Source: Marchantia polymorpha subsp. ruderalis
Taxonomy: Eukaryota; Streptophyta; Marchantiopsida; Marchantiales; Marchantiaceae
Length of the DNA stretch: 64,000 nt
Direction: 5' to 3'
Assembly (NCBI GenBank): GCA_037833965.1
Contig: AP031353.1
Span: 17,672,501-17,736,500 of the forward strand
Shown: positions 1 to 64,000 of the stretch, in pieces
How positions within the stretch are numbered: position 1 is the first letter of the stretch
Layout: the number at the start of each line of letters is the position of its first letter
Notes under the pieces: model-generated
The model's database searches: none
What the model saw: the letters and a program-made list of their open reading frames with translations, nothing else
Told to the model about the DNA's origin: nothing
Position numbers and translations under genes: made by a program

Positions 1-171
1 ATCTTCTCCGATCTCCAAGATAACTGTTCATGTAGACGTCCGAGGTGACGCCGCCGGCGGCTGCTCTATAGCATCTCTCGCTACTCCTTCTACTACTCTA
101 TCTACCAACTCCTCCATCAAAGTTGGATACTACTCTCTGTCTAATGACAACATCAACACTTCCAAGTTCAT

Positions 172-648
172 CTATCCCGAAGGAGTGCATACCACAGCTT
201 CAAACGAAGGCCCCGAATTTTGCCTCAAAAATTCTTCCTCCTTCTCTGTCTCCATTTCTTCAACGTCATTCGGTGCGTCACCCTCCAACGCTGCTGAACG
301 TCTCCACTTTGAAGACCAAAGGCCTCTCTCCGAGGGTTCTTTCTCCTCTGTTCCGGCAACATCTGCTTCCAATTCCGCCCACTCTGCTGAGGTGAGACGG
401 CCTTGCGATGCAACGACACTACTTTCGATGCTGCTTCCATCCACTAGTATCAGCCTTCGCGCTTTCATCTTCGTACGAGCTCGCACGTTGGCAGTTCTAA
501 GTTTAGTGGGGACCGGCCTTCGGACACGCATTTTGGCACGTTGATCAAGAGTCTCCAAAATCGCGACCTCATGCTGTTTCTGTTTCTTCTGCGTCCATTC
601 TTCCACCTTGTCCCTTAGTCCATCTGCCCTCCCCGAAGCCAATGCCAG
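172..648 (-). pseudogene. C-terminal part of an unknown charged protein, cut by a copia insertion
   Basis: A minus-strand frame is open from the copia target duplication at 644-648 to a TAG at 172-174, about 158 codons. It has no ATG at its upstream end. If the copia element is removed and one copy of the 5-bp target duplication kept, the frame continues without a stop into 7029-7102, so this is one exon cut in two. The product is rich in Arg, Lys and Glu, with a helical basic stretch (KVEEWTQKKQKQHEVAILET) followed by a Ser/Glu-rich tail ending VCTPSG. I do not recognise the family. Its neighbour at 7229-7617 may be an upstream part of the same gene. Confidence 0.5.
644..648. repeat. Left target-site duplication GCCAG
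   Basis: GCCAG directly precedes the TGTTGAGG start of the 5' LTR. The identical five bases follow the CA end of the 3' LTR at 7029-7033. Five bases is the normal duplication length for copia integrases. Confidence 0.9.
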
Positions 649-883
649 TGTTGAGGTTAACTCTGGTTAAGGAGTTAACTGAGGTTAATCGCATATGTAG
701 CTATTTATAGCTTAGAGTGGTATATATACCCTAAGGATGATAGGAAGGGTATCACTTCAAGCAGTAAACTTTCTCGAGCGTATTCCTCCGTGGACGTAGC
801 TCCTTAGGGTGAACCACGTTATACTTGTGTCTTTTGTGTTCATCGTGCTATTGGTTTTGCTCATTTTGAGATGTAGAGTTAAA
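649..883 (+). repeat. Copia 5' LTR
   Basis: 235 bp starting TGTTGAGGTTAACTC. It aligns along its whole length with 6769-7028. The differences include a 19-bp and a 14-bp stretch present only in the 3' copy and 8 bp present only here. The terminal CA has become AA. It contains a TATATATACC box-like motif near 721-730. Confidence 0.9.
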
Positions 884-884
884 A

Positions 885-910
885 TTGGTCACATAGCAGG
901 TTCCGGTTCG
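885..910 (+). other. Probable primer-binding site (initiator-Met tRNA-like, decayed)
   Basis: Just after the 5' LTR the sequence TTGGTCACATAGCAGGTTCC starts with TGGT and resembles, with indels, the complement of the 3' end of plant initiator-Met tRNA that copia elements usually use. The match is imperfect, so tRNA identity is tentative. Confidence 0.45.
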
Positions 911-2350
911 GAATTTGTGTTAGAGTGTGTTTTGTGACGGTTTTCTAACACGTGATGTTTTTTATGTGACAATATTTGACGGTTTTTTGCAAAAGTGCCA
1001 AGTTTTACTGCAAACAAAGCCTTTTTCTTGTCGCTGACGGATTCTTTGTTGCTGACGGGTTCTGTGACGATCAAAGAGTGTTCAAGCTCGTGCAAAAGGA
1101 GAGGTGTGAAGATTAAAAGGAGAGAGCTCCCCAGCGAAGGCAATGAGTGTAATAGTGAAGCGGCCGCGAGCGAGGAGGTCTCCTTAGTCTGAGCAGTTAG
1201 AGCAAGAGTGTACTTTTTGCCCCCTCCCCCCCCCACCCCACGCGCAGGAGAGTAGCAAAGCGGAGCCGCAGTGTATTGTTCAGGAGTGTGTTTTTGCATT
1301 TCTGGAGCGGCCGGAGTAACCCACCCCCTCTACGGGAGAAGAAAGGAGAGGAGTGCTTTCGGAGGGGCCAGTACAGTGTATTTTTGTAGGATTGTATTTC
1401 TACACTCATCCCCAAGCAGGAGAGGAGCAGAGAGCGGCCTTTTGTATGCAGGAACGGCAACCCCTCGAAGGAGAGGAGAGCGCAGCGGTTTTTTGCTGTA
1501 GGAGCTATCTTCATCCACGGTTAGAGAGAGAGAGCAGAGCGGCCCCTTTTCTTGTTTGTAGGAGGAGTAGCTCTCCACCCACCCCCACCCCGCGTGATTA
1601 GGACCTTTTTTGTTTGCAGGAGGAGTAGACTCCCCCCCTCCCGCAGTTAGGACAGGGAGGGTACGAAGGAGGAGGAGCCCCCTACCCCGCGCGGTTAGGG
1701 AGAGGAGAGATCGGAGCGGCCCCTTTTTGTTTGTAGGAGGAGGAGCTCCCCCACCCACCCCGCGGTTAGGGCCTTTTTTGTCTGTAGGAGGAGGAGACCA
1801 CCCCCCCACCCACCCCACGATTAGGGCCTTTTTGTTTGCAGGAGGATGATGACCGTGGACATGGATGAGCGGTTTGTCGCGATCAGCGACCGATCTAGAA
1901 TTTTTTGTTCTTTTTCAGGATCTTCCACTTCAGATTTAGGGGATCCCTCCCATAGGTTAGGGTTACGTAGCCACGCCACTCATACGTTGGAGCAACAACG
2001 CGGTTGGGGCAACGTGTTCAACATAGTCACAGTTACAGTAGTGGTTGGATTGACCGTGGTTACGGTTGACGTGGTTGAATCAATTGTGGTTATAGTCCAC
2101 GTGGTCGGGCTGAACGTGGTTGCAGTCGTGGTTGGAGGACAAACGTGGTCGGCACGGCAACACAATCAACGGTCGACCGATGGTGACGATGGCAATAATA
2201 ATGAAGGAATATTCTGCCATCAATATTCCTTTGAAATTTTTTTTCATCGGAAATTAGTCAAATTGGGTATCGGTGGAGAGCTCTCGCCACGAATAAAGCA
2301 TCAGGACACTTCTCAGAAACTGAACGATGACTCACAAGGAGGAAATTGAC
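911..2350 (+). repeat. Copia untranslated leader with purine/pyrimidine tandem repeats
   Basis: No coding similarity is visible between the primer site and gag. From about 1200 to 1850 there are at least four diverged tandem copies of a ~50-65-bp unit. Each has a T-run followed by GTTTGTAGGAGGAG, then a C-rich block (CCACCCACCCC) and GCGGTTAGG. From about 2015 to 2145 a second series of short imperfect GTGGTTG repeats follows. Long ORFs here are by-products of biased composition. Confidence 0.6.
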
Positions 2351-2410
2351 TCGGAAGCTACACTTGTCTCTTGTTTTTGACGTGGAGAGTCGGTAGGCCG
2401 ACAAGTTGGT

Positions 2411-3235
2411 GGAAATTTTGGATACATCTTAACTTACGATGGCCACGGTGATTTTTTGCTTTGGGAAAAGCAAGTAAAAGAAAAATTACGATACATGGGT
2501 CTCACTATATGCCTGGGAGAAAAACTTTCTAGCATAAATGACATTGAATGGAGTGCTGCTCAGGACCAGGCGGTTTGCACGGTGTTGGCATACCTAGTCC
2601 CTACCATACTCAAGCAGGTTGAGGAGTACTCTGAAGTTTCCAAGTTGTTTGATGCACTTCAACAACGATTCCATCTAATAAATCCGACGATTATGATCCA
2701 CACATACATGCGATTGATACGATTTACTATGAAGCCCGGCACACGCATACAAGACCACATTCACGCCTATGGAAATCTATTGGTGGATCTGCGGAATATG
2801 GGGAGGAGCTCACTGACACAAAGAAGGCAATGCATCTTCTCCATTCATTGCCGTCGACCTATCAGAAGCTATCGAAGATTCTTCTTCATCGTTTGTACAC
2901 AACAGTCACTTACAACGAGGTTGTCAATGCACTTCTGACGGATGCAGTTGAGCAGGATTTGTTATCCCACTCCGTCCCTTCCACTTCTGGGACATCACTT
3001 ATTATGGCTCGAGGTAAATCACAACCAACAGATACCAACGATTCACGGCGTTCAAGATTGAAGCGGCAGAGATCAAGATCTCCAGACGGAAGGAAAGTAT
3101 AATTTATGGCCCAACCATTTGACAAGAATAATATTGATTGTTGGAACTCTCGTAAAAAAGGCCATATCATGAGGTTTTGCCGAATGACAAGTACAGCCTC
3201 CCCTTCAGTGGCGAACATTGCTGAACATCTTGATA
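2411..3235 (+). pseudogene. Copia gag remnant
   Basis: The frame opening near 2411 reads like copia gag (UBN2-type): a Trp-containing start (FLLWEKQVKEKLRYMG), then LFDALQQRF and a MKPGTRIQDHI block. It shifts frame near 2805-2830 and continues as LHSLPSTYQKL. A basic RSRSP tract leads to a degenerate zinc knuckle at about 3139-3180 (CWNSRKKGHIMRFC), where the second cysteine of the CCHC motif is Ser. Gag would form the virus-like particle and bind RNA. It is inactive here through the shift and the lost knuckle ligand. Confidence 0.8.
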
Positions 3236-3279
3236 CTGAGGCGAACAATTTGTACACAGACAACCTATGATGTTAGAGG

Positions 3280-3537
3280 CATGCCCTCTGCAATTCAACA
3301 AAAGTTGTTGGTGATGTATGGATTTTGGATAGTGCTTGTTCTTATCACATTTGTTACATTAGAGAGTTCTTTTGTACTTTCTCCGTATCAAACGGTTCAG
3401 TTCTTATGGGGCACGACCAACCCTGTAAAATTGAGGGTGTTGGATCTGTACAGATCCGCATGTTTGATGGTGTCAACCGTACGTTGAATCATGTCAGGTT
3501 TGTACCTAACATGAGAAAGAACTTGATCTCTCTTTGA
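3280..3537 (+). pseudogene. Copia protease remnant
   Basis: The segment reads WI(L/M)DSACSYHICY, the copia aspartic-protease active site, where the family norm is DSGAS. It ends with NHVRFVPNMRKNLISL, the normal end of this domain before the GAG-pre-integrase region. A TGA ends the frame at 3535-3537. Confidence 0.75.
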
Positions 3538-3579
3538 GTGTTTGACTCACACGACTTAGAATAAAGTTCTAGACAGGGC

Positions 3580-4487
3580 GTGTTGGATGTCAGATCATGT
3601 GATAAGAAGGTTATTCTACGGGGATACAAGCATAATAATCTGTACTTATTAGAGGGCACTACTATTTGTGGCAAAGTTCACTTTACCAGATATCGCGTTG
3701 AGATGTCTCATATATGGCATTCCAGATTAGGCCATATGAGTGATCGATACATGTCTCTTCTTGATGCGAAAAAGTTCTTACCCGGTTTGGGTAAAGTTGA
3801 CTTGTCATTTTGTGAATATTGCATCATGGTAAAACAACATAGGCAAACTTTTGGCATTGGAACTCATAGTTTCAAGGAGATCCCGGAGTATGTACATAGT
3901 GACGTGTGGGGACCCTCTCTTGTTGCATCACTGTCTGGAAAGTTGTACTATGTCTCTTTTATAGATAATTACTCCAGGTATGTGTGGGTTTATTTGTTTA
4001 CCCACAAGTCTAAGGTGTTTTCAACCTTCAAATATTGGCGCATGCAAGTTGAGACTTAGACTGGACACAAGGTGAAATATTTGCGATCATATAATGGTGG
4101 CGAGTATACTAGTGAGAGTTTTTAGAGGTATTGTATAGAGGAGAGAATTACTCGCCATTTCACGACAATTTATACTTCACAACAAAATGCTATTTCTGAA
4201 CGACTCAATCAAACAGTGTTGAATAAGGTGCAGTGTATGCTAAACGAATCCGGTTTGCCAGGAGAATTTTCGGCCGAAGCTGTCAACACCGCAATCTTTC
4301 TCCTTCTAGTGCAACAAATTTATCAACATCGTTTGAACTGAGACATAAACGGAGGGCAGATTATAGTCACTTGAGAATTTTTGGTTGTATTGCTTATCCT
4401 CTGATACCTAAGGAGCACATGACCAAATTAGATCCTACTTCCAAGAAATGTCGTGTTATTGGATATGCTAGTGGCGTGAAAGGTTAA
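3580..4487 (+). pseudogene. Copia integrase remnant
   Basis: GAG-pre-integrase and HHCC zinc-binding features are readable: HSRLGHMSDRYM, then CEYCIMVKQHR. The core follows with HSDVWGP (first catalytic Asp) and FIDNYSRYVWVYL (second Asp region). A TAG near 4058 cuts the frame. Beyond it, NGGEYTSESF and the glutamate-containing AISERLNQTVLNK are readable with further stops and a shift before DYSHLRIFGCIAY. The gene would have inserted the cDNA; it is clearly dead. Confidence 0.85.
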
Positions 4488-4964
4488 AGGCTATGGGATC
4501 AAGTTGCCGGTAAGGTGGTTGTTAGTAGAGATGTTTCTTTTAATGAGCCTAGTTTATTGATAGAGGGCGAGAATGTGGAGGCTTGCCGTACTAACAAGGG
4601 GAAATCTTTACTCACGGATGTTGTGGTGGGAGAGTTTGATCATTCTATCACTAATAATATGTCACATGAAGAAGCACCGATACATGTGGAGCGAGTTCTT
4701 GAGGAACAAGAACTACATGAGCAGGCTATTGTTGGTGAGCCTATTGCATCAATACCAAACGAGAGGGATCAAACGGAAACTTCTACTAGAAGATCACAAC
4801 GATCTAGTAGAGCTCTTGAGAGATTTGGTGTATGGGCCAACTCATCCATTCTCAAAGATCGTGATCTTGATTTTGAGGATGAGCATGGTATGGCGTTGAT
4901 CTTGGAAGAAGTTGAACCGTCTTCATATAGAGAAGCTCAAGCTTCGTTCAACAAGCTTGAATGA

Positions 4965-5640
4965 AATGCTGCTATGGAGCGGGAGATGCAGTCACTGATT
5001 GAGAACAAAACTTGGGAGTTGGTTGAACCTCCTAAAGATCAGATTGGAGTAGAAGATCTACATGAGACAACCAATTAATTTTAAGGTCAAAGGCCAGGAG
5101 AGGTTGGTTTGTAGATTACTTTATGGGTTAAAGCAAGCTCATAGGCAATGAAATACATGTTTTGATAAGTTTATGAAGGCATAAGGTCTTCTACGAAGCG
5201 TGTATGATCCTTGTGTCTATATGAAGAAGGTGAATGATGAGATGTTCAATCTCATCATTTTAGTACTTTATGTTGACGACATGCTTATCTTGGCAAAAAA
5301 ACCAATCCGATGTCGATGAATGTAAGAGTCAACTGAAGTCTGCATTTAAGATGAAGGATATGGGGGAGTCAAAGAGGATATTAGACATGGATATTCATAG
5401 GAATTTTGAACAAAGGAAGCTATGGCTGAGTCAAGGCAAGTATGTTCGCCGTATACTTGACAGGTTCAACATGGCCGGTTTGAAAGGAGTATGGACTCCT
5501 CAGATGTTGTGGAAAGAGGAAGAATGTCATGTGTTCCATATGAACAAGCTGTAGGCAGCCTCATGTATCTAATGGTGTGTATTAGGTCTGAAATTGCTCT
5601 AGCTATGAGGAAGGTGAGCAGGTACATGTCAAATCCAGGG
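4965..5640 (+). pseudogene. Copia reverse transcriptase remnant with a central deletion
   Basis: The RT entry block ENKTWELVEPPKDQ (about 5003-5043) is followed almost directly by YMRQPINFKVKGQERLVCRL and YGLKQA. By comparison with the family, roughly 70-80 codons are missing, including motif A with the first catalytic Asp (usual context QMDVKTAFLNG). The later YVDDM motif (about 5270-5284) is present, followed by LKSAFKMKDMGE and LSQGKYVRRIL. Several TAG, TAA and TGA codons and frame changes add to the damage. Confidence 0.85.
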
Positions 5641-5679
5641 AAAGTTCACTAGGAAGCAGGGAAATGGATTCCGAGAGAT

Positions 5680-6190
5680 TTGAAGAGTACTATGGATTAT
5701 GGCTTATTGTTTGATGAGTTATTAGACAATGCCAAGTACTTGTTTGGCTACGTTGATGTTGACTACGGACAAGATTTAGACAAAAGGAGATTTACAATTG
5801 GATATGTGTTTACACTTGATGGCGGAAGCATTAGTTGGAGATCTACCTTGCAGAAGTGTGTAGCTCAATCAACAACAGAAGCTGAGTATGTGGCAGCAGC
5901 AGAAGCAGCAAAGGAAGCTATTTGGTTGGATAGACTTATCATGGAGATGGGATTAACACAAGGCGTGGTCAATCTTCATTGTGATAGCCAGAATGCTTTA
6001 CACTTGGCTGCAAACCAAGTCATGGATAGCAGAGTGAAGCACATCGACATCATGTATCCTTTATAAGACAAGCAGTGTTTAGTAAAACAATTGAGTTAGT
6101 AAAGATTGACAGTAAACTCAATCTAGCTGATGCATTGACCAAAGTTATTCATTTGAATAGTTTCAAGCAACACTGTGCTACTATGCAAAT
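5680..6190 (+). pseudogene. Copia RNase H remnant
   Basis: It reads YLFGYVDVDYGQDLDKRR, GGSISWRSTLQKCVAQ, STTEAEYVAAAEAAKEAIW and LHCDSQNALHLAANQV, the standard Asp/Glu/Asp RNase H series of copia. A stop at about 6064 follows a one-base shift. The normal tail (VKIDSKLNLADALTK) continues in another frame to about 6190. Confidence 0.88.
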
Positions 6191-6223
6191 TGTGCATAGG
6201 GAGCACGAGAGATATGGTTTTTA

Positions 6224-6768
6224 GTTACCTCTATATATTATTACTCCATCCTCTTATGGCTACAGCTTAGTTTTAGTTAACTCTTGTTTAAAGAGGGACC
6301 TTGTGGTAAGTTTACGTCTAAAACTTCCCGCGGAGAAATAATATAGGTTAGGGAGGTGACTGAATTTCCTTGACATGAGTTAAGGTAATATTGGTAAGTT
6401 ACCTCTATATATTATTACTCTATTTTGGTATGAGAGTAATGATATAGGTTAGAGAGTCGACTGAAATTCCTTGACAAGAGTTAAGGTGAGATTGTTGAGT
6501 TACCTCTATATATTATTACTCTATTTTGGTATGAGAGTAATGATATAGGTTAGAGAGGTGACTGAAATTCCTTGACATGAGTTAAGGTAATATTGGTGAG
6601 TTACCTCTATATATTATTACTCTATCCTGTTATGGCTACGGCTTAGTTCTAGTTAACTCTCGTTTAAAGAGGGTCCTTGAGTCAAGATTCCGTCTAGAAC
6701 TTCCCTCTGAGTAATAATATAGGTTAGAGAGGTTACTAAGACTTCTTAACACGAGTTAAGGGGGAGAT
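6224..6768 (+). repeat. Four tandem modules ending in polypurine-tract-like sequence
   Basis: Units start at 6224, 6398, 6499 and 6600 with the same GTTACCTCTATATATTATTA and are about 174, 101, 101 and 169 bp long. The two outer units share an extra ~70-bp insert. Each unit ends with GAGTTAAGG followed by a copy of the polypurine tract/LTR junction. The last is the true one, GAGTTAAGGGGGAGA, directly before the 3' LTR. See findings. Confidence 0.85.
6755..6768 (+). other. Copia polypurine tract
   Basis: The purine run AAGGGGGAGAT directly precedes the TG start of the 3' LTR, the expected primer site for plus-strand DNA synthesis. Confidence 0.8.
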
Positions 6769-7028
6769 TGTTGAGGTTAACTCTGGTTAAGGAGATTAAT
6801 TTTGGTTTAGGAGTTAACTGAGGTTAACCGCATATGTAGCTATTTATAGCTTAGAGTGGTTGACTACCTTCGGTATATATACCCTGAGGGTGATAGGAAG
6901 TGTATCACTTCAAGCAGTAAACTTTCTTGAGCGTATTCTTCCGTGGACGTAGCCTCTGAGGGTGAACCACGTTAAATTTGTGTCTTCTGTGTTCATTGGT
7001 TTTGCTCATTCTGAGATTTAGAGTTACA
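6769..7028 (+). repeat. Copia 3' LTR
   Basis: 260 bp, TGTTGAGG to GAGTTACA, homologous to the 5' LTR and followed by the target duplication GCCAG. Confidence 0.92.
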
Positions 7029-7102
7029 GCCAGTTGCGTATCTTTTTGATCGGTATTAACCTCGTTGGCACCTAGGATCTCGTCTCCATCATCCGCATGT
7101 GT
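7029..7102 (-). pseudogene. Upstream continuation of the exon cut by the copia element
   Basis: Read on the minus strand from an in-frame TAA at 7103-7105, this short frame (DGDEILGANEVNTDQKDTQL) joins in phase to the frame at 172-648 once the element and one target duplication are removed. No ATG is present, so it needs an upstream exon or is already decayed. The flank at 7110-7190 holds a doubled CTGCTGCGGCCAAT and a small foldback (CTACAGAGG/CCTCTGTAG). Confidence 0.45.
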
Positions 7103-7228
7103 TTAGAGCGGGCACCTCTTCTGCTCTGCTGCGGCCAATAGGCTCTGCTGCGGCCAATTTCTACAGAGGCCAATCCCTCTGTAGAAATTAATTAGAAAGA
7201 GGGACAATCTGATACTCCCAAAGTCTAA

Positions 7229-7617
7229 TCAATATGTTGGTGTGTGACCGACCACAAGAATCCTCGCCCAATGAATACGTTCTCCTCGTAGAACTCGTTC
7301 TACAAAGCCGACTTGCCAAGTCGTCATGTAGATTGTTCGAGACGGTCGAAGGATCTGCATCAATGCAATTGCAACATTCATTCTAAGGCGATTGTGGTAT
7401 TCAGTCGTCACGTACCCTTTCTTGCCAATGCGCGGTTTCTTGAACAGCGCAGCGTACGTCTTTTCCTCAACATGCGTTACTTTGACGCTCTCAATGTCAA
7501 AGGTGAGATTGTCGTCTTCACCTGCGCAATGTTCCAGGACTTTTGTCCAATCCCAGATTTGCCATTTCCCGGAATTGCCTCGATGTCCATCCGCCTCCAG
7601 AGCGCTCCCGTCCTCTC
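7229..7617 (-). pseudogene. Unknown, probably transposon-derived coding fragment
   Basis: A minus-strand frame of about 129 codons, open between a TGA near 7617 and a TGA at 7229-7231, has no ATG at its beginning. It reads like real protein: WQIWDWTKVLEHCAGEDD, then KTYAALFKKPRIGKKG and TWQVGFVERVLRGERIHW. From memory its style resembles multi-copy, mobile-domain-like plant proteins, but I cannot name the family. It lies upstream, on the same strand, of the frame cut by the copia element and may be another exon of that gene. The 7660-8160 flank has only short, unconvincing frames and several GCCGAAGGC-like motifs. Confidence 0.35.
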
Positions 7618-8160
7618 ACTCCTAGACCATGGCCGTGCAAATCCAATTCCAACTCCATAGCAGGAAATAGAGCTTCGCCACGATTAGCTCATTGCGATAG
7701 GCCCACAATCCCACCTCAAACACCTTCACCGCGGTCAATCAAATTCCTCTGGGACGTTCCATAGTTGTGTCTGAAAATTCAAACTTCCGCCCTCGATCAC
7801 TCGTCAATTCGCAACTGTGGTGTCGTGAAATGTGAGGGACGAACTCGCGCTCTTGGCGATGTAGTCCGCCACCACAACGGTAGTGTCAACTCGTGCGAAT
7901 TGAAGGTGCCGCCATTTGAATTTCTTTCCCATGCGACTCCATCTTTTACTTCACTAGTGATCCGTCATTGGAAGTCCTTCGTAGGTAACTCCGAAGGCAC
8001 CAACGTCGAAGGCCGAATATCTTCAACCGAAGGCTGTACTAGGCCTTCGAGGAAACAAGGTCTCCGCTTCATCTCTTCATAGCCCGGACTCCACTGGTCC
8101 ATTCCTCACGTTTTTGACCTCGTTGGAACTAGCAGACCAAGCTCTCTCTAGTGGTATTTT

Positions 8161-11100
8161 TCCTATTCCCTACTCCTACTCAACAGTTACGCTAAAATTC
8201 ATGATTTACTCCTCTACTATTGTTCCAAAAGTTAAAACTTACTTGTATTTACTTTCCAACCTACATCATTTCTGAAAAATGAAAAAATTGCACTACCACA
8301 ATTATACTTTAATTTGAACAAGCTTTTTCTATTAACTAAAGGTTTAATTTTTTAGACTTTCACTACCTTCCATATTTTATTATCTATCAAAGATTATATC
8401 TCACATACTTTAACAATGATGTATTTAAGATTATTGATAAAGAGATAACTTCATTTTTTTCTAAGAAAAAAACTCTTTTGCTTTTAAGATCAATTCATAA
8501 TCATCATCACTCTCAATATCAAGATGCTTAAAATTACATAAGGTAATGTATAATCTATATATTTGATAGCTTTACCAATCCAATTTGATGAGTACATACT
8601 AGATAATTGTGATTGAATTTTATCTGTATGATATAGTGTTATAAGACTCAAGAATGGAAACTTGTTACTCCAAACTGCTCATCAACTATATCAAATGTTG
8701 AGATTGTTTTTTATTTTGAGTAATCCAGTATTTAGCAAGTCTCGAGTCGGATAAACTTGGAGTATATAAACTCCCTATCTCTCTATGTACCCCCACATGT
8801 TCATTATTACAATTGAGTGTTTTTGCTTTTACATAAACTTGGTACTTACACAACATGAACCACTTACTTTTTGCATGCTTGTGTAATGTTGATTTCCTAT
8901 TGTCACTAACTCATCTGATTCTTGGTAATTATTTATAACATCAAACTTCTTTCAATCACATAATTAATTAATAAAGATCAATATTGTTGGTATAGTATAC
9001 GTAGGTGAAAAATTGTCCTAGTAAGTATGAAAAGATTAAAAATAATCTAGACTCATAAAAAAACATCACTTCTAACACTAAACTTACATGCTACAAGAAT
9101 ATCATATTATTCTTCATATCACTTGCATATAACAAAACAACACTTCTTTGATGTAGTATCGGACTTGAACTTATTCATCTTGAACATTTATATAGTAAAA
9201 TTTGATATATTTAAATTATCATAAATAATTATCTATATATGACTCATTTCAATCGATGTCAAATCATCAATTACATTAGAAAGAGAATGATTTATCAATT
9301 GCAATATTAAAACTTTCGGTCCAAATTTTATACAATGAAATAGATTGATCATTATACTATGCACCATGTCCATCAAGAATTGATTGATATTTAAAAAAAT
9401 AACATTATGTTGCAATTAATAAATGATAATGAGTTAATCAGTAATAAAATTTTTTATTAATTACTTTTAAACTCTTCTAAAAAAGTTTATTTTTTGCAAT
9501 TATAATCACATGAATATCTCATCTTGTGTAAAGAGTAGGTGTTAATATGAACTTTTCAAGTTTGAAAACTTATAAAGATCTTAAACTTTATGTTGAAAAT
9601 GAAATCTACATTAATCTTGAAACATTATACATAAATAATAAATCACTCATCTTTTGATAATGATGTTTTACAATACTGTCTTCAAACGTTGAAATGTGAA
9701 TTTCAACATCATATATTTTTCAACAAAATTCTAATTCAACTTTAACTATGCAAGATAACAAATTACTAAGAAGTTTGAAGTGCATATTACTTGTGTAATC
9801 AAGTCTAGAATATCATGAGTTATTTCACGTTGAGATGATTCACGTATGTAACTTAAAAGCATAAGTTCAATTTTATGTTGCAAGCTTTTTAATAGAATTT
9901 ATAATGTTGAAATTTATCAACTTTAAAGAGTCATGGAACCTAAAAAAATAATATTTGTGATGAAAACTCTCTAAAAAATTCAAACAATAATAGATAAAAT
10001 TTTTGTTCATCCATTTACTTCAAAATAAGCTATATATGTAATACAACAATAATCATAATCTCATTTTGGGGATACTTTAAATTATTGTGGTTGAAATTGG
10101 AACGTTTCGTCTTTAATATCTTGCCAAATTTGTAGCATTCAACCTGTCTTTGATTTGCATTTATTAGAATAACTAATCTTCAAATTTATCATATTTGATA
10201 GTATCAAATGTTTTGTTGCTACTCTTCATAGTAGTCATATTATTTTGTAAAAATCTTTGAATTTTACTTCATATTGTATGTATTAACAAATTATTCTTCT
10301 CACGTATAGATAAACATCATCAATCATGTGACTCTCTTGCTATGTTGGCATGAAGAGTTGATAATTGTTGAAGAAAATTTTGGGTCACTATATAAGTGAT
10401 TTATGTGTTGATTTAAAAGTTAGATGTTTCTGCAATCAATACTTAATCTAAACCTACCAAAAATCAATTGAGTTTCATCATTATCTTCCTAACACTTTTT
10501 GTTATATTTGCACCACACGAACATTCTTTATCAAGGATTTCCAGTTTTCAATAAAAATTGTGCTGGTTCATTGAACATAACATTGCATTGTAGCTCTGAC
10601 GATTGAAAATGTTCAAACAACATAACATTTGATCTAATTGTTTTTACCACGTTGATTACAAAGATATTAATTTTTTTGATTTATTTGCTATTTGAAAAAA
10701 ACCTCATTCAAAAAAAATTGATCATATATTTTCAAAATTCTTTTGTTGCAATCAATTTATGTAATAATTATGCAAATTTGCAATCTATTATGGAAAAAAA
10801 TACATTAGCATTTGAAACTATAATTTACATTTTTGATTTGTGGAGTCAAATTTTTGCATTGTTCAAAAAGTGGAGACTTTAGAAAGTAAAATTCTAGTTT
10901 AGGAGTTCATTTTAGTTTAAATTTGGAGTTCTTTTGAAAAGGTTAGAAAAATCTTAAAAAAAATCTAATTTTTATTTTTCAATCATCAACTGTTACACTA
11001 CGGTTTAGAGAGAAGTTAACTCAAAGATGAAAACATAAAATTTGAACATGAGATATATCAACAATGGTTCTACTCTCCCTTATATAGTTCTAATCAACAA

Positions 11101-13480
11101 GTAGAAGGAGATAAAATTTCATCTCCACCATCCAATCCATTCATAGTGGATTTGTAACATGGCAAATATACCTAAAGAGATATATATTTCATTATCATCT
11201 ACTCTATTCAATCTTGAATAAACTCTATTGTAGTTCTAAGTAGCTAAAGATGGTTACACCAAGTCAAATTTGTCAATTTTTTTATTTAAAAAAAATCTAT
11301 TTATGAATTAACAAATTAATAGTTGATGTTGTCAATAATTAAAAATCTTGTCTGTTTGAAATATATTGAAATGTTATCACAAATGTTAGCTTTGTCTTTA
11401 GATTTATTATGATCACTGTAAATTAAGTAAAGAATATTTTGCATTTAAATTTTTTTTAACCACAAAACTAGATTGTTAATCTCATGCACTCTAAACAACT
11501 AGACCTTAATTAAAAGAACTTAAACAACAAGTTTTTGTGTATTGTTTGCTTAACGTGATTTTAAAGATTCATATTTGATTTCAACTATGAATTTGAGATT
11601 GATTTGCAGTTTTGTTTATTGTAATTTATTTTAGTGACTTAAAACTAAAGTAAAAGAATAAAAATGAAAATATAATTGCATTATAATGAATTATACATAT
11701 ACGTAAGTAATGAGTATACTTGTTAGATAAAAAAATTGAGCGTGTTAATTGAAAGTAACTAACATAAAACATACAACAATGAAAACAGTATAAAAGAGTA
11801 GAGAGTTATGTATACATAGGGTTCAAGAAACAAGATGAATGAAGAGTGAGTTTTTTAGTTCAATATGATATTATTTTATGAATGTCATGAAACAAAATGA
11901 AATAACAATCTATAATATAGATTGAATTAAAAAACTTGTTGTTGGATAACTTATGAAGAAAGATTAAATTTATAATAAGAATTTAAACCTTTTTTGTGAT
12001 GATTTACATCCTTCTAGATATGATGTATGTTTCTTAAAATTTATTGAAAATATAGTTGGATTGAAATACAAACTTTACAAAGATTGCTTCAACAAAAATT
12101 TTGAGTATAAAATTGTATTTCCAAATAATCTATTTGTAAAATTATCACCAAAGAGTTACATGGATCCACGTGATTTCAAGTATCACTTGGATGATACTTG
12201 AAATTACATCAAATTGCAAAATTCCTTATAATTTGATTTCAAAAATGCAAAGTTGAAGTGAAAAAAATGTTGAGAAAATGATTTATTTAACCAAATGTCA
12301 ACTTACAGAGTTTCAGTGGTGTATTCGAAGAAGAATGATGAAAATATGAGTTTATGCATTAATAATTGTGAATTGAATCAGCTACCAATGAAAACTATAA
12401 CAATAATCTTGATCAACTTCAAGTAACAAAATATTTCATCAAATTGGATCTGAGAATGGGCTTTAATCAAATTTGGATCGTAGAGTATGTTTAATTTTAG
12501 TCCCATAAATGCATCTGCTAAATTCATGGGATTGATAAATATTATATTTTGTCTTTATCTAGACAAATTTTTGTTATTTTTTTTCTAGATAATATTTTAG
12601 TGTTTAGCAAAATCTCAAATGATCATAGAAACCATTTACAAGATATACTTTGAATTGTGCAAGAGACTAAATTCTTTGCCAAAGTTTGAAAATGTGAATT
12701 TGGAAAATTTTAAATAAATTATTTGACTCAAGCAATATTTTTTTTAAAAATTTAAAAATCCTAAAAATCCAAGTGATAAATATAAAGACATAAATCATTC
12801 AAAAAAAGATAGAAGTCATTCAGACATATGAGGATTTTTTGATATCAGCTTTTTTGAGCTTTTTATTTTTCAACATAGATTGTGAAAATTTTAGCTCAAG
12901 CCATAAGATCTATGCAAAATAAAGATTGAATTGGAAATAAAAGGTGAAGATGGAAAACAACCCAAGAGTTAACTTTTAAAACATTGAAGAATGTTTGATT
13001 ATACACACATATATCTCAAAGTGATATGAGATATCATAGTGGGGGGTATACTTCAAGAAGTTTATAACTCATGAATGTACACAAAGTTAGAATAACAAGA
13101 TCTATGTTGAATAGTGTAATCAAACATACTTTGTCATATTGTGAATCATGTGAGAAACATGTTAGATTTTGCATCCCGACAGTGTCTACTCTAGATACAA
13201 GACATTCAAATTGGAAACTTTACACTGTACATCTGCAAGTAAAGACTTTAATTTTTACATTAACTCTAATTAGTTTACAACTCCTTGCTCTAAAAATTTA
13301 GCTATTTTCTATTCCATTATATTTTCCAATTTTTTTCTTGATACTTCTATCATCATGATAATGGAGAATTGAAGTCTACCGAGACCACTTGCTACCATCA
13401 GTTCATCTTGTCCATACCATTTACATCGTTGAAATTTCCCTTGTGATGCTACTAGGGCAAATCCCCATCTTAGTGTAGCT
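8161..13480. other. Very AT-rich desert containing a decayed Ty3/gypsy pol
   Basis: About 5.3 kb is visibly far more AT-rich than its surroundings and has no gene-like frame. Only 12200-12720 and perhaps 13070-13200 resemble anything (see next entry). The rest may be the remainder of the same element or of several, but I see no recognisable LTR pair, tRNA or exon. Confidence 0.7.
12200..12720 (+). pseudogene. Ghost of a Ty3/gypsy reverse transcriptase
   Basis: Translated across frames the stretch reads MSLCINNCELNQLPMK, YFIKLDLRMGFNQIW and IFFLDNILVFSKISNDHRNH, then ETKFFAKV-KCEFGKF. These are the ordered gypsy RT blocks (family forms: RMCIDYRELNK, YFSKLDLRSGYHQI, FLDDILIFS, KCEFG). The second catalytic Asp is Asn. 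A CESC motif at about 13143-13154 (YCESCEKHVRFC) may be the integrase zinc site. Loss of C and G looks like long-term deamination. Confidence 0.7.
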
Positions 13481-14470
13481 TCATTGTGTTACCTATCCAT
13501 TATGCTTTAAACTTGTCACTTTACTTCTATTATAGAACAAGATTACTCTTCATCTATTCCTGCTATCACTGCCAAGAGACCAGTCGGACAAAAGATAACC
13601 AGAACAATCTCCACAAACCGTTTTTTTTTTTTTTAGACTTAGAACTCAAATGTTGCTTTAAACTTGTGGACAAAAGGACTAACAGAACAACCATGTGGTT
13701 CTAAGTTTCCTACGACGTGAAAGAAAACCTCAACGGCGTACGTCTGATGCTACTTTTAGCAGCAACCACGCTCCCGCTCGTACGGCGAGCGCCGGTAGGT
13801 CATGGAGCTCATCCTCAGCATTCTCCACGATCGGTGGAAAGGAATCTGTGGGGATTGACAAAAGTTGGAGGAGGCCCCACAGAAAAGAGTTCAGGCACTG
13901 AGGCATTGGATCCCAAAGCTATCTCAAAGGTCAGACGAGCACTCGCCAAAGGGACATTCTGCCCCCACTTGGCGCGTCTCAGAACCGTGGAGCGAGTAAA
14001 ACAAAGGCTCAGGACCACCGTATGATGCTCGACGATGGTTATACGGTCAAGGTCACGGGACTCTTGTTAGCTCAGATTGTGCGGGACAAGGACGTGAGTA
14101 CTTCGGGTACGAAGTCTTGATAGGCACGAAATAATATAACTGTAAATGGCAGGGTTCAACTGATAAGGTTCCCCTGACAAATACAAACCACGTTTGACAA
14201 TGACATCTAAAGGCATACACTTTGACTCACATCTGTCGCTTTGGTACCTGTTTTGACGATTGACTCGATTCCATCAAACTTGCACAATGTACTTCCTCGG
14301 ATCGATCCATCCCTTGCATTCGACTCTGCATTGTTTGTTCATGTATGACTCTCGAAGTCCTTCGGACCTACAGATAGAGTCAGGGTGGGGGGCGAGTGCA
14401 CATCAATTCTGGAGTGCATGCAGTGCGTGGTTGTTGATTTCTTCTGATTCTAGAAGCTCGAAGACTTACG
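13481..14470. other. Upstream region of the erlin-like gene, no gene recognised
   Basis: Composition returns to normal here. A frame at 13717-14025 (LDPKAISKVRRALAKGTFC) has protein-like composition but no family I can name, and it sits beside a T-run at 13620-13634. Part of this stretch should be promoter and 5' UTR for the gene starting at 14471. Confidence 0.4.
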
Positions 14471-16594
14471 ATGGAATTTGAACCCATCGGAATGGAGTTT
14501 CAAAGCGTAGGATGGGAAGAAGACGAACAGGTGCTGCCATTCGAAGAAGACGTGGATCATGGTCTCGATCATCGGGAGTCTCCGATCTCGGCTTATATAA
14601 TATGCGCAGTCGCTGCATTCTCGGTGAGGATTTCCACCCCCATGAGATATGCTGGACCTTGATCAGATGATAGCTTTAGCATTCTAATAAGCTGGAAAAT
14701 TCTGAAAATATTTTCAATTCTAGGTGCTTACAGATTATTATTGTTGTCTTCATATTGCTATAGGATGTTGCACAACTGGTCTCAAGCTCAATTGTTGTTC
14801 ATGCTTCCTTTTCGTTCATACCAAAGCTGATTGACGACCTGATGCTTTCGATTTGTGACAGTTTATTGTAGGAGCCCTCACATATTTTGCAGCTCACACT
14901 GTGGAGAAAGGCCACTTTGGTGTATATACAAGGAATGGAAAGGTGCTTGATGTTGTTTCTGAACCCGGTGAGCACATTATCAGACTGCTGGTTCTGAACC
15001 GGCAAACATGATACCTTCTATCGATTGCATCGCAATTCACATGCAGATCACAACCTTCGACTGATTGTCGTTCGTGGTACATGTTATGCTAGGACTAAAC
15101 TTTATGCTCCCATTCGTCACGACATATGATCAGATTCAAAGTAGCCGTCGAGTACACCAGGTACGGCGCACCGAGATTTTGGCGCTTAGATTTCAGGACA
15201 TGCATGTTTTGCGTATAGCCAGCTGAGCGTGAATTTCAAAGAAAGAACTGTTCTCTTTGGTTTAGACCATGAAATATACCGAGATAACAGAGCCTCGTTG
15301 AGATGCTTTGCAGGTCAAGAACATTACGTGTTCAACAGTTGGAGGCATCAACTTATATTTTGAGAAAGTCGAGGTCTGTATCCTTTCATGCTCTTCACGT
15401 GTACTTGACGATTGTGTTGCTAATCAACCGGTTGTTCCATATAAATGTTTGTACTTTGTTCTGTGGTCACGAGCGAAATTTCTCATGGGATAGCTGAAAT
15501 TTGTTCAATTCTCAGATAACAGTTCGTCTACTTAAGGAAGGAGTGCCCGAACTGGTTCGTTCTTTCGGCTTGCAATACGAGGAGGTTTATATCCATGACA
15601 ATGTAAGGAATGAGATTGAACACTTTTGCAGCGAACGCACTCTCCATCAAGTGTACGTGGAGGATTTGCAGAAGGTGCGTAACTTCACAGCAACCGGCAC
15701 GACATCCACGATTTGACAACTGCGATTGAGGATGTCCGAAATCAGCTGCATAATACTAAAAATTGGATGTAGAAACAATAAGCTGCTCACCTCTCGGCTG
15801 AATTTATTGACCTCAATGTGTTTCTCAATCGTCTTCGCAGATTCATGATTGGATAACGTGGGGAATGAAGAGCGGAATCAATTACTTTCTCAGTATAGAT
15901 CCAGCTGCAGTTGAAATAATTGCTGTCGTTGTTCAGAAGCCCAAGCTTCCCGAAGCTGTAGCACAGGCTTACGCCAGATGGGAAGTCGAGGATGCAGAGG
16001 TAAGGAAACGATTAATCTGTTTGAGGTGTGTTATCTATCGAATTCAGACGAGCTCTGTTTCTGACTTCACTGAAAAGATCAGCTTAGCTAAAATTCGCTT
16101 GTGCCGTATAATTGATGACACGTATATAATTACGTTACTGACCTTGCATTTTCATACATGTGAAGATTCGTCTGAATGACATGATCCTGAAGTCAAAAGA
16201 TAAAGAGGCGATTGAGCTTGTGGAGGCAGAGCTACGCGCAAAGAGAGCCGCAGCAGACGCCAAAGCTATGGAAATATTATACAGAAGTAAAGCTACGCAA
16301 GCGAAAGTACTTGCCGAATCGTACTACTATGAGCAGAAACTTAGAGCAGAGGCGGATCTCAAGGTTGCGGAAATGGCATATTCCGAGGAGCAACTACGTG
16401 TTTACAAAGAGGGTCTGGAAGTCCAGAGGAAAAAAGATCTTGCTGTCGCCAGATTTCAAAGATGGGCCCTGGAAAGCTTGAGAGTAGTATCGGCTATATT
16501 CCTCGGAGCTGCCATCCTTCTAGGCCTGATTTGGCTCAGTGAAACGAATTACTTGAGCCTGAAAAGAGCTCAGCTCAAAGCGTCATACGGCTAG
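14471..16594 (+). CDS. Erlin-like SPFH/Band 7 membrane protein
   Basis: Seven exons join in phase with GT/AG borders: 14471-14623, 14862-14967, 15093-15160, 15314-15373, 15516-15674, 15841-15999, 16166-16594, giving 377 residues. Residues ~39-60 form a membrane anchor (ISAYIICAVAAFSFIVGALT). The SPFH domain follows: VEKGHFGVYTRNGKVL, FMLPFVTTYDQIQ, VKNITCSTVGGINLYF, EIEHFCSERTLHQVYVE and VQKPKLPEAVAQAYARWE line up with animal erlins (VKNVPCGTSGGV, NQFCSAHTLQEVY, KPKIPEAI). A long charged helix (~245-325) suits oligomerisation. Erlins form large ER-membrane rings; the animal ones work in ER-associated degradation and sterol control, while the plant role is less defined. Odd: a second hydrophobic stretch at ~342-359 near the C-terminus. 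ATG 14471 is chosen because it opens the anchor exon in frame. Confidence 0.9.
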
Positions 16595-17129
16595 GTCCAC
16601 GTCTGATATGAACTAAGTCTGTTTTCAACGAAGAGGAGAAAGATAGACTAGATAATCATCAGACTGGAGAAAGATAGACTGGACAAATTCCCCACAATTC
16701 CATCATGTATAATCATCAAATTATGAGGCTCTGTTGCACTCGTCATGGTCCTATTATAAATTTCGACAGAATTCAAAGCCCAAACGGATGTACTCAAGGA
16801 GCGAGTTCCATCAACTTTCTCGATCTGCAGAAGCTGGGCTTAAGAACACCTGGTGATATACAAGATGCAGAGTCCCTTTCCAGCTGCATGAAGTAGCGAT
16901 GCATCTGACCACTGTGAAGAAACTGCTGCCCCATGTGAGAATGCTTGTATGACAAGTAACAGCAAAATGAACAACATTTTTCAGGAAGTGCGAAGAACAT
17001 AACCCCGAAAGCTCCCCAACACTAACTCCGTAATGATAAATATCATCCAAGAGGCAGTGCAATACTTACCGTATGCATTTCGATATAAATTTTCTTCCAA
17101 TGTTTCTGTTTCGGTCATTAACAGTATTA
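16595..17129. other. 3' flank of the erlin-like gene, nothing recognised
   Basis: No coding similarity or repeat is visible apart from a short repeated phrase (GAGAAAGATAGACT, about 16636-16680). It probably contains the 3' UTR and terminator of the preceding gene. Confidence 0.4.
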
Positions 17130-17138
17130 TTTTAAAAA

Positions 17139-17190
17139 GTGGACGACTAGGGCACACCCGTTTTTACTAGGGCCACACCCGCTTTTGCTA
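17139..17190 (+). repeat. Left terminal inverted repeat of the Mutator-like element
   Basis: Pairs with 17903-17954 over about 52 bp with few mismatches. It contains two internal copies of a GGG(C)CACACCCG motif. Confidence 0.7.
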
Positions 17191-17193
17191 CGG

Positions 17194-17599
17194 CACACCC
17201 GCCCGTGTAAGTTGCATCGATCAAAGCCGCCGAAGGGGGTTGAAGCAGCATGGCAATTGAAATAGATCAATAGAATGGCAGCACTGGCGGCAGCGGTACA
17301 AGCGGCAGCAACGCGGGAGACAGCGACGGCCGCAGCGGCCCCGCGCCCCTCGAAGCCTCTCGACTACGCTCTCCTCTGCCTCGTGGACGAGCTCGGCACA
17401 CCCGCCCGTGTAAGTTGCATCGATCAAAGCCGCCGAAGGGGGTTGAAGCAGCATGGCAATTGAAATAGATCAATAGAATGGCAGCACTGGCGGCAGCGGT
17501 ACAAGCGGCAGCAACGCGGGAGACAGCGACGGCCGCAGCGGCCCCGCGCCCCTCGAAGCCTCTCGACTACGCTCTCCTCTGCCTCGTGGACGAGCTCGG
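17194..17599 (+). repeat. Perfect-looking 203-bp tandem duplication inside the Mutator-like element
   Basis: The segment beginning CACACCCGCCCGTGTAAG and ending GACGAGCTCGG occurs twice, offset by exactly 203 bp (for example CGGCACACCC at 17191 and 17394). It duplicates the whole exon-like MAALAAAV... frame with its upstream leader. I saw no differences between the copies, which implies a young duplication. Confidence 0.9.
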
Positions 17600-17902
17600 C
17601 TTAGTAGCTGGGTTTGAGGTGAGTCTTGCTTTGACGCGCAATCAGTTGTTTGTATGTAGCGGGTGTGTCCGTAGCCAAAACCCTGCTCGCAGCAGACCAG
17701 AGGCCACGCCAGGAGGAGGAAGAAAGTGAGGATAAACGAGCAGACGCGAACCCTAAACAAGCGGGGTTGATTAGGCTTCTTCAACTTTGGCTTGAGCTTC
17801 CTGCGTGGGAGATGGAAACCAAAGGCAGGATGGTAGGAAGAGAGAAACGAACTGACTTACGGAGGTTGAGAGGAGTTAAGTCCGCACCAGACTCAATTGT
17901 TT

Positions 17903-17954
17903 GTATGTAGCGGGTGTGGCCCTAGTAAAAACGGGTGTGGCCCGAGTCGTCCCC
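17903..17954 (-). repeat. Right terminal inverted repeat of the Mutator-like element
   Basis: Inverted partner of 17139-17190. A second partial copy of this end (TTGTTTGTATGTAGCGGGTG) lies inside at about 17645-17664, so the right end may have been duplicated. Confidence 0.7.
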
Positions 17955-17963
17955 TTTTAAAAA

Positions 17964-18997
17964 TTAGGTCAAGTCATTACGAATTTATTAATGGTTAATT
18001 GCAAATAAGGCCAACAATGTTGAAGTAAATTTTGAGTAACATATCAATAACAATTGAAAATGTGATTTGCGGTGCATTAAGTATTCTTTCAAAGCAGATG
18101 AATGCAAAATTATCTTTAACAAAAGTTTTCGACTGAATTTCAATTATTTCAAAAACCATTAAGAAAGGTACAAATCTCAAACTATATATGTTTTTTTTCA
18201 ATTTTTATTTGCATTCAATAGAAAATATAATATCAAAATATCATTGTCTTGAAATATCCACAACTTCGAAAGAATTCAATTGTAAAGTAAAATTTTATGA
18301 TACTGAAGTATCATAAAATTTACAGATAATTCTAAAGTAAAGTAATGCACAGTATTGTAATAAGTTTTAAATCCATTCAATCATCATTGAAAAATACCGT
18401 CCCAATCACATCAATTTTTTGATAAAAAAGTAATCATCGCTATTGAAGATGCATGCATGGAGATACCTTATTTCAATACTTGATGCAACTCAAATTGTTC
18501 CATTTCAGTCTTTGATATTAGAGTTGATTGTATATTTTGATATCTGTATTTGATTATGATTTGTCAGAGTGTTTGGCCATCCATGAAAAATAAGTGAATT
18601 TCAGCTTTAAAAATAATAAGTATCATCCCCATTCTTTAACAATCATAAAATCATCTCTTATCAAATCAAACTTCCAACGCCAATCACCCTTGTTAATATT
18701 CTTCTTGATAATAAAATCATTTCTAGTACAGTATTTCGTTTAGAACGTGATGTATATTGTTCTGTTGTCTTTTACATGTGTAAGAATTCAAATCCTTATC
18801 AGGTACCTTTACATGCCATGATTGAAAAGAAAGGGGATCCCATCCAATGCGACTGACTGATTCACTGAAAAGTTGCATGTTACAAGCTAAGCTTTTAAGA
18901 CATTTACGATCGAACCAGCTGCTGAGACTTCCATGAGACTCAGATCTCAGTCCATCTCAGCAGTTGGACAAGTCAGTCGATCCACGTCAGACTGGAC
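17964..18997. other. AT-rich intergenic DNA, nothing coding recognised
   Basis: No exon-like frame is visible. A perfect 15-bp foldback lies at 18290-18321 (AAATTTTATGATACT, 2-base loop). Confidence 0.5.
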
Positions 18998-19465
18998 TTA
19001 AGGATCCTCCTGATCACACAGACTATGATTCACTCCGTGACCAATACTTCTTCGTGTCGGCCATGTCCCTCCTCCTTTATGTGATGCCACTGGCGAATTC
19101 TCGCCCAGATTTCTGTCGATCTGTCTGTTATTCCGAGCACATATGTCGTCCACGATCCAAGCAGATTGACTAACCCATAGAGTTGGCTGCCATCCAACGA
19201 AAGTAAGGTTCATCTCCTCAATTTCTGGGCACGCAGGTCCGTGGCCGTCCGCCACCAGCTCGTCCACGAGATTGAGGAAACGAGCCCAAGAGGATGGAGC
19301 TTCGAGCAAGTTCTTCATTTTGTCGGGAAGAAGATTCGAGGGGGATAGGTAAGCGATCGCGAGAAGGAATATCCAAAGAGTGGATGAATTTTGTTGGTGC
19401 GTAAAATACAGGAATTTACGTCGAGTGTTGCTCGACTGATGGCCTCCATATATGGTTCTAGCCAT
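18998..19465 (-). CDS. Unassigned ORF, possible small exon
   Basis: A 155-codon minus-strand frame starts MARTIYGGHQSSNTRRKFLY. The middle part looks genuinely coding, with a hydrophobic stretch (LWIFLLAIAYL) followed by SWARFLNLVDELVADGHG and EIEEMNLTFVGWQPTLW, after which GTTAGT could be a splice donor at about 19173. The part after that looks like shadow sequence. It is downstream of, and on the same strand as, the root-cap gene. I do not recognise a family, and it may be chance. Confidence 0.25.
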   Translation of the reverse strand: MARTIYGGHQSSNTRRKFLYFTHQQNSSTLWIFLLAIAYLSPSNLLPDKMKNLLEAPSSWARFLNLVDELVADGHGPACPEIEEMNLTFVGWQPTLWVSQSAWIVDDICARNNRQIDRNLGENSPVASHKGGGTWPTRRSIGHGVNHSLCDQEDP

Positions 19466-19557
19466 TCCTGTCTAAGGTTGCAAGAGAGTCATTCATTCCT
19501 CGGATGATGACAACCAGCTAGCAAGGTACAGATCGATGAAAGAGCATGCGATTTTGT

Positions 19558-20981
19558 TCACCGTCTCCGGCGGCACTGGACGCCGCCATCTCCAGAGCTC
19601 TGACATTTGATCTGAAAGAGCTCCCACGGTTCCACCTCGGGCTGAACGGGGTCGGGATCGGTGGAGTCCAGGGGTGCACCACCCAAGAACTGGCTCACTC
19701 GACAGTCTGAAAGGAAGAGCGACGAACTCAAGTACGCCTGCTCTCGGCCCATGACATGAATGGGGACGTTCTGATTCACCGGGGTTTGAAATCCTGGCTG
19801 GTAAGTCTGGCCCAGAACTCCGTGCACGGACGAGGAGAGTGAGTAGAATGTGAACTGCATCTGTAAGTGGGCAAAGCAGTCGTCTTCTGTGATTTCGTAG
19901 TTGTGTATGCGACTCTCGTAGTCCTCGATGGGCACAGCTTCGAGGATCACCTCCATGAGCTGGTCTATCATGACGAGAATGCTGTTGGTTCGGCCGATGC
20001 GTTCCACGACCACGTCGCCTGAAGGAGACACCCAGAGGGCACCCTCATGGTCGATCAAATCTATGGAGGTGTTGTCGTAAGTGAGCTCCAGATGGTCCAC
20101 GTTGTCATCCCACACAGCCGCTTTCCGAGCACCGACACCGAATCTGTGATTCTCGAACATGAATCCCAGGCTTTGCACCCATGTATAGTCCCGGGGCCTA
20201 CCCAGGGGCCTCTTGCCGATGAAGTGAGCGTTGATGTGCAGTCTTCGGTCTGAGACTATGCAGTAATGTTGGTCCTTCTGTCCATGGAAATAAAACATCA
20301 CTCCATCCCCTCCGATGAATCGTGGATCATAGCACACTGCACCGTATCCGTAACAATTCGCCTTGCGATCTACACGCACAAAAGTCACACACAAACACTG
20401 CAAACTTAGCTGAGAGTATTGAGCTCGAATTACTTACGACCTGTCAGTCCTTCTCAGTCACAATGAAGATTCCAAACGATCCATCACTTTTGTGGGTAAC
20501 TCTAAGGCGAACCTAAGGCTTCTCTCGTCTTGTGATGAACTTTTGCCAAATTTTATTCGGACATCATTCAACCTCATCAAATCAAAGGGTTTAGACGAAC
20601 ATTCTCGGCACATGTACAGGAAGCTGATGGTCGAAGCTAGTGTGATCTGAATAGACGAATGTGACTGCGGCATGGAATATGTATTGAGCTGGTGGAGGAG
20701 AGAAATTTACGTTTGCAGGTGGCTTCGCAGTTTTTGTAGCAGTCCATGAAGCAGGCAGATTTGCCAGGCGCTTCGGTTCTTCGAGAGGGGCAGTCTTTCG
20801 GACACCTGAGGTTCTTCCCGTAGCACTTTCCGGGCAAAACGCAATTTCCCCTCTCGGGCTCTCCCGGGACGTTGGGAGACACTACAATATGGTCGAGCTC
20901 GAGCTCGGGTTGCCCCAATGCTTTTGTTGTTAGGACGATGGCCACTACTGCCACAAGCATGAAGCCATCAAGGGCCGCCAT
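19558..20981 (-). CDS. Secreted root-cap-domain protein
   Basis: Two exons, 20981-20711 and 20369-19558, join in phase (C|AT) to give 360 residues; the intron has GT and AG ends. Residues 1-24 are a signal peptide (MAALDGFMLVAVVAIVLTTK). A cysteine-rich module follows (CVLPGKCYGKNLRCPKDCP, CFMDCYKNC, CYGYGAVCYDPRF), then the plant root-cap domain with its hallmark IGGDGVMFYFHGQKDQHYC, VSDRRLHINAHFIG and RDYTWVQSLGF. Related plant proteins are extracellular and abundant in root-cap and other secretory cells; their biochemical activity is not established. ATG 20981 is chosen because it gives the signal peptide; an upstream in-frame stretch to 21092 has no such logic. If the host is a bryophyte, which lacks root caps, the domain must serve rhizoids, mucilage cells or another secretory tissue. 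Confidence 0.92.
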
Positions 20982-21092
20982 GTCTTCCTCAGCTGCTGTC
21001 TCTGTGCAACGGTGAAAACACCCGGGAGCACCTGATGGAAAGAATCCCAAGTGTAGCTTTATATCTCCAACGACATTGCATCGACAGGTCAA

Positions 21093-24000
21093 CGCTGTCT
21101 AAGAGTTGACAACCGACTTGCTTCGAGTTAACTCAAAGCAACCCGTTTGGGGCTCATGAAGACCTGTACGCTGCTAAATTCTCGCACGACAAGCGGACAA
21201 CGAGGGGATATTCCTTCTGGATGTATGCTGGAGTCAGGTATGATACTCGTGACTCCCTCAGGTGCTCGTGCATGAATGTCGTAAGCCGCTTCACGAGTTT
21301 TCGACACTCTCAATGTCACAATTTTACTGCGCTGCTGCCTTGCTGCAGTCGCTTACTTGCCTGTAGTGATCATGGACGAATGAAACATAAAATACAGCAC
21401 CGTACAAAAGAGATCAAATCACTTGCAAGGGCTCAAACGAGCAACACTGCACGTGTATTGAATCAAAGGTCTCAAGTAGAGTAAGTTCCAAATCTGTGTG
21501 TCGAGAACAACCATCGAATGAATAATGAATGTTTTAAATAATACCTGGGACTGGCCTCCTGGGAACATAATGTGGGCCACAGTCAGGATAACGCGAGGAG
21601 GTCCAGCACGGACTATGCACGGACTATGCACGGACGATGTGATGCAGATCTGAAGATGCGGGGCCCTATATGTCGAGACATGTGAATGGTATTAGTTTCT
21701 GCTACCTGTTTTGAGTCTTTCTCTGAAATAAAAATTGTTTGTTTTCAGCTTTTACACATCCACCACTAGATGAAGGAAGACTCTTGGAGTGCAAATTGTA
21801 GAAAGGTGAGTCAGAAACAGAATTGGTTTTGGTTGGACCAGATATATGCTCCTCTACATGCGGACTGAAGTTGGACGAGTGTTAAGAAGAAGACGTCAGT
21901 TGGTAAGAATCATCGTTATCATCATACATTCAAGATGGGTGGCTAAGATGAACAAGTCTGTCACTACTTTATGTGTAGCCTGTTACATAAGATATAGAGC
22001 CCAAATTGTCCTTATTGCAGGTTGCACCCGAGCTACATTTGAGGCTGGTTGCTTGTACTAGAGCATTTAGCAAGTATCTTTCAAAACTGAAGAGAGGAAA
22101 TTAAGGCTATAACTATATCACCTTGCGGACTAAATTTCACTCTTTCGAAAGAAAATGGACTGTTTTTATCATGAAATAGATGTTGTGATATGGTGACAAG
22201 AGAAGTGTCTTCGTGTTTGTTTTGAAAGTAAAAAGATATTATTTCATATTTCCTGAATTTGAATCTTTACAAGCAAAAGTCAGTTCTTGTAGTGTTGAGC
22301 CTGTTTGTATAAATATTACTGAATTTTTCTTTGATTCAGATGAAAGTCAGGGTGTAGATTGCTCAAAGGGCGAGACATTTAGAATTCCATCAGAATTTTG
22401 AACTCATTAAAAAAAATTTCTTTTGATGAGATAACTAGAACATGCAATGTTTTATTTTTCTAAAATTTCGCATTTCAACCAGAACTTGCGAGTACAGGAA
22501 TTTACCCGATAGGACCCTTCCGACGGCAATTCAGTCCACCGTCACCGATGTTCTACTGCGAGTTCTTGTAATTCCTTTCAATCCGGGTTAGGAAAAGCAC
22601 TGAGGCTCTTTGTTGAAAAGTGAAATGCACTTCACGGACCAAATAAGCAACTTACATGATTTCGACCAAGAGTTTTAGGAAAAAAAAAGTAAGGAGTGAG
22701 TAGATTATGCCTATATATATAACTATAAAATCATTATGGGACGTGAGAAATTGGACTCTTCCACTATGAAGATTGGGAGCCATGGAAAATCTGATAACTT
22801 AAATTCGGGAAAAAATTATTTTATTTCATTGAAGTGGAAACAAATCAGTTACAAGAACATAATTGACGGTGACCCGTCGGAGGGGTCCCATAGGGTAAAA
22901 TGGAACTTATTGGGTCCCATCAAGTAGTCAGGGTTATGATGGGGTCCCATGAAGCAAATTTCTCGCGTTTCCTGGCCTTGGCTTTTTCCTCCTTTCGCCA
23001 TACTATGCCATGCCATACCATTTGTCAGCTTCATCATCCATGTGTTTTGAAGGCCGTTGTCATGTGTATTGACGTTGGTGTCAATTTGAGTTCAGACAGG
23101 TTAGATTTGAGTTTGAGTCGGAGACACGTTGGGCCGCGGCAGACTATCCAGGAGCGTTGGATTGGGTTGGCGTTTCGCGTAGCATATATTCGAGGCGAAC
23201 TCAAAAACTGTCAGTTCTTCGAGTTGAGCCTTACACGCAGGAGTACTCTTATTCTTCCTCAGGGTAGTGAGTTTAGCTCGACTCTCTGTGTATTTGCGTT
23301 TTGACATTTTTACTCGAAGAACTGCGTATCTCACGTATTCGTGTTTAGAGAGTTTTCGTGACAGTGTTTGGAGTTTTTGCTGGAGAGCATAGCATTTTAG
23401 AATTTTCCGAATTTTCTGCTCAGCATTTGGACAGACCCGAGGTTCGGAATGGCGTGACGGAGCTGACAAGATGAGGGGGAGTTCGACAAGCATGGGGAGG
23501 GGACGAGATGAGAAAGTGGCGACATCACTAACAGAGCCTGCAATTTAATGTTGGGGTTCGCCTTCAAAAAAGGAGGATCTTGAGCACGCGGAGGATTTTG
23601 TCTTGTTTTGCTCTGACAACGCAGCAGCAGAAGGAGCACCCACATCGTTGTCTTCAAAGGTGACAGACTCTGCACAGCGAAGAGATTCTTGGCACTCATC
23701 TTGTTCTCCTCTCCATCGCCTTCGACGTCATGGTGTCCAGAAACGCATCATATCAATGGCGGTGTAGCACAGTCCATTCTGAGAACCCATCCTGCTATTT
23801 GCAAGTCCTCTTGACAGTCTAGACACTAGGTGTTCTTGCATTACCGCTGAGCGTGGAAGACAGTGAATAGCAAGCAGGAAAAGCTTGCGAAGGATGTTGC
23901 CACATTCGCAGGTTCGGTTGAACCGTGTATCGATCAGTCAAACCCGAAGGTGTGAATGAGCTGAGGAAGGAGTGAATATCCCGCAAAGTGAAGTTAATAA

Positions 24001-25930
24001 ATGGTGGTGAAGATCGTATCTTGCTGGTAGATTTACTGTTGATGATCGACCTCAGTCTTTAAGGTGCGGGTGCGAACCACGAGCACCAACTCTACTTGCC
24101 CAAGGTGCCCCGGTGTGCCTTCATTCGATGCCTGGGATCATAGACTAAGCTGGTCCAATGCTTGTTTGATCCGCCGACGAGATATATACGAAAGCAAAGG
24201 TTTATACAGTGACAAAGTTCACCACCAATCAGAAGCTGAAATTTCTGCAGCTCAAACATGGAGGCTGAGATTTTCAAATATTATCTATAGCTGAGCCTGA
24301 ACTCTTCCGAGTTGGAGGCCACCATCTTCACCAAAAGTAATGCTTTTCAGTGTTAGTGACACAAGTCATGTTTAGCCCTTGGCTTCCTGGGATTGGTGTA
24401 GCAAGGAGTTACTTTTACACCGGAATATCAACTCTCAAATATTCAGAAATCTGTTTTAGTAGCAGTCATCTGATCTCCTCGAGTTTTCAGGGTGTACTTT
24501 ACTCAACACGTATCATCTTCTAGATGAGACCTTGTTTTGTTGTGGAACAATGCAGCATCAATGCTTGAGCCTAAGCTGGGTCGTAGGCATGAAGTGAAGA
24601 TGGTTTTGCATGGTTTTGACAGCCGACAGCGGATTTCACAGTTATGATTTGAGAGGTATATTCTCGTGATTTGAAGAAGCAGCTTCACATGCCTATGTAT
24701 ACCCAAGATACCCGCTGATTGGAAATACAAGTGGCCTTTGTTTGACCATGGCTTCGTGCTGCATGCCCGCACCGTCAACTGAGGAAGATCAGGGAAGAGC
24801 CAATGAACTTTTGAGTCTAGTTATGAAGACAAGGAAATATTAGGATTGTAAGGAAACGCACGCTGACAAGGCACTTCATTGTCCATTTGAAATTTATCGC
24901 ACAGCGAACTAAAAGGTGGTGGGAGCGAAGCGAAGTTGTTTCTGTACTCTCGCAGAAAAAAAAAAAACATGAGTGTACTGCAACACTAATATTTGAGACG
25001 GAAGAGGTTGCCGTGGAAAAACCGTGGTTTGTTCTTGAGCAAGAATAAAACAGGTTTGGAGTCCAGATAGGAACTTGAGAAGTGAGGTCAACCGTTGTGC
25101 ACAGTTTTTGGGACAGCGTATAATGTAGGCTTTCTTGTATAAGAATTATTCTCATTCTTATCTTAAAAAAAAAACATTAATGATATATATATATATATAT
25201 AAAAGAAGAGAGAAGAGTAGTATTCTGAAGAGACTGAGAATTTGCACTCGTCTCACTTACTATGGTTTTTTGATTGCGAAAACATTGTACTCCTATATAT
25301 ATGACGTGATCAACATTATATTAGAGTTTTTAGTGATTAGTGTATGTGTTGGTTGAAGTGGTGGAAGCACATACTTTATCCCTATCTCTTTTCTTATGGG
25401 AACGATTAGAGTAGATGAACGCTTGTTACATTCCTTGCCTCTATTTATAGTAAAAAGTGGAGATATGAGGCGAAGTACGGATCAGCTCGACGTGGATTCC
25501 CTTTTTGCAACGGGATGAACGAGATGGCGTTGCAGGTGCTGGAGGCGGAGGATGATAGGAGGCGATGGAATTCAACTCGGGGTCGCGATGCGAGGCAATG
25601 TCCCGTGTGTTGTGTTGTTATGTGATGTGTTTCATTTCGGCTAGAGAGTCGTTGCTAGTTGTTTGCTTGTGTTTGGATCCTCTCCAGTCTGGCTTCTTGA
25701 TGTGTGCCCATGTCTGGGTTAACGCTGATTTCCGGAGTAGTTTTACTCCAGTGTGCTGTCGATAGTGCGGATGGATTTGATCACCGGCGCCTATCTTTGT
25801 TTCTCTTATGGTGAGACTGGAGTGATGACCAGTGGACCATGAGAGTCTTCTTGCGGTGATGACATGTTAGGTTGCTCATACCCATAGTCAGTAGGGCTAG
25901 AGCAGGTTAGTGCACGGACGAGGTAGGTGG
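21093..25930. other. Long intergenic region, no gene supported
   Basis: Frames here (for example 23101-23493 and 24503-24778, minus) lack recognisable domains or convincing exon structure. Seen in passing: a GGGGTCCCAT phrase repeated three times at 22879-22950, a (TA)n run at about 25182-25200 and an A-run at 24957-24967. The part nearest 25930 should be the leader of the gypsy element. I could not find there a match to the presumed 3' LTR. Confidence 0.5.
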
Positions 25931-25934
25931 AGTT

Positions 25935-27526
25935 GTGGCATTGGTGCCGGTTGGTGAGTTAGTCATCACGGAGGATTTTGGTGGTTCCGTTGAGGACCGT
26001 GGAGTATTTACGCGGAGTGGGTTGAGGTATCGGCTACCTCATCCTAGCGCAGCAGTGGTTGCAGAGTCACGGGGTATGGCAGATAGCGGATCTTTGGTGG
26101 TGATATCATCTAAGGTCTCACACTCGTGGACTGGGGACCGGGATGTACGGGGCCATGAAGGGCCCGCGGCGGTACTCTGGTGCAGTGGGCACCATTGAGT
26201 TGGATGATTTCATCCAGGAGTTTGACACGTGATGTGATATGCAGTTCTTGCGTAACCTCACGTTGCTTACACCCTTCTTTGCATGGAAGGGGTTGTTTCA
26301 GCATCTAGAGGGGCCTTCCATGGATGACTACCATGACTTTGGAAGAGAGTATGCTGTGGAGATTGACGCATGAAGACGTCATTGGTCTTCAAACTATCTG
26401 TCGATCATCCAGGGTGATGTTGGTACCAGTGGAGATGCAAGTGGTAGCATCACCGATGGTGCTAGTGGAGTAGGTACCAGTAGCGGTGCTGTTAGCGTTG
26501 CCAGTAGCAGCACGAGTGGATAGGCTACTGGCGTACCTTCGTTCAGCCCCATTCCTGAGTTCTTCAAGAGGTTGAGGAAGAACTATCAGGGGGTGAGGAC
26601 GGAGAAGTTGAGGAGTCTCCAGGAGTTTGAGCGGAAGACTGGTGAGAGTCTTCGGGAGGCATACACTCGTATGCGGCGGTTGATCTCAGTTACTCACGGT
26701 GTAACTGAGGCGCAGGCGGTCCAGTATTGATACAAGATACTAGACAGAGAGCTACGGCGGAGGGTTCGGAATGCTACCCTCTTGAGCAATGCGTCACCGA
26801 CATTGAGCTATGTGTTTGCTCTTTCTGAGAAGATTGAGCTTAACATAGTGGAGGAGAGAGTGATGACTTCTTCATTCGCTAGAGACGCAGCCACTACTTC
26901 TCGTGTTCCGTAGAGCATGGCATTGTTTAGACCCTTTGGTGGTGGGAGTCGCGGAGCGAAGACACGACACCAGACGGCCGTTAGAGATACAGGAGCACGT
27001 GCACCAGTGCCGTCGTTTGCTGGCCAGCAGCAAGGACCAGCATGTTGGACATGTGGAGGGGATCATCTGCGGAGAGATTGTGCCCAAGAGGCCGGAGGTC
27101 GGAGTTCGCAGGCCAGACCCCAATCAGCAGGTGGTGTATGACCACTGTGGTCGAGCAGGTCATACTCGAGATATGTGTTTTGACCTTCATCCAGAGTTGA
27201 CATCTGGTGGTAGAAAACGTGGTGGTGATGCTTCCCGAGGCCGACGTGGCTGTGCTGGTAGAGGTGGTCGAGGTGCCGGTGTAGTTGGATGCCCTGTAGC
27301 GAGTGCTACTTCGGCCACAGAGAGCGCGATGGCTGCCTGGATTGAGCAGTTGGAGCAGAGGCTCGATGCTATGGCGAGTTCTGGGGCGAGCACTTCCACC
27401 TCTTACGAGGAAGAGAATTTCTCTTATTTAGCAAATGCAGCACAGGTGGATGCATCAGTTGCAGTGAGTAGAGGTGCAGCTCGAGCTCCAGAGCCACGCG
27501 AGGCAACAGGGAAGTTGGACCCTTAG
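25935..27526 (+). pseudogene. Gypsy gag with two zinc knuckles
   Basis: Gag-like blocks include FAWKGLFQHLEGPSMDDYHD (about 26276), PIPEFFKRLRKNYQGVR, LQEFERKTGESLREAYTRMR and NIVEERVMTSSFARDA. Knuckle 1, CWTCGGDHLRRDC (about 27043-27081), is complete. Knuckle 2, YDHCGRAGHTRDMC (about 27137-27180), has Tyr at the first Cys position and lies in another frame. An Arg/Gly-rich linker (RGGRGAGVVG) and a predicted helix (WIEQLEQRLDAM) follow. In-frame stops include TAG at 26521, 26911 and 27524. Gag would package element RNA; here it is broken. Confidence 0.8.
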
Positions 27527-27568
27527 AGGGGTGAGGGTGGCCGTCAGGCCATACTTCCCCAGTCGTTT

Positions 27569-28510
27569 TTGTTGTCAGAGGTGGGCAGGACTTCATCCAT
27601 GAAACTTGTACCACCTAGTGACTTTAGTGGGAGGACTATGACATCTACGTCACGTGTTGTGGACACGGACACACCATCTAGTGCAGTGACGCGGATGGCT
27701 AGCTCAATGATGAGATCTCCACTATTTTCAGCTACGGAGCTGATAGACTCTGGGATTGACTTGGCTCGGATGTTTTGTTTGGCAGCCACGTTGTGTGAAC
27801 GTGGGAATGTCACTATCACGAGTGCCGAGATAGGCGAGGCTATTTTTGAGGAGCTATCCTCTACGATTACATTGAGCGATGAGTCGACATGGCAGGCGGC
27901 AGCGGCGCGGATGGAGTTCTTACCAGCCCGACCAGCCATTGATCGTGAGAGGGTTGTCCCTGGTGTGTGTATGGTGGACACCGGAGTGGTGTATTTCGCT
28001 TGGTGAGTGCTACAGGGCAGGTGTATGTCCCAGCCATAGTGTTGCTCAATTTTGGTGCACAGCCCTTGATGTTGGGCAAGACAACCTGCATTAGTTTGGG
28101 AGTTTGGAGGTTCTAGTTGTAGCCTTGTCCGTTCCAGATTCAGACATCACTCGGTGGCACTAGCGATAAGTCTTACATGATGACCAGAGAGCGCATATCA
28201 GTGGAGTTGAGGCATGATCATGCTCAGGATAGCTCGCAGTTTGGAGTTCGTGCAATGATTACATCACTAGAGTCATACGATGTGCTTGTTGGTGGAGCCG
28301 TGTTATATCCGATGGGTTTTCGGATGGACTACTGGACGAAGACCGCTGCCTATCGTCCTGGTTGGCAGTCCGGTGATGAACGTATGAGCGAGCTGCCTGT
28401 GAGATTTATTTAAGGAGCTCAACCTCTTGGATCCTCTTCCGCGATTCTGGCATCCGTTGAGGGTTTTAGCGGAGTGCTGACATGGCCCGATGACCAGTTG
28501 GAGGGGAACA
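27569..28510 (+). pseudogene. Gypsy protease region
   Basis: A frame continuous with gag passes through ARMFCLAATLCERGNVTITS, then across a frame change reads VPAIVLLNFGAQPLMLGK (about 28027-28083). This looks like a retropepsin active site in which DSG has become NFG. It continues with SLGGTSDKSYMMTRERIS, ESYDVLVGGAVLYPMGFRMD and AAYRPGWQSGD, a conserved C-terminal block in this element type. The changed active-site residues mean no activity. Confidence 0.7.
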
Positions 28511-28776
28511 AGTCATCCGACGACAGCTAAGTGTATGAGGATGTGGAGTAGGTGGTGAGTTTTGCAGCGGCAGTGTCTTCATCTTTGGATGTGCCACTTT
28601 GGAGTTCTTGCCATGCATTACAGCTGGAGGCTGATAGGTTGGTGAAGAAGGCTTGGAGTGAGGCCTCTTTACCAGCAGAGGCAGAGCGAGTATCAGGTGG
28701 TCGGCTAGTATGTGGTCCTAGCACGCTATCACCATTAGTTAGTACACCTATCATATAAGAGTATTACCCCGAGGGT

Positions 28777-29628
28777 GTTTGTTTGCTGGATCTTTTTGGG
28801 GGGATCAGCACGGGTTTGGCTGCAATATTTCAGTCAGGTATTCTTGTACGTAGATACTTGTACGTGGAGAGGGACGAGACTGCACGTCGAGTTTCTTCAC
28901 GATATGTTACACAGTTGATGCAGCGTTTTCCTTTGTTGTTGTTGCGATCAGCTGTTCGAGGATACCAGAAGGCGTTGCCTTCAGACATTTCATTGTTGGG
29001 GGCGCCAGACCTTGATCAAGTTGGACATATCGATTTGATGATTGCGGGATGGCCATGTCAGGGGCACACATGCGCTGGGCATGGAGCAGGGTTGCATGAC
29101 CCCAGATCTCGGATGTTTTGGAAAATGTTACGATTGTTACGTCATCTTTAGGAGCAGCAGACACGTTCTCCAGCATACATTCTAGAGAACGTACCATTGT
29201 TGGGTGACACTCGAGTTCAGTTGATGGTGAGTGTCCATGAGGTCAAGGCATGGATTGGATCGGTAGTGTTGTTGGATGTTGCGAGGGTTGGTTCACGTGC
29301 TCATCGTGCACGTTTATGGTGGACCAACCTTGTGCCACGAGAAATATTGCGTCATGCGTATGATTCTGTGCATCGCGATCCTACACTCACCGTTGACATG
29401 ATCTTGGATGTCTCTCGATACTCTCAGGTGGTGAGAGTTGCTGACATACCACCTATGGCGTTGGTGAACCGCGTAGGTCAGCCTCGGATGGCTTTACCTA
29501 CGTTAGTCAGTTATCCGGCATCACATGCATATCGTGATGGGGGACCTTGACTACTGTGGGACAGTACCCTACATCAGTTGGTGGAGCCCAACGCCGATGT
29601 GAGAGAGTGTGCGATGGGATTTATAACT
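28777..29628 (+). pseudogene. Retrotransposon-encoded cytosine-5 DNA methyltransferase, main part
   Basis: One frame carries the ordered C5-methyltransferase motifs. Motif I is LLDLFGGISTGLAAIF (SAM binding, about 28783-28830), followed by YLYVERDETA. Motif IV is IAGWPCQGHTCAGHG with the catalytic Cys codon at 29056-29058. Motif VI is YILENVPLLGD with Glu at 29185-29187. Motif VIII is GSRAHRARLWWTNLVP. A C-terminal VNRVGQPRMALPTLVSYPAS and a motif-IX-like VRECAMGF follow. SRAHRARLWWTNL and the single-domain layout recall the DNMT3/DRM side of the family more than DNMT1. Two in-frame stops (TAG 29149, TGA 29548) inactivate it. The first half is otherwise complete and catalytic residues are kept. 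The motif X part lies beyond the insertion at 30799-30905. Confidence 0.88.
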
Positions 29629-30793
29629 TGTGTAAGCTTTAAACTTCCCACCCCTTTTCGTCTGAGTCCGTATGGGGGTTCTGAGCGAACAAGGATAAAA
29701 CACTAACACTCATGAAACTGCACTTAGACAAAAGCTACTTGAGTTACCTCTACTATTGCCAATAAACCCTAGCTATCATATCCTAACTCTTCTCTCTCCT
29801 CCCCCACAAGAGGAAACAACACACAAAAAAAGAAAACTGCCCCCGCACACCAGTGACGCACTCCACTAAAACCCACGAGCACCCGCAGCCACAAGCCTCC
29901 GCAGCCACCAGCCTGCCGAGCCAGCCCTAACCTTAATTCAAAACTTAATCCTAAATCTGAGTCTAACCCTAAATCCTCTCCACTGAGCCGTCAGCCGCCA
30001 CACTTGTACATTCCACATTCATGACCACACCGACTTCCGCCGTCGGAAATCTTTTCCCGCGCACCGCCGAAGGCATCCTACCGCCGAAGGCCCTCGCGCT
30101 GAAGGCAACTTACCGCCGAAGACACTCTTCCGCACCTTTGACCATCTATAACAATCACTTCCGACACTCATAACTCAGCGATACCTTATCCGTTTCAAGA
30201 GTTCTTGGGCTCGTTAGAACGAGCCCAAGTTGAGTTCTTTCCAACAAAACCCTCACTAAGTCAAGACATTACGAATTGAAAAAGTTATGACGGTTTTACA
30301 CTTCCGCCGAAGGCCTTGCCCCGAAGGCCCCTTTCGCCGAAGTCCCTTCCGTCGAAGGCCTACTATCGCCAAAGGCCTTGCCCCGAAGGCCATTCGCCGA
30401 AGTCCTTTCACCTAACCATATCAGCCTCTTTAGACACTCATAACTCAGTGATACCTTATCCGTTTTAAGAGTTCTTGGGCTCGTAAGAAAGAGCGTGTCA
30501 AGTTCTTTTCAACAAGACCCTAACGAAGTCAAGACATTACGAATTGAAAAATTTATGACGGTTTTACTATTCCGCCAAAGGCTCTTCCGCCAAAAACCTG
30601 CTACCACCGACGGCATGCTACCGCCGAAGGCCTTGCCCCGAAGACCATTAAGTAGCCGTCTTAACGTATAAAGTAACTAACATCTGACTAACACTATCTA
30701 ATTATTTTTTATTTTTTTCTCTTTGATTGTTCTAAGATCTTCTACTTTTCTATTCTAGTTCAAAGTCAAAAGGTGAGCACATCATTGAGCTCA
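29629..30793. mobile_element. Nested insertion, probable solo LTR
   Basis: The sequence splits the methyltransferase frame: ATGGGATTTATAACT on the left resumes as GGTATGACCGCGACT on the right. The insert begins TGTGTAAGC and ends GAGCTCA(CA), so it has TG...CA ends, and it is flanked by TAACT/CAACT, a near-perfect 5-bp duplication. It has no coding similarity and is a plausible single LTR left by recombination. It contains many (C/T)CGCCGAAGGC(C) phrases, a ~270-bp imperfect tandem repeat (from 30163 and 30433) and, near its end, a good splice acceptor (TTTTCTATTCTAG, about 30745-30757). Confidence 0.65.
30163..30600. repeat. Imperfect ~270-bp tandem repeat within the nested insertion
   Basis: GACACTCATAACTCAG(C/T)GATA starts at 30163 and again at 30433, and similarity continues through AAGTCAAGACATTACGAATT and GACGGTTTTAC. 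The CGCCGAAGGC phrases lie between the copies. Confidence 0.8.
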
Positions 30794-30798
30794 CAACT

Positions 30799-30905
30799 GG
30801 TATGACCGCGACTTCTTCAGTTTCAGAGGCGTCGCGTCGTCAAGCTTTGGGTCAGGGCTATGGACCTGAACTGCTTGACATGGATTGTGAGCTTGGGCTT
30901 GGCCG
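30799..30905 (+). pseudogene. Methyltransferase C-terminal (motif X) part after the insertion
   Basis: After the insertion the frame GMTATSSVSEASRRQALGQ resumes and, with a one-base shift near 30850, gives AMDLNCLTWIVSLGLAEQ. RRQALGQAMD fits motif X of C5-methyltransferases, which returns to the SAM pocket. It shows that the methyltransferase was complete before the insertion. Confidence 0.6.
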
Positions 30906-31150
30906 AGCAACGCCGTTTGCGCGTTGATTTGGTGGTTGTTACATCACTTGTTAGCTCATTGCCTACCGGGACGGTAGTGGCAATGGCTGGGGGCGACATG
31001 CGAGATATTCGTCATCCTTGGAGTTCATGGGACGTGACGAGAGGACTTGCTAGAGTGGCCGCCAATGCAACTGGAGATGTTGATCAAGTGGAGGTTGCTA
31101 CGAAGTAGGGTACAGAGAGCCCTTCTGTGGAGGATGTGGCATAGCAACCA

Positions 31151-32080
31151 GTGACAGTTTCGTCTCCCTCTTGTGTGTCCATGGAGGAGAAGTGGGAGCC
31201 ATCGATTGGTTCTCAGATCACCGGAGGAGAGAGGGGACAGTTGACACAATTCCTACGTGACTATAGGAGTTGTTTTGCTTTCAGTATGAAGGAGCTGGGT
31301 ATTTTGATTGGAACTGGCATACGGATAGAGTTGGCTAGTGATACGCCAATCTTCCGTTGTCCCTATCGATATAGTGATATGGAAAGAGATTTGATTCGGA
31401 GTCGGACGTTGGAGTTATTGGAGGCTAGGTTAGTGGACTTGTCGCATGGTGAGTATGCTTCAGCCACTGTTATGCCGGCGAAGAAGAATGTACATGGCAA
31501 CTACACATATGCGCATGTGTGGAGACTACCGTCCCATCAATCGGTAGACGAAGGCCAATAAGTATGTCATGCCTACACCTAAGGAGATCTTCGATGTGGT
31601 GGGACATGCGAGGATTAGTACTTTGGATCTTCGGGGAAGATACCATCAGTTGCCGATTCGGGAGGAGGACAAGGCCAAGACAGCATTTTGGAATGTCAAC
31701 TCCCACGGCAAGGATTGTTTGTATTAGTGGCGATTCTTACCCTTTGGGTTGAAGAATGCACCTGGTGAGTTCCAGAGAGTGATGGACAGGATTCTAGCGG
31801 GGTTGGATTTTGTCACATGTTACATTGATGATATCTTGGTGTTTAGCGACACGGTGAAGCAACACCGGACACATTTGCAGATTGTGCTTGAGCGGTTGAG
31901 GGCTCATGGTTTGCGGTTACATCCTGGGAAGTGTAGGTTCTTCTATGAGAAGGTGGAGTACTTGGGTCATGTGATTTACCCAGGTGGTTTGGGAGTTCAG
32001 CAAGCAAAGGTGGATGCTATAGCGCGCATTCTTCGTCCAGCAGATGTGAGTAGAGTTCGTGCATTCATGGATTTGGCGAA
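31151..32080 (+). pseudogene. Gypsy reverse transcriptase
   Basis: Blocks in order: FAFSMKELGILIGTGI, CPYRYSDMERDLIRSRTLEL, GEYASATVMPAKK, then after a one-base shift near 31514 CGDYRPIN, STLDLRGRYHQLPIREEDK (first Asp), WRFLPFGLKNAPGEFQRVMD and YIDDILVFSD (catalytic Asp pair intact), then LHPGKCRFFYEKVEYLGH. The shift and a TAG at 31725 break an otherwise well-kept domain. Confidence 0.92.
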
Positions 32081-32628
32081 CTATTACTGGAGGTATATGA
32101 AGGAATTCAGTGCTATAGCGAAGCCTTTGAACCAGTTGCTGAAGTCGGATCAGGAATGGCAGTGGGAAGATGAGCAGGAGAGAGCTTTTGTTGAGCTCAC
32201 GGCCAGGTTGGTGGCCGCTCCCATCTTGAGGAGACCTATCAGAGGTCGTCCATACCAGTTGCACACTGATTGGAGTATGTTGGGACTTGGAGCGGTGTTG
32301 ACGCAGTGTGACGATGAGGGCAAGGAGTTTGTGGTTGCGTATGCTAGTCGTTCGAACAATGCAGCAGAGTCGCGGTATAGTTCGTACGACGGAAAGTGTT
32401 TGGCAGCGGTGTGGGATGTGGCACACTTTCGGTGTTACTTGTTTGGTACGCATTTCACCCTTGTTACTGATCATCAGCCTCTCAAGTGGTTGATGGAGTC
32501 CGACAAGCTCACAGGGAAGCTTGCATAGTGGGCTCCCATCTTACAGGAGTACGACTTTCAGGTGGTGCATAGGCCTGGAGTTGCAAACCTGGATGCCGAC
32601 GGTTTGAGTCGAAACCCATGCACAAGCT
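32081..32628 (+). pseudogene. Gypsy RNase H
   Basis: NYYWRYMKEFSAIAKPLNQL links to LHTDWSMLGLGAVLTQ (first Asp), a Tyr-Asp-Gly-Lys-Cys block where Glu is usual (SSYDGKCLAAVW), and TLVTDHQPLKWLM (later Asp). TAG at 32526 interrupts before the DADGLSR tail. Confidence 0.88.
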
Positions 32629-32999
32629 AGGAGGATGACATTGGAGCTAGATGGCATGGTGAGGTTGATGAGGAGATGGTGCCCGGTTGGCATGCATCTG
32701 CCTTCATGTGTTGGTTACATGGAGCCTCTAGCAGTGAGTACCACTTGACATTTTACTCTTGTCAGAGAGTAGATAGTTAGTATTCGGATCTTGAGGTTGA
32801 GGATGGTGATGTGAATCAGCGTGATGTTTACGATGATGCGTTGGTGTTGGAGTTCCTACGGACCTGTATGGTGCTAGGCACAAAGGGTGCCAAGGAGCGA
32901 GATCGTGTTCTCCAGCGGGCGAAGAGATACCGATTGGAGGGATCACATGTTCTCCGAGTGTGGGAAGACGGTAGGGTACGAATAGTACCCCATCCATCT

Positions 33000-33960
33000 T
33001 AGAAAGCACGCATTGTGAGGCATGCTCATGAAGAGTTGGGACATTTTGGAGTGAAGCGTACGTACAACTTACTCCTTGGTCAGTATTGGTGGACTGATAT
33101 GCATACGCAGGTACAGTAGTTGGTATCACGTTGCATGGTTTGTGATCGGGTGAGAGCATCGTTCAATACCCCGACACGAGAGTTACATCCCTTACCTATC
33201 ATGGGGTTGGGTTACCATTGGAGTTTAGATTTTGCTGGATCACTACTTTTGACTGCACGACATCATCAGAATGTGTTGGTGATGGTGGAGCATTTCTCCA
33301 AGTGGATTGAGTTGGTGGCATTACCTAACAAGGCGAGTGAGGGAGTAGCATATGCTTTTCTTGACAGGGTGCTTAGTCACTTTGGTGCACTAGCTTAGGT
33401 GTTGACCGATCAGGGGACAAAGTTTCAAGGTGAGTTTCAAGTCTTGTGTGACAAGAAGCTGATTGATCACCGGACTACTTCCCGAGATCATCCACAGGTG
33501 GATGGGTTGGCTGAGCGGATGGTACAGACGGTGAAGAGAGCGTTGCGCAAGTATGGCCTACAGAAGGGGCATCTTGGGGACAGGGATATTTAGTTACCAT
33601 GGCTGGCCATGGTATATCGATTCAGTCGTGAAGCATCCTTGGCTTCGTTTTCACCATATTTTCTATTGTACGGCCAAGATCTAGACTTGCCTACAGCAAT
33701 TCATCGTGAGTCTAGCGAGGTGGTGAACCTTGATGATCGAGATATGTGGGTGAGAGTGTGTTCTCAACGTGCAGTGCTCTTTCGGATAGTTATGACTGCA
33801 GCGTTTGAGAACCTTGCGATTGCTCAACATAGGGATACGTTGCGGTATGCAACAATCCGGGGAGGAGGTTATCGACCATCGATTCGTAGGTTCTGTGTGA
33901 GAGATTACGTCTATTTACAGCAGATTGCACCGACTACTTTGGATGTGACAACAGGTTTAC
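33000..33960 (+). pseudogene. Gypsy integrase
   Basis: The HHCC zinc site reads HAHEELGHFGVKRTYN ... CMVCDRV. The core has HWSLDFAGS, LTDQGTKFQGEF and HPQVDGLAERMVQTVKRAL, giving the D, D, E triad. The C-terminal part reads FSPYFLLYGQDLDLP and FCVRDYVYLQQ. Four TAG stops (33000, 33117, 33396, 33591) interrupt it. The triad itself is intact. Confidence 0.9.
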
Positions 33961-34096
33961 CTTCTGGAGTTCTCATGTTGGATTGTCGGGACGGTGTCGT
34001 TTGGAAGGCTCATGGCGCACAGTTGCGCCATGCCACCTCCCAAACGTGGATGGTACTATGGACCCAAGCTTGGCGATTGTACGTGCCGGCTTGAGG

Positions 34097-34249
34097 TGCA
34101 TGTTATGTGACTCAACTGATCAGACGACCCATATGTTGGTGTGTGATAGGTGTTCTAGAGTATGGCACATGTCGTGCTTGACTCCTCCTATCGATGTTGT
34201 TCCTATTGGACGATGGGTTTGTCCTCGATATACTTTAGAGTGTAGATGA
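34097..34249 (+). pseudogene. PHD finger at the end of the integrase polyprotein
   Basis: The last codons before a natural TAG at 34247 read CMLCDSTDQTTHMLVCDRCS, then VWHMSCLTPPIDVVPIGRWV and CPRYTLEC. This is a C4HC3 PHD finger (C-x2-C, C-x2-C, H-x2-C, then C-x2-C) in which the final Cys is Tyr. A TGT to TAT change would explain it. PHD fingers commonly read histone H3 tails. The finger is joined in frame to a linker (NVDGTMDPSLAIVRAGL), but a frameshift near 34000 separates it from the integrase in this copy. Confidence 0.82.
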
Positions 34250-34393
34250 TTTGATCTTCACATGTTACGAATTGCAGATAGGCGACATAGCACCCGGCCT
34301 ACTGGTTCGCGCACCTACGAAAGTGCATAGCATGTAGTTGTAGATAGGGCTACCTGGGAGTTAGAGAGACTTGACCGCCAGCTAGGGGGGCGA

Positions 34394-34740
34394 GTTGTGA
34401 TAACTTTGTATGTGGACACTCTCGTTCCTTGTGTATATGTGTGAATTGTGAATAGAGCATGTCAACGATGTATGATGTATGGGGATACCGAGTCGCACGA
34501 CCCCGTAGAAAATTGCAGTATAGATAACTAGTGATTGGGTCAATTTTTTTGACCCGGTCACATTACATGGACATGTTTGTTTGAAACGATGTGACATGAG
34601 TTACATAATCATATGTAGAAAATGATATATCTCTTGATGAAATGGTAATGCTCGCCCATAACAACGATAGGTGACTCGAAAAATGATTTGGACAGTGATA
34701 TAGAAATTAATTACATTTTTAATAAATTAGTTATGCTCGG
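34394..34740 (+). repeat. Presumed start of the gypsy 3' LTR; right limit unknown
   Basis: It begins TGTGATAACTTTGTATGTGG right after a polypurine run. It contains a foldback GGGTCAA/TTGACCC (34537-34555). No second copy occurs in the window, so the end cannot be fixed and the LTR call rests on position only. Confidence 0.4.
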
Positions 34741-34814
34741 CTGCAACTCCGGACGGAAAGCTCGCCATAAGTATAGCTGGGCCCGGATTCCCAGGGCCAG
34801 CGGAAAAACTCTTA

Positions 34815-36086
34815 TTAGAGGCAACAGTAGGTCCGGACTGTGAAATCCCGGAAGTAACCGAACATGGATCCTACTACTAGACCTGATTGTACAGCGCTTG
34901 CATTGAAGCTGGGCAAAACGCCAAGTCCCTGAACCGTTTTCGTATTGGTTGATGATTGCTGGTAGCTGGAGATATTGCTGCCAGCTGATACCGTCTGTGA
35001 CAGTGAGGGATAGATCGTTGCAGGCCCCATGCAAATGGCTTGGGCACTGACAGAAGTGTAACTGGGGAAAGTTCCTCCCATAAGACTTGATTTGGGAGCT
35101 CCCGGGGAGAAGCTTGTCATTGAGCCCGAGCTGATCCCAGGCTGCCCGACTCCAGCAGGACTAGTCGGCACTGAGCTTGCACCGCCTCCTAAGCCTTGTT
35201 GTGCACCTGCTGGAGAGTGCCCTCATTGAGTGACTACAGCACCAGAACTCAACTTTGAAGGGCCAGGCGAAAATTTGACCGGGCTCCCCGTGCTCATAGC
35301 TCCTTGTGCTATGCCAGATGGTTTGTTGAACATTGTTCTTCCTGAAGGAACAGATTGGGCTTGGACACCTCCCGACATCGGACTAGATGACGTTGGGGCA
35401 TGGACGGATTGGCCACTCACGGATGTAGGTACATTGGAGGAGCCAGGTTGATGTCCAGGGCTCGAAGAAGTTGGCAAACTCAGGGATCCTGAACCTGGTT
35501 GAGCACCACTCAGCACCTGCTGTTACACTGCGGACGAAAATGCGGGCATCGTTCCGGGACTAGTCACGACCCCTCCGTTTGAGGCACTGGAAACAGCACC
35601 GGCGTTCGCAGTATGCGAAACAGTTGACTGCTTGGGAGGTGACTTAGCCACGCTCGAAACAGATGCAGAACCAGATGGGGTTTTAGAAGACGAAATGAAC
35701 GGTCTTCCTAAAGCGCCAGAAGAGTATACTTGTCCCGTTTTACCAGACGGAGGCCTGTCAACACCAGCTTGACTCGTCACTTTCAGAGGCACAGCAGATG
35801 AGTTCCCGGGAGATGTACAGGAAGCAGCAGCAGAACTAGATCTGTGAGAAGGTGCACCAGGTGAAACAACCAACCCAGCAGGTGCTTCATCAGTGGTCAT
35901 CACGTTTGCAATACTTTTCGCTGCATGCTGCTTCTTCACTTGCAATGGTGCCTCTTGCTCTCCAACCCAACCAGGTCCGAAGGGAACACCCCGCGCAAGA
36001 ACTTTTTGCAACTCACGTGCGACATAGCTCCAAGCCTTCGGCCCGAGAATTGCTCCTAATTGTGCTAGACTTTCCGCATACGAGTT
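34815..36086 (-). pseudogene. BRD C-terminal region, low-complexity tail with two stops
   Basis: The frame starts after a TGA at 36087-36089 and reads GAILGPKAWSYVARELQKVL then GVPFGPGWVGEQEAP, followed by a long disordered tail of Ser, Pro, Gly, Thr and Val. TAA at 35523-35525 and TGA at 35223-35225 interrupt a single continuous frame. The tail resumes in the same frame each time, so the stops are point changes. No acceptor AG in the right phase precedes the block. Confidence 0.75.
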
Positions 36087-36239
36087 TCAGACCTGAGCAC
36101 CAACCTGGAAAGCGGCATAGACCAAAATAAGTACCATGCTGGTTGTAACAAGAGTACATAGATCAACCATGCCAAATACTGAACCTCTTGTGAGATGGTG
36201 ACGACTAAGTCATAGAATGTCAGTGGTGAGGAGCAGAAG

Positions 36240-39170
36240 GCGGATCTACAGGGAATTTCACCACAGTTGCAATGACCGCTCAGCTTACGGGTTTTCACTC
36301 CACTTCACCGAGCAGCAACAACATAGCATTATAGCAGTTGCGTGATAGTAAACGGACGAAACGGCCAATCACAAGCCTCGGCACTAAAAATGGAAACCAG
36401 TTCCATAGATGGACATAGAAATCACCACCAGACAAAGCAAATTCGATCAACAAAGTTTCCAGAATTTTCAAATTCCTTCTACATCAGTCACAGCACTTAC
36501 AAGAAACTTCATGACACACAGTCAGATTCAGCACCCTGGTTGTTTCCACCCAATCAGAATTGTTTCATTCGGCAAAAAGCCAATCAACTCCCTCTCGACG
36601 AAGGGGCACGAGGCACCAGCTTCGTGTCCCCTCGTCGAGGAGGAGTGATTGCTGAAATAACATATCTTGCAAATCCCTTATATACACCAAACTTGCATTG
36701 ACCGCTTAGCTTATGGGTTTTTTCTCCACTTCAACGAGCTGCAACGCCCAAGTCACTTTCCTGAACCAGCATTATAGCACTTGCATGACAGTTCATGGAC
36801 GAAACGACCAATCACGAGCCTCGGCACTAAAAATGAAAACCAGTTCCATAGATGCACATAGAAATCACCACAAGCCGAAGCAAATTAAATCAACAAAGTT
36901 TCCAGAATTTTCCAATTCCATCTACATCAGTCACAGCACTTGCAAGAAACTCCATGACACACAGTCAGATTCAGCACACTGCTTGTTTCCGCAGAATCAG
37001 AATTGTTTCATTCGGCAAAAAACAATCACACCATCAGTTACGGAGGGGCACGAAGCACCAGCTTCGTGTCCCCTCGTAACGGAGGGGGGATTCTTGAAAT
37101 AACATGTCTTGCAAATCCCTTATATACACCAAAGTTGCATTGACCGCTGAGCTTATGGATTTTCTCTCCACTTCAACCAGCAGCAACCACATAGTCACTT
37201 TCCTCAACCAACGATATAGCAGTTGCATGATAATTCATGGCCGAAACGACCAATCACAAGCCAACACATTAACAATGGAAACCAGTTCAAAAGATGTACA
37301 TAGAAATCAACACCAAGCAAATTATACAACAAAGTTGCCACATTTTTTCAAATCCTTCTACATCCATCACAGCACTTGCAAGAAACTTCATGACACACAG
37401 TAAGATTCAGCACCCTGCTTATTTCGGCCGAATCAGAATTGTTTCATTCGGCAAAAGCCAATCAACTCCCTATCGACGAAGGGGCACGAGGCACCAGCTT
37501 CATGTCCCCTCGTCGAGGAGGAGTAATTGCTGAAATAACATGTGTTGCAAATCCCTTATATACACCAAAGTTGCATTGACCGCTGAGCTTATGGGTTATC
37601 TCTCCACTTCAACGAGCAGCAACGACATAGTCACTTTCCTGAACCAACATTATAGGAGTTGCATGATAATTCATTGACGAAACGACCAATCAAAAGCCTC
37701 CACACTAACAATGGACCCCACTTCCATAGATGGACATAGAAATCACCACAAGCCAAAGCAAATTCAATCAACAAAGTTTCCAGAATTTTCCAATTCCTTT
37801 TACATCAGTCACAGCACTTGCAAGAACCTTCATGACACACAGTAAGATTCAGCACCCTGGTTGTTTCCGCCCAATCAAAATTCTTTCATTCGGCAAAAGC
37901 CAATCAACTCCCTCTCGACGAGGGGACACGAAGCTGGTGCTTCGTGCCCCCTCGTCGACGAGTGATTGCTGAAATAGCATGTCTTGCAAATCCCTTATAT
38001 ACACCAAAGTTGCATTGACCGCTGAGCTTATGGGTTTTCTCTCCACTTCAACGAGCAGCAACGACATGGTCACTTTCCTGAACCAACATTCTAGGAGTTG
38101 CATGATAATTCATTGACGAAACGACCAATCACAAGCCTTCACACTAACAATGGAAACCAGTTCCATAGATGGACATAGAAATCACCAGAAGCCAAAGCAA
38201 ATTAAATCAACAAAGTTTCCAAATTTTTCCATTCCTTCTACATCCGTCACAGCACTTGCAAGTAACTTCATGACACACAGTAAGATTCAGCACCCTGGTT
38301 GTTTCGCCCAATCAAAATTCTTTCATGCGGCATTTGCCAATCAACTCCCTCTCGACTCCCTCTCGAGGGAGGGGCACTTGCAAGTAACTTCATGACACAC
38401 AGTAAGATTCAGCACCCTGGTTGTTTCGCCCAATCAAAATTCTTTCATGCGGCATTTGCCAATCAACTCCCTCTCGACTCCCTCTCGAGGGAGGGGCACG
38501 AGGCACCAGCTTCGTGTCCCCTCGTCGAGGAGGAGTGATTGCTGAAATAACATGTCTTGCAAATCCCTTATATACACCAAAGTTGCATTGACCGCTGAGC
38601 TTATGGGTTTTCTCTCCACTTCAACCAGCATCAACGACATAGTAACTCTCCTGAACCAACATTATAGCAGTTGCATGATAATTCATTGACGAAACGACCA
38701 ATCACAAGCCTCCACACTAACAATGGAGACCAGTTCCATAGATGGACATAGAAACCACCACAAGCCAAAGCAAATTCAATCAACAAAGTTTCCAGAATTT
38801 TCCAATTCCTTCTACATCAATCACAGCACTTGCAAGAAACTTCATGACACACAGTAAGATTCAGCACCCTGCTTGTTTTCGCCGACTCAAAATTGTTTGA
38901 TTCGGTAAAAGGCAACCACCCCTCCTCTACAAACGCTGATGATAGCTTCTGCCTATAGCTGATGAAATACCTTTCGTTGCAAATCTTTTATACGCACCAA
39001 ACATGCATTGACTGCTAAACTTATGGGGTTCTTCTCCATTTGAATGTCCCAGTGCCGAAATAGTTCATTCAAAGCATGACGCGTATTTAAAATGACGTGA
39101 TTCACCTCAACTACTCCACTCCCCCGGCAAATTACCTTAGGCCAAAACCTAAAAATACAAACCATCTGGG
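36240..39170. repeat. Tandem array of ~0.43-kb units, most with a long hairpin
   Basis: At least seven units can be aligned by TTGACCGCT(G/T)AGCTTATGGG, found at about 36272, 36698, 37140, 37576, 38015, 38588 and 39008 (spacings 426, 442, 436, 439, 573, 420). Shared phrases include CATAGATGGACATAGAAATC, CAGCACTTGCAAGAAACTTC and CAAATCCCTTATATACACCA. The 573-bp spacing contains an extra internal duplication. Most units hold a hairpin of about 45 bases (36594-36639, 37037-37080, 37472-37516, 37914-37962, 38490-38540). The array lies between the bromodomain exon and the C-terminal exon of the BRD gene. Short minus-strand frames in some units are broken in others, so I do not regard them as coding. 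Confidence 0.93.
38370..38490. repeat. Local ~119-bp duplication inside one array unit
   Basis: GGCACTTGCAAGTAACTTCA through TCTCGAGGGAGG is repeated head to tail (about 38254-38372 and 38373-38491), which explains the longer 573-bp spacing. Confidence 0.8.
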
Positions 39171-40480
39171 TTCATATTGTGTTCTATTTGAAAGCGACAG
39201 CGACGAAAAAGTCCTGAGAATGCATGACCCATATTTCGCGATAAGGACGAAAACTAGTCAGTCTGACAGTCACTAGTGTCAGAACTGACGGTGGCAATCC
39301 GTTAGAGAGAAGACAACCCTCGGGGCGTCCTCTAAGTACCTTGGATGAAACCCTATTCATCAGAGAAAATCACTTTGACAAGTCTACAGTATGAAGCAAC
39401 GTCATAGAAGTTGCAATATAGTCGATAACCGAAAACGAAAACAACCCTCGGCGCTGACAGTGGCAATCAGTTCCACAGGAGACAGCCCCCAGGTGTCCTC
39501 TAGATAACTTGGAGGTAACACACTTGCTCAGATGAAGTGAATTGGACGACATTATGAACGGAAGTCATAGCTATTGCGAAGGTGGGGAAACTGATTGGCA
39601 AGACCACTTTCAGGCCTCCTCTACACAACTTGAAGGTAACACTCTTGCTCACATTTTCATGTGAGCAAGAGTTTTCACATTTTCACTTCAACAAGTCGTC
39701 ATTAGGAACCAAAATCATAGCGGTTGCAAGAAACTTTATGGTAAGATAACTGTTCTCTAAATCACTTGGAGTTAACACTCTTGCTCACATGAAATCAATT
39801 AAACAAGTCGGATAGGAACCAAAATCATAGCGGTTGCAAGATACTTCATGGTAAGATAGCTGTTCTCTAAATCACTTGGAGATAACACTCTTGCTCACAT
39901 GAAATCAATTAAACAAGTCGGATAGGAAACAAAATCCAAGCGGTTGCAAGACACTCGACGACACACGGTAAGACAACACTCTTGCTCACATGAAATCAAT
40001 TAAGCAAGTCGGATAGGAAACAAAATCAAAGCAGTTGCAAGACACTTTATGACACACGGTAAGACAACCACCTCTCCCTCAACGACTGCTTCGTGATCCG
40101 TCGTTGAAGGAAAGGATGGCTGATGAAATACCTTCTATTGCAAATCCCTTATATGCACCAAACATGCATTAACCGCTAAGCTTATAGGGTTTTTCTCCAT
40201 TTGAAAGAGACAGCAACAAAACAGTCACTTAATGAGCCAACAATATAGAAGATGCAAGACAATTGATGGACGAAACCGAACAATCACGAGTCTCGGCGCT
40301 GACAGCGTCAACCAGTTCGATACAAGAAAGCCCTCGAGGCTCGAGGCGTCCTCTAAATAACTTGGAAGTAAGCCACTTCCTCAGATGAAATCACTCGAAG
40401 AAGTCGATACTAGTTATGAGCAACCGACATCAACGTGTACATACTATATTCATCAAAATCAAGAGGCGCTTTATGAACCG
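39171..40480. repeat. Diverged edge of the array with shorter subrepeats
   Basis: A phrase AACACTCTTGCTCACAT recurs at about 39632, 39776, 39893 and 39969 together with ATCAATTAAACAAGTCGGAT and GCGGTTGCAAGA. A full-type segment with CAAATCCCTTATATGCACCA and a changed hairpin reappears at 40079-40250. No bromodomain exon is seen here. Confidence 0.8.
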
Positions 40481-42799
40481 CGTGGACCAACCTCAAAAGA
40501 CTCCATGGTCGAGTAAGCATTCTTGTTAATTTTCTTCCTCATTGTTCCAAAATCCATCGGATCTTTGATAAAGTCATAATAATCCGGAACCTGAAAGAAC
40601 CAGCAGCAAAAAAATGGTCAGGACTGAAAGAGGGTGCGACCGACTCTGCTGTCCGGACCTCCACAAAGTCAACCAAATTACGATTGAGACTGTAGATCAT
40701 ATGATATGAGTTTCCCAAAAGACGAAAAAACGTAAAAACGTGCATTCAGAAGAAGCTACTGCACCCGTGACTTCGTTTCTAAAACATCAGATTGCGGATT
40801 ACCTGAGCCGCATCCACAGGTTCTGCGAAAACTCCATAGGTGTCTTTCCTGGGGGCAGAGAGAACACAACCAGAAATCAGCTTGAGCATGCAGCACATCA
40901 TGCACATCGTACTTACGAGAGAAGACAAAGACAACAACCAACACTACGGACACATGGTCTTCCCGTCTCCATTATATGCTCCATGCATGTGTGAAATTTA
41001 AAGAGAAGCATTAAAAAGCTCCACGCAGTGCAAGCGGCAAGCATACAGAAGTGAAATGATGTGACCTGATAATAGTTATCACTTGTCAAAATCCTACACA
41101 GACAACATCCGCATTCAAATGTGATAGCCAGGGAAATACGTTTGCAGCTTGTCAAGGACACCTTCTAGCAGGGGTTTGGAGATCGGTTGCAGCGGTAGCT
41201 GCGTCTGTTGTGGTGGGCCTGCGCAACCGTTCGTAACCAGTAAACTCGATCAGCGTTAACTACTCATCAAAATTTTAGAACAGCAGAGTACAAGTAGGAG
41301 CCCACTCACTGAAACTCAAGTCGAGCTAACAAAGAGAGCTGGCATGTCATCCTACCTTGAGAGACACTAGGCCCGACCCCAGGCGCAGGCACTTCAGGTT
41401 TAGATTCCGGCTTGACCTGTTTCTGCAACAAAGAAACAATGACACCAGGAATGACTAACAGTACACATTATATCCACTGACGACCAGTACAATTACAACT
41501 ACGGCGATGGTTCCACACCAGCAGGAAGAAAAGGCTGTGACAGAGAGTAGTCTGAAGGCCAAAATTTATCTTTCGTACCAGAGCCCTTAATATAGAAAAA
41601 GCGGTATCGAGCGGAGATAACTTAGGCCTTCGTGTAGGAGCGCGGAAGCTTCTCAGGCGCTTACAGGTAAGAGTAGGAGCATGGGTTTTCGACATTTCGG
41701 TGTGGGAAAATTTGCTTTTGGTGTGGTGGATGATTCTTCTTCACTGGTGTACACAGGGGATAAAACATGACATCGGCAGACAGATATTTTAGGCATATTT
41801 TAGAGAATTCAGGCACCATCACTCGCTTTACGTTTCTCGTTGTCCTTCCGAGATGTCGGGATTGTGTATCCTGGACTTGTCTCGGTTCTCTGGTAGGATA
41901 AAGGGAGAGAAGTAGAACACAGGCCGCATGGCGCAGGTAGGGTTTCGTGCAGCTAACCTACAGGTACAGCAAAATTCCTTACAGCAGTCACATTCCGACA
42001 CTCACTTCCAACATTTTATTCATGGAACATGGCGACCTAGCAATCAACCGTCCGTCACGCCTGTCGCGTGTAGAGAATGGGTACAACTTCAGGGACAGCG
42101 ACCTTCACAGGCTAGGAGAAACGGTGTGGTCCAACAAGTCACATCATGCAAGCAGCGTGGGTGACTTTGCGGCTTCAGACATACAACTTTCAGAGCCTTG
42201 TCAGCAGCGGCAGGAACAGCTGACAGCGATGGGTTTTACGACCAAGAAAAATAAGGTGAAAAAGAGCAACGGCGAAAAAAAAGCTGGTGGCACCAAAGTG
42301 TCCATAAAACCTCGCAATTCGTTCGAGAGTCGGAAAAGCTCTAGGCATAAAATCCACGCTCACTCACCTTGTGCGACTTCTTGACCAGTGGTGGTAATGG
42401 AGCTGCCGGGGACACGCGCGCTGCGGCCCCCGACGAGGCCGCCGCAGCAAAACTGATTGCGCCATCCCTGACACCGGCTAGATTATCGTCGGCGCTGGGA
42501 GCCCCCACGACCAGGCGCCCGACGCCTAGCGCTCCGCTCTGCTCGACGACCTTGAACTTCCTCTTCTTCAGAGGCGTGTGCTGTTGAGTGTTGGGGGCAT
42601 TGGACGCATTGCCGGGGGCCGATGTCGTTGTCGATGCCGCAACCGATCCGGATGCTGCCGCAGTGGCCGAGGCCGATGCCGATCTGAGGTGAGAAGCGGA
42701 CTGAGCCTGCAGCGCCGAGTATGATGCGCCAGCATGATGAGACACATTTTTGCGATGATCTTGTGAAGGCGAGAATTGTGATGAAGGGAATGAAAAAGC

Positions 42800-44000
42800 A
42801 GAGGCGGACGAATTTTAAAAATTTCTGAATTTTTATGCTGTTTTTTGGAAAGTTTGAAATATACTTTAGGATTTGAAATTGTCATTTACCCTGGTTGCAT
42901 AGACAAAATTTGAATTACTTAATATTTAAAAATCTTATAATGTTGAATCAAAATCTGAATTGAACAAGCTTTTCATGAGTTAAACCACAATGAGATTGCA
43001 TCTTCATTACAGGTTTGATAGTGTAATTATTTATAGATCGAATTTTTTCATTGTTGTGTTATTCATTTTTAAAAGTTGTTGCTTGTATGTCTTGCTGAAA
43101 AATATCATTCAAAGCTCATGCTAGTTGTGATAATAGTTTTATTATGAAAAAAAGGACAAAAATTCTATTTACAAATACTTGAAAGACATATGTAGTTTAT
43201 TATAGGGAGTGACTAGTTATACTTTAGTTTCGGCTAATTATCACTCACCATATCATACCATACAAAACAAAATTTTGTAATTGGTTAGAGCTATTTCTAT
43301 GTTTACCTACATGGTCTTCGCAGCACTAGGAAAGGTGCACTAATGCACATTAGGCCAGGGTGAGTGATAACTAGCAACTCCGTTATTATGTTTTCAAATT
43401 TTTATTTTATATAAAAATTTTCTTATTTTAGAGAATGTATGAAAGTATTTTCAAATAGTCAATATAACGAAAAAGTTAAATTGGATTTACTTGGAAAATG
43501 AAGTGTTGAACAAAAAGCCCACTGGTAGTCGGTATATACATTTTAGTTAGATTTCAATGATACAGTTTACTGACTTGATAAGGGGAGTTGAATGAATGTA
43601 TCCAAGAATGTTTCATTACTAAATTTCAAGAGTTTGTTACAATTATTGTTTGGTGGTGGAGAAGTAACTTTTAAGGAGAGACATTATATGGATAGAAATA
43701 TATGTAAATAAAATTTCTCTTGATTTCAAAATTCATTCAAAACAAAAATTCTCTTTTCTGATTGATATCTTGGTCCATGGTCAGAAAAATTTCTTGTCGA
43801 AGTTAATTAACCAAAGTGACTGGAAGTAGTCTTTGAGCCTGTACGTCAATAACAATGGTAGTTACAAAGCTTTGTAGGCAGGTGAAGTTGAGTGCTACTG
43901 CATGGCATCATAAGATTGGTATGTGCAGTAAGAAAGTAGAGCGCGGGAAGGTTACGATCGAAACCAGTTGAGTCACGAGCCCCTCACAAGATTGTCACAC
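42800..44000. other. AT-rich intergenic DNA with a possible MITE
   Basis: No gene. Inverted ends GCTAATTATCACTCACCA (43233-43250) and GGGTGAGTGATAACTAGC (43358-43375) enclose about 140 bp and could be a small inverted-repeat element. No target duplication is evident. Confidence 0.4.
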
Positions 44001-46089
44001 GGTCATGTAAATTACGCCGAATTCAACAAGCGATCTCTTGCGGACGAGTGACTTATAGTTGTTATGGATTCGACCACTGATCCTCCAGGTCTGTACCGCC
44101 CTACAGCCGCAACCCATGGACTATTCTCGCATTTTTCGATGAAAATTTTGACTTGAAAAAGGCTGTAAGCTTGGATCTTTCTTCTGACTTTCGAGGATTT
44201 TTTATCACAGCCCATGGCTCCAGTAAAAGTGGCCTTTTCTGCCCATAGATTCTTGCATTGGAGTTCACAATCGGATGCCGAAACCGTGAACTCAGACGCC
44301 TTATGTACCTTGGCTGCAGAAAATTCCACGGAATGTATTTTCTGCTCCTTGGATTGGGATAAAGAGGAGTGCCAACGTGAACTTCGAAGGTCTTGCGCCA
44401 GAGATTCGCTCCGTCCATCGAGCGAATCTTTGACATTTTCGTATCTCCTGCGCTTGGCGCTCCCCGGGCCTCTAGACTAATTCCTCCGACGCATCGGACT
44501 GTGATATCCCGCGACTCAAATGAACGCATTTTATGGACTCATTTCTGGATTTCAAATTTTGAATGCTGTTCTGTGAGTTTGATCGTGCGCAAATGTGGAA
44601 CCTTCTGGACCCAACTAAGAAGCAAATCTTGATGAAGGTTATATCTTGCTGACTGTCCGGTGGGATTGCAAAGCGTCTTGTAAACCGTAATCAAGGAAAC
44701 TCGAAGAAGATCGCCTTGCTACAAATTTGAATGACTAGGGGACTGGATTTGGCGTTTGCTCTATTGTTCGTGCTCATGTTTCAGTACTACATATTCATAT
44801 CCGTCACGATGCAAGACTGGTGGCCTTTCTCTGCTGCTCTTATGGTGGTGGGATTCTTCCAGCATCCAATCCATTTTTCTGAGAGTGTGGGAGCATTGGA
44901 CGACACATGACAGACAATTTTGAGCACACTTGGATCTACAACCTCTTCTCAGGTAATATCAGTCGCTTCCGAAACAACTGAAAATGCTGATTCCCTATCT
45001 GGGATCATATTGTTCCTGGAATCTCCGAGTGTCCTCCCACTTGGCCTTTACCTTCAAACATTGCCTGGTGGACATTCTATTTCAACGTCAATTACAGCAC
45101 AGTTTACCTCGTACAGAAAGGCCGAGTCTGGGGAAGGGAGATTGAGCTTCCCTGATTATGGTGTCTGTCACGAGCGGTAATTCCACCTCTGCCCAAGCAA
45201 TTTGAGCAAAAACTGAGAGGAACAGTCAGTAGAAGACGACATGCAGTCAACTGAGCATGTTTCTGACGAGCGAGCTGGAATTTTTTCACAAAAAGCAGAA
45301 ATGCCTGCGGAGGAAGCTAAGATTTCAGAGGAGGAGAAGGCTTCGAATGGACTGTCATCTATATCCATTGGATCCCTTTACCTCGTAACAAAAACATTCG
45401 GCAACCCGCATCACCTGCAACATGGAACTGAGCGTAATCTTAGCTGGTGAAACGAAGAGATTCTTTTGTGAATCTATATGGATTCTCTAAACTTTCATTA
45501 TCCGATGATGAAAGTTTAGAGATGATACTTGAGAACAGAACCCCAAAACTTGTTCCTTGCTTAAAACTGCAAGAGAATTCCGATCGGAGATCAGTTTTAC
45601 GAACAGAACGACGGTCAGTAGGAGCAGCTGAAACAAGTCCAGAGCAAACCCAATTTCGCTGCGTGGAGTAACGATCCACTTGTCTGTGGCATCCCAAGCG
45701 ATCGCCTTACCATGTGAGCTACGCTTCATAGAAAGGGTGGAAGCTTTCATGTAAATATGCCCAAGAGTGATAAGTGTACATCCCAATTGTTACGCTTGTA
45801 CGTGTACTTGAGAACTTATAATTATTAGTATAAAATTAAAAAACCGTTTTATGTCAATATTAACATCCATATGATTCATGTTTGATGCGCATGTTATCCA
45901 TTATATATTTCATATAAAGAAGATATACTGTTGGCTACTATGTTAATAAGAGAGTAAGAGTTGATTGCTTTAAGGATGGAGTAATATGAAAGCAATTCAA
46001 ACATTATCATCTTCTCAGATTATATTTTACCTGTATATTTGTCACAATCTGGAGAAAATTACATATGTTTTTATCTTATTCTTAAATCA

Positions 46090-46126
<37 letters not shown>

Positions 46127-49100
46127 GACTTCTGACTTGATTCCATTATTCAAATAATCATTGTCTGTGTGTGGAGCAAGATGACATTCATCATTTCATG
46201 AAGCATAATTAGAGCAACAATGCTGAAATTCTCTCATCATTGTTGATGTCAATTATTTTGTTGATAATTCTTATTGTGACTACAAGCATTTGGTCATTGT
46301 TATTCAATGACTTTTCATGTTCAAGATTTGGACCTTTTAGATCATTACAATATCTCATAAATGTGCCATATGATTTTATAGTACATAGAATTCTTAGTAT
46401 CTTCAACAAAACTTTCCATGGTATTCTGTAACAATTCATTGTGAAAATTAATTAGCCAACAAATTCTTCACAAAGAATGTGAGGAATTTCTAAGAAGAAT
46501 AATATGGTGGACTGATATCAATCGTTTATTCTTGACAATGTTGGTTCCAAAGAATTATGTGATCAAGAGTAAATATATCGCCTTACACATATGTTAATCT
46601 ACTCTATCATATGAAAATCAAGAACATGTTGTAGTCCAGAGAGACATCCTACATGATCATTTGGAGAACATAACACAGATTTCGTTTCAAAAAGAATTCA
46701 GAGATTGAAATGGAAAGTGCACAGATGCAGTATCTTTGTCATGCTAATTCTATCTTAGAATTTATAGTTATAAACACAGAACCTACTGGTCCATGACTAA
46801 ATCCGAGTAAGACGTTGCTGCAAGTTACATAAGCTGCAACTGAGAGTCCAGAGGCCAGTTATGAGTCTCGAGACCGCGAAAGTCGATGGTGGCCTGAAGT
46901 AGTCTTCTACGTCTGGGTCAGCTCTTATGGTACTCAAACACTCGATCGAGGTGATCTTGACATTTGTTAGTGAGTATATCAAGCCGAAACACAGAATTCT
47001 GTTATCATGGACATGGACCTGGACCTGGACGGTGTCTCTTCATCGTAGAGGTAGAGATGTACGAATGAAGATTTACGGTGTCTCTTCATCTTCTTTGGAT
47101 GTCTGTCCAGTGCGTGAGCTTTTATGCAGGTTTTAAAGCATGTGCCCTTGTTTCATTTCGAACATAAGCCCATGAATATTCGATAGATTGAGTTTCTGTC
47201 AGAAACTCCTTGATTTTCTCCCATTTACTTACCAAGAAAAAAATTCCAGCTGACTGATTCGCGTCGTGATCTTCATTGCCCAGCGTCTTGGAACCTTTTT
47301 CCTTGCGATGATTCTTTCTCCGCTTAAATCGACCTCAAGTTTGCTTATGCTATTGATATGACCGGAGAAGTTTCCATCCCCTCTAGCTATCGCTTTCTTA
47401 CCACTGCCCAATATCGTTGATAAATGATCGATGCTCCAGAATCCATGGTTCATGATGAATACGTACGCAGTTTTGAACATGCGATTCTGCACCTGAGTGA
47501 GTCTATTGCTGTGATGATTCGCGGTGGCATGGTTATGTAAGCTCGGTGCGGACCCTTTGGCTTCCAGAGCACACTCGCACGTTCTTCTTACTTATTGAGA
47601 CTGGTCGGAGTCTCATGCTTGCATGGAGAATCTCCGCATTTCATCTGAGCCCGTAACGTCATAGACTTGATCGGACTATGCGGTTTGCACAGCAATATCA
47701 AACCGAAGAAGATTTACGCAGACCTGAGGAAGGAGAAATGACTTGATTGATCGATGGCTTGGAGAGAAAAGAATGGCTGTAGAGAGACGTGGTGTAATTT
47801 CCATAACAAAGGACGAAGGACACATGCATTTTGAACGATGTATTTGCTCTAAAGAGTAACCAACGAAAACTTATGCTACTGAACATCGACCCTAAACAAC
47901 ATCGTCGGGGAATTACTCGACCATCAATTAAGAAGAAGGATAATCCAGAAAGAGATGGCTTGATAAATTTAGAATGTAAGTTGAATACCTGTTTGGCCTT
48001 ACCTTTATATTCTTGAACAAAAGTGAGCGTGATTCACTTCATTTTAATTTCCTAGATTGAAGGTATAATTACGAGAAGAGCTTGCAGACTGGTTGAACGC
48101 AGCGAAGTCAAAGCACTGAACGCGGATGCGTCTCGTATGTTTTCATCGGATCTCGGAGTTCAACATAGCTAGATAGGATCTGGATTTCAACATAGGATCT
48201 GGAAACGCAAGAGCGACAGTCAGAACCCGTTACATCAAATTTACGTAAGATTCGAATCATGAAAAAGAGGCTGACATCACATAGAATTGATCGATCTCTC
48301 AGAATCACTTAGCTGCTTTTTAATATTTTATGCAATGAGAAAACAATTTAGCTCTAGACGGCGAGACCGGGACGCACGTTAGCTACAAGGTAGGAAAATT
48401 CTACAGGAAGGTCCTCATGTCTCGCGTGCACCAGTGTCCTAGCGGAAAGATCTAGTATTGTGTACAAACCAGGAGAAGCAAGATCCATTTTCGGCTTGAA
48501 GTTCGAGACGCTGATTGATATTGACTGGATATACAGGATCTGAAATTAATGTCGGATAGCAGATTTTGTGCAGACAATAACGGAGCTTGACTTTGCTGCT
48601 CATTATGAGCTTTACAGGTGAATCAAACATAACAAGCATGTCAATGATGATAAGTATCGAGCATATATTGATATATATATATATATATACACCGGGAGAA
48701 AGATCGAATTTACAGGAGGTCACTTTCAGTAGATTGGTGCAATTAATATTTTTAACACAAGTATTACAGCTATTACATCTCAGATGATTATTCAGATGCG
48801 TCTATTACATCTCAGCATTGGCGTGAAGTCCCTGGATTATATTGGAGGGATCGATTTCACATGAACATAGTCAAGTTGACCGCACAAACATTAGCTAGAT
48901 GTCCAAATTTTGGCGATTAGGCTTTCCACCTCAGCTTCTTATTAAATCTTCAATTCGAGGAAGGAAATTTATGAGGAGATTTGAATTAAATTGAGATGCC
49001 ATGCATGAAGTGATGTATGCCTCTAGTCTTTAAAGCTGTTCCAAAACCTTTTTGTCTTACAATTATAACTGGTCTAGTAACAATTTTTTTTACCAAAATC

Positions 49101-52100
49101 AAGTTTTGTTGCTACTGTTTTAAACCTACTTTGAACTGGTCTGTCTGAAATGTATATACTTTATATATTATTGAAATAAACGATTATTACTGATCAACTT
49201 ACTTTTAGGCATTTGACTTTCTTCTGTTCTCGGCAACTTGCACGTTGCTGAACTCTTGCCATCAAATGTTCTATCAACTTACTATGGTCCTCGATAATTT
49301 CATGACAATTACATTCTCTTTAAATTCTTCAACAACAGTAGACATACTACCAGATCAAATTTCATGAATATATTTACAATTTAAATGATTGACTATCTAT
49401 CTATTTTTTATCCTTTTAGTTGACAAAACGTTCATTTATGTCACAAGTCAACATCTCAGTATGGTAAACAGTAAGTCCAAGGTACAGAAAATACTCCATC
49501 CTTGAGACTGTACGCCTAACTATGTAACCAGGGAATGCGCATGTGCAAAAGCACATGCGCATTTCCTGGAACGAGACACGATCAATGGAAGGTGTCACTT
49601 CATCATGCGGCACAGAATTTGCGGTTGAGATACCTACTATGGGCTGGATACGAGCGTAAGTATAAGCAACGGTCTTTCATGTAAGTGTGAATGTGAATTC
49701 CGGACTCAGAGAGCGTTGTAATTTCCAAACAGATAAGAGGCTCATGCTGAGCACATCGCACGCCTAGATGAAGATGGCGTGTCGTGCTGCCGACACGACA
49801 AGCTTAAGCTTCGTCGATGTCGAAAAGCCTCAGTTGGTCATCGGCACCATTAGTGATAACGAAGGACTATGCAAATTTGGGAGCATACGATATTCACAAT
49901 CTGATTCTCAGGCCCGCAGGGCTAGGACACTTGGAACTGCTACAAAGAGTATACATTGTAGTCGTATCAAGATTGTGAGCGTATCTAACTACTCCTTCGA
50001 AGCTTCCAGAAGTTACAATATGAAGGGATACGTTCATTGGAATATCCATGCGTTCTAAACTGGCTTCCTCTCCCAGGAAAGGTTTTCCAGCTTGTGCGCA
50101 CATAGAGCAGAAAGCATCTAAAAGCAGACCTGTTAGTATCATTCCTTTTTATGTATGGTGACCAAATAGCGTATGATATTGCTACTTCTTTCTTCGTCTG
50201 ATTGACTAGAGAGAGTCAGGGTAACAAGAGATCCAGGTTCAATGGTATTAATTTTAGAATGATCCCATGCCTAGGGAAAATAGCATATCCTTATACAATT
50301 TTTTCAAGGAAAACTGAAGTGCAACATCAAGTTGATCTTGTGGAAGACCTGAAACGCACATGTAGAATTAGATGCCCTGCTGGAAACTCTTATGTGGGGT
50401 AAAATAGTTTCACCAAGTCCGCTTGGTCATGTACGTGATGTGGGTTGGTAGCTGGGAGAATTTACCGAACCGGTTCCGCAACTGTTGGTGGTGAAGAAAA
50501 AAATAGCGATTTGGAAGTTGACTGGAAATGTGTATATGTTGAAGTAAATAATCAAAAAGTGGAGAGCCATGTGGATAAGAAAAGGAAAAAAAATTTGAAA
50601 AAGTTACCTCCTATCAAACTGTACAAGGAATAAAAATTAGATAGTTGAAAGATACTTAATGTGACTGAAAAGACAATGTCGGTGCAGGTCTCAACGCATA
50701 CTTATGTCTTACAAAATTATGAGGAAAGAGAAAAGAACTTGCATGTACATTGGATCATTAACGTTGCATGTACAGCCGGTTAGATATTAAAAAAATTTGT
50801 ACTTATCAACCAATTAGATCCTAAAAATGCCAGAAATAATATCTGGAGCTGATACAACGCAAATATAAATCTAAAGATCGTTGTTCAAGAATGCTGTGGT
50901 TTCACAGTTATCGAAAAAATAATCCTTTTCCTACAACTTCTACCATGTTTGAAAGTTAAAGTAGTCTTGAAAGTGATCAGCTGATTGAATGCTATTTAAT
51001 AGAATCTACTTCAAACAAAGCACCTCATTTATTGAATGTCAAGTGACATCAAGAGGACTGCAAAAAATTTTCATATCGAGTGAAATAGAACAATCAGTCT
51101 TCATTGCTGATATACGTACATCTTATTGCGCAGACATGACAGATCAAATGTGCTGTACTTTACAACAAATGTTGGAAAACATCATCTTCATTGACCAGAG
51201 CGTTCTGAAGTTGCATGTCCTGAACCTCCCATGTATCTTGCAGAAAAGATTACAAGACTTATTAGATATGCTGATGGATCTGGATATGTCAAGATGCTCT
51301 ATAAACCTCGAGATTAAGCTCTCCGGCCAAACACATCACCTGCTGAGATGAGATGGTTGTATAGAGCTATGAATCTCCATAGTCAGTACCAATGTCACCC
51401 TCGACTTGTCAATGGGTGATACCGCATCTCCTTCCTAGAAATGCAACTCACATGCGGATTCGTAATATGATCCACCAGGCCAATTCTCTGTATAGAACAG
51501 AATTTATTGGCTTAATGTGCCAGGGCCGTTGTGCCTCGCTAACACTAAACTCTTCGAGTCTAAAGTGAGTGTCACTTTTAGACGATCGAAACCTCTTCGA
51601 GTCTAAAGTGAGTGTCACTTTTAGGCGATCGACACCTCGTTCTCAGTTAATGTTATTGACTTTTATTCTAACTGAGACAACAGCTTAAAGAGCTCGATAG
51701 GCTTCAGGTTTAAGCTTCAAAACTCAATCTGGGTGAGGAAATTATATTTCCAGCTTATAGGGCATGTGAACTAAAGTAAATTTGGGGATCTGTCGGGCAG
51801 CATTGACATATAAACGTTGTAAAGCAATGACGGGCCTTGGCATGACTGCTTTTGTTGATGACGCCAGATCTTCTTTGAGCAATAATTTTTACTTTCAGAA
51901 AGGTCAGCTTTTATCATACGGATTGTAAATCATCAACTAGGAAACATCTTAATCTATGGTTACTGACTGTGGATCATTTGCCTCTGATGAAGATTCTGAA
52001 TTGCAAGATCAGAAATATTATAGGATTGACTTTCCATGATCTTAATTTCTTGTAGGTAATATGATCACAGGTAGTCAAGACTTAGAATCTCGGAGTTGAA

Positions 52101-52428
52101 GTAGAAAAAGTTCCTCAAGATGCCACCAACCTGCAGGTTGAGTATAAAAAGGAACTCGCACAGACATCGAGATTGCATCGCTTTTCAGCATTCTGATCAT
52201 CAGTGCTTTCGTGTATTACTTCGCTGAAGCTCCCCGTTTGTGACTATAAAACCGATCCAATGATAGGGCTGAAATTGATTCTCCATCTGAGCCGAATTCT
52301 TCACTCACAACTGTCAGAGCTACTGAACGAGTGCTGCTAGTGGTCCGGGATTGGAATCAGAGAAAAACAAATCTCGATTTATTTTCTCGTCTGTGAAGGG
52401 ATAGCTAGATCGACGAAAGATCGCAACA
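44001..52428. other. 8.4-kb stretch with no gene I can support
   Basis: Several frames of 60-140 codons exist (for example 44101-44529 minus, 44920-45180 plus, 50989-51351 plus), but none shows a known motif, codon continuity across splice sites, or repeat support. 44731-44910 could encode a 59-residue hydrophobic peptide (LAFALLFVLMFQYYIFISVT). Structure worth noting is a (TA)n run at 46092-46124 and foldbacks at 45484-45522, 49531-49566 and 51550-51640 (see findings). Confidence 0.5.
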
Positions 52429-54419
52429 ATGGGTAGAATTGAAAGAGGATGCGCAAAAAGTTCGAAACGTTACGTGATGGCATGCTGGTTCGTTCTTCAT
52501 GTGATCCTATCTTCAATCTCAATGGTGACAGCCGAGCACTCCGTATGCCTCGCACTGCAGCCTTCACCAGCATTGACACCATTCGTCGACAAACTGCCCA
52601 TCCCTCCTACCATAAATGTCTCCAACGGCACTCGGCTCGTACTGGGAGCTTACAAGATCACTCAGGTGCATATATGAACTGTATTCATCAAATTCAGCTA
52701 TTCATCATCAAGTGGGCGAATAACCAGCTTTCTGACCAAAATGGAAATCAGGCAATGATGACTTAATTTAACTTGCTATTCAGTCTTTTGTTGATCAGAA
52801 GCCCATCCATGCAAAATAGAAGACAGTTGTATTGCTCATGAATGTATTAACAAGCTGCAGAGGCTCACTGTTATATGGGTACATGCTCCATGGTGCAGAA
52901 ACTACATCGTGATCTTCCACCCACAACCCTTTACGCCTACGGAACGAGCCAAGCATCGGCGAGCTTTCCAGGACCGACTCTGATGGCCAAAAAATATATC
53001 ACCACTTCAGTGCGCTGGGAGAATCACATCATCGACACGGAGCATATGTTCACCGTGGACAGGAGTATCCATTGGGCGGATCCACCCAACGGAGGAGTGC
53101 CCATGGTGGTACACCTGCACGGATCCGAGACCCGCAGTGACAGCGACGGGCACCCGGACGCTTGGTTCACTGCGGCTGGAGACGTCGGGCCCACGTTCAC
53201 CTCGCAGAACTACGTGTACCCGAACGATCAAGAAGAAGCTCTTCTCTGGTACCATGACCACACCGTCGGAATGACTCGCTTGAACTCCGCCGCCGGAATG
53301 GTCGGACTCTATTTCATAAAATCTGTCGTGGAAGAGGCATTGCTTCTACCATCTGGACCTTTCGAGATTCCTCTCGTCATCCAGGACAGAAACTTCTGGG
53401 CCAATGGGTCCATCAACTTCCCGGACACCGGTATTTTCCCTGAACATCCGAACTGGTGCCCCGATTATTACGGCGATACGATTTTGGTGAATGGGAAAGT
53501 GTGGCCGTACCTCGAAGTGTACCGAACGAAGTACCGCTTCCGGATGCTGACTGCAGGAAATGCCCGCTTCTTCAACTTCAGTCTCAGCGAGCCAAGCCTC
53601 AGCTTCGTTCAGATCGGCACGGACGGCGGGTTCCTCAATAAACCACTGACCATGAAGACGTTGTTGATGGCTCCTGCGTACCGGACTGACATGATCATCG
53701 ACTTCTCCTCGCTCCCGGTGGGTACGAAAGTGTACATGAACAACTCTGCTCCCATTTTCTTCCCCGGAACACCGCCTCCCGGGACATCGATTGACAATTC
53801 TCCCGGCCAGAGGCAGGTCATGGAGTTCAGAGTCGTTGCACCTCCTCCTGGTTATAATATGCCGACAGTTTACGTCCCGAGCATTTTGGCCCCGACGCCC
53901 GACAAGAACTTGAACCCCTACACTGACGTGCAGCGGAATTTGACTCTGAATCTAAGTCCACCCGGGACCCCGTTCACCCTTCTCCTGAACAACCATCGAT
54001 TCATGGACCCGGCGACGGAATCGCCAAAGCTCTATACGACGGAGATCTGGTCTATCACCAATTTGATCGGAACGACGCACCCCATTCACATCCATCTGAT
54101 CAACTTCCTCATGCTGGACATGCAAACCTTCGACCAGGGGAGACTGAACGCGGGGAATTGCTCTCTTGCATTGCAGTTCCCCGACCCTCTGAGCTGCTTC
54201 ATTGAGCCGCCACAGCCGCCCATCGATGCCCAAGCTGGCTGGAAGGACACAATCATCGTGTTTGACCAGAAAGTCACCAGGCTGCTGCTCCGATGGAAGC
54301 CTCGATATGGTGTCTTCACGTTCGATCCCACAACGGAGCCCGGCTACGTGTGGCACTGCCACATGCTCGACCACGAGGACAATGATATGATGAGACCTCT
54401 CGTCATGAGATGGATTTAG
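52429..54419 (+). CDS. LPR: LPR1-type multicopper oxidase (probable ferroxidase)
   Basis: Two exons, 52429-52665 and 52899-54419, join in phase at GT/AG (ITQ|KLHRDLPP) to give 585 residues, close to Arabidopsis LPR1. Residues ~17-36 (MACWFVLHVILSSISMVTAE) are a signal peptide; NVS and NGT sites follow. The cupredoxin copper motifs are complete: HLHGS (His151, His153), WYHDHTVG (His198, His200), HPIHIH (His473, His476, His478) and HCHMLDHEDNDMM (His565, Cys566, His567, His571, Met576). Family: plant LPR proteins are bacterial-type (CotA/bilirubin-oxidase-like) ferroxidases that oxidise Fe2+ in the cell wall or secretory pathway and link iron to phosphate sensing. Substrate is inferred from family membership. 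AATAAA at 54640 may be a polyadenylation signal. Confidence 0.94.
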
Positions 54420-55122
54420 ACTCGACCAGATCTCGTTCTTTTCCCGCTGCCTTCATAAAATAATTTCCTTCGGAACGAGAATCTGTTCATGGATGGATGT
54501 ATGTCAGCAAGCGGTCTGGCCTCTCCTGTGGCGGCTCAAGGAACAGTGAATAAGCTTCCGAAGATTTGCTTATGTGCATAGTATTTTGCGTTGCATAGAA
54601 GTCCTCAAGAAAGGACAAACAATTCTGTTTTCTAGTTATAATAAATTTCATGAATATTTATCCTGATATTTTTATCTGATTACATTTTTCTCTTTTTCCC
54701 AAATTTACCCACAAAAAAGTAAAAAATCCTCTTTTAGAATTATGCATCCATCATGATGATGATATCCTCGCCTCTGTCTCCTCTCGTGCCTACTGTTCGA
54801 TTCTCTACTGGAATGAATGAGGTCTCTTCTGCATATTTTCTTATATTCCACGTGTTATATGTTTGATTACATTCTTCAAAACTGGTGATAAGATTCAAAA
54901 CAGAATCTTCTGCAAAGCTCGAGTATGAGTGAGAGTAAATATTCATTCTAGAGCACCATCTGCAAAACCTCTACCATGATTAACGGTTTACTGGATTACT
55001 GCGGTCTTCTCAAAACGATAATTAAAATTCTGCATCTTGAGAGCAATCAGAATACAACAAAACCATTGCTTGCTATGCCTAAACCCAGGCTTTATGTTCA
55101 ACAAAAGTAAAATTCATTTAAG
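54420..55122. other. Intergenic region downstream of the oxidase
   Basis: Contains the presumed 3' UTR with AATAAA at 54640-54645; otherwise no features seen. Confidence 0.4.
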
Positions 55123-55195
55123 CGCCGCCCGGGGGGCTCGAACCCCCGACCACAAGGTTAAGAGCCTTGCGCTCTACCAACTGAGCTAGGGCGGC
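55123..55195 (-). tRNA. trnK-CUU: tRNA-Lys (anticodon CUU)
   Basis: A 73-nt cloverleaf reads on the minus strand from 55195. The acceptor stem is GCCGCCC/GGGCGGC with discriminator G. The D arm is GCTC-AGTTGGTA-GAGC, the anticodon stem CAAGG/CCTTG with loop CTCTTAA, the variable loop TGGTC, and the T arm GGGGG-TTCGAGC-CCCCC. The internal A and B boxes (TAGCTCAGTTGG and GGTTCGAGCCC) are canonical. Runs of T shortly downstream on the minus strand can end Pol III transcription. No intron. It looks fully functional. Confidence 0.97.
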
Positions 55196-57934
55196 TGATG
55201 GAGGTGATTGAAGAAGATATATTTAAGAATATAATAAACCGTATTGAAACGAGGATGCATACGAGAGAGAATGTCCATTCTTCAGATCAGTTATGGAGAT
55301 AGTTCGGCCCAAAATCTTCCACTCGATCTGGGGGTCCCAAAATCATGTTATGTTGAAGCCTAGCTTTTTATAGTAATTAGACAAAGTAGATCATATCGTA
55401 TACGATTGCATTTCTTATCATACGGATTTCATACCGTATTTAAGTATGACTTACATATTTTTGGACAAGATAAGAGATAGTTTCTGCTCATGATATAATC
55501 TTTTAGCAATACGCGAAATTGATGAAAAAGTAGCAGAAGTTTGTGGAACAAGATTCTCTTCTAGCAACTATCGAGAAGGGAATTCAAGATCTGAGCAGAT
55601 CGTGTTAACGAACACGGTTGGGGTTGGAAACTGGTGCGAAAGCTCCTATGAAAGTACAGTAGGTCCTCATCCTTTTTACTAAATAAATCGGCGCCGCGTG
55701 GACCTTATCCGAAGGTCGAGAAAGCCAGCGAGACAGCCAGCGGTCGAGACAGGCAACCAGTCTGATGCGGAAGCAAATGCAGCCCCGAATTGCGGCAGAT
55801 GAAGGCCCTTTTACCTCTGCTTGCCCAGTCACAGATCACCCAGTGTGGTGCAACTATGCTTGTCTTACATAGCATACAGATAATTTGTGTTCCCCTCCAC
55901 GTTTGTCATTCTTCACAATGTGCCCAACCGATCTTCCCATACCGTTGCAACTTCCCGGTTTCTCGAGTACCTTATATATGTATGACAAAATTATCCGGTA
56001 TTTATTCTAGCCATAAATCTATCTCAAATTTATCTATGCAGTATAACTTGCAATTAGTTAATCCTAATTTTCTTTGATTTTTATTTTATTTATTATTTTG
56101 TGATTCTTAAGTGATCATTTATATTATATAATTGATAATGGTATATAACTTATATACCATTACCTGTAAGCATACATCTCACTAAAAGAATACAATACAC
56201 ACAGTTGGGGAACCTTCTAGGAGTGTTAAATTAGCTTTCACTGATCTCCCGCTGCCTAAAGCCAATTCACGAGATACCAATCCGCTAACTTGCATAACCT
56301 CACTCCTCTACAAGTTCTAAATTATGCAGGATTTAAACTTAAAATCAAATCAGAAGCCCGTTTGTGAAGAGACCGCTCCAAAATTTAAGAATACTGGAGC
56401 ACTATGATTCTTCACAAAACGGGATGCCACTCCCGGAGATTACACACGGGATAAGTAAAACGAAGTGAACCCTTTGATGCCTAATATCTGAAGGAAAACT
56501 CTTTGACAGCAAAGTTCTCTACGACTGCATCTAGATAAACTTCTGAAGTAAAACATTCTGTTAGGCTTCAAGTGTAGCCAAATCTGGAAGTCGTACCTTT
56601 GCACTTTAAATACCGAATCAAGTGCTGTGTACAAATTGTGTACAAATCTAATCGCCAGGTATGTGGAATTGCACTACGGAGGTCCTAGGCAAGTAGACAA
56701 AGCTATAGTCGTTGCTTAGTTCCTCCGGAGGTCTTGCACTCAGAGACTGACTTGGAGGGAGAGGGAGAACACCGGCGTGGAATTATTTCACAGGGTCAGT
56801 TGACTGAAAAAGTGCTCCCTCTTTCTCGAACACATCCGGGGCGCGAACGACCGACCGACGGGTATCACTTGACCAACACTTAAAGGTCCCACCTCCTCCT
56901 GTACATACAGAACGAAAGGTGAGAGAGGAGGAGGAACCGCGTAGCTCTATCTGCTGCAACTTCACTCACTCGTATGGTATCGAATACAACTCCAAACGTT
57001 GGAGTTTATTCCGCTCGGCGATCGCTTCGGGCCTTTTGTGGCTACGGCAGTGTGCTTGCAACTAACGTCCACTCCCCACCAGGGGCACGATGAGATGGTG
57101 CGCTGTGTTCTTTCTAGTAGTACTGGGACCGCAGTACCCTTTTCATCCAGCCGGTCCGAATCAGCAAGTCCGTGGGCGAATTAATTTCCTCTGTCGGCAC
57201 CTTTTCACGTGGCATCAAAGCCGGGCCCTGGCCACCGAAGTCGTCTCAAATGATCCGGTGACGAGCACTGGTCAGCTCAATTTGAGCCCGAGGAGGGAGC
57301 GGATGGACGGAGAATGTTTTGGCCGATGCCCCCGGAAGGGCAACTAAGGAACGTGTGCTCCGTGACAAGGCCGCGAACTGCAGAAGCGATTGTAAGTTGG
57401 GAGTATCCTGGGTCTATGCTCAAGCAGCAGGGAAAATTCGAGCGAATGAGAGAGATCAATTCTTGACCCTTCGAGTCTCTGACGCCGCTTGTTTAAGGAA
57501 TTGCGTCACCGGAGGACCAGCGGAACGAGAGCACAGTCGGATTGGCTCCCTTTACATTGTTATCTTTTGTCCTCATTGTCTGGATGTACGTATCACATCG
57601 TCAGTCATAGCTAAGCTATTCTACGTCGAGGTCGAGGTCGGAGGTCTACTGCTGTTTCTTGAGAACATAGATTCAGACAGACTGACAGACATACATACCT
57701 CAGCTGAAATTGTTGATCTGCGCAGTGTCTCGATCCGTTGTAAAGCAAATTCAGAAACGTACTTTTTATCGGGAGCATACTCTCGTAGGAGTGGGACTGA
57801 CAATTGACACCGTCTCGTTGCCCGAAAGATCGAAGACGAATTGGCTAGCCGAGTGCAATTGAACGGCGTGCTGTTCATTCTTTATCTCCGATCTGGTCGA
57901 AGTCGATTATGATTGTGAACCACAACTAGGCGAG
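55196..57934. other. Intergenic region upstream of the LURP-one-related gene
   Basis: AT-rich to about 56400, then more balanced. The frame at 57319-57807 has no recognisable domain and I take it as promoter or leader sequence of the next gene, not a protein. Confidence 0.45.
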
Positions 57935-59938
57935 ATGGCGGCTACCCCCGTGAAAGAAGAAGAGTTCGATGAGTCGGTGTATGAGAATATGATGATACCT
58001 ACCCCTGTTGGTGACTTCTACACCGTCCCTTATCGGGGACTCCTGGTGGCAGATGTGAGAAACGACGCCGATCGTTTCAAGGATGCGACTGATGTTCTGC
58101 GGTTCCTAGTACAGCACGACCCGCGCAGGGTGAATCACTCGCAAAAGCTCATCCGTAATGGTGCTGGCGATCCCATCGTTTTCCTTCAGAGAAAGGTTCG
58201 TGTGTGTGTGTGTGTCTCTCTCTCCTTTCCGAGGGTTCCGGATTCTCTGAACATTGAATTTTCTCCTCGGCTCTAACTTCACGAGAGTGATGACTGCAAG
58301 CAAGAGACGGAGGATTGGGATAGAAATTGGGCGACGTCGGCCTACGTCGAAGACATTCCGGTCTGGGAGGTTATTTTAGGAGTGGCATTAGACCACGGAG
58401 CCTCTGCTGACAGATTGGTTGTTAGGTCAATATGCAGACGATCTGCAAAGACCCATTGACTTTTTTCAAGGGATTAAGGGACGGGCATTAGCACGCATAT
58501 AATTTGAATGTTATACAACGAGTTTTGCTTTCTCTTCGATCCAGAGTAGTGTAATCCTGGCGCGTCATAATTCGGATAGTTCCGCTCGATCCGTTGAATC
58601 CTGTCAATGCAGAACGGCAATACGATACCGGATGTTTGGGGAAGTAATCTAGAAACAGACCAGAGAGAACATATGAGTATTTCGAAGGACAGAATACAGC
58701 ACGACGTATGCAGAGTAGAGACTGTAACATGGAAGGTTGATGAATGTGAATCTGACGCCTTTGTCGAAGATTGTTGTTACAGATGACGAGTCTACATTAC
58801 AGATGGAGTGCTTACCTAGGCGACAAAGAATCCGAGGAGAATTACTTGTTCACTATGAGAATGCCATCCGGTATTCATAAGCATGTCAAATTTCACATAT
58901 TCCTGCCTGGGAATCTGGATAAAAAGTCGCCCGACTTTGTTGTGAAGGGTGAATTCAAAGATCACACATACACCATATCTCACAGGGATGTGCCAGTAGC
59001 TCAGGTAATGCAGAGTTCATTCTCATCCTTCATTTCTTGTTTGTTCATGTTTGCAGTATTTTCTCCACAATTAGTGCTTTTACAACATCTTGTATTTTGA
59101 GATATTTCCAGGCCAGTGAGGTACATGAAATGGTGTGAGCTGAGTTGAGTTGGTGAAAGCTTTTCTTTCATAAATAACGCTGGCAGACGGTTCTGAATGG
59201 AATAGAGTAGGATCTTATCCTGCAATTTTGTTAGAGAAGCCAAGTAGCCATTGTTCTTCAGTTTATCTCGCTCGAGGCTGCTGATGAAACAGGGAAGGGA
59301 TTACCGACAAGTTAGATACGTAACTATTTGCACAACCTCACACTGTGCTCAGCTGTGAATGAAATATCTTTTCTAACACCAATTTTCATACATCGTTGTA
59401 TCAACTTCATGTTGTCTATCTGGATGTGGAAGAATACGCTTTGTGTTTATCTTCTGGTCTGAAGATGAAACGTTTTTGTTAACACGAATCGACTAGGGTG
59501 TATTGAAGTGGCTTGGACTCTATTAAACAAACTATAGTCTTGCGCCTCCCGACGAGGGATGCTCTGTCATCTGGGGTTACTGCCAGGAATATGTAGGTCT
59601 ACAAGAAGGAATTTCTTTTTAGTTTATCCTCCAAGTTGGATCCTTCCATTACCTTTCTGGATTTCAGTTTTGACCTCGTAAATCAGCGTCATCAACTTTT
59701 TTGGAAACTGATCATAGTACCTGACAAGAGTTAGCGCTGGATGCGGTCATGTGTGCAGATTGTGAAGAAGTTGGACATTGAGGCTATCAAACTAGATAAG
59801 AAAGATTATGCTATGAAGCTCTGTCCCGGAGCTGATCATGCTTTCGTCATTTCTGTAGTGTCTATTATAGAACAACTGAATGTGGACGGATTTCTGCCCA
59901 AACTTAGCAGAAATCCATCCACGAAAATTGTAAAGTAG
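57935..59938 (+). CDS. LURP-one-related (tubby-like fold) protein
   Basis: Three exons, 57935-58195, 58783-59004 and 59759-59938, join in phase (QRK|MTSLH, VAQ|IVKKL) to give 220 residues, the normal size for this family. Family-like blocks: YTVPYRGLLVADVRNDADRF, SQKLIRNGAGDPIVFLQRK, LHYRWSAYLGDKESEENYLF, then FVVKGEFKDHTYTISHRDVP, VAQIVKKL and YAMKLCPGADHAFVISVVSI, which fit the 12-strand barrel and C-terminal helix of LOR proteins. LURP1 itself acts in Arabidopsis defence against oomycetes; the general biochemical role of LOR proteins is unknown. ATG 57935 opens the conserved frame. Intron 1 begins with a GTGTGTGT/CTCTCT tract right after the donor. Confidence 0.85.
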
Positions 59939-62900
59939 AGCAGTACTTCTAAGTGTGGTAGTAAAATAACTCTAATGATTGTTTTTTATTCTCAGGTCTC
60001 ACGATTCTTCTGAGTCGTGAGACCTAACATAATTCATCTCTTGGACTGTAAACATAATTCATTCATATATCCTGTCGAGTTCACCTTCACGTACATTCTG
60101 GACTTCGGAAATTTGCCATTAATATAGGCATTTTTGTTCATCAGTCAACTAGCTTATTCGTCTCTGCTCCCTTCTTTGCCTTAAAGAGTGTCACGTGGAC
60201 ATCAGTTTGTTCCAATGTACTTGTGCTGTTCAGTTATTGCGGAGTATCGCAAAATTTCGTCAGTATTCAAGACGATGACTGGGTCAGATATTTCGTATTT
60301 TAAACGTTTTTTTGTCATGGAATAGACGTTATGACCTCGTCTCTAGCACAGCAGAACTATCTATTGTAGGGTAGGTGTTAGGTGGCGGCCTTTCGTGTCG
60401 AAAACCTCTCATTCTAGACGTGGCTACTACTTTGGAGCTGTGTTCTGAACACTAAGGCTATTAATCAACAGTCTCGAGATTGTAAATACTGCAGCAGAGA
60501 AGTTTTAACCAATCTCAAGGAGTTCATATCATCTGATCAGTACGTTTTTCACAATTCAGTTGTCAGATCACATCATTTTAGCTCTGCATAAAATGTAAAG
60601 TAAAGAATCCACTATAACCATTTGCAAGCAAAGAAGAGGCCTCGACTGCTTGCTGGTTAGAAAGAAGGTTGTTGGTTATTTAAAAGAAAGTATCGCAAGT
60701 TTACATTGATTGATTTGGTGTGTAAAAGAAAGTTAGGTGAAAATTAGTGCACAAAGTGTTCGTCTCCAACCGCTCCATGTTTCATTTTTCCTCATGTTTG
60801 TAACATCACATTAGAAACTTTGAGTCCAAACAAATAAAACATACAGGGCAGAGTAGTGACGGGGAGATAACCGTTGTCATTTCAATGCGTATTTCTAGGA
60901 GTAAATGAATGCTACATTCCATTTGTCAACCATCTATATGTTTTTCTCTCTCTTCCTACTTCATCTAGTAAAGCGTATGAAGATCATGGGTATCAACTCG
61001 CCATGAACATCCTAATGGAGTAAAAGAAGAAATTCGGTATCTCCGAAAGATTTGGAACCCTGTTTCCCGTTGACACCTCTCATTTACGAAGTGCATGCCC
61101 ACTTGAATGTGTTTTCATGAATATTTGTATCTCAAAGATCTCAAAGATATTCTCTTCATGCATGCATCAAGAGAGTTGGGTTTGTCTCATGTGACCCATC
61201 GAAGTGTAAAACCTCAATTAAATTGCAGTGACATGGGCTAGCACTACACCGGCTCGACTATTCAAATGCATGAAACATCGACTATCAAATGCTTAATATT
61301 TTGACAGTAAGTAGCATCCACAATTGAGTTTTCTGTTGTGAGCATGAGGTCATAATGTATAGTTTTCTCTTCTTTTCCTTGGCATCGGTCCTTCGCTATG
61401 TGCTTTGAACTTGTCGTTTCACCCCTCTTTGGTTGCACACAGGCTCGTCCTTGTTCACATCGAGCTCCTTGGAGATGAATTATTTAAACTAATGCAAGCA
61501 TTTGGTTACATGAATGAGGTAGGGTTTATTGACAGTGTATCAGAAGAATATGGGAAGCAATACATTGCTTAAAAGGGATTCACAGCTTGCATGAAAATGT
61601 CAACTATAAAGTGGTACCGGTATCAAGCGATCTTCGACCTGTTCAAAATCACAATACGCTACAATCGTGCACACGACGCAGTTTTAGAGAAGCAGGTCAA
61701 TAATGCAAACACAGTATTGTGAAAACACCATATACATTAGGTAACCTATGCACAAACTTCTTTCCACACGATATATCTCGAGAAGATGGTTGAGTGGCCT
61801 AAGGCGCAACAGTGGGAAAGGTATGCGAGTTCATGTGACATGTGCAAAAGAAATAACACGTGGGTCTGCTCTGATCGCCAGGATATCATCTTTTAATCAT
61901 GGTAGGTATAAGTTTCCTCTTTTCTAGCTGGCATCAATTTTCTTTCTTCTGAGTTCCAGTAAAAATAAGCAGTTCTGCTCCTTGGCGTGAAGAACAGGCA
62001 TATTATATATTCGCCGCTGAAGATGACAATCTGCAATTATTTCAAGACTGTCGCAGTAGTCTTGTTCGTAGCATCTCTCCGCGTTGACTATCAAAATTTG
62101 TTTCTTAAAGTTCACCGGTCTGATGGAAAGGGATGCTTTTTGTGGAGTAGTCATGCCAGAAATTACTCCGATCAAATACCTCTTTCGTTAGTTTTCGTAC
62201 TTCTCAGGATTACATAGACGGGGGAAAATGGTTCTGATACCCAAAAAATATGCATTTAAATAGCATTTGGATGGATCATGCTGTTAAGGTGATGTGTCTA
62301 TATTATAGTACATCAAGTAACAATATATATTTATTATGTAATCATCATCATTTGTTGAAATATGAATGCTCAATTGCTTGAATGTAAGATTTTATTCATA
62401 GATTCAAAAAAAATATATATCTGGACTATAATCATGTTCTTTTTTTTCTTGGGAATGAACTTGGGAGTCATTAATTGATAATATCTGATTGAAAAATGCT
62501 TCAAAATAGAAAGTTGAAAGTTGACATAGCTTTGACATGTAGTCTTGACCTGAAAGGGTTATAAAATTTGACCAAACTTACAACGTCTAGCCTACCTACA
62601 ATGAATATTTAATTCCAATCCAATCTGTAAAAAGTCAGCTTACGTAAAAGACTAAGCAAGCCTCCCAAACGAAGCCAGAATGAACCCTATCGAAAAACAT
62701 AAAATAAAGGGGAGCTTAATTACTGTCGTATACCAGCCGGTTTCAAAACTTCCAGTTCCAATCAAAGCAGTTCGTAAAGTCCCTCATTTTTAAGTTATAA
62801 TAGTAACCACGACGCTTCCTTCCCGGAATTAAGGATAGGATAAACCAGCGCTTAGCGCCTCGGGTTTTCACATTCGTTGTTACAAATATATAAATTATTT

Positions 62901-63411
62901 CCACTTTTACGAAAAAAAAGATACGATTTATGGATAACCAATTGAGTTTCAAATCCCTAGTACTTACTTTATCAAAAAGGATACATAAATGTCAAACAGT
63001 ATCTGCGCACATGGAAGATCCGATGACGAGATCGGGTCCGTATGATTGATGGTTCAATTGTCGTGAATACAAAGGACGGGGACTCCGCGGCCTGTATTAG
63101 ATATCGGTAACAGCGTCCCATCTTGTCCAATGGTGGGTTTCGGGGATGTTCGAGGCGGACGACCACTTTGCTGTTCATTACGACATCAGTCGTATTGAAC
63201 AGCAAGTCTTTCGGTCTGTCTCTGTCTGTGCTGGACTTTGTCAATGGAGCTCAGGTCAGGCCATTTGGTTCTTAAATTTCAATTTGATAGCTTGTGGTAT
63301 GAATTGGAGCCAAGAGTCTTTGCCATAGAGAGCTGATGTTCGAGTGACTGGTGATAGTGAAGAGCGTCTCAATCAGTGTGTACGGAGTCAACACGCGGAC
63401 ATTCACAACTT
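59939..63411. other. Intergenic region, nothing coding supported
   Basis: A perfect 10-bp hairpin sits in the presumed 3' UTR (59995-60024). Short frames elsewhere (for example 61924-62175 minus) have no recognisable features. Confidence 0.45.
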
Positions 63412-64000
63412 ATGGCCACTGGAGTATCGATGGAGAGTAATGCTCTGCGCCACATCGTGATGATCAAAGTGGCAGACAAGGAGAACATTGTTAAGATGTT
63501 GCAAAAGTTGGAAATTCTCGGGGAAGGAATTCCTGGAGTTCAATGGAATACTTTCACAGTGAACACTGATATTGGTATCTCATTTGCTCGCTTCAACATC
63601 GCTTGTTTCTCTTCTGTTATATGATGGACCTGGAAGAAACTACGAGTTTCAAATTACTTGATGACATATCAGATGTGTTCGGCATTGTTGATTCATTGGA
63701 CGTTTAGTAGTGTCTCAGTTTCTGGGACACTTCCTGAATTTTGTGTCCAGATTACATCTATCGAGCTAGTGTATGTTCTTCAATGATTGCTCATGAACCG
63801 CTCAACTGCATGCCCATTGATTTATGTATTTGAGCTATCTCAAGCATAAATTGATCAGCTTATATCTGCTGAGAACTGGATTCTCTCAACCTTCATAACA
63901 ATTTTTGTATGGTCTTTCTCTCTGACACTTACAGTTGTATATGTTCTCTGCGCAGGCCTCATCGAAACAAATTATGACATGGTACTGACAATAGACTTCC
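63412..64000 (+). CDS. Dabb (stress-response A/B barrel) protein, 5' part only
   Basis: Exon 1 runs 63412-63574 and ends in phase 1 (GATATTG|GTATCT). Exon 2 starts after GCGCAG at 63956 and runs off the window. The joined start reads MESNALRHIVMIKVADKENI, then LEILGEGIPGVQWNTFTVNT and DIGLIETNYDMVLTIDF. HIV-x-IKV, IPGVQW and a strand ending VLTIDF fit the Dabb fold, small dimeric alpha+beta barrels such as plant HS1/SP1-like stress proteins. Two starts are possible: ATG 63412 or ATG 63430; the second begins with MESNALRH, more usual for the family. Confidence 0.72.

What the first reader, a model, noticed from the sequence alone, without database searches (positions are those of the whole stretch)
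28777..30905. Ty3/gypsy element carrying a complete-looking cytosine DNA methyltransferase between protease and RT
Seen: motifs I, IV (PCQ), VI (ENV), VIII and X in order, in line with gag-protease upstream and RT downstream. Known: retroelement-encoded C5-methyltransferases have been reported in charophyte algae and dinoflagellates. Inference: this land-plant copy belongs to the same or a sister lineage, and the enzyme methylates element cDNA or its insertion site. A transposon that carries its own silencing-mark enzyme is counter-intuitive and biologically interesting.
Basis: partly seen in the sequence, partly recalled or inferred. Interest (0 to 1): 0.9.

Follow-up and report, generated by a model that had tools for sequence, protein, structure and literature searches.

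The report
Liverwort retrotransposon carrying a DNA methyltransferase
This is one decayed copy of a large, recently active family of retrotransposons in a liverwort that carry their own DNA-methylating enzyme and a likely histone-reader domain, akin to elements reported from an alga, which lets one ask why a genomic parasite would carry the mark used to silence it.

Summary
Real, but this copy is broken. Window 23058-34502 is a Ty3-type retrotransposon with 4-bp target duplications. Its DNMT3-type C5-methyltransferase lies between protease and RT, interrupted by two stops, a frame change and a 1.16-kb insertion. It is no chance capture: the genome (Marchantia) has 123 methylase-profile matches, at least 3 of them host genes, 24 in frames of 1351-1365 aa. 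In 20 of 20 fetched copies Gag-PR-methylase ends at TAG CAA CYA, a plant-virus-type readthrough context (recalled), directly before RT-RH-INT-PHD. dN/dS is 0.125; the domain models as DNMT3. Split direct repeats (A...B-A-B) replace LTRs, as reported for KnitGypsy-Dnmt3 of Klebsormidium, here with a DDE integrase and duplications. Relatives occur in Calypogeia, Sphagnum, Klebsormidium and, with the methylase moved between RNase H and integrase, in a chlorophyte and many unnamed proteins. A PHD finger follows the integrase in 48 of 51 testable relatives. The enzyme probably methylates the element's cDNA or landing site; that is inferred. New variant of a known kind.

The parts
23054..23057 (.). 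4-bp target-site duplication CCGT, left
   Evidence: CCGT precedes TGTCATG; the same 4 bases follow the B end; two full relatives have ATCT and CAAT
23058..23310 (+). A1, 5' terminal repeat unit (diverged)
   Evidence: 81% and 83% matches to A2 of L028 at 23115-23234 and 23245-23308; starts TGTCATG like A1 of L020 and L025
23311..26133 (+). leader between A1 and gag
   Evidence: position between A1 and gag; similarity to L027, L023 and L028 begins at 25203, 25261 and 25454
26140..27676 (+). gag with 6 in-frame stops and one frame change
   Evidence: tblastn with L028 ORF1, two pieces
27979..28410 (+). aspartic protease region, 2 stops
   Evidence: tblastn; relatives P0141, P0154, P0157 hit Asp_protease_2
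28774..29633 (+). C5-cytosine methyltransferase, motifs I to IX, 2 in-frame stops
   Evidence: Pfam PF00145 E 3.7e-7; tblastn 89.6% up to 29637; similarity to relatives breaks at 29633
29634..30795 (.). nested insertion inside the methylase, solo-LTR-like
   Evidence: breakpoints against L010, L018, L023, L028; 194 nt from its 5' part match 24 places in the genome, itself included
30796..30943 (+). methylase motif X part, in another frame
   Evidence: tblastn 30818-30943; similarity resumes at 30796
31142..31150 (+). TAG CAACCA, stop between Gag-PR-methylase and RT
   Evidence: same site TAG CAA C(C/T)A in 20 of 20 fetched copies; the bare 9-mer is not rare in the window (5 found, 3.8 expected)
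31238..32579 (+). reverse transcriptase and RNase H, 3 stops
   Evidence: PF00078, PF17919, PF17917; tblastn
32940..33956 (+). integrase (zinc-binding region and DDE core), 4 stops
   Evidence: PF00665 E 6.4e-5, below its cut-off; tblastn 88.8%
34067..34246 (+). integrase C-terminal PHD finger
   Evidence: PF00628 E 6.5e-11; tblastn 86.7%, no stop
34393..34502 (+). B, 3' terminal repeat unit (single; no A2-B2 seen here)
   Evidence: 91% to B of L028
34503..34506 (.). 4-bp target-site duplication CCGT, right

Best explanation
Shown: the window holds a decayed copy of a multi-copy Ty3-type retrotransposon family that encodes Gag-protease-DNMT3-type C5-methyltransferase in one frame, a UAG in a CARYYA context, then RT-RNase H-DDE integrase-PHD finger. 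Two fetched full copies have split direct repeats (A1...B1-A2-B2), and three copies have 4-bp target duplications. Inferred: ribosomes mostly stop at UAG, so the methylase is made at Gag level and is packaged with the particle; it then methylates the element's double-stranded cDNA, or DNA at the landing site, while the PHD finger (sequence-closest to readers of the unmodified H3 tail) steers integration to chromatin lacking H3K4 methylation. New copies would be born already marked, which hides them from host sensing of naked DNA and limits harm to the host, at the price of silencing.
For: 123 PF00145 matches in the genome, at least 3 of them host DNMT3 or DRM genes; 24 of 123 in frames of 1351-1365 aa. 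In 20 of 20 fetched copies the frame ends at TAG CAA C(C/T)A; 15 of 20 have an open 1042-1045 aa RT-to-PHD frame. dN/dS between the two subfamilies: methylase 0.125, gag 0.18, PR region 0.11, RT-RH 0.06, INT 0.07, PHD 0.13. Motifs I, IV, VI, VIII in 20 of 20, motif X string in 19 of 20. AlphaFold2 model pLDDT 92 and pTM 0.90; the 50 best PDB matches shown are all DNMT3. A1/A2 differ at 1 of 293 and 2 of 291 sites, so recent insertion. 43 of 46 full RT-to-PHD copies have the methylase upstream. 48 of 51 related methylase+integrase proteins that reach far enough carry the PHD. PHD nearest to CHD4, KMT2D, PHF12, DPF2/3, PHF21A, KDM5B, ATXR5 and UHRF1. C-to-T excess at CHG (10.7%) and CG (7.4%) over CHH (5.2%) in the window copy fits past methylation.
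Against: No activity, expression, packaging or histone-binding data. The KnitGypsy enzyme did not methylate yeast DNA, though human DNMT3B failed as well. Host enzymes methylate plant transposons anyway (established knowledge), so the C-to-T pattern does not show self-methylation. The stop context is shared by descent among copies. The H3K4me0 reading rests on sequence similarity and on what I recall of the PHD relatives. 3 of 46 full RT-to-PHD copies lack a methylase match nearby. A1 was absent from the 6 kb held left of ORF1 in L022.
Confidence: 0.55

Rival explanations
1. The methylase serves the element as a non-catalytic or RNA-directed part (cDNA or genomic RNA binding, or RNA methylation), and DNA methylation is not its job.
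For: It sits on the Gag side with the nucleic-acid-binding proteins. The KnitGypsy enzyme was inactive on yeast DNA, and the 2018 authors raise RNA as substrate for the LINE type.
Against: PCQ, ENV and RxR motifs are kept in 20 of 20 copies, and 12 columns including A-G-W-P-C-Q are invariant over 26 aligned relatives. Nearest solved folds and sequences are DNMT3, with DNMT2 far behind.
Confidence: 0.2
2. The enzyme acts in trans on host chromatin or on competitors (for example other elements or DNA viruses) rather than on its own DNA.
For: The 2018 authors discuss host-wide effects and a 2019 opinion paper proposes antiviral use. 24 long open frames exist.
Against: The enzyme is fused to Gag-PR, which argues for particle location; the 2018 paper found the K. 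[quoted passage not shown]
Confidence: 0.12
3. A chance capture in one liverwort copy without function.
For: The window copy itself is broken.
Against: 123 methylase-profile matches, at least 3 of them host genes; dN/dS 0.125; relatives in another liverwort, mosses and algae.
Confidence: 0.02
4. Two or more separate captures of DNMT3 by Ty3 elements: one giving type I (before RT), another type II (before integrase), so that the shared lineage is partly convergence.
For: The enzyme sits at two places in Pol. Only four non-element sequences root the tree, branches are long, the split has moderate support (93 and 81), and in the integrase tree type I is not one side of a branch, though starred branches do not rule that out.
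Against: 77 retroelement enzymes fall on one side from DNMT3 and DRM with support 100. L018 matches four enzymes of the type II half at 32-39% over 322-329 aa but the host DNMT3 at 30% over 117 aa. Both types carry the PHD.
Confidence: 0.3

Closest known systems
KnitGypsy-Dnmt3 of Klebsormidium nitens (de Mendoza et al. 2018, PMC5890265)
   Same: DNMT3-type enzyme between protease and RT in a Gypsy-type Pol, repeats said to be the same as in DIRS (A-coding-B-A-B), purifying selection.
   Different: Land-plant host; an in-frame UAG splits Gag-PR-methylase from RT-RH-INT-PHD, while the annotated, partial P0170 runs from methylase into RT. The PHD finger and the 4-bp duplications are shown here; 'PHD' does not occur in that main text. 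P0170 ends before the PHD position, so its presence there is open.
SymbioDIRS-Dnmt3 of dinoflagellates
   Same: Retrotransposon-borne DNMT3 with A-coding-B-A-B repeats; methylates CG in yeast.
   Different: Tyrosine recombinase of the DIRS class; here a DDE integrase and target duplications.
Chromoviruses (Ty3 with integrase chromodomain)
   Same: Ty3-type RT, RNase H and integrase with a chromatin-reader module at the integrase C-terminus.
   Different: PHD finger instead of chromodomain, plus a methylase; no ordinary LTRs seen.
Host DNMT3 and DRM of Marchantia
   Same: C5-methylase motifs; the element enzyme has the unrearranged DNMT3 order.
   Different: Host DNMT3 looks split by an intron (by eye) and is only 30% identical over 117 aa; host DRM is rearranged.

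Membership tests
DNMT3-type C5-cytosine methyltransferase | C5-methylase profile and motifs I, IV (PC), VI (ENV), VIII, X in canonical order | tested here: met
   PF00145; motifs I, IV, VI, VIII in 20 of 20 copies, X string in 19 of 20; order not rearranged as in DRM
DNMT3-type C5-cytosine methyltransferase | Closest to DNMT3 among solved methylases in sequence and fold | tested here: met
   P0123: DNMT3A E 8.4e-11, DRM 3.9e-7, HaeIII 4.4e-4; L018 model: 50 of 50 shown Foldseek matches are DNMT3
DNMT3-type C5-cytosine methyltransferase | De novo methylation of DNA | not testable with these tools
   Needs biochemistry; KnitGypsy enzyme inconclusive in yeast
Ty3/gypsy-type LTR retrotransposon | gag, PR, RT, RNase H and DDE integrase in Ty3 order | tested here: met
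Ty3/gypsy-type LTR retrotransposon | Identical long terminal repeats at both ends | tested here: not met
   None seen in 20 loci of 10 kb, 8 of them extended by 2 kb; split direct repeats A1 / B1-A2-B2 in 2 of 3 copies with long left flanks
Ty3/gypsy-type LTR retrotransposon | 4-6 bp target duplication made by a DDE integrase | tested here: met
   4 bp in 3 of 3 copies whose two ends were both seen: CCGT, ATCT, CAAT
KnitGypsy-Dnmt3 kind | DNMT3 domain inside a Gypsy polyprotein upstream of RT plus DIRS-like repeats | tested here: met
   definition
KnitGypsy-Dnmt3 kind | Common descent with the Klebsormidium element | tested here: inconclusive
   P0170 lies on the type I side in methylase and RT trees, but type I has support 93 in the methylase tree and branches are long
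DIRS | Tyrosine recombinase, no target duplication | tested here: not met
   Integrase core and 4-bp duplications
DIRS | Split direct repeats | tested here: met
Chromovirus | Chromodomain at integrase C-terminus | tested here: not met
   PHD finger there; no chromodomain listed in the Pfam scans

The most novel reading that the evidence does not exclude
One ancient retroelement lineage of green plants (chlorophytes to bryophytes) carries a portable reader-and-writer chromatin kit: an integrase PHD finger that picks H3K4-unmethylated chromatin and a DNMT3-type enzyme, delivered in liverworts at Gag level through UAG readthrough, that premethylates the cDNA or the landing site. The enzyme has moved once within Pol, from before RT to before integrase or the reverse, without being lost.
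Probability: 0.3. Interest if true: 0.88.

Novelty: new variant of a known kind. Interest (0 to 1): 0.68.

Why it matters
A transposon that keeps the enzyme for its own silencing mark under selection is a puzzle that the 2018 paper left open. Here it is found in many copies, with very recent insertions, in the genus of a tractable land-plant model where methylation, chromatin and new insertions can be measured. [quoted passage not shown] these bryophytes have them. The integrase PHD, the readthrough site and the two enzyme positions give concrete, testable parts. Split direct repeats together with a DDE integrase also pose an open replication question.

Tried and rejected
Ordinary LTRs were looked for around the element in the window and in 20 copies and not seen. 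I first took the variable 5' ends for truncation; longer left flanks of three copies showed A1 about 4 kb upstream of ORF1 in two, not in the third (L022). For the other 17 copies the left flank held (1.3-2.0 kb) is too short to tell truncation from a longer leader. An intron reading of the 1.16-kb insert (GT...AG) was rejected: intact relatives read straight through that place and the insert belongs to a dispersed repeat (24 matches). That search query began at the presumed left end, so it does not itself prove that end. No relatives in viral contigs. Regex domain ordering misplaced some domains and was replaced by profile searches. The integrase tree was poorly resolved and type I was not one side of a branch. 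Host places C3:19066767 and C2:342506 were first taken for DNMT3 and proved to be DRM.
Full report
Observation. Pfam finds a C5 DNA methylase in 28783-29151 (E 3.7e-7), RT and RNase H in 31749-32528, an integrase core below its cut-off in 33120-33398 and a PHD finger in 33983-34249. With proteins of an intact relative (L028), tblastn places gag at 26140-27676, protease at 27979-28410, methylase at 28774-29637 with its last motif at 30818-30943, RT-RNase H at 31238-32579, integrase at 32940-33956 and PHD at 34067-34246. The copy is broken: these pieces, the last methylase motif not counted, hold 13 TAG and 4 TGA in frame; there are frame changes and a 1.16-kb insertion in the methylase. Intact relatives lack that insertion. 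194 nt of it match 24 places in the genome, itself at 100% and the other 23 at 83-93%. It reads as a solo LTR (TGTAAGC...GCTCACA between imperfect 5-bp duplications), which is an inference.

Host. The nearest named relatives are from Marchantia polymorpha (P0017, 91% over 55% of the query). The window's assembly has 241 Mb in 9 contigs, and P0124 of M. polymorpha is 96.6% identical to ORF1 of L028 over 1281 aa. I conclude Marchantia, probably M. polymorpha or a close relative; the record itself is unnamed.

Copies. PF00145 finds 123 places, a lower bound by the tool's own note. At least three of them are host genes: one DNMT3 (C6:12459429) and two DRM (C2:342518, C3:19066770). 24 of the 123 lie in open frames of 1351-1365 aa. 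I fetched 20 of these 24; 15 of the 20 also have an open RT-to-PHD frame of 1042-1045 aa. This sample was chosen for intact ORF1, so it says nothing on the share of intact copies. Among the 150 best RT matches, 46 lie in frames of 1018-1045 aa without a stop inside the match; one more of 1117 aa was left out. 43 of the 46 have a methylase match within 2.2 kb upstream and 44 of the 46 a PHD match within 3.2 kb downstream (from; counted). All these lists are capped, so the misses are upper bounds.

Readthrough. ORF1 ends in all 20 at TAG followed by CAA CCA (19) or CAA CTA (1). In the 15 with an open ORF2, and in L009 and L022 for its first part, ORF2 continues in the same frame right after the stop. 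The window has TAG CAACCA at 31142. UAG-CARYYA is the tobamovirus-type readthrough context; that name is recalled, no call gave it. The 9-mer itself occurs 5 times in the window against 3.8 expected, so the evidence is its place and its conservation beside a fast-evolving tail (dN/dS 0.58), not its rarity. The copies share it by descent. If it works, Gag, protease and methylase are made in excess over RT and integrase.

Selection. Between the two subfamilies (51 pairs for ORF1, 14 for ORF2) dN/dS is 0.125 for the methylase, 0.179 gag, 0.114 protease region, 0.057 RT-RH, 0.071 integrase and 0.131 PHD (Nei-Gojobori counts by my own script, ratio of means, no test of significance). Motifs I, IV, VI and VIII are present in 20 of 20 and the motif X string in 19 of 20; L028 differs.

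Enzyme. P0123 of Calypogeia fissa matches human DNMT3A first in the PDB (E 8.4e-11), then DNMT3B, DRM and bacterial enzymes. The AlphaFold2 model of the L018 domain has mean pLDDT 92.3 and pTM 0.90, and the 50 best Foldseek matches shown are DNMT3 entries with query TM-scores 0.63-0.69 and 18-22% identity. The host has its own DNMT3 gene (L040) and two rearranged DRM genes (L041, L044). L018 is 30% identical to the host DNMT3 over 117 aa, but 43% over 252 aa to the Klebsormidium enzyme and 32-39% over 322-329 aa to four enzymes of the type II half (P0166, P0181, P0243, P0250).

Ends. No ordinary LTRs were seen. The 3' end is B1 (119 nt) - A2 (295 nt) - B2 and ends CACGACA. Of 20 copies, 15 show two or three long B matches within the DNA held, 4 show one and one none; B1 and B2 are identical in 14 of the 15 (L017 has a shortened second one). 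Longer left flanks of three copies showed A1 in two (L020, L025) at 4429 and 4172 nt before the ORF1 frame, differing from the same copy's A2 at 1 of 293 and 2 of 291 sites, while A units of the two copies differ by about 6%; the third (L022) showed none in the flank held. Target duplications are ATCT and CAAT there and CCGT in the window copy, which has A1 and a single B. So the repeats are split as in DIRS, yet the element has a DDE integrase and duplicates 4 bp. The 2018 paper's Fig. 4 legend says that KnitGypsy-Dnmt3 repeats are the same as those of DIRS, given in Fig. 1 as A-coding region-B-A-B. How such ends are replicated with an integrase is open.

Relatives. Named relatives are Marchantia polymorpha, M. 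paleacea, Calypogeia fissa, Sphagnum troendelagicum, S. tenellum, S. fallax and Klebsormidium nitens, and P0243 whose source label Chrzof1 I read as Chromochloris zofingiensis, a chlorophyte; most hits are unnamed. Own profiles show two architectures. Of 58 database proteins with both methylase and RT or RNase H, 16 have the methylase before RT (type I) and 42 have it after RNase H, before integrase where present (type II, for example P0181 and P0243; Pfam order). PHD follows integrase in 48 of 51 proteins that have methylase and integrase and reach at least 290 aa further; P0231, P0211 and P0228 lack it. It is also in the 15 intact Marchantia ORF2. In the methylase tree of 81 rows the 77 retroelement enzymes are one side of a branch with SH-aLRT 100 against DNMT3A, host DNMT3 and two host DRM; types I and II separate with 93 and 81, and no labelled row lies in the wrong half. 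In the RT tree (14 type I, 25 type II) they separate with 98. The integrase tree has only 5 type I rows and needs 2 changes, though its starred branches force only 1. These are quick trees with long branches and a poor outgroup. They favour one old capture followed by a move within Pol, against 'independent acquisition ... in the K. nitens lineage' as the 2018 paper put it, but do not settle it: SymbioDIRS enzymes, the 2025 'ChloroDNMT' group and methylase-less Ty3 elements are not in the trees.

PHD. The nearest solved PHD fingers are those of CHD4, KMT2D, PHF12, DPF2/3, PHF21A, KDM5B, ATXR5 and UHRF1. Several of these read the unmodified H3 tail (recalled). The ADD domain of DNMT3 reads H3K4me0 (start of the abstract of PMC11021467 in the listing). 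So the element would hold, in two proteins, a reader and a writer like those that DNMT3 of animals holds in one. This is an inference.

Past methylation. Against the state shared by L028 and L023, the window copy has C-to-T (both strands) at 7.4% of CG, 10.7% of CHG and 5.2% of CHH sites, other changes at 3.5, 4.6 and 2.3%. Other changes vary in the same order, so part of the contrast is not deamination. It fits CHG and CG methylation over time, by host or element. CpG observed/expected is 0.76 in the window element and 0.80 in the rest of the window, so no strong CpG loss.

Literature. PMC5890265: abstract, sections 9, 10 and 11 and passages. PMC12344493, PMC6338049 and PMC6453930: passages only. 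Others: listings only. PMC12344493 says that some DNMT3 are embedded in retrotransposons as reported in streptophytes and dinoflagellates. PMC6338049 lists green algae and charophytes among hosts of DAM- and DCM-encoding Ty3/Gypsy and DIRS elements and says that such transposons are not present in land plants such as tracheophytes. So an alga host is not new as such. In the listings of ten searches I saw no paper on such elements in bryophytes, on an integrase PHD in them, on the stop, or on the second architecture; the library lacks most subscription papers and bioRxiv preprints, and I opened four papers.

Verdict. Real, conserved and partly new: a land-plant, recently active branch of a known but little studied kind, with a likely readthrough site, a PHD finger, split repeats with target duplications and a second architecture that I did not find in the passages seen. 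The mechanism is plausible and untested.

Noticed in passing
L037 and L039 (leader of L020 and L025, about 3.1-3.7 kb before the ORF1 frame): The long leader holds antisense frames that look like host gene pieces. In a 188-aa frame of L020, residues 1-85 match five places in a host gene cluster at C8:6639238-6672649 (45-93%) and residues 81-188 match C1:4189320 (84%); the fused frame is in four places at 95-100%. It looks like a captured chimera of host exons.
   Followed up: partly
window 29634-30795: Solo-LTR-like insertion inside the methylase, with CGAAGGCC-rich repeats and a duplication at about 270 nt spacing; 24 places in the genome match part of it.
   Followed up: partly
L020 and L025, about 1.06 kb before the ORF1 frame: Small upstream frame of 116 aa (MPLGEKVGES...) in both copies; no function sought.
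   Followed up: no
P0208, P0210, P0243: A G-patch domain (PF01585) occurs in some type II elements, in P0243 between methylase and integrase.
   Followed up: no
L014, L018: L014 has three B units; L018 is followed at once by a second copy that starts at about -496 of the ORF1 frame.
   Followed up: no
window 36325-40330: Long tandem arrays with a 442-bp unit and 110/91-bp units just downstream of the element.
   Followed up: no
window 52875-54419: Intronless 514-aa frame that looks like a multicopper oxidase (by eye).
   Followed up: no
window 2456-4964: Frames that look like a Ty1/copia element (by eye).
   Followed up: no
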